Source: a virus. Taken from it: DNA of 27,261 bases. The notes beneath the pieces were generated by a model. The model did no database searches. It was not told the origin of the DNA and was given only the letters and a program-made list of their open reading frames with translations. The translations under genes were made by a program, and so were the position numbers. Numbering within the stretch: the first letter of the stretch is position 1; the number at the start of each line of letters is the position of its first letter. The DNA lies in IMG/VR virus record IMGVR_UViG_3300021093_002288, positions 1 through 27,261 of that record. One strand, 5' to 3'. Below are positions 1 to 27,261 of this stretch, one piece after another.

Positions 1-2
1 AA

Positions 3-110
3 GAGGTCAAAAAAAGAAATAAATTTACAGGTGATGAAAAGGAAAGAAAAGATTTTGGTAACAAGTTCTCAGATTGGAATCCTGATCCTAACTCTGATGA
101 TTATGCGTGA
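3..110 (+). CDS. C-terminal end of an unidentified gene (partial)
   Basis: An open frame enters from the left edge and gives 35 residues before a TGA stop at 108-110. The peptide is hydrophilic: a Lys/Arg/Glu-rich stretch, then a Trp-Asn-Pro-Asp-Pro segment and a terminal Asp-Asp-Tyr-Ala. This composition looks like a natural acidic C-terminus, but too little is visible to assign a family. Another frame stays open to about position 148 and its peptide looks less natural. The gene lies upstream of the late sigma factor gene and is separated from it by about 155 bases that carry a possible terminator and a promoter. Confidence 0.45.
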   Translation, partial: EVKKRNKFTGDEKERKDFGNKFSDWNPDPNSDDYA

Positions 111-190
111 AGAGTACTCAGAGGATCTTAGAGCTCTTAGAGTATAGTTACTATTACCCTTTTCCATAGCCTACACAGACATTGTAATGA

Positions 191-219
191 GGTTGTCAAG
201 GTTCGTCAACCAATTTTTT
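191..219 (+). terminator. Possible weak intrinsic terminator before gp55
   Basis: GGTTG (191-195) can pair with CAACC (207-211) around an 11-base loop, followed by a run of six T at 214-219. The stem is only five base pairs, so the call is tentative. Its place, after the stop of the partial upstream gene and before the gp55 promoter, fits a transcription-unit boundary. Confidence 0.35.
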
Positions 220-228
220 AAAAGATTC

Positions 229-256
229 TTGATTTTTATGTAATGGAAGGTATACT
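229..256 (+). promoter_or_regulatory. Host sigma70-type promoter of gp55
   Basis: TTGATT at 229-234 and TATACT at 251-256 are separated by 16 bases, a good match to a bacterial sigma70 promoter. The -10 box ends nine bases before the gp55 ATG, so the expected transcript would start only about 0-4 bases upstream of the start codon. The only SD-like sequence (GGAAGG, 245-250) overlaps the promoter and lies about 15 bases from the ATG, too far to help. This looks like an early promoter for the recombination/late-sigma operon. Confidence 0.6.
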
Positions 257-265
257 AGTAACACT

Positions 266-889
266 ATGGGAAAGAAAAAGAAACCAAAGCAAGAAGAGTT
301 AGAACCAGAAATAGAAATAGAAGTAGAAGAAGTAGAGGAAACTACTAAATCATTAAAACATTATGTTGATAATCAGCGTTTTTGTAAAGAAATGACTGAT
401 TGGAAGAAGTTGGTAAAAGAGGCAGAAGAATGTGATGAAAAGCGTCCTCCCGTTACCGATTATATTGCCGAATGTTTTTTAAAGATTGCTGAACATCTAT
501 CCTATAGACCAAATTTTATTAACTATCCATTCCGTGAGGATATGGTAGGTGACGGTATTGAGAATTGTCTTCTTTATGCTCATAACTTTGATCCAAAAAA
601 ATCAAAGAATCCTTTTTCTTACTTTACCCAAATAATATACTACGCTTTTCTACGAAGGATTGAAAAGGAAAAGAAACAAGCGTATGTTAAATATAAGTCC
701 TTGCAAATGAACGATCCAGATGGTAAATTTGTAAACTGGTTGAAGGACAATCAGGGATCTTCAACTTATACCGAGTTTCTTCAAAAGACTTTTTTCCTTA
801 GCGAATCTGACATTAAAAATTTAGAACCAAAGGAAAGAAAGAAAAGAAAGAAGAAAAAGAAGAGTAAGTCTAACAGGTTATTTGAATGA
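266..889 (+). CDS. 55: gp55, late-transcription sigma factor
   Basis: This 207-residue protein is the T4 gp55-type sigma factor, which directs host RNA polymerase to late promoters with help from the sliding clamp. The conserved core covers about residues 60-146 and contains PPVTDYIAECFLKIAE, the following RPNF and FREDMVGDGIENC segments, then NPFSYFTQIIYYAF and KEKKQ, all typical of the family. It is slightly longer than T4 gp55 (about 185). The extra length is an acidic N-terminal stretch (residues 9-26) and a lysine-rich C-terminal tail ending in Arg-Leu-Phe-Glu. The ATG at 266 sits just after a sigma70-like promoter and has no well-placed Shine-Dalgarno. The gene overlaps gp47 by ATGA. 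NATAAATA octamers elsewhere in the window are its presumed targets. Confidence 0.95.
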   Translation: MGKKKKPKQEELEPEIEIEVEEVEETTKSLKHYVDNQRFCKEMTDWKKLVKEAEECDEKRPPVTDYIAECFLKIAEHLSYRPNFINYPFREDMVGDGIENCLLYAHNFDPKKSKNPFSYFTQIIYYAFLRRIEKEKKQAYVKYKSLQMNDPDGKFVNWLKDNQGSSTYTEFLQKTFFLSESDIKNLEPKERKKRKKKKKSKSNRLFE

Positions 890-1941
890 AAATTGCAGTT
901 ATTAATGATACACACTTTGGAGTCAGAAACGACTCACCGTTTTTCTTAGATCAGTCTCTTGAATTCTTTGAAAAAGTATTCTTTACTTATCTAAAAGAAA
1001 ACAACATTAAAGATGTTATTCACTTGGGTGATCTTTTAGACAGAAGAAAGTTTGTAAATTTTAATACTCTTTCTCAAGTACGAAAGAGATTTTTCAAACC
1101 TCTGATTGATAATAAAATCAAGACATATATTACTATTGGTAATCACGATACATATTATAAGAATACTAATAGTTTAAATTCTATTAATGAATTGTTTTTT
1201 AATGAATCCGAATATATCACGATTGTAGAAAAACCCACCGCTATAGATTATGATGGGTTGTGTATTGGAATTGTTCCTTGGGTAGCAAGAGATAATGAAG
1301 CAGATTGCTTATCATTCATAAGAAAATGTAAATGTCCAATTATTGGTGGCCACTTTGAAATTAGTGGATTTCAAGTAATGAATGGGGTTGTGCACCCTAT
1401 GGGACTAAACAAGTCAATATTTGATAGATTTGAACTTGTATTGTCTGGACATTTTCACCTAAAACAAAATAACGGTAATATACATTATCTTGGCACTCAA
1501 TATGAATTAAATTTTGGAGACATGAATAGTCCAAAGGGATTTCATGTTCTTGATACTGAAACCAGAGAATTGGAATTTGTCAAAAATCCTAACAAGATAT
1601 TTCATCTAATCAAGTATGATGATGCTTCTGAAGATGGATCAAAAAATATTATAAACATTGATTTCAATAAATATAAGAATGGTTTTATCAAAGTAGTAGT
1701 AGCAAACAAATCAAAACCTTTTGGGTTTGATAAATTTATTGATGCTCTTTATTCTTTAAATCCACAACAACTTACTATTGTTGAAGAGTATCAAGATAAA
1801 AATAATCCTATTGACATTGACATATCAGAGGATACAATATCTCTTATAAATAAAGAGATTGACAATTTTGATCATGTTGAAGATAAATCAAAATTGAAAG
1901 TTATTATTAAAGATTTATATATGGAGAGTTTAACAATATGA
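886..1941 (+). CDS. 47: gp47, recombination endonuclease subunit (SbcD/Mre11-like)
   Basis: The product is the nuclease subunit of the gp46/gp47 complex, which processes DNA ends in recombination-dependent replication and host DNA degradation. The calcineurin-like metallophosphoesterase motifs are all present: D8-x-H10 near the start, GDLLDRR with D49, GNHD at 85-88, GGH at 154-156 and GHFH at 188-191. Its 351 residues compare with about 339 in T4. The start overlaps the gp55 stop as ATGA, so the two are translationally coupled. The partner gp46 is one gene downstream, separated by a SET-domain gene. An exact TATAAATA lies inside the 3' end of the gene (1845-1852). Confidence 0.95.
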   Translation: MKIAVINDTHFGVRNDSPFFLDQSLEFFEKVFFTYLKENNIKDVIHLGDLLDRRKFVNFNTLSQVRKRFFKPLIDNKIKTYITIGNHDTYYKNTNSLNSINELFFNESEYITIVEKPTAIDYDGLCIGIVPWVARDNEADCLSFIRKCKCPIIGGHFEISGFQVMNGVVHPMGLNKSIFDRFELVLSGHFHLKQNNGNIHYLGTQYELNFGDMNSPKGFHVLDTETRELEFVKNPNKIFHLIKYDDASEDGSKNIINIDFNKYKNGFIKVVVANKSKPFGFDKFIDALYSLNPQQLTIVEEYQDKNNPIDIDISEDTISLINKEIDNFDHVEDKSKLKVIIKDLYMESLTI

Positions 1942-2843
1942 CACCGAATGAAACCCCCCCTAGTTCAGCTACACCGCCTGTTTTTTCTCAAGAAAATTTA
2001 CAACCACAAGATGGAGATATGTCTCCTGTTACAAATAAACAAGGAATTCCTGTAAGAACTTCCCATAGTTATTACAAAGGAATGTTTGATCATAATACAA
2101 ATTCTTTTGCTAGAAAAGAAAGATTTATTAACAGAACTTATGCTGCTAAATCAGAAATAGATGGATATGGTGTATTTGCAAAGGAAGATATTAAAGCAGG
2201 AGAAATTATTGAAGAGTGTCAGGCAGTTCTGCTAGATACTACTTTTCCTAAGAATAAAGACTGGGTTCTTGGTAGATACTGTATGACTTGGGTTGCAAAT
2301 AGTGAAATTGATAGAACTCATGGACCAACTATGGCTTTGATGTTGGGCCATGGAATGATTTACAATCATTCTGAAATTCCAAATGCATATGTTGTTCAGG
2401 ACAGTTATATGAAAACCTTTAATTTTTATGCACTAACTGATATTCCAAAAGGTACTGAAATAACATGGTACTATGGAATTGGATATGCACAAAGACTTAG
2501 AAGTGAAGGAAAGATTACCCATTCTAAGTTTTTTCCAGATGGAGCTCACACTTTAAATAGTCCAGATAGCAATGCGTTAATGAAGATGATGTCTGCCCCA
2601 GCAAAGGAAATCACTGTAGTAAAAACAGCACAACCAAATGCAATGCAAACAGAAGAAACACAACCTAAAAAGAAGGGGTGTGGTTGTGGGGCAAAGAAAG
2701 TAGAACCTCCTAAGAATGATGAAAAAGCACCATCGTTTAGATCTATGGTAGTTCCAGATAAGATTTTAAATGAAGAAGTTTCGCCGGTAACAACAGAAAA
2801 CACAACGGCTTCAAATGATCAAGTTTCAGAAGGTAAGATTTAA
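1938..2843 (+). CDS. SET-domain protein (putative protein-lysine methyltransferase)
   Basis: The central part, about residues 66-186, reads as a SET domain, a fold that transfers methyl groups from SAM to protein lysines. Visible hallmarks are GYGVFAKEDIKAGEII (76-91), the knot-forming NHSEIPNA (143-150), and IPKGTEITWYYG (169-180) with the catalytic-type tyrosine. There is no cysteine-rich post-SET motif of the eukaryotic kind. Flanking regions look disordered: a Pro/Ser/Gln-rich N-terminus and a Lys-rich tail with a Gly-Cys-Gly-Cys-Gly cluster (247-251) that might bind metal. The start overlaps the gp47 stop as ATGA, and gp46 starts 29 bases inside its 3' end, so it is embedded in the recombination operon. 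The substrate is unknown; host chromatin proteins, RNA polymerase or virion proteins are possible. Confidence 0.8.
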   Translation: MTPNETPPSSATPPVFSQENLQPQDGDMSPVTNKQGIPVRTSHSYYKGMFDHNTNSFARKERFINRTYAAKSEIDGYGVFAKEDIKAGEIIEECQAVLLDTTFPKNKDWVLGRYCMTWVANSEIDRTHGPTMALMLGHGMIYNHSEIPNAYVVQDSYMKTFNFYALTDIPKGTEITWYYGIGYAQRLRSEGKITHSKFFPDGAHTLNSPDSNALMKMMSAPAKEITVVKTAQPNAMQTEETQPKKKGCGCGAKKVEPPKNDEKAPSFRSMVVPDKILNEEVSPVTTENTTASNDQVSEGKI

Positions 2844-4530
2844 AAATTTTGGATCGTTTGGTAATACCTTCACAGAACTAGTATTGGACAAAAATAATAC
2901 CACTCTCATCTGCGGAAGCAATGGGAGTGGTAAGTCCTTTGCTTTCTTAGATTCTATTACTTTTGCTCTTTTCGGAAAACCATTTCGAAAGATAAACATT
3001 CCACAGTTAGCAAACTCAGTAAATTCTAAGAATTGCATAGTAGAGATTGAGTTTACTAAAGGAAATGAAAGTTATCTTATTCGTAGAGGATTGAATCCAA
3101 AGATATTTGAAATTCATAGAAATGGTGAACTTCTGAATCAAGACGCAAAGAGCGTTGATTATCAGGCAGTTCTTGAAGAACAAATCATCAAGATGAATTA
3201 CAAGACATTCACACAAGTTGTGATTCTTGGTAGTTCGTCTTTTGTTCCTTTCATGCAATTGAATGCTGCTGATCGTAGAGCAGTTATTGAAAATATTCTA
3301 GACATAAATGTGTTTAGTTCAATGAACATGGTTTTGAAGGGAAAGATGTCCGCACTTAAAGAATCTTTGAAAGAGATTACCACATCTATCGAGATTCAAA
3401 AAGAAAAGATTCAGTCTAGAAAGGATTTGATTTCTAATCTTGAAAGTAAAAGTAATAAGGACATTGAAAATACAAATCAAAAGATTCAAACGATTGAATC
3501 TGAAATAACTCAACTTCTAACTGAAATAACTGAACTAGAAACATCTATGCAAGATATTGCTTCTAGTATTTCAGACAAAGATAAAGTTTCCAAGAAACAA
3601 TCAGAAGTCAAAACACTGAAGACTAAGATTGGTGCTAATCTTTCTACTCTAATGAAGGACATAACTTTCTTTACAGAAAATGAAACATGTCCTTCCTGCT
3701 GTCAGTCCATCACCAAGGATGTAAAGGAAAATGAACTACAGAAGAGAAACAAGAAGAAAAGTGAATACGAAAAAGCAATTTCAGATCTAGAGAATAACAT
3801 TGAGGAATGTGATTCTAGAATTAAAGAAATCAATGAGATTACTATGTCGGCACAAGATATGAATCTTAAGATTCTTCAAAAGAAAACTTCTATTGATAAT
3901 GGAAAGAAGTTTCTGAAGTCTCTTGTAGAAGATCTAAAGAAAGCATCGACCTCTTCCGATGAAATTGTTTCAGAGAAGGGTAAGCTACAAGAGATGGAAA
4001 CTACTCTTACCGAATTGGAATCTAAGAAAATAGAAATGAAGTCAGAGGAGCATTATTATCAATACGCATCTGATCTTCTGAAGGATACTGGAGTAAAGGC
4101 AAAAATCATCAAGTATTATTTGCCCTTCATGAACAAGTATATCAATAAGTTTCTAACCTCTATGGACTTCTTTGTTCAGTTTATTATTGATGAGGATTTC
4201 AATGAGACAATCAAGAGTCGTCATCGTGATGAAATGAGTTACATGAATTTTAGTGAAGGCGAAAAGATGAGAATAGATCTGGCACTTTTACTGGCATGGC
4301 GCGAGATTGCCAGAGCAAAAAATAGTGTGAATTGTAATCTTTTAATTTTAGACGAAGTTTTTGATTCTTCTCTTGACAGTCTTGGAATGGAAGAACTGAT
4401 GAAACTTCTAAACGCAGTCAGCGATAAGTCAAATATTTATGTAATCAGTCACAAATCAGATCAGTTAGTAGATAAGTTCCAAACTACTATATCTTTTGAG
4501 AAGAAGAATAACTTTAGTAGAATGCTATGA
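2815..4530 (+). CDS. 46: gp46, recombination endonuclease ATPase subunit (SbcC/Rad50-like)
   Basis: This is the SMC-like ATPase that partners gp47. The 571-residue protein (T4 about 560) has the full ABC-ATPase set: Walker A GSNGSGKS at 34-41, a Q-loop region near 130, two heptad-rich coiled-coil arms, and a zinc-hook CPSC at 292-295. These are followed by signature SEGEKMR at 480-486, Walker B ending in D513-E514 and an H-loop histidine at 546. The hook reads CPSCC, with an extra cysteine. The start lies inside the SET gene, and the stop overlaps the next gene by ATGA. Together with gp47 it supports recombination-primed replication. Confidence 0.95.
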   Translation: MIKFQKVRFKNFGSFGNTFTELVLDKNNTTLICGSNGSGKSFAFLDSITFALFGKPFRKINIPQLANSVNSKNCIVEIEFTKGNESYLIRRGLNPKIFEIHRNGELLNQDAKSVDYQAVLEEQIIKMNYKTFTQVVILGSSSFVPFMQLNAADRRAVIENILDINVFSSMNMVLKGKMSALKESLKEITTSIEIQKEKIQSRKDLISNLESKSNKDIENTNQKIQTIESEITQLLTEITELETSMQDIASSISDKDKVSKKQSEVKTLKTKIGANLSTLMKDITFFTENETCPSCCQSITKDVKENELQKRNKKKSEYEKAISDLENNIEECDSRIKEINEITMSAQDMNLKILQKKTSIDNGKKFLKSLVEDLKKASTSSDEIVSEKGKLQEMETTLTELESKKIEMKSEEHYYQYASDLLKDTGVKAKIIKYYLPFMNKYINKFLTSMDFFVQFIIDEDFNETIKSRHRDEMSYMNFSEGEKMRIDLALLLAWREIARAKNSVNCNLLILDEVFDSSLDSLGMEELMKLLNAVSDKSNIYVISHKSDQLVDKFQTTISFEKKNNFSRML

Positions 4531-5258
4531 GTGACGAATTAAATCCACCACCAGTAATAATGGAACATGATGGATTCTTGGTAGTCCGTGATGACCTAAT
4601 TGACGGTGGATCTAAGACCAGATTTATACAACCTCTAGTTAAAGATTTTGTTGGAGATGAATTTGTTTATGGTTCCTCTCCTGCAACTGGGTATGCTCAG
4701 ATATCTTTGGCAAGAGTATGTAAGCATTTCAATAAGAAGTGCATTCTATTCATGGCGAAAAGAAAGATGGAGAATCTTCATCCTTACCAGTTGAAAGCAA
4801 TATCATACGGTGCTACAATGAACTGGGTAGAGAACGGTATGTTATCTGTAACTCAGAAAAGAGCACGAGATTATGTCAACGCAGATCCTTTTACTCGTAA
4901 ATTGTTTCCTATTGGGTTTGATTGTCCAGAGGTATTGGACTCCATACGGGATTTGGCTCGACAACTTCCTGTTCAACCGAAAGAGGTCTGGACGGTAGGT
5001 TCAAGTGGAACCCTTACAAGAGGTCTTCAGGCCGCATGGCCTGATGCTGAGTTTAATTGTGTTTCTGTAGGTCATAAAATGGGGGCGAAGGAGTTGGGTC
5101 GGGCATCAATGTTCAAGTGTGCCATTCCTTTCTTTCAACCCGTCGCAGCGGGAGATGCGCCGCCCTTTCCTTCCGCCCCCACATATGACGCCAAAGCATG
5201 GGCATTCATGAAACAACACGCAAAACCGGGTGCTCTATTTTGGAATGTAGGCGCATGA
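4527..5258 (+). CDS. PLP-dependent fold type II enzyme-like protein
   Basis: The 243-residue sequence resembles the tryptophan-synthase-beta/ACC-deaminase superfamily. A GGSKTRF segment (27-33) places K30 where the Schiff-base lysine of these enzymes lies. VYGSSPATGYAQISLARVC (48-66) matches their conserved Gly/Ser-Asn-Ala helix region, although the usual S-N-H is replaced. VGSSGTLTRG (157-166) looks like the Gly-rich phosphate-binding loop. It is shorter than typical members (about 320-400), so it may be a minimal or non-catalytic version. The extreme 3' end (about 5135-5200) is visibly more GC-rich than the rest. ATGA overlaps tie it to gp46 upstream and to a DNA methyltransferase-like gene downstream, hinting at a role in nucleic-acid modification, but the substrate is unknown. 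Confidence 0.55.
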   Translation: MSDELNPPPVIMEHDGFLVVRDDLIDGGSKTRFIQPLVKDFVGDEFVYGSSPATGYAQISLARVCKHFNKKCILFMAKRKMENLHPYQLKAISYGATMNWVENGMLSVTQKRARDYVNADPFTRKLFPIGFDCPEVLDSIRDLARQLPVQPKEVWTVGSSGTLTRGLQAAWPDAEFNCVSVGHKMGAKELGRASMFKCAIPFFQPVAAGDAPPFPSAPTYDAKAWAFMKQHAKPGALFWNVGA

Positions 5259-6832
5259 AACCATTTTATGAACGAAATAGTTATGTTTTGAACGATCCAA
5301 TCAATGTTCTTTATGAGGACATTGTTTCTATGACAGACTTAGAGTTTGAGCAGTGGGTTATTCAGATGCGTAAGGTAATTCTCAATGTCTGGGACACTCA
5401 CGGTTGTCCTCCTCGTACTGGAAAGAACGAAGATGAAATTATTGACGAGTTCAATAAGATGGTAAGTTATCCTATTCATCTATTTGAATTTACGGATGAA
5501 CTTACAAACACAAAAGATGTCATAATTAATAAGAGTAGAGTGGGTTCTGAAGCAGATCAGTTCTTCTCAAACATGTATAAGACACGAATTAATTATAGTG
5601 AGAATGATACTGGATATTCCATCTATGATTTGTTTGCAGACGACAAGTATCTTCCTAGAATGATAAAGGGTGCTCGACGCCACATTCGTAGGGATTCTTT
5701 CTATAACTTTGCTCTTTCTGCTATTAAGAACGACGCAAAATACTCAGTAATATCTGTTCCTAGTGGAGATGAGTGGATGCAGGCATACTTTACCAATCCA
5801 GAGATCTTTAACGGATATGATTTCATTCTGGAAAAGAATAAGAAGAAGAGCGGATTGAATACTGGATACTTTCAACTTGAGCAGTCCAAGATACTATCAC
5901 TTGATAAAGATTTGATTAATAAATGGAAATCTAAACTTTCGTATCGCCATTATTCCACATTTGAAATAAATAGCATCGAGAGTGACGATGTTTTCCATAT
6001 TCGTGTCTATGAAAAGGGACAGAAGGTATTTCCTAAGTGTTTTCCTTCGTTTAGAATAGGGTATATTCAACCGGCGGTAAACTTCCCACCTCTAACTGCA
6101 AAGTTCCTTTATGAAAAATATACTTCTCACATTACAGGAAGCGGCCTACTTAATATTTACGATCCTTCTAGTGGGTGGGGTGGCCGTCTTCTTGGTTGTA
6201 TGTCTATGTCTGATCGTGTTACTATACACTATATTGGAACTGATCCAAACAGCGAAAACTGGTTTAGCGAGAGTTCGTCAAAGTATCACAACCTAGCAAA
6301 CTTTTACAACACAAAGACATATAGGGGTAACTCTTTCTTTAGCGATACTCATACCTTTGAGATGCATCAGTATGGATCGGAAGAAATAGGTAAGCATATA
6401 GATCGAAAGGTTGATCTCGTTTTTACTTCTCCTCCATATTTTAACAGAGAAGCATACTCCAATGACCCAACCCAGTCATATAAGAAGTTTTCTAGTTATG
6501 AATCTTGGAGAGATGGATTCTTACGACCGACATTAGAAACTTGTGTTAGGTGGTTGAAGAATGACCGTTATCTTCTTTGGAATATTGCTGATATTCAAGT
6601 GGCAGGAAAATACCTACCACTAGAAAAAGATTCAAGAGATATTCTTGAGAGTCTTGGAATGAAATATATTGAAACAATGAAAATGGCAATGGAAGGTATG
6701 CCTGGACAAAATAGATTAGACAAAGATGGCAAACCAAAGTGTAAAAACTTTTGCAAAGTTCAGGGTACATACTTGAAATACGAACCAGTTTTTGTATTCT
6801 ATAAGACTAATGGCGAAGAGAAAAACATTTGA
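5255..6832 (+). CDS. DNA methyltransferase-like protein (amino-MTase type)
   Basis: The 525-residue protein carries a class I SAM-dependent methyltransferase domain in its C-terminal half. The SAM-binding motif I region reads YDPSSGWGGRLLG (about 302-314). The catalytic motif IV is TSPPYF (391-396), typical of N6-adenine/N4-cytosine DNA methyltransferases. Between them a GTDP segment follows a strand, as expected for motif II. The N-terminal half (about 1-270) is not recognised and may bind DNA or a partner. I chose the ATG at 5255, which overlaps the upstream stop as ATGA; an in-frame start at 5198 would overlap by 61 bases. No restriction endonuclease is nearby, so it is probably an orphan modification enzyme, perhaps working with the PLP-like neighbour. 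Confidence 0.75.
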   Translation: MKPFYERNSYVLNDPINVLYEDIVSMTDLEFEQWVIQMRKVILNVWDTHGCPPRTGKNEDEIIDEFNKMVSYPIHLFEFTDELTNTKDVIINKSRVGSEADQFFSNMYKTRINYSENDTGYSIYDLFADDKYLPRMIKGARRHIRRDSFYNFALSAIKNDAKYSVISVPSGDEWMQAYFTNPEIFNGYDFILEKNKKKSGLNTGYFQLEQSKILSLDKDLINKWKSKLSYRHYSTFEINSIESDDVFHIRVYEKGQKVFPKCFPSFRIGYIQPAVNFPPLTAKFLYEKYTSHITGSGLLNIYDPSSGWGGRLLGCMSMSDRVTIHYIGTDPNSENWFSESSSKYHNLANFYNTKTYRGNSFFSDTHTFEMHQYGSEEIGKHIDRKVDLVFTSPPYFNREAYSNDPTQSYKKFSSYESWRDGFLRPTLETCVRWLKNDRYLLWNIADIQVAGKYLPLEKDSRDILESLGMKYIETMKMAMEGMPGQNRLDKDGKPKCKNFCKVQGTYLKYEPVFVFYKTNGEEKNI

Positions 6833-7886
6833 AGAACCGACTCCTGCTCCATCGATAGACGAAAAGCAGTATGAGTCAGAAGTATATAATGCCTATAACA
6901 CTTATAGGGGTATTAGTACACCCAAAGATCACAAGAAGTGGGTGATTGAGTATGTTTCAAAGGAAAAGAAAGATCCAAACATTTACTCTCATGGTAAGAC
7001 CAAAGACTATAGTCCATATGGCATCTGGGCAAGAATGCTCAGTCGAAACATTTCTATTCCTTTGACTGAAAGAAAAGTATTTGATGAGTTTCTTACACGA
7101 TTAGAAGGTAAGTACAACGAATATAAGAAGACAAAGCAAAAGTCAATTGAGGAGCGAACTAAGAGGTTTGCCGATACTCTATGTAAGCATCTGGTAGATA
7201 TCAATATTTTTGTTGATGAATGTTCTACTCTTATTCAAAGAAAGAAAAAGAAGGACATTGACATAAAGAAGTCTTGTCAGCGATTTGAAATTACTCCTCC
7301 TTACTATTCTGAAGTTATTTACTTTGTTCAAGAGAAATTGAATGAACTGTATATGGCAAGGGATAGAAAAGACGAACAATTGATAGAGGGATATTCTTAT
7401 TTTACTAAGTCTCAACTTTTATCTTATATTGAAGTACAGGAAGAATTGATCAATTTTTATCAATCTAAGATTGTTGAAAAGAGACAGAACCGTAAACCTA
7501 GAAAGAAGAAGGTTAAAACGGCACAACAGATCGCAAATAAGGTAAAGTATCAGGAAAAGTTAAATTCTATTGTTTCTTTGAAACCAGAACAAGTGGTTGG
7601 ATGTTCTTCTGTATTGGTTCTAAATACCAAAACAAAGGCACTTATCATTTACCGAGCAAAAGCAAACGAAACTTTGTCTTTCAAGGGAACAACTCTTCTA
7701 AATACTGATGAGGTAAAGTCTGTAGGTAAAAAGATCAGAGGATTTGAAAAGTTCATGTCCAAGAATAATCTTCAATCTATAAACTTTAAATATGGAGAAA
7801 ATCTTTTCTCTTCTCTTAATACCAAAGAGTTTGTTCCAAAGGCTAGAATTAATGAAAATTGCTTGTTTTTGAGCATACACAAATGA
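6810..7886 (+). CDS. Conserved-looking basic protein of unknown function
   Basis: I do not recognise this protein. It has about 358 residues, very rich in Lys, Glu, Tyr and Arg, with predicted long helices in the middle (about 85-230) and a lysine-dense linker (about 225-245, RKPRKKKVK). The C-terminal part looks like a compact beta-rich domain (VVGCSSVLVLNTKTKALIIY and onward). The ATG at 6810 is preferred; an upstream TTG at 6792 only lengthens the overlap with the methyltransferase gene, which is 23 bases from the ATG. Its basic charge and place in the replication/recombination operon fit a nucleic-acid-binding role, but that is inference. Confidence 0.75.
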   Translation: MAKRKTFEEPTPAPSIDEKQYESEVYNAYNTYRGISTPKDHKKWVIEYVSKEKKDPNIYSHGKTKDYSPYGIWARMLSRNISIPLTERKVFDEFLTRLEGKYNEYKKTKQKSIEERTKRFADTLCKHLVDINIFVDECSTLIQRKKKKDIDIKKSCQRFEITPPYYSEVIYFVQEKLNELYMARDRKDEQLIEGYSYFTKSQLLSYIEVQEELINFYQSKIVEKRQNRKPRKKKVKTAQQIANKVKYQEKLNSIVSLKPEQVVGCSSVLVLNTKTKALIIYRAKANETLSFKGTTLLNTDEVKSVGKKIRGFEKFMSKNNLQSINFKYGENLFSSLNTKEFVPKARINENCLFLSIHK

Positions 7887-8197
7887 GCGAAACCGACAAA
7901 CTAAAATTCGCAGGTGAGTATAGAAAACACGATCCAGACGGTCGCCTAATAGAATATAAAAAAGGTGATACTGTTACCTTTAAAGGTATTAACTATACTG
8001 CAACCAGATCTATAATTGGCAATTCTCCTATTTCAAAAAATAGTGGATGGGAAAAATTAACATCCACTTCTACATTCTATTGTCAATCTACAGAACCAGA
8101 AATATCTTTTGAGGGTGACCGATGGTTTAATACAGACCTAGGAATTCTTTACACAAGAGTTTGTGATATTGATGGACTTCAGTGGGTTGCTACTTGA
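7883..8197 (+). CDS. Small virion-like protein with carbohydrate-binding-like N-terminus
   Basis: The 104-residue product has two visible parts. Residues about 20-60 (KGDTVTFKGINYTATRS, then a GWEKL ending) resemble small chitin-binding/CBM5-12-type modules found on phage fibres. Residues about 63-104 contain GDRWFNTDLGILYTR and end in QWVAT. That second part closely matches the C-terminus of the collagen-like fibre gene at 25719-26705 ([15 protein letters not shown]). The start overlaps the upstream stop as ATGA. It is therefore probably a structural or attachment protein, oddly placed between early genes and without an obvious late promoter of its own. Confidence 0.7.
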   Translation: MSETDKLKFAGEYRKHDPDGRLIEYKKGDTVTFKGINYTATRSIIGNSPISKNSGWEKLTSTSTFYCQSTEPEISFEGDRWFNTDLGILYTRVCDIDGLQWVAT

Positions 8198-8222
8198 CTT
8201 CTTAATTTATTAGTGATATACT
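8194..8222 (+). promoter_or_regulatory. Strong sigma70-type promoter of the RNase H/clamp operon
   Basis: TTGACT (8194-8199) and TATACT (8217-8222) are separated by exactly 17 bases, a near-consensus bacterial promoter. The -35 box overlaps the stop codon of the upstream gene. The -10 box ends only six bases before the RNase H ATG at 8229, so transcription should begin at or next to the start codon. No Shine-Dalgarno is present. It shares the TATACT box and tight start-codon spacing with the gp55 promoter. Confidence 0.75.
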
Positions 8223-8228
8223 ATTTAC

Positions 8229-9074
8229 ATGATTTTGCTAGATAATAACCAGATCGTTCTTGCCAGTATTTTTGTTGGTCTAAAGAATGATCCAAATGTT
8301 TCCGAAGATCTAATTCGACATCAAGTCCTAAATTCTTACCGTATGATTCGCCGCCTCTTCAGTGAAGAGTATGGTGAACTTGTTATTTGTCAAGATTCTT
8401 CAAATTCTTGGAGAAAGAAGTTCTTTTCAAATTACAAGGCAAACCGATCAAAGAGTCATGCCGAATCCGACTATAATTGGGATGAGATTTATAGAATTTT
8501 GAATATCGTCCGTGATGAAGTCCGAGACAATTTTCCATACAAGAATATGCGGGTAGAGAACTGCGAAGCAGATGATATCATTGCCATTCTTGTGAAGAAC
8601 TACACTCACTCCGAAAAGATTGTCATTGTATCAAATGATAAGGATTTTCAACAACTACAAATTTATCCTGGCGTAAAGCAATATAGCACAATGCGTAAGG
8701 AATTTCTAGAGTGTAATTATCCGCGTTCGTTCCTTGCTGAACATATTATGCGTGGAGATTCGGGCGATGGTATTCCAAACATTCTTTCAGATGATGATGT
8801 TTTTATCAATGATGAAAAGAGACAGAATCGACTCACTTCAAAAAGAATGGAAGATATGATACGGGTTGCTCCTAAATTCACAGAAGATAAACTTCTACGA
8901 AATTGGGAACGAAATAGCACACTTATTGATTTCGTGAATATTCCGGCAGAAATCGAGACTCGTATTTTGGATGAATATGCTAAACCTACCGTTGTATCAG
9001 ATAGGTCAAAGGTTCTCCCCTATATGATCAATAACAAGTTAAAGAACCTTATTTCGGTTATTGAGGAGTTCTAA
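8229..9074 (+). CDS. rnh: RNase H, 5'-3' exonuclease (T4 Rnh/FEN-1 family)
   Basis: This 281-residue flap/5' nuclease removes RNA primers from lagging-strand fragments (T4 Rnh about 305). Acidic active-site residues expected for the FEN family are visible: D5, D56 in ICQDSSNSWRK, E113/D115/D116 in ENCEADDI, D137/D139 in SNDKDFQQL, and D177/D180 in RGDSGDGIPN, the last resembling the helix-hairpin-helix entry. The basic stretch around 61-73 (WRKKFFSNYKANR) matches the helical-arch region. The ATG lies six bases after a strong -10 box, implying a leaderless or nearly leaderless mRNA. It heads the replication operon rnh, small ORF, 45, 44, 62. Confidence 0.92.
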   Translation: MILLDNNQIVLASIFVGLKNDPNVSEDLIRHQVLNSYRMIRRLFSEEYGELVICQDSSNSWRKKFFSNYKANRSKSHAESDYNWDEIYRILNIVRDEVRDNFPYKNMRVENCEADDIIAILVKNYTHSEKIVIVSNDKDFQQLQIYPGVKQYSTMRKEFLECNYPRSFLAEHIMRGDSGDGIPNILSDDDVFINDEKRQNRLTSKRMEDMIRVAPKFTEDKLLRNWERNSTLIDFVNIPAEIETRILDEYAKPTVVSDRSKVLPYMINNKLKNLISVIEEF

Positions 9075-9075
9075 T

Positions 9076-9258
9076 GTGAAAAGAGAACACGGCAGAGATA
9101 GAGATGAACGACCACTCCGACGTAAGGATCGTGGTTCAATTGATAAGGAAAATACTTCCCGCAAGAGAAATGTAAAAAAGGATTTGCAGGAGTATGTTGA
9201 CAACATAAATGCTGGCGAGTATGATGACGAGCTAGATGATGAATTTGAGGATGAATAA
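9076..9258 (+). CDS. 60-aa charged protein, unknown (gp33/DsbA-like position)
   Basis: The gene starts at GTG 9076, supported by AGGAG at 9064-9068 with seven bases of spacing; the overlapping ATG at 9074 is followed at once by a stop. The product is bipolar: residues 1-42 are rich in Arg/Lys/Asp, and the end is strongly acidic (YDDELDDEFEDE). No family is recognised. In T4 the genes after rnh are dsbA and 33, small proteins that act in late transcription. Position and charge make this a candidate analogue, but sequence alone does not show it. It ends directly against the gp45 start. Confidence 0.7.
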   Translation: MKREHGRDRDERPLRRKDRGSIDKENTSRKRNVKKDLQEYVDNINAGEYDDELDDEFEDE

Positions 9259-9951
9259 ATGACAACTACAACAAACAAGATTAATCTTTCTAAGGAAACG
9301 CTTTCTATTTTAAAGAACTTTGCAAGCCTGAACTCAAACATCCTTGTAAAGCCAGGTAATGTGCTTCGCACAATTACCCCATCAAAGAATGGTATGGCAC
9401 AGGCAAAGGTATCAGAGTTTTTTGATACTGAATTTGGTATTTGGGATTTGAACAAGTTCCTTGGTGTGATTAGTTTGTTCAACAATCCAAATTTTGAATT
9501 CCATGATAAGTATGTTATTATCTCTGGTGGTGGATCGCAGAAGGTTAAGTATTACTACTCAGAACCAAAGTTGCTGACTACACCAACCAAGAATGTTAAC
9601 ATGCCAGACTCGGTGGTATCTGCAACCCTTTCTGGTGCTGACTTTACTCAAATTCAGAAGGCATCAGCAGTAATGCAACTTCCTGACCTATCTTTCGTAA
9701 ATAAGAATGGATCAATTGTTGCAGTAGTTACCGATCTAAAGGATCCCACTTCAAACAATTATGAAGTTGAAGTCGGAGATTATGATGGAAATGCAAACTT
9801 CAAGTTTAACTTTCAAATTCAGAATATCAAGTTGCTTGCTGGTGATTATGATATCAACTTTGCAAAGAACACGGTTGCCGAGTTCAGCAATGTTAATACT
9901 GATCTAGTTTATTGGTTTGCAATGGAATCTGGTTCAACTTACACTGAATGA
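9259..9951 (+). CDS. 45: gp45, sliding clamp
   Basis: The 230-residue protein (T4 gp45 228) is the trimeric processivity clamp for DNA polymerase and the mobile activator of late transcription with gp55. The N-terminal half shows the family pattern LSKETLSILKNFASLNSNI, then EFGIWDLNKFLGVISLF, then a FEFHDKYVIISG strand. Codon use is less AT-biased than in the glycan island. It starts immediately after the 60-aa gene and overlaps gp44 by ATGA, so the clamp and loader genes are translationally coupled as in T4. Confidence 0.95.
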   Translation: MTTTTNKINLSKETLSILKNFASLNSNILVKPGNVLRTITPSKNGMAQAKVSEFFDTEFGIWDLNKFLGVISLFNNPNFEFHDKYVIISGGGSQKVKYYYSEPKLLTTPTKNVNMPDSVVSATLSGADFTQIQKASAVMQLPDLSFVNKNGSIVAVVTDLKDPTSNNYEVEVGDYDGNANFKFNFQIQNIKLLAGDYDINFAKNTVAEFSNVNTDLVYWFAMESGSTYTE

Positions 9952-10904
9952 TTATGCAACACAAGGAAAATGAGTTTCTGTGGGTGGAGAAGTATCGCCC
10001 ACAGACAATTGAGGATTGTATTCTTCCCGGCGAATTGAAGAAAACCTTCATGGACATGGTGAAGAGGGGAGAACCGCAGAATCTACTTCTGTCTGGCACG
10101 GCGGGTATTGGTAAAACAACCGTTGCCCAGGCACTTTGTAGAGATATCGGCGTAGATTCGATGATTATCAACTGTTCAGAAAATGGTAACATCGACACCC
10201 TACGCACGGATATTCGGCAGTTTGCGAGTACTGTCTCTCTATCGGATGCCAAGAAAACGGTTATCCTAGATGAGTTTGACTATTCAAATGCACAAAGCAT
10301 TCAACCTGCTCTCCGTGGCGCAATCGAAGAGTTTTCTAACAATTGCAGATTCATTATCACTTGTAACTACAAGAGTCGAATCATTGAACCGATTCACTCT
10401 CGTTGCACCTGTATTGAGTTCAAGATTCCACAAAAGGAAAAGCCTGCAATGGCATTGAAGATGCTCGGCAGGATCAATCATATTTTGGAGAATGAGGGAG
10501 TAAAAGTCAAGGACTCTGCCGTTTTAGCACAGCTAATTGCGAAGCACTTCCCAGATTTTAGACGAATTCTGAATGAACTCCAAAGATATTCAGTTTCCGG
10601 CACAATTGACGAGGGTATACTTGCCAATCTTGCAGAAGTCGATATGAAGGCACTTGTTACCTCTATGCGTACCAAGGACTTTGCAGGGGTACGGAAGTGG
10701 GTTGTAATGAACCTAGACAACTCTCAAACAGAGATCTTCAGGAGGGTGTATGACAGCATGTATGACTTCCTAACCGCTCCTAGCATCCCTGAAGCGGTTC
10801 TGGTGCTTGCAGAGTACCAATACAAGTCTTCCTTCGTAGCAGATCAGGAAATCAATCTAGTAGCGTGTATGACCGAATTAATGATGCGTTGTGAGTTTAA
10901 GTGA
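9948..10904 (+). CDS. 44: gp44, clamp-loader ATPase large subunit
   Basis: The 318-residue AAA+ ATPase (T4 gp44 319) forms the motor of the gp44/gp62 loader that opens gp45 and places it on primer-template DNA. Visible motifs are LWVEKYRPQTIEDCILP near the N-terminus, Walker A GTAGIGKT (50-57), Walker B ILDEFD (106-111), sensor 1 TCN (138-140) and the arginine-finger SRC (151-153). The C-terminal helical collar follows. Starts at 9948 and 9954 are both possible; 9948 gives ATGA overlap with gp45. Confidence 0.96.
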   Translation: MIMQHKENEFLWVEKYRPQTIEDCILPGELKKTFMDMVKRGEPQNLLLSGTAGIGKTTVAQALCRDIGVDSMIINCSENGNIDTLRTDIRQFASTVSLSDAKKTVILDEFDYSNAQSIQPALRGAIEEFSNNCRFIITCNYKSRIIEPIHSRCTCIEFKIPQKEKPAMALKMLGRINHILENEGVKVKDSAVLAQLIAKHFPDFRRILNELQRYSVSGTIDEGILANLAEVDMKALVTSMRTKDFAGVRKWVVMNLDNSQTEIFRRVYDSMYDFLTAPSIPEAVLVLAEYQYKSSFVADQEINLVACMTELMMRCEFK

Positions 10905-11287
10905 TGCCATCTCTAGGTGACTTTCTTAATTCTATTAATTACAACAAGAAGGATCTTGTCAGAGAAGATCCCCTTGCGGAGAAGGATTATCTGCCGTTTG
11001 TAACAAATCGTTGTCTATCCTACTTTCCAGACACCGTATTTTATGCAAATCAGATGAATATGATGCCGCATCTTGAGAAAAAGATGCAATATGACTATTT
11101 ACGGAATAAACTCTCTCGTAGAAGTCGGTTCAGTAAGTGGCATAAGCAGGAAGAAAACAAGGATATTGACGCAATAAAGCAATATTATGGATATTCCTCC
11201 CAAAAGGCAAAACAAGTTCTTCATTTGTTTTCTGATGAACAAATTAAGGAAATTAAGTCTCACCTAAATACTGGTGGACATAAATAG
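10904..11287 (+). CDS. 62: gp62, clamp-loader small subunit
   Basis: The 127-residue product follows gp44 directly, as in T4, and has the expected features: SLGDFLNSINYNKKDL at the N-terminus, NRCLSYFPDTVFYANQMN, and a C-terminal helix with SDEQIKEIK. It is clearly shorter than T4 gp62 (187). The shared length and pattern argue for the compact gp62 type rather than a truncation, because the reading frame ends cleanly. ATG 10904 overlaps the gp44 stop (TGATG); a GTG at 10901 is an alternative. The last codons CAT AAA TAG contain a CATAAATA late-promoter octamer for the next unit. Confidence 0.88.
   Translation: MPSLGDFLNSINYNKKDLVREDPLAEKDYLPFVTNRCLSYFPDTVFYANQMNMMPHLEKKMQYDYLRNKLSRRSRFSKWHKQEENKDIDAIKQYYGYSSQKAKQVLHLFSDEQIKEIKSHLNTGGHK
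11279..11286 (+). promoter_or_regulatory. Late promoter octamer CATAAATA
   Basis: CATAAATA matches seven of eight positions of the T4 late consensus TATAAATA and fits the relaxed NATAAATA form. It overlaps the last codons of gp62 and lies 16 bases before the ATG of the first gene of an inserted small-protein cassette. The identical octamer in the same arrangement stands before the virion gene at 25288. Confidence 0.65.
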
Positions 11288-11302
11288 TAGAAAGGAAAGT
11301 CT

Positions 11303-11563
11303 ATGAATTTTAACCCAGTACAAGGAATTAGTGGTTCTGCCGCAGTTGCGGTAACAACAATTAATAAGCATAAAGCGTTTTTACTTTCAAATACAGGGGC
11401 CGCCGCGGCCACTGTTATTTTAAAATTTATGAAACCGGATGGAACTGGTACAGATAATTTTAAGTTTCTTATACAGCAAAATACTGGAGCACTTTATTTT
11501 CCTTTAAGATTACATAGTGTTGTGAGTTCTACTCAGATACTTAATATAATGCTTTTAATGTAA
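11303..11563 (+). CDS. Small putative virion protein, unknown
   Basis: The 86-residue product is rich in Ala, Thr, Ser and short beta-strand patterns, with KAFLLSNTGAAAATVILKF in the middle and no charged patches, much like small phage structural proteins. AAGGAAA about seven bases upstream gives a clear ribosome-binding site. A CATAAATA late-promoter octamer lies just before it. No family is recognised. It is the first gene of a four-gene cassette ending at a strong terminator, and TAATG couples it to the next gene. Confidence 0.7.
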   Translation: MNFNPVQGISGSAAVAVTTINKHKAFLLSNTGAAAATVILKFMKPDGTGTDNFKFLIQQNTGALYFPLRLHSVVSSTQILNIMLLM

Positions 11564-11976
11564 TGTTTACCGCGTTAACTGATAACAGTTTACCATTATT
11601 ATGGTCTTATGAGGATAAACAATTTCATCCTTTAGGATGTACATCTGGTACAGAAGAATTTACTTATAACGGAACAAATAAGTCTTTTAATGTAGATGTT
11701 AGTTCGTATAAACATTCTTCTATTTTATTGGCATTATATATTGATAATCCAGCTGGAGTAGAATTTGATTTACAATTATCTTTACAAAATCTAGAAATAG
11801 ATGAATGGAGTGAGCCACTTGGAGTATTCGTTGGCACCGGAGCAGGAAGTGCTATTTATAGACCAGCATTATTGAAGTATATCCCTTTCAGATTAAATAC
11901 ATTTACTATTAATATACAGGAATCATCTGGTCCAGGAAGCTATGATATCAATTGGAGTGTACTTTTACTTTCATAA
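11563..11976 (+). CDS. Putative beta-rich virion protein, unknown
   Basis: The 137-residue protein begins inside the stop of the previous gene (TAATG). Alternating hydrophobic residues (for example SSILLALYID, FDLQLSLQNLEI, YDINWSVLLLS) suggest a beta-sandwich such as a capsid decoration or fibre domain. No catalytic motif is visible. Together with its neighbours it looks like late structural DNA placed within the replication cluster. No family recognised. Confidence 0.7.
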   Translation: MFTALTDNSLPLLWSYEDKQFHPLGCTSGTEEFTYNGTNKSFNVDVSSYKHSSILLALYIDNPAGVEFDLQLSLQNLEIDEWSEPLGVFVGTGAGSAIYRPALLKYIPFRLNTFTINIQESSGPGSYDINWSVLLLS

Positions 11977-12143
11977 TGCTAACACAAGAACAAATACAAC
12001 TTTTAAATTCGTTAAAGGGAGAGGTTGATAAGATCAAGGTCAACATCCTCTTGGAAAATAAGAAACTTGATCAGATTGCTGATGCTATAAATCAGGTTAT
12101 AAATTATGTCCAGACCAACAAAGACACAACTAGTACCACTTGA
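11976..12143 (+). CDS. 55-aa coiled-coil protein, unknown
   Basis: The ATG at 11976 overlaps the preceding stop as TAATG, so I prefer it to the in-frame TTG at 11952. The peptide is one continuous amphipathic helix with heptad-like spacing of Leu/Ile/Val (about residues 5-50) and a Thr/Ser-rich end. It could trimerise or pair with a neighbour. No family recognised. Confidence 0.65.
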   Translation: MLTQEQIQLLNSLKGEVDKIKVNILLENKKLDQIADAINQVINYVQTNKDTTSTT

Positions 12144-12186
12144 TTTGCAGTATCTTCGATTCCCAATTTATAGGAGATATATTACA

Positions 12187-12480
12187 ATGAGTTTTAGCTA
12201 TCGTTTTCTATCGTTCATCGCACTTTTTACCTCAGTAGTTCTTCACTTCGCAGGTTTTGAATTTAATGTTGTTTCTTGCTTCGCAGGACTCAGCATTGTT
12301 CTTCTTGCATATGACAACCATACTCTTCGTGCTCGTCTAGACGAAAAGCACAACTGGGATTACATCGGTGATCTTGAACGACGAGTTGATCGCGTGGATG
12401 AGGGTCTTTCATGCATCAAGAACAAGGTTAATTCCTGCTGCAAGCCAAAGGACGCTTGTCCATCTACAGTGACTAACTGA
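12187..12480 (+). CDS. Small membrane protein, unknown
   Basis: The chosen ATG at 12187 has AGGAG at 12171-12175 upstream; a longer in-frame start at 12106 would overlap the previous gene by 38 bases. The 97-residue product has a hydrophobic N-terminal half (about residues 7-43) compatible with one or two membrane spans. It is followed by a charged helix (HTLRARLDEK through DRVDEG) and a cysteine-rich tail (four Cys in the last 25 residues). Codon use is more GC-rich than in the three genes before it. It may be an envelope-acting protein such as a lysis or exclusion factor; this is a guess from topology. It ends just before a strong terminator. Confidence 0.7.
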   Translation: MSFSYRFLSFIALFTSVVLHFAGFEFNVVSCFAGLSIVLLAYDNHTLRARLDEKHNWDYIGDLERRVDRVDEGLSCIKNKVNSCCKPKDACPSTVTN

Positions 12481-12501
12481 GATACAACTTTTTTCTAGAA
12501 G

Positions 12502-12527
12502 AACCCCGCGAAAGCGGGGTTTTTTAT
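12502..12527 (+). terminator. Strong intrinsic terminator
   Basis: AACCCCGC (12502-12509) and GCGGGGTT (12514-12521) form a perfect eight-base-pair stem around a stable GAAA tetraloop, followed by a T-rich tail. It closes the 11303-12480 cassette and insulates regA from upstream transcription. Confidence 0.93.
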
Positions 12528-12543
12528 TTAAAATCCCCGTTTT

Positions 12544-12551
12544 TATAAATA
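12544..12551 (+). promoter_or_regulatory. Exact T4-type late promoter TATAAATA upstream of regA
   Basis: TATAAATA matches the T4 late consensus at all eight positions. It sits between the terminator and the regA ATG at 12572, leaving a leader of roughly 15 bases that contains GGAG (12563-12566). Confidence 0.75.
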
Positions 12552-12571
12552 TTGATAAAATCGGAGATATT

Positions 12572-12973
12572 ATGGAAATTGATGATGATATTTTTCAAGG
12601 ATTAGGCGTTGAAGTGACACTAAAGAATAAAGAGGACTTCCTTAAGGTAAAGGAGACTCTAACCCGTTTGGGTGTCTCTTCCAAGCACGAAAAGAAACTA
12701 TACCAGTCTTGTCATATTCTACATAAACGCGGTAGGTATGCCATTATGCATTTCAAGGAAATGTTTTTGATGGACGGACTAGAGAGCGATATCAGCGAAG
12801 AAGACGAGATGAGAAGAAATACGATTGTTAAACTTCTCGTAGACTGGGGTCTATTAGATGCCGTAGATCCTACAGAATATGAAAAACAATTAAGTCTTGC
12901 TCGTTTAAAGATTCTTTCACATAAGGAGAAGGGAGACTGGGAACTCGTACCTAAATACCATATAGGAAGGTGA
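12572..12973 (+). CDS. regA: RegA, translational repressor
   Basis: RegA binds the start regions of early phage mRNAs and shuts off their translation. The 133-residue protein (T4 122) keeps family signatures: VEVTLKNKEDFLKVKETLTRLGV, LYQSCHILHKRGRY, HFKEMFLMDGL, then EEDEMRRNTIV and KLLVDWGLL, ending with WELVPKYHIG. GGAG lies six bases before ATG 12572, in an AT-rich leader that could be its own autoregulatory target. In T4 regA lies directly between 62 and 43; here it is cut off from 62 by a late-type cassette plus terminator, and from any polymerase gene by the glycan island. Confidence 0.95.
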   Translation: MEIDDDIFQGLGVEVTLKNKEDFLKVKETLTRLGVSSKHEKKLYQSCHILHKRGRYAIMHFKEMFLMDGLESDISEEDEMRRNTIVKLLVDWGLLDAVDPTEYEKQLSLARLKILSHKEKGDWELVPKYHIGR

Positions 12974-12978
12974 TTTTT

Positions 12979-13821
12979 ATGAATATGATTCAAGCGATAG
13001 GTGCTCCGTTTCCGGTTCAGTATTCTTCTTGCTCAAATAAACTACCAGAACTGTTCAGATGGACAGATGATGATAACCCAGTAAAGGTTTATATTGACCG
13101 TGGTATTGCTCTTGGTTTACAAGAACCAAAGAAAGAAGGAGAAAAGAAAATTGCATGGGTTTGTGAATCCAGAGCAATTTTTCATTTAAGTTATCCAAGA
13201 GAAGCATGGATACATCAATTAGAACAACTTTCAAATACATTTGATTTAATTATTACATCTGAAAGAGAGATGTGTAAATTTGACAATATTGTTTTTTCAT
13301 ATGCAGGTAGTAATTTACCGTGGTTACCGTATTTGAATGCAGTTCCAGAGAAGACAAAAAATATATCTCTTATTGCTTCTCCAAAGAAAATGACATTTGG
13401 TCACGCTATTAGACATTTGATAGCAGAAAAATATTCAAATCAAATGGATATTTTTGGAGGTGCAAATGGCACTAAAAGATTTGGGTTTGGATCCTCTCCG
13501 TGGCCAGATAAATCTGAAGCCATTGTTCCTTATAGATTTTCTTTAGCAATAGAAAACGATTCGTATAAGACATATTATACGGAAAAGATAACAGACTGTT
13601 TTGCTTCTGGTACTATACCAGTTTATTGGGGAACTCCAGACATAGATGAGCATTTCAATAAAGATGGTATAATTAATTTGACAAGTGACTTTGATTTTAG
13701 TAAACTAACTCCAGAATTGTACGAAAGTAAACTTGATGCAGTCAAAGACAATATGGAAAGAGTTAAGACACTTAAAAATGCAGATGATTGTGTATATAAG
13801 ATAATAGAGAGTAGGTTATGA
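12979..13821 (+). CDS. GT10-like alpha-1,3-fucosyltransferase
   Basis: The 280-residue protein has the GT10 signature block at about 185-225: YRFSLAIENDS, then YYTEKITDCFASGTIPVYWG, followed by a phenylalanine-asparagine and GIINL. This block binds the GDP-sugar donor. The N-terminal half would be the acceptor side. ATG 12979 is chosen because AGGAAGG (12964-12970) is well spaced from it; a GTG at 12970 overlaps the regA stop. No signal or membrane anchor is visible, so it should be cytoplasmic. It opens the glycan island and is paralogous to the N-terminal domain of the protein at 14477. Confidence 0.85.
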   Translation: MNMIQAIGAPFPVQYSSCSNKLPELFRWTDDDNPVKVYIDRGIALGLQEPKKEGEKKIAWVCESRAIFHLSYPREAWIHQLEQLSNTFDLIITSEREMCKFDNIVFSYAGSNLPWLPYLNAVPEKTKNISLIASPKKMTFGHAIRHLIAEKYSNQMDIFGGANGTKRFGFGSSPWPDKSEAIVPYRFSLAIENDSYKTYYTEKITDCFASGTIPVYWGTPDIDEHFNKDGIINLTSDFDFSKLTPELYESKLDAVKDNMERVKTLKNADDCVYKIIESRL

Positions 13822-14480
13822 AAACTGAAATTGTTTCTTTTTATTCTGATATCGACAATAGAACATATTATAGTGATCATGCAAAACGACTTAGACAGAA
13901 TTGCATTGAACTAAATATACCGTATGACATTAGAGAACTTCCATCTACCGGAAGTTATAGGTTAAATTGTTTATCAAAACCAAAATTTATTTTGGCAATG
14001 ATGGAAGAAAAGAAAAAACCATTTGTTTGGATGGATGTTGATTCAACCATTCACAATGAACTTAAAGTTTTTGATGATAAAGAAAATCTTTGTGATTTAA
14101 TTTTTGCATATCAATCTATTGTTCCACATAAAGATGTATTAAAACCAAAGGCATCTCCGATTTATTTGAATCAAACTCCAATTGTCTATGAGTTTGTTAA
14201 ATTTTGGATAGATAAGTGTGAAGAAAACTTAAAAAATAATGGTCCTAAAGTGTTTGATCATGAAATTTTATTGGTGGAAGTTTTACCTGCATTTATTCAA
14301 AAATTAAGAGTTGGAGTCTTGACTATGAATTACGCAATATGGCCAGGAACAGATGCACCCAATGGTATGAAACCATACATAACTATGGGTATAGCAGATG
14401 GTGATTCAAAGGAAAAGTCTTTAAAAGAAATGGGACTTTCTGAAAGTAATATTAAATTTAACATGGTAGGAAATATATGA
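13818..14480 (+). CDS. Nucleotide-diphospho-sugar transferase-like glycosyltransferase
   Basis: The 220-residue protein has a GT-A-like layout: an N-terminal strand-rich part and FVWMDVDSTI (about 73-82), where D-x-D would coordinate the metal and sugar nucleotide. FDHEILLVEV (about 145-154) resembles the conserved Asp-x-x region of PF03407-type transferases. The layout resembles the protein at 22620 (Y-x(2,3)-A near the start, then KK-h-h-W-h-D). ATGA overlaps link it to both neighbours. The donor and acceptor are unknown. Confidence 0.65.
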   Translation: MKTEIVSFYSDIDNRTYYSDHAKRLRQNCIELNIPYDIRELPSTGSYRLNCLSKPKFILAMMEEKKKPFVWMDVDSTIHNELKVFDDKENLCDLIFAYQSIVPHKDVLKPKASPIYLNQTPIVYEFVKFWIDKCEENLKNNGPKVFDHEILLVEVLPAFIQKLRVGVLTMNYAIWPGTDAPNGMKPYITMGIADGDSKEKSLKEMGLSESNIKFNMVGNI

Positions 14481-16009
14481 TGCATGATGTTATTGTTGTA
14501 AATGGTGATTACTTTGGATTTGATTTGGAACAAACTAGTTTTACTTTAGAGGTTCAATTTTCTAGAATGGGAGAAAGTAATAGTCCAAATAGAGACTTTG
14601 TTAGTGGTATTCCTGATTTAGTAAAATTTAAAGATAATAAAGCATTTAAAGTATTCATGTGTTCAAATGAACCTTCAAGTTCTCTTAATAGAGAACACAA
14701 TTCTGTTATTACTAAAAATTATTTTAATTATGATTTAATACTAACAACAGAAGAAGAAGTATTATCTAGTACACCAAACTCAGTATTGTTTCCATATGGG
14801 GGAACATGGTTAAATAAAAAATCTGGAGCACATAATGATTCTCTAGGTGTTTTTGATGAGACATCCATTCAAAGATTAGACAAAAAATTTGCTGTTTCGT
14901 TTTTAACTACTAGTCATTTAGGAAAGTCTGGATATAATCTAAGACAAAAAATATGGAATAGTAGAGATGATGTTAAGATACCAAGTGTATTCTATTCTAG
15001 TACACGATATCCTACAGATACTCTTTCTTGTTTGGGTGGAGGAATTTTTTCTACTACCAAACATGATGGATTCGTACCAAATGATGATAAACTTAGTTTA
15101 TTTGATTGTCAGTTTAGTATAGCAGTAGAAAGTAGTAGAGAAAATTCTTATTTTACTGAAAAATTAATAGACTGTTTATTAACAAAAACAGTTCCAGTAT
15201 ATTGGGGTTGTCCGAATATTGAAGAATTTTTTGATAAAAGAGGTATTTTGCACTTTAAAAATTATGAAGAATATCTTAAAATTGTAAATTCTATAGATGA
15301 AACTACATATCAAAAAATGAAACCATATGTTGAAGTAAATTATAAAAAAGCAAAAGAATATGGTAGATGTTTGTTAAAACGAATTTGTGAATTATCAGAA
15401 AAAGTTTACAATGAAAGAACATCTAAAAAAGATATATTATTGACTATTGGAATTCTAACAGTTCCAGAAAGAGAAGATCTTCTGAGAAGATTATTACAAC
15501 GTCTATCAGAAAGCATGTTGATTAGTTTTAATCATAGAGTAGAAATTATTGTTAATAGTGATAATAAAATAAAAACAGTTGGTCAAAAAAGAAATGAAGT
15601 TTTAGATTCAGCAAAAGGAAAATATGTTTGCTTCATTGATGATGATGATATGGTAACATATGATTATCTTTCTAAAATTTTGTATGCTTTAGATACAGAG
15701 CAATATGATGCAGTTTCTTTTTCTGGTCAGTATTATCATTCAGGAAAATCAATAATGCAATTTAACCATGCAAATATAAATGGTGGTCATTTTAAGAAAG
15801 ATGGAGTACAATTTAGACCTTTGAATCATCTTAATCCAGTTTTAACCGAATATGCTAGACAGATTAGATTTCCTGAAAAAAATTATGCAGAGGATTCGGA
15901 TTATTGTGATAAACTATATGAATCTAAATTGATTAAAAATGAATACGGAATAAAATCTGTTATTTACCTGTATTTGTTTGATCCAACAATAACTTTAACT
16001 CAAAGATAA
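14477..16009 (+). CDS. Bifunctional glycosyltransferase: GT10-like plus GT2-like domains
   Basis: This 510-residue protein joins two transferases. Residues about 1-300 are GT10-like, with FSIAVESSRENSYFTEKLID and TVPVYWGCPNIEEFFDKRGI at about 211-251. Residues about 318-510 are a GT-A/GT2-like domain starting DILLTIGILTVPERED, with GQKRNEVLDSAKGKYVCFI leading into a run of four Asp (about 388-391) that contains the metal-binding D-x-D. A later E-D-S-D near 477 may supply the catalytic base. Such a fusion could add two successive sugars. The start overlaps the previous stop as ATGA. The frame is intact and the DNA very AT-rich. Confidence 0.78.
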   Translation: MMHDVIVVNGDYFGFDLEQTSFTLEVQFSRMGESNSPNRDFVSGIPDLVKFKDNKAFKVFMCSNEPSSSLNREHNSVITKNYFNYDLILTTEEEVLSSTPNSVLFPYGGTWLNKKSGAHNDSLGVFDETSIQRLDKKFAVSFLTTSHLGKSGYNLRQKIWNSRDDVKIPSVFYSSTRYPTDTLSCLGGGIFSTTKHDGFVPNDDKLSLFDCQFSIAVESSRENSYFTEKLIDCLLTKTVPVYWGCPNIEEFFDKRGILHFKNYEEYLKIVNSIDETTYQKMKPYVEVNYKKAKEYGRCLLKRICELSEKVYNERTSKKDILLTIGILTVPEREDLLRRLLQRLSESMLISFNHRVEIIVNSDNKIKTVGQKRNEVLDSAKGKYVCFIDDDDMVTYDYLSKILYALDTEQYDAVSFSGQYYHSGKSIMQFNHANINGGHFKKDGVQFRPLNHLNPVLTEYARQIRFPEKNYAEDSDYCDKLYESKLIKNEYGIKSVIYLYLFDPTITLTQR

Positions 16010-16011
16010 AA

Positions 16012-16749
16012 ATGAAAAAAGTTTATATACGACAAACTGCTGGTCTTGGTGATATTTTTTTTCTACAAAAAGCAGCAAATTATTTACTAGAATCTGGTTA
16101 TAATGAAATAATTTGGCCTATTATAAATCATTATGAATATTTAAAAGAATATAATACAAATGACAAAATTAAATTTATTTTAGAAAATGAACTTTCTGAC
16201 GATGTAAAAAAAGTGTACAAAGAAGACAAGATTATATTAGACGAAAACTATCTTTATATACCATTTGATAAATCGGCTCAAATAAAGAGAGATTTTATTG
16301 ATTTTTTAGGAGTAAAATATTCTCTAATAAAAGGTTTAGATTATTCAAATTGGCAAAAATTTTGTAATTTTAAAAGATTTGAAGATAGAGAAGAAAAGTG
16401 CAAACAATATTTTAATATTTCTGATGGTGATGAATTTATTTTTGTTAATTCTATTTTCGCATCTCCTCCCAATCACCACAAAAGAGATATGGTGATAAAC
16501 ACTAATGTTAAAATTGTAGAAAACAAGCATGAATATATGAGTTTATTCAATATATTTGATTACAGTTGGATATTGGAAAACGCAAAGGAAATTCATACTG
16601 TAGAAACATCTATTTGTTATTTGGTCGAAATTCTAAATACTGGTGGAAAATTAAATTTGTATTCTAGAAAAATTGGATATAATACTCAATATGCAAATTT
16701 TGATTATGTTAAAAACATCTATAAAAAAGATTGGAAATATATTTTATGA
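16012..16749 (+). CDS. GT9/heptosyltransferase-like glycosyltransferase
   Basis: The 245-residue product opens with VYIRQTAGLGDIFFLQKAA, the Gly-Leu-Gly-Asp pattern at the start of heptosyltransferase-type GT-B proteins. It has a later IHTVETSICYLVEIL block that resembles their donor-binding end. It is shorter than true heptosyltransferases (about 320), so it may be a reduced member with another function. The DNA is extremely AT-rich and no clear ribosome site precedes it. It overlaps the next gene by ATGA. Confidence 0.55.
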   Translation: MKKVYIRQTAGLGDIFFLQKAANYLLESGYNEIIWPIINHYEYLKEYNTNDKIKFILENELSDDVKKVYKEDKIILDENYLYIPFDKSAQIKRDFIDFLGVKYSLIKGLDYSNWQKFCNFKRFEDREEKCKQYFNISDGDEFIFVNSIFASPPNHHKRDMVINTNVKIVENKHEYMSLFNIFDYSWILENAKEIHTVETSICYLVEILNTGGKLNLYSRKIGYNTQYANFDYVKNIYKKDWKYIL

Positions 16750-17123
16750 TGGTAGAAATATCTATTGGTGAATTAATTGATAAATATACTATACTTGATA
16801 TCAAATCTGAAAAAATAAAAGATGATAATAAGCTGGTAAATGTAATAAAAGAAAAAAATACATTACTTTTATCTTTAAATGAAAATAATTATTTAAATTT
16901 GTTTGATTCTGAAATAAAAGAACTAAAACAAATAAATGAAAAACTTTGGGATATAGAAGATAAAATTCGAATTAAAGAATCTAAGTTAGAATTTGATGAT
17001 GAATTTATTGAGCTTGCTCGTTCCGTGTATATTACAAATGACATGAGATTCAGTATTAAAAATAAAATCAATAAATTGAGTAACTCAAATATGAGAGAGG
17101 AAAAATCCTATTCTGGATATTAA
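16746..17123 (+). CDS. DUF6165-like protein
   Basis: The 125-residue protein starts VEISIGELIDKYTILDIKSEKI, the hallmark beginning of a small helical family (DUF6165, as I recall it) commonly found among polysaccharide genes. The rest is mostly helix with Lys/Glu-rich segments. Its role is unknown; location between a GT9-like and an FkbM-like gene suggests service in glycan assembly. ATG 16746 overlaps the previous stop; an adjacent ATG at 16749 and an upstream TTG at 16731 are alternatives. Confidence 0.65.
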   Translation: MMVEISIGELIDKYTILDIKSEKIKDDNKLVNVIKEKNTLLLSLNENNYLNLFDSEIKELKQINEKLWDIEDKIRIKESKLEFDDEFIELARSVYITNDMRFSIKNKINKLSNSNMREEKSYSGY

Positions 17124-17127
17124 TAAT

Positions 17128-17709
17128 ATGAATAATATAACATGGACATCACAAATTGGTCAAGATAAGTTTGTTATAGATGCTCTTGGTGGTAAAAATA
17201 ATGGTTTTTTTGTTGATTTGGGTGCAGGTCCACCAAGATATATTAGCAATACTTATGTTTTAGAGAAATATTTCAATTGGACTGGAATTGCAGTTGATAT
17301 AAAACATTCTAGTTTAGACCCAAATTCAAAAGAAAATTTTGAAGAATATAGACCAAATACTAATTATGTAATATCTGATTGCTTAACTATTAATTACTCT
17401 GAATTATTTAAAAAATATAATGCACCTCAAGTTATAGATTACTTGAGTATTGATTTGGAACCACCTTCAGTTACATTAGAATGTTTATTCAAAATTCCAT
17501 TTGATGAGTATAGATTTAATACTATTACATTTGAAGTCGATAGCTATAGAGATTGTCCATTAGATAATTCAACGGGAATTGAAAGAATAAATAAATCTAG
17601 AACATTTTTACAAGAAAAAGGATATGTTTTTCTTTTCAATCGTTCCAACTGTGATGATTTTTATGTTCATCAAGATATATTTGATATTTTAAAGAGGAAA
17701 AATAATTAA
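17128..17709 (+). CDS. FkbM-type methyltransferase
   Basis: The 193-residue protein fits the FkbM family of SAM-dependent O-methyltransferases. It begins with the typical SQIGQDKFVID, followed by FFVDLGAG (about 27-34) as the SAM-binding motif I, an aspartate after the next strand (VDIK), and DYLSIDLEPP (about 107-116), the family's Ser-x-Asp-hydrophobic-E segment. It probably methylates a hydroxyl on the glycan made by this cluster. A second FkbM-type gene lies at 23323. Confidence 0.8.
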   Translation: MNNITWTSQIGQDKFVIDALGGKNNGFFVDLGAGPPRYISNTYVLEKYFNWTGIAVDIKHSSLDPNSKENFEEYRPNTNYVISDCLTINYSELFKKYNAPQVIDYLSIDLEPPSVTLECLFKIPFDEYRFNTITFEVDSYRDCPLDNSTGIERINKSRTFLQEKGYVFLFNRSNCDDFYVHQDIFDILKRKNN

Positions 17710-17710
17710 A

Positions 17711-18499
17711 ATGGATATCGTAATACAAGGACCCATATATCCTACAACATATGATACTGCTAAACAATATTTACAATTATCCTTTGTTGAAAGAGTTATA
17801 ATTTCAACATGGAATAATGAATCTATAGAATCGAACGATTCCAATATTGAAGTAGTAAAATCATCTACACCCGAACATTTTGAAACTATGAATTATCAGA
17901 TAGTATCTTCTTTTGAAGGTATTAAAAAAAGTTCATCTGATATTGTAGCTAAAACTAGATCGGACCAGATTATATCAAATACTTCTATTGAAAAAATTAA
18001 TAATTTTGTCAATAAACATATAGATGAAAGTGAAATTTTATATTCAGATGGTACTAAACGAAAAGGTAATATATTTGTAATAGGTATGAATAGACTGTTT
18101 CCATTTCATCCACAAGACCATTTATTTTGGGGTTATAGAGAGGATATGTATAGATTATTCGATATTCCTCTAAAACCAGAAGTGATGTATAGAAATGGTT
18201 GCACAGATTTTACCAAAGTTTTACAAGAAAATATCTATCTTGGGAGTATGTATTTTAAACAATTTTATCCAGAGATACAATTTTATATGGATAATTTTAA
18301 AGAATATCTTTTGATGAATTCTCCAAAAGATGATGCTAGAATTTTTTCACAAAAGATAAGAGATAAAGTATTTAAAGTTTTACCAAAATTTATAGAAATG
18401 AATTGGGTAAAATATGGATGGAATTACTATCCATATAGTTGGTATCCTAGTGTCGGTGAATACTATTATGAGGATTTGTATGGACCATATAAAGATTGA
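17711..18499 (+). CDS. WavE-like glycan biosynthesis protein
   Basis: The 262-residue protein starts DIVIQGPIYPTT and continues with VERVIISTWNNE, SSDIVAKTRSDQ and a DHLFWGYREDMYRLF region, all features of the WavE family first linked to lipopolysaccharide core synthesis in Vibrio cholerae. The R-S-D of KTRSDQ probably marks the nucleotide-sugar site of a GT-A fold. It is a likely glycosyltransferase, acceptor unknown. Its 3' end overlaps the HAD phosphatase gene by 20 bases. Confidence 0.75.
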   Translation: MDIVIQGPIYPTTYDTAKQYLQLSFVERVIISTWNNESIESNDSNIEVVKSSTPEHFETMNYQIVSSFEGIKKSSSDIVAKTRSDQIISNTSIEKINNFVNKHIDESEILYSDGTKRKGNIFVIGMNRLFPFHPQDHLFWGYREDMYRLFDIPLKPEVMYRNGCTDFTKVLQENIYLGSMYFKQFYPEIQFYMDNFKEYLLMNSPKDDARIFSQKIRDKVFKVLPKFIEMNWVKYGWNYYPYSWYPSVGEYYYEDLYGPYKD

Positions 18500-19103
18500 G
18501 TGTGTATTGTTTGATTTGGATGGTGTATTAGTTGATGCATGTGATTGGCATTACGATGCATTAAACGAAGCTTTAAAAACTGAAGGTTATCCTCAAATAG
18601 AACGAAACGAACACTTGACAAAATATAATGGACTTCCAACTAGAGTTAAATTAAAAATGCTGAATATGGAAGATGATGAAATTGAAATTGTTAATAATAA
18701 AAAACAAAAATATACCATTGATTTTATTAGAAATAATGCTAAGATAATGGAAGAAAAAATAGAACTACATGAATATTTGAAATCACAAAATATTAAAATT
18801 TCATGTGTTACCAATTCTATTGAAGAGACAGCTAGAGAAATGTTAATGGCAACTGGTCAATTTGCATATATTGATTTATTGATATCAAATGAGAAGGTTA
18901 AAAAAAATAAACCATATCCAGATTGTTATAATTATGCGGTCAATAATATTGGGGTAAATCCATTAAATTGTCTGGCAGTAGAAGATTCTCCTAAAGGAAT
19001 AGAATCTGCTGTAAATAGTATTGTTGGACATTTATGGGTAGTTTCAGATTCAACTAAAGTTACTAAAAATAATTATTTAAAATTTATAAAAGGTGAAGTA
19101 TGA
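18480..19103 (+). CDS. HAD-superfamily phosphatase
   Basis: The 207-residue protein is a HAD subfamily IA hydrolase. The nucleophile motif FDLDGVLVD (11-19, with D12 and D14) is followed by a helical cap, motif II around VTNS, a lysine in NEKVKKNKPYP (motif III), and VEDSPKGIESA (motif IV), the pattern of beta-phosphoglucomutase-like phosphatases. ATG 18480 places the nucleophile at the usual distance; an in-frame start at 18414 adds 22 unlikely residues. Neighbouring nucleotidyltransferase and GDPD-like genes suggest a shared route to an activated precursor. Confidence 0.85.
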   Translation: MDHIKIECVLFDLDGVLVDACDWHYDALNEALKTEGYPQIERNEHLTKYNGLPTRVKLKMLNMEDDEIEIVNNKKQKYTIDFIRNNAKIMEEKIELHEYLKSQNIKISCVTNSIEETAREMLMATGQFAYIDLLISNEKVKKNKPYPDCYNYAVNNIGVNPLNCLAVEDSPKGIESAVNSIVGHLWVVSDSTKVTKNNYLKFIKGEV

Positions 19104-19816
19104 AAATATTGATACCAATGGCTGGTGAAGGAAGTAGATTTGCAAAAGAAGGATATACTTTTCCTAAACCATTGATTGATGTTGAGGGTAAACCTATGAT
19201 TCAACGAGTGGTTGAGAATCTTGATTTTGATGCTGAATATATTTTTTTAGTTAGAAAGGAACATTTGGAAAAATATTCTGGTTTAAGAACTACACTAACT
19301 AGAATAACAAATGGTAGATACAAGGTTGTTGAGGTTGATGGATTGACAGAGGGTGCTGCATGTACAGCATTGCTCTCCAAGGAATATATCAACAATGATG
19401 AGGATTTACTGATTGCAAATTCTGACCAAATAATAGAATATAGTTCAGAAAATTTCAACTATCTCAAGAACTTCACTGCTGCCGATGCAGTAGTTTTTAC
19501 TTTTCATGCTGTGCATCCCAAGTGGTCTTTTGTTAAGACAAATTCGCGTGGAGTTGTCACCGAAGTTGCAGAGAAGAATCCGATATCAGATATCGCAACC
19601 TGTGGTATCTATTGGTATCGCAGAGGTTCTGAGTTTGTTTCCTCTGCCGAGACTATGATTCAGAAGAACATACGAGTAAATAATGAGTTCTATATCGCCC
19701 CCGTCTATAATGAATTGATTCAGTCTGGAAAAATATTGATTCCTTTCTTTGTGTATAGAATGTACGGAATAGGAACTCCCGAAGATTTAAATTCTTTCCT
19801 AGGTAGAAAGCAATGA
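19100..19816 (+). CDS. Sugar-1-phosphate nucleotidyltransferase
   Basis: The 238-residue protein has the nucleotidyltransferase start ILIPMAGEGSRFAKEGYTF followed by PKPLIDVEGKPM, where the Gly-rich loop binds NTP and the PKP lysine contacts phosphate. LIANSDQII (about 112-120) supplies the metal-binding aspartate. The compact length fits dTDP/CDP/UDP-sugar pyrophosphorylases without a hexapeptide tail. Base use shifts within the gene: AT-rich at its 5' end, clearly GC-richer from about 19320 on. ATGA overlaps tie it to HAD and GDPD-like genes. Confidence 0.85.
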   Translation: MKILIPMAGEGSRFAKEGYTFPKPLIDVEGKPMIQRVVENLDFDAEYIFLVRKEHLEKYSGLRTTLTRITNGRYKVVEVDGLTEGAACTALLSKEYINNDEDLLIANSDQIIEYSSENFNYLKNFTAADAVVFTFHAVHPKWSFVKTNSRGVVTEVAEKNPISDIATCGIYWYRRGSEFVSSAETMIQKNIRVNNEFYIAPVYNELIQSGKILIPFFVYRMYGIGTPEDLNSFLGRKQ

Positions 19817-20250
19817 CAATTATATCTCATCGTGGTAATCTAGACGGCAGAAATCCCAATTGTGAAAACAATCCAACTTATATCCAACAGGCATTAGATC
19901 GGGGGTATGATGTTGAGGTTGATGTGTGGTATGTTGATGATCAGTTTTTTCTTGGACATGATGCTCCGACATATCTCGTTGAACCTTCTTGGTTTCAGGG
20001 GAAGCCACTCTGGTGTCATGCAAAGAATCAAGAAGCCTTTGAAGAGATGATTGTCTGTTCATATGGCATAACTTGCTTCTGGCATGAAGCAGACAAGATG
20101 ACTTTGACCAGTGATGGATTTTTATGGATGTATCCTGGCAACCACTCTCGTCTTGGTGTAACGGTGTGCTTAGGAAAACCAGAGGGGGATATTCCCGAAA
20201 TGTGGGGAGTTTGTACAGACTATCCTTTGTTATGGAAAAATATTAGATGA
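19813..20250 (+). CDS. Short GDPD/PI-PLC-like phosphodiesterase
   Basis: The 145-residue product looks like a reduced glycerophosphodiester phosphodiesterase barrel. ISHRGNLDG (H6-R7), YDVEVDVW (E35, D37) and LGHD (H49) correspond to the catalytic His, metal-binding acidic pair and second His of that family. At about 145 residues it is well short of the usual 230-260, so part of the barrel is missing or compacted; the frame itself is intact. It could trim or transfer a glycerol-phosphate or phospho-sugar substituent. Higher GC than the transferases around it. Confidence 0.7.
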   Translation: MTIISHRGNLDGRNPNCENNPTYIQQALDRGYDVEVDVWYVDDQFFLGHDAPTYLVEPSWFQGKPLWCHAKNQEAFEEMIVCSYGITCFWHEADKMTLTSDGFLWMYPGNHSRLGVTVCLGKPEGDIPEMWGVCTDYPLLWKNIR

Positions 20251-20975
20251 AAATTGCTATATGTTTATCTGGTATTGACCGATGTTTTAATGAAACAGCA
20301 CCTTTTTTAATGGAAAATATGGTAAAACCATTAAATGCTGATGTATTTATTCATACATGGAAATCTGATTCTTTGTCTGATAGATTTGTGGAAAATAAAA
20401 ACAATGAAAAATTATACGCTAACATAGCAAAAAAATATGAAATAGAGAATTTTAATTCTAATTGGAATTTTCTAAAATGCACACAAAAAGCAAATATAGT
20501 TCCAATGTATTATAGTATATACAAGAGTTTTTCTATTGTTCCTGATGATTATGATGTAATTATTAGAAGTAGATTTGATTCTCTTTATATAAATAAATTT
20601 ATTATACCAAAAATAATACCAAATAATGTTTATATTAGATTGAATGGATGGAACAAAAATAATTATGTTTCTAGAAATAATTTTATTTTAGAAGGTTATA
20701 ATTTACCTTTTGTTGCTGACAATTTTGCTATTGGTGACCTTCATTCAATGAAGGAATATTCCTCAGTTTATCTTGGTCTAAATACTTATATAAGAAGTAA
20801 CATTCCAGAGTGTTGTTTGGCAGAGCAATTACATTATAAAAATATATCATATCAATGGTTTAATAACTTAGAATATATGTCATTAATATCAATAGATAAT
20901 AATATTTTAAAATTTGAAAGTGATTATAAAGAAAAAAAACATATTTACATTGAGAGGAAAAATAATGATATTTAA
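20247..20975 (+). CDS. Putative glycosyltransferase, unknown family
   Basis: The 242-residue protein begins KIAICLSGIDRCFNETAPFL and has NADVFIHTWKSDS (about 30-42) and DVIIRSRFDSLYIN (about 105-118). The R-x-R-x-D segment is typical of a transferase group found in phage and polysaccharide clusters. The fold is probably GT-A with that aspartate in the donor site. The 3' part is very AT-rich and contains a chance TATAAATA (20588-20595). ATGA overlaps it with the GDPD-like gene; its last codons carry the ribosome site of the next gene. Confidence 0.6.
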   Translation: MKIAICLSGIDRCFNETAPFLMENMVKPLNADVFIHTWKSDSLSDRFVENKNNEKLYANIAKKYEIENFNSNWNFLKCTQKANIVPMYYSIYKSFSIVPDDYDVIIRSRFDSLYINKFIIPKIIPNNVYIRLNGWNKNNYVSRNNFILEGYNLPFVADNFAIGDLHSMKEYSSVYLGLNTYIRSNIPECCLAEQLHYKNISYQWFNNLEYMSLISIDNNILKFESDYKEKKHIYIERKNNDI

Positions 20976-21597
20976 TGACAAACATGGTACATCTATACCT
21001 AAAAATAGTTTTAATGTTTCTATAGATTGCGATTCAATGCGACAAGTAAACACTAGAATTTTGGGGGGAGGAGCTTCCCAAAATTTCTCTGCATTCAAAT
21101 TGTTAGAAAATTACATTGCTTATGAAAATCCAAAATATGTAGTTGAAATAGGTTCGCAAAAAGGTGGTTTATCTGTTTATCTTGGAACTATAGCATGTGT
21201 GACTGAGCAGTTTTTGTTTCATACATTTGATATTACTAAATCTGATTGGAATAATAGAGAACATGAAGGAGCGGGTCATTGGTTTGAAAAAATGGAATCA
21301 ATATGTCCATTTTGTAAATCATTCGAATCTGATATCTTCTCAGAATTTTCCTTTAACACTATTTTTGATAATATTAAAAAATATAAAACATTAATTATAT
21401 GTGATGGTGGTAATAAATCTAAAGAAGTTAATATGTTTTCATCTATATTAAAAAGTGGAGATATGATTATGGCACATGATTTTGGACATGAAATATTTGA
21501 TTATCATATTGATTATAATATTTTACAACCACATGAGCCTTTTAATCAAAGATTTATAGATAATAAAACATTGTTTAAAACATTTATTAAAAAATAA
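20965..21597 (+). CDS. Class I SAM methyltransferase (TylF/CmcI-like)
   Basis: The 210-residue protein has VVEIGSQKGGLSVYLG (about 58-73) as a SAM-binding motif I, a following FHTFDIT (motif II aspartate), LIICDGGNKSKE (about 137-148) and MIMAHDFGHE (about 162-171). This arrangement occurs in metal-dependent sugar O-methyltransferases and CmcI-like enzymes. ATG 20965 is supported by GAGAGGA at 20952-20958; a start at 20914 is less likely. It probably methylates a sugar of the glycan. Confidence 0.7.
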   Translation: MIFNDKHGTSIPKNSFNVSIDCDSMRQVNTRILGGGASQNFSAFKLLENYIAYENPKYVVEIGSQKGGLSVYLGTIACVTEQFLFHTFDITKSDWNNREHEGAGHWFEKMESICPFCKSFESDIFSEFSFNTIFDNIKKYKTLIICDGGNKSKEVNMFSSILKSGDMIMAHDFGHEIFDYHIDYNILQPHEPFNQRFIDNKTLFKTFIKK

Positions 21598-21609
21598 AGG
21601 ATATTTACT

Positions 21610-22623
21610 ATGAAAAAGATACTTGTACTTGGCGGCGGCGGTTTTATTGGTTCACATCTTGTAAAGAAATTCAAGAATGATGGACATTGGGTAAGAGTAG
21701 TAGATTTAAAGAATCCAGATTTCTCAGAATCTCCTGCCGATAGCTTCTATATCGGTGATTTGAGACAACAGCAAAATTACCCATATATTTTTGATACACA
21801 TTTTGATGAAGTATATCAACTCGCTGCCGATATGGGTGGTGCTGGATATATCTTCACAGGTGAACATGATGCAGACATCATGCACAATTCTGCAATGATT
21901 AATCTCAATGTTGCAGAGTGGGCTCACAAGAAGAAAGCAAAGAAAATCTTCTATTCTTCTTCGGCGTGCATGTATCCTGCATATAATCAAGAAGATCCAG
22001 ATAATCCAAAGTGCTCGGAAGATTCCGCATATCCTGCTGCACCAGATTCTGAGTATGGATGGGAGAAACTGTTCAGTGAACGACTCTTCCTTGCATATGC
22101 TCGTAATTACGGATTGAATGTTCGTATTGCTCGTTATCATAACATCTTCGGCCCAGAAGGAACCTGGCAAGGTGGTAAGGAGAAGGCTCCTGCGGCAATG
22201 TGTCGTAAAGTAGCACAAGCAGAGAATGGTACTCACATTGAAGTCTGGGGTGATGGTCAACAGACTCGTTCATTCCTATACATTGATGAGTGTGTTGAAG
22301 CAACTTGTCGTTTGATGGAGTCTGACTTCACAGGCCCAGTTAATATTGGTTCTGAAGAGATGATTAAAATCAATGACCTTGCACAGATGGTTATTGACAT
22401 TTCTGGAAAGAATCTTACAATAAATAACATCTCTGGTCCTGTTGGTGTTCGTGGAAGAAACTCGGACAACAAACTATATGCAGAGAAGATTGGTTGGGAA
22501 CCAAGTCAGTCTCTCAGAGATGGTATTGTGAAAACATACCAGTGGATTGATGAACAAATTCAAGATTCATTGACTCCAATGAGTACTGCTGATTTGGATA
22601 TGCGAGATAGATTTCAACAATGA
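21610..22623 (+). CDS. gme: GDP-mannose 3,5-epimerase
   Basis: This short-chain dehydrogenase-type enzyme converts GDP-D-mannose to GDP-L-galactose (and GDP-L-gulose). The 337-residue sequence is very close to plant-type GME. It shows NAD-binding G8-x-x-G-x-x-G14, ADMGGAGYIFTG (73-84), SSSACMYP (117-123) with catalytic C120, YGWEK with Y149/K153, FGPEGTWQGGKEKAPAAMCRK (180-200) with the second-base lysine K192, and GPVGVRGRNSDN near 277-288. AGGA at 21597-21600 is the ribosome site. Its DNA is clearly GC-richer than the flanking transferase genes, suggesting separate acquisition. No GDP-mannose dehydratase or GDP-fucose synthase is visible nearby. Confidence 0.93.
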   Translation: MKKILVLGGGGFIGSHLVKKFKNDGHWVRVVDLKNPDFSESPADSFYIGDLRQQQNYPYIFDTHFDEVYQLAADMGGAGYIFTGEHDADIMHNSAMINLNVAEWAHKKKAKKIFYSSSACMYPAYNQEDPDNPKCSEDSAYPAAPDSEYGWEKLFSERLFLAYARNYGLNVRIARYHNIFGPEGTWQGGKEKAPAAMCRKVAQAENGTHIEVWGDGQQTRSFLYIDECVEATCRLMESDFTGPVNIGSEEMIKINDLAQMVIDISGKNLTINNISGPVGVRGRNSDNKLYAEKIGWEPSQSLRDGIVKTYQWIDEQIQDSLTPMSTADLDMRDRFQQ

Positions 22624-23321
22624 ACGATGATATTTGTATAGTTTCGGTTGGAGTTGATGGTAGAGAATCATATGCCAGAAAGGCTTCTTATCTTAAAAAT
22701 GAAGCAGACAAACTTGGATATCCTAATTATATTTGGATAAATTCATATCCACCAGAATCACCTTCACATCAAGAAGTTAGTCATGCATTTAAATATCATG
22801 CAATTGAATATGCTAGATCATTGGGATATAAAAAAATATTGTGGTTAGATTCTTGTGTTATTCCTATAAAACCAAAATTAGATAAAATAAATTCAATTTT
22901 AGATAATAGTGGTTATTTTTTTGTACATGAAGGATTTGATGTCGGAACGTGGTGTAAGGATGAAGCTCTCCCTTATTTCAACCTCACAAGAGAAGAATCT
23001 TTTAATATTCCACAAGTAGCAACTAAACATTTTGGATTAAATTTTTACTTTAAACAAAGTGTTGATTTTTTTGATAAATTTAGAACATATGCCACAGAAT
23101 ATGGAAAACAAGTGTTTCATGGCGATGTGACTAATATTAATAATTCAGTGTCAACTGATAATAGAGTTAAAGGTCATAGACATGATCAAATTGCAGCATC
23201 CGTCATAGTTTACAAATACAATTTAACCATTTCAAATGCTGATATGATTTGTTGGCAAAATAGTTCAAACTGGCAATCAAATTTGGTTGATAAAAATAAT
23301 ATAGAATTGTTGGTAATTTAA
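22620..23321 (+). CDS. Putative glycosyltransferase (nucleotide-diphospho-sugar fold)
   Basis: The 233-residue protein opens with ICIVSVGVDGRESYARKA and has ARSLGYKKILWLDSCVIPI (about 64-82), a GT-A-like strand ending in an aspartate where D-x-D normally lies; only one Asp remains here. HRHDQIAASVI (about 189-199) may be the conserved H-D-Q region near the C-terminus seen in capsule transferases. Its layout resembles the protein at 13818. ATGA overlaps the GME stop. Confidence 0.6.
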   Translation: MNDDICIVSVGVDGRESYARKASYLKNEADKLGYPNYIWINSYPPESPSHQEVSHAFKYHAIEYARSLGYKKILWLDSCVIPIKPKLDKINSILDNSGYFFVHEGFDVGTWCKDEALPYFNLTREESFNIPQVATKHFGLNFYFKQSVDFFDKFRTYATEYGKQVFHGDVTNINNSVSTDNRVKGHRHDQIAASVIVYKYNLTISNADMICWQNSSNWQSNLVDKNNIELLVI

Positions 23322-23322
23322 T

Positions 23323-23925
23323 ATGAGTGAATTCAAATCATATAGTCAGTATGGTGAAGATGAAATATTAAAAACTCTTGTAAAAGAGAATGGATATTTT
23401 TTAGAAATAGGTTCATATCATCCTACTATATTTTCAAATACTAGATTTTTGGTAGAACGGGGATGGTCTGGTTGTTATGTCGATGGTTCTCCATCTGCTA
23501 TTCAAAGATTTATTGAAGAGTATAAAAGAAACACTTCTATAAAAATAGTACAAGCATTAGTAGGAAATGAAAATTCTTTATTTACTTTCTACGACAGTCT
23601 AGGTGATGGTATTTCTACTGTAGATGAGTCACATATGATTAAATGGAATGCGGGTGGGTCTGAATTTAGAGAAATTGTAATACCAATGATAACATTTGAT
23701 ACTTTACTGCAAGTTCTTCCATCTCGTATAGATTTTATAAACATTGATGTCGAAGGACAATCCGCAGATCTTGCTATGTCTATTGATTATGATAAATGTC
23801 ATACGAAAGTTATTTGCATAGAACATGATAATAAAATACAAGAATTAATTAATAATTTGAGATCAAAGGGATTCTCTTATCGTTGGCATAACGGCACAAA
23901 TGTAATTTTTACAAAAAATGAATAA
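23323..23925 (+). CDS. FkbM-type methyltransferase (second copy)
   Basis: The 200-residue protein is a SAM-dependent methyltransferase of the FkbM family: SQYGEDEIL near the start, YFLEIGSYHP (about 24-33) as motif I, GCYVDGSP as motif II, and DFINIDVEGQSADLAMSID (about 139-157), the strongest family signature. It differs substantially from the FkbM-like protein at 17128, so it is not a recent duplicate, and two different hydroxyls may be methylated. Confidence 0.85.
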   Translation: MSEFKSYSQYGEDEILKTLVKENGYFLEIGSYHPTIFSNTRFLVERGWSGCYVDGSPSAIQRFIEEYKRNTSIKIVQALVGNENSLFTFYDSLGDGISTVDESHMIKWNAGGSEFREIVIPMITFDTLLQVLPSRIDFINIDVEGQSADLAMSIDYDKCHTKVICIEHDNKIQELINNLRSKGFSYRWHNGTNVIFTKNE

Positions 23926-24088
23926 ACAAATTTGGTTAATTATTTATTTAAACAATGAAATATATGGATCTTTATCTATAGTTAAAAGTAATATAAATAG
24001 TGTAAAGAGAAACTATATAAAAGAACTTTCTTCTATAGGTAAAGTATCGTTTAAAGTGACAAACAAAGAACCTTTTTATGGATGGTAA
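23918..24088 (+). CDS. 56-aa orphan protein, unknown
   Basis: A short gene fills the gap between the FkbM-type and GT2 genes. ATG 23918 overlaps the end of the preceding gene by eight bases, and TAA is at 24086-24088, inside the start region of the next gene. The peptide begins NKQIWLIIYLNNEIYGSL, with an aromatic/aliphatic N-terminal strand, and ends in KEPFYGW. It looks like a small folded domain rather than a random frame. An exact TATAAATA (23992-23999) lies inside it. Confidence 0.6.
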   Translation: MNKQIWLIIYLNNEIYGSLSIVKSNINSVKRNYIKELSSIGKVSFKVTNKEPFYGW

Positions 24089-24090
24089 TT

Positions 24091-25272
24091 ATGAAATCTA
24101 AAATATCTTTATGCATGATTGTTAAGAATGAATCTCATATCATTCTAGAATGTTTAAATTCGGTTTACAAATATATTGATTATTGGGTCATTTGTGACAC
24201 CGGATCAACCGATGGAACTCAAGAAATTATCAAAAAGTTCTTTGAAGAAAAAAATATTCCAGGCGAACTACATGAACATGAATGGAAGGGGTTTGGGCCT
24301 AATAGAACTGCTGCTTTTGATTTATGCAAAGGAAAAGCAAAGTACGCATTTGTAATAGATGCAGATGATTATGTTGATGGTAACCTACCTGTTTCTAAAG
24401 TAGATGATGCAGATGCATATACCGTAAAAATGGGTAGAGTTGAGTTCTCTTGGTGGAGAACCCAAATATTTAAACTAGATTTGGACTGGAATTATGTTGG
24501 GGTTCTTCATGAATATGCAGCTCCAAGAGCAACCCAAACACCTAAAATTGAAAAACTAGAGGGCAATTATAGAATTGTCGCCCGTACTTTAGGAGCAAGA
24601 AATAAAGACATAACTCCGGTTGAAAAGTATTCAAAGGATGCTGAAGTTCTTGAAAAGGCTTTAATTGACGAACCAGACAATAGTAGGTATATGTTCTATC
24701 TTGGTCAATCATATTTTGATTCTCAGCAGTGGCAAAAATCAGAAGACGCTTATTTGAAACGAGCAAAGGCCGGCGGCTGGCCAGAAGAAGTTTATTACTC
24801 TTTACTAAGAGTCGCAATGTGTAAAGCAATGTTAAATAAACCTTGGCCAGAAATTCAACAGGCATTCTTGGACGCATTTAATTATAGACCTTCAAGAGCA
24901 GAACCTTTATATCATCTATCACAAATATATCGTCAAAAATTCAATATGCATTCTTTGGCTTTCCTTTTTGCAAGAGCAGCAATGGATATTCCTTTTCCGA
25001 GCGCAGATATTTTATTTGTTCCAGACGCAATTTATAATTGGGGAATTTTGGATGAAGTTTCAAGTACAGCAGCATATGCGGGATATCCGATAGTTGGATA
25101 TGAGGCAACGAAGAAATTATTACAAACTGGAAAAGTTCCAGAAGATCAATTGAAAAGAGTTAGGGAAAATTTTGATTCATATAAAACTCTAATGGAAACC
25201 CTGAGAGAAAAGAAGTTAATAACTCCAGAAAATGATCCAGATGTTGTGGTAATTAAAAAGAAGCATAAATAA
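24091..25272 (+). CDS. GT2 glycosyltransferase with C-terminal TPR-like repeats
   Basis: The 393-residue protein has a compact GT2 domain at about 1-170: ISLCMIVKNESHIILECLNS, WVICDTGSTDGTQEII (32-47) and FVIDADDY (87-94) with the metal-binding D-x-D. From about residue 190 it continues as helical repeats (YMFYLGQSYFDSQQWQKSE, then LYHLSQIYRQ) like tetratricopeptide repeats, which often bind a protein acceptor. Similar GT2-TPR proteins accompany fibre genes in T4-like phages. ATG 24091 fits the usual family start; 24082 is in frame too. The stop is part of CAT AAA TAA, a late-promoter octamer for the fibre genes. Confidence 0.85.
   Translation: MKSKISLCMIVKNESHIILECLNSVYKYIDYWVICDTGSTDGTQEIIKKFFEEKNIPGELHEHEWKGFGPNRTAAFDLCKGKAKYAFVIDADDYVDGNLPVSKVDDADAYTVKMGRVEFSWWRTQIFKLDLDWNYVGVLHEYAAPRATQTPKIEKLEGNYRIVARTLGARNKDITPVEKYSKDAEVLEKALIDEPDNSRYMFYLGQSYFDSQQWQKSEDAYLKRAKAGGWPEEVYYSLLRVAMCKAMLNKPWPEIQQAFLDAFNYRPSRAEPLYHLSQIYRQKFNMHSLAFLFARAAMDIPFPSADILFVPDAIYNWGILDEVSSTAAYAGYPIVGYEATKKLLQTGKVPEDQLKRVRENFDSYKTLMETLREKKLITPENDPDVVVIKKKHK
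25264..25271 (+). promoter_or_regulatory. Late promoter octamer CATAAATA before the fibre genes
   Basis: CATAAATA overlaps the last codons of the GT2-TPR gene and lies 16 bases before the ATG at 25288, with AGGAG in between. Sequence and spacing are the same as at 11279-11286. Confidence 0.65.
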
Positions 25273-25287
25273 GTCTAGGAGACTAAT

Positions 25288-25716
25288 ATGCCAGCATCAA
25301 GATACGACATATACGCGGAACAGGGTAGCACATTTAAGTTACATCTAGACTACAAGTATGCCGGTGGTACTGGTATTGATTTATCAGGATTTCATGGAAA
25401 CATGCAAGTCCGAAAGTCGGACAAGGACTCAAACATGTTATTGTTCCTCAGTGATTACGGAGTAACCGGAGGTGGCACTACCGGATACTTCGGAGCAACT
25501 GGGGGTGTAGCCGGTGTTGGGGGTATTAGTTTCAACACATCGGTTGCTGGCGCGACTGGATATACCGGAGGAATATTCCTAAAGGTAGATAACACTACCA
25601 TGAAGAATGTACCATCGGGAAAGCACTTTTATGATTTTGAAATCATAAACACACTTGGTGAAGTTTATAGACTAGTGGAAGGATCATTTGAGGTTTCTAG
25701 AGAAATAACGAGATAA
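25288..25716 (+). CDS. Putative virion/baseplate protein with BppU-like pattern
   Basis: The 142-residue protein follows a recurrent phage structural pattern: [18 protein letters not shown] at the N-terminus, [16 protein letters not shown], and a C-terminal [20 protein letters not shown]. It ends in [10 protein letters not shown]. The middle (about 57-93) is rich in Gly, Thr and Ala. AGGAG precedes the ATG and a CATAAATA octamer lies upstream, so it should be a late virion gene, perhaps linking fibres to the baseplate. Confidence 0.75.
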
Positions 25717-25718
25717 CA

Positions 25719-26705
25719 ATGTCCGCTGATCCAAATCAGGTAATACTTGTTGTTACCACATTTAAGGAACAGAATCAAGTATCTACTACGGGTACAAACG
25801 CCTCAAGTTTACTTCCATCTACATTTCAAGGTCAAACTAATTTAACATCTAAAGCAGATACTATGAATACGATTGTTGTGAATAACAGCAATACTTCCCA
25901 GATATCTGTTTCTACTGTAACAACTGCAAATATTATTACAAGCACTGAAACTACAAAAGTTTTGTATGCTAACCCTCTAGGTCCTTCACAGAGTGGTCCA
26001 CAGGGCATACAAGGCATTCAAGGTACAACTGGTTCTACTGGCGCCACTGGTGCAACAGGATCAACTGGAGCAACAGGTGCAACAGGATCTACTGGAGCAA
26101 CTGGTGCAGACTCATTTGTTCCTGGTCCTACCGGGGCCACTGGTGCAACAGGATCAACTGGTCCTACTGGTGCTACTGGGGCAACTGGTGCTACAGGAGC
26201 AACACCTGATTTTTATGTAATAAGTGTTAATGGATTTAGTGGTGGAATAACATTTAATCCTGGTCTTGGACTGACGCTAAATGGATTTACATTTTCTATA
26301 AATTATTTACGAGGCGGGCAATCTATTCCAATTCAACGCATTCCAGACAAGCAAGATTGGATTTTATATCAAGAAGGTAAATCTCCATTTGCTATGGAAA
26401 GATTCCAATTTGAAAATCTTTCCTACACTCTTTTAGGTGCTTCTACATCTTCTATGTCTGGAAACTCTATAAAGTTAGGGAGTAGTATAGATGGAGTTTC
26501 TACTACCGCAACAGATAAATATATTTCTTTTACTGATTTTAAATCATCATTAACCACTGATTTAAAATCGAGTTGTAATTGTTGTTTTACCTACACTGAA
26601 GGTATTACATCACCGTCAAGTCCTTGTCCGGGGGATAAGTGGTTCAAGACTGACGATGGTATAATTTTTATTAGATCATCTACCGGAATATGGATCACTA
26701 ATTAA
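25719..26705 (+). CDS. Collagen-like tail-fibre protein
   Basis: The 328-residue protein has a Ser/Thr/Asn-rich N-terminal shaft (1-85), about 25 collagen-type triplets (about 91-165, mainly Gly-Ala-Thr and Gly-Ser-Thr with [10 protein letters not shown] at the start), and then a globular C-terminal part. Collagen triplets form trimeric rods. The last about 35 residues ([19 protein letters not shown] and ending in IWITN) match the C-terminal half of the protein at 7883-8197. The Thr at the third triplet position could be glycosylated by enzymes from the upstream island. The gene starts two bases after the preceding stop. Confidence 0.85.
25993..26208 (+). repeat. Collagen-like Gly-X-Thr coding repeat, first tract
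   Basis: Nine-base units of the kind GGT GCA ACA / GGA TCA ACT recur with synonymous variation and encode Gly-Ala-Thr, Gly-Ser-Thr and Gly-Pro-Thr triplets. One interruption encodes ADSFVPGP. Repeats of this type can expand or contract by recombination. Confidence 0.85.
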
Positions 26706-26706
26706 G

Positions 26707-26714
26707 GATAAATA
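26707..26714 (+). promoter_or_regulatory. Possible late promoter octamer GATAAATA
   Basis: GATAAATA fits NATAAATA but ends only five bases before the ATG at 26720, so a transcript from it would start at or past the start codon. The overlapping AAGGA (26704-26708) may simply be a ribosome-binding site. The promoter call is weak. Confidence 0.3.
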
Positions 26715-26719
26715 CTAGT

Positions 26720-27261
<542 letters not shown>

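Follow-up and report, generated by a model that had tools for sequence, protein, structure and literature searches.

The closest described relative of the protein considered here is vSET (A612L) of Paramecium bursaria chlorella virus 1 (PBCV-1), likewise a virus-encoded SET methyltransferase and the best PDB match by both sequence and fold. However, vSET consists of a core of 119 aa and has eukaryotic histone H3K27 as its substrate, whereas the phage protein, at 301 aa, is extended at the N-terminus, contains a CxC cluster, ends in a docking-like tail and is encoded in a nuclease operon of a phage whose host is presumed to be a bacterium. SET domains are also present in other tailed phages, namely, in free-standing proteins of uncultured tailed phages (e.g., BFVD A0A6J5L8Y2 and A0A6J5SSB1) and in Stenotrophomonas phages Ps15, for which a SET ORF was reported (PMC9025141), and Yut2. 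Unlike the protein under study, these are mostly about 100–165 aa in size, no FRSM tail (see below) was seen in them, and in the IMG/VR loci examined they lay outside the slot between gp47 and gp46. Bacterial SET proteins (Bacteroidota, Gammaproteobacteria and others) share fold and motifs with the slot proteins, and some Aquirufa proteins carry the CxCxxC insertion of other slot SETs; however, they are about 100–280 aa, none matched the tail of the window protein, and they have no gp46 or gp47 neighbours.

As for the nuclease itself, the gp46/gp47 complex of phage T4 is thought to perform double-strand-break resection (PMC3016280). A small gene overlapping both of its neighbours likewise fills the slot in cyanomyoviruses (S-PM2 and others), but it encodes a DUF3110 protein, a different family without SET domain or FRSM. 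Nbs1/Xrs2 is a third factor of the eukaryotic Mre11 complex that docks on Mre11–Rad50 via a short motif; its likeness to the protein described here is in proposed role only, with no sequence relation shown, and it is not a methyltransferase.

An earlier note on this DNA had regarded protein-lysine methylation by a phage protein as rare. This was borne out for sequenced phages: a tblastn search with three phage SET queries against 50,697 INPHARED records gave matches only in one metagenomic phage of 735 kb (two records) and, as a weak match, in Yut2, whose protein is a real SET (Pfam E-value = 7e-10). Uncultured phages have many SET genes: a single profile scan of IMG/VR yielded 56 SET loci, and UniProt has entries from uncultured Caudovirales whose names identify them as SET proteins. 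Thus, phages with a SET gene are uncommon, but they are not without precedent. No report of a phage SET in the gp47–gp46 setting was found in the literature searched, and it is the slot and the FRSM microprotein that are apparently without earlier record, SET proteins in phages being already on record.

Gene Organization of the Locus

The window, that is, the whole stretch of DNA analyzed (IMG/VR record IMGVR_UViG_3300021093_002288, whole record, 27,261 bases), is probably a genome fragment. Its conserved gene string gp55–gp47–SET–gp46 and the features of the SET protein are given in Table 1. As the earlier note had described, the SET-domain gene lies between gp47 and gp46 and overlaps both, by 4 nt (ATGA at the gp47 stop) and 29 nt, respectively. 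It has the marks by which a cargo ORF of the T4-type gp55–gp47–gp46 module is recognized, namely, overlap with the gp47 stop and the gp46 start and the same slot in relatives. In 16 loci of the first scans, the string was intact as far as the contigs extended, with the genes for the pyridoxal-phosphate-type enzyme and the DNA methyltransferase next in the longer ones. The latter two genes overlap by ~60 nt. Throughout the SET clade to which the window belongs, they follow gp46, whereas they do not do so in the patchwork clade, in which SET, microprotein and empty slots are mixed.

Table 1. Coordinates of the gene string and of the features of the SET protein (positions in the window unless another contig is named)
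Feature	Position	Strand	Evidence
gp55, late sigma factor, first gene of conserved string	266..889	+	
gp47, Mre11/SbcD-like recombination nuclease subunit	886..1941	+	PHROG SbcD-like, E 3e-90
SET-domain protein, 301 aa, ATG start	1938..2843	+	ORF call, Pfam
SET domain, residues 76–180	2163..2477	+	Pfam; invariant alignment columns; AF2 pLDDT mostly >90
Cys-Gly-Cys cluster, residues 248–250 (KKKGCGCGAKK)	2679..2687	+	Sequence, slot-SET alignment
C-terminal peptide FRSMVVPDKI, residues 267–276, homologous to free slot microprotein of SET-less relatives	2736..2765	+	Motif scans, alignments
SET 3′ end/gp46 5′ end overlap	2815..2843	+	ORF coordinates
gp46, Rad50/SbcC-like subunit	2815..4530	+	PHROG SbcC-like, E 1e-160
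Pyridoxal-phosphate-type enzyme (PHROG 'threonine dehydratase'), downstream neighbour conserved in clade of the window	4527..5258	+	
DNA methyltransferase (N6/N4 type), downstream neighbour conserved in clade of the window	5198..6832	+	
Degenerate SET ORF of contig L140	5244-6014		

Properties of the SET Protein

The product of the ORF is a genuine SET-domain protein (Pfam PF00856, E-value = 4.2e-16, 59.7 bits against a cut-off of 22.4, profile positions 1–105 of 105). The SAM-site motifs GYG (GxG, residues 76–78) and NHSEIPN (residues 143–149) were invariant or near-invariant among slot SETs, and the catalytic tyrosine, Tyr179 in EITWYYG, was invariant in two alignments. In the alignment of 22 slot proteins, GxG, NHxxPN and the WYYG tyrosine were invariant or nearly so, and all three were found in 34/34 complete, non-degenerate slot SETs. 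Loss of SAM-binding residues, which the earlier note had named as evidence against an enzyme, was looked for accordingly: the motifs are intact in the window protein, and NHxxPN and the catalytic tyrosine were lost in the basal relatives L140 and L332. The slot SET protein is probably a SAM-dependent protein-lysine methyltransferase, as judged from these motifs. The nearest solved proteins by sequence were PBCV-1 vSET (E-value = 7e-11) and Plasmodium PFL0690c, and the top Foldseek match was vSET (3kma; E-value = 1.6e-9, TM = 0.84 by target length); the chemistry of the window protein would be most like that of vSET. In the AlphaFold2 model built from a 43-sequence alignment, most of residues 31–180 had high confidence (block means 87–99), whereas confidence was poor beyond about residue 190. 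The low-confidence stretches, residues 1–20 and about 192–301, are probably disordered, in agreement with the disordered ends described earlier. The SET protein matched none of the PADLOC defence-system families.

In the clade of the window, dN in the SET core was 0.05–0.23 versus dS of 0.77–1.55 (e.g., 0.069 versus 0.973), and the linker was much less constrained than the core; dN/dS of gp47 and gp46 on the same pairs was 0.05–0.17. The large excess of dS over dN in the SET core, together with a gene order that recurs in numerous contigs from many metagenomes, led us to reject a chance ORF or an assembly artefact.

The Cys-Gly-Cys cluster, which had been called unusual, is indeed present, but CxC or CxxC occurred in 28/34 complete slot SETs and is thus common, although not universal; it is a recurrent but dispensable feature. 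It sits about 69 residues past Tyr179, in the low-confidence arm. In post-SET zinc sites of the SUV39/NSD/MLL type, an NHxC cysteine is accompanied by an adjacent post-SET CxCx4C; both are absent from the window protein, in which the motif reads NHSE, so that a post-SET zinc site was ruled out for the cluster by its position and the missing NHxC cysteine. Many other slot SETs have a second cluster, CxCxxC, in the SET insert region, which the closest relatives of the window protein are without. In L098, L107 and L021, for instance, it precedes NHS, as in SETs of Aquirufa (Bacteroidota), e.g., L202. This second cluster is possibly a zinc site in an unusual place.

Occupants of the gp47–gp46 Slot

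The earlier note had proposed a survey of T4-like phages for the same insertion, and the gp47–SET–gp46 order was found in dozens of IMG/VR contigs. When the SET, motif and gp46 scans were combined, 103 distinct gp46 proteins were obtained. The slot contained a SET plus F(R/K)SM tail in 34 of the 103 (including the fragment L154 and the degenerate L140 and L332), a SET with a diverged or stopped tail in 4 and a microprotein only in 23; it was empty, with gp47 directly joined to gp46, in 30, and the remaining slots held other cargo or were cut off. Since 30 of the 103 loci have neither SET nor tail, neither is essential to the nuclease. The slot of Methylophilales phage Melnitz-2 is empty as well, and that of L351 holds an ORF (locus about 2529-3203) that runs up to the gp46 start and encodes a 2OG-Fe(II) oxygenase (Pfam E-value = 2e-12), possibly another protein-modifying enzyme.

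Because relatives have unrelated occupants or empty slots, the position between gp47 and gp46 is a variable site, and the SET gene is its occupant in the phage group of the window. The insertion is not an isolated case: a unique insertion was rejected, and the SET recurs in the slot across the group as a conserved gene. All slot SETs grouped in one clade (SH-aLRT 98), separate from the remaining phage SETs and from most bacterial ones; the three bacterial sequences that fell inside this clade are short (<40% of columns filled), and their placement is not trusted. In the empty-slot and microprotein phages, no SET was found elsewhere in the contigs searched, which are fragments.

The FRSM Peptide in SET Tails and Microproteins

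A feature that the earlier note had missed is the C-terminal tail. Slot SETs carry, just upstream of gp46, the motif F-R-S-M-(V/I)-V-P (FRSMVVPDKIL in the window), and SET-less relatives encode in the slot a microprotein of 34–51 aa ending in FRSM(V/I)VPE.(I/L)L or a close variant, like the SET tails. A 26-base degenerate pattern for FRSM(V/I)VPE(K/N), run over 2.9 million IMG/VR contigs, gave 54 exact matches, all 54 immediately upstream of gp46. gp47 was recognized before 52 of them, and the other two contigs (L086 and L154) were cut before gp47. The matches represent 28 different proteins with SET plus tail and 9 different microproteins; in none of the 54 was the tail fused to another enzyme. 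When 26 whole contigs were searched with a looser motif, it occurred at most once per contig; it was absent from ten empty-slot contigs, and the reversed control gave no match. No relatives of the tail were found in annotated phages, and a search with the 41-aa microprotein gave only Lactococcus matches at chance level.

Over 34 distinct tails, the motif used five Arg, four Ser and two Phe codons, and its distance to the gp46 start varied from about 25 to 80 nt. These varied synonymous codons and the variable distance indicate that the constraint acts on the peptide. In the window, the FRSM peptide lies outside the gp46 overlap; it is the last nine residues of the protein that overlap gp46, and their conservation was discounted, since it is not independent evidence. 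Three SETs of one clade have diverged tails (L097, FKTRSIT; L105, FRERTI; L116, FRGRTIE), and in L079 an in-frame stop separates the SET from an intact tail frame, which reflects either a recent split or an error.

Gain and Loss

On the gp47+gp46 tree, SET presence required at least 7 changes and tail presence 4, and on the gp46-only tree, the numbers of changes were 10 and 9, respectively. L076/L078, nested deep in the SET clade, have lost the SET and kept the tail, and in another clade, L101/L103 and L085 have probably done likewise. In a basal microprotein-only clade, the SET was either never present or lost. The basal L140 and L332 contain a degenerate SET, in which NHxxPN and the catalytic tyrosine are gone and the Pfam score (13.7–17.5 bits) is below the cut-off; a fold remnant, a CxC cluster (CNCGKNKR) and an FKSM tail are retained. 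The slot proteins of these two are 74% identical, compared with 94% for their gp46, so the degenerate SET evolves faster than gp46.

Proposed Mechanism and Alternative Explanations

The earlier note had suggested that the location couples the SET protein to DNA recombination or to host takeover. A tie to recombination is probable, and the strongest evidence for it is the FRSM peptide common to SET tails and SET-less microproteins. We propose tentatively, and with somewhat less than even confidence, that the SET protein is a lysine methyltransferase tethered to the gp46–gp47 complex via this peptide. The SET protein would be produced along with the nuclease subunits of its operon, from overlapping and presumably translationally coupled reading frames, and FRSMVVP, on its flexible C-terminal arm, would be a docking peptide for gp46, gp47 or a further member of this recombination machine. 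The SET domain would then methylate a lysine on the complex or on a protein met at DNA ends (phage recombination or host nucleoid proteins), and methylation may tune end resection or host-DNA breakdown; in relatives without the enzyme, the 34–51 aa microprotein would be the docking peptide alone, still serving the complex. A docking peptide is the simplest reading because the peptide occurs at one genomic place, between genes whose products form a complex, with or without the enzyme, and is translated by overlap with both; if it does dock on the complex, the SET would be an enzyme brought there. The disorder modelled for the tail counts against tethering, as do the 30 loci that have neither SET nor tail and the three SETs with diverged tails, and a scan for gp46 and gp47 residues tracking tail or SET presence had only 4–6 independent pairs.

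Of the alternatives, a host-takeover enzyme of the vSET kind, which would act on nucleoid or transcription proteins of the host and, by methylating them, silence or open its chromosome, and for which the slot would be only a convenient cargo site, is considered unlikely but is kept as a rival. The nearest solved relative is vSET, and upon infection with PBCV-1, H3K27 methylation in the host increases and its transcription is repressed (PMC3089700); moreover, the slot holds unrelated cargo in other phages (DUF3110 or the oxygenase of L351), and many unrelated phages have free-standing SETs of ~135 aa elsewhere. However, this leaves unexplained why the slot retains the C-terminal peptide after SET loss and why, in the contigs searched, the SET of this group is found only in the slot. 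Retention of the tail, alone in the microproteins and together with a fold remnant and CxC cluster in L140/L332, which lack NHxxPN and the catalytic Tyr, would suit a SET fold serving mainly as a structural adaptor, with docking conserved and catalysis optional or already lost. Against this, which we hold to be distinctly unlikely, stand the full catalytic set in all 34 other complete slot SETs and the low dN in the SET core.

Two further explanations concern the tail itself. It could be conserved for nucleotide reasons, i.e., gp46 translation, the SET gene being otherwise neutral cargo, as the tail extends up to or into the gp46 start and its last ~9 residues overlap gp46; but FRSM lies upstream of the overlap at a variable distance and with synonymous codon changes, and empty-slot phages manage with a 4-nt gp47–gp46 overlap, which makes this very improbable. 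Equally remote is docking of the peptide, and hence of the enzyme, on a phage machine other than gp46–gp47, e.g., the gp45 clamp. Many microproteins have ADELLFE or ADEFLF beside FRSM, which we take to resemble short hydrophobic-acidic clamp-binding tails, and gp55 of the window ends in RLFE; nevertheless, the ADELLF part is missing from the tail of the window protein and many others, and FRSM is the common part.

Were tethering to the nuclease to hold, it would provide a direct case of protein-lysine methylation acting on the recombination machine of a bacterial virus, and phage Mre11–Rad50 would gain a small dedicated partner, which has so far been known mainly in eukaryotes. The full proposal, in which a phage Mre11–Rad50 complex has the FRSM peptide, free or methyltransferase-linked, as a hitherto undescribed third component and the nuclease is regulated by lysine methylation, with a pseudo-enzyme in one lineage, is possible but doubtful. 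Nature has itself removed the SET repeatedly while leaving the peptide in place, which amounts to an experiment in which docking and catalysis are already separated.

Other Features of the Window and Related Contigs

The C-terminus of the window gp55 is very lysine-rich (KERKKRKKKKKSKSN) and is followed by RLFE, a possible clamp-binding end. The lysine-rich tail was considered as a histone-tail-like, SET-specific substrate and found no support, as it is equally lysine-rich in SET-less phages; gp55 tails rich in lysine are seen throughout this phage group. In L134 (1735-4965), gp46 is apparently interrupted by an ORF of 359 aa that is similar to a homing or very-short-patch endonuclease, and in the single contigs L083 (6001-7782) and L009 (5059-6751), the gp46 frame is split by a stop or frameshift that may be a sequencing error. 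The window also contains, at positions 12970-25272, a long series of genes for glycosyltransferases (GT10 and GT2), FkbM-type methyltransferases and nucleotide-sugar enzymes, a striking cargo for a T4-like phage, and, at positions 25719-27261, genes for two proteins with collagen-like repeats, with tandem repeats of 9, 18 and 27 bases.
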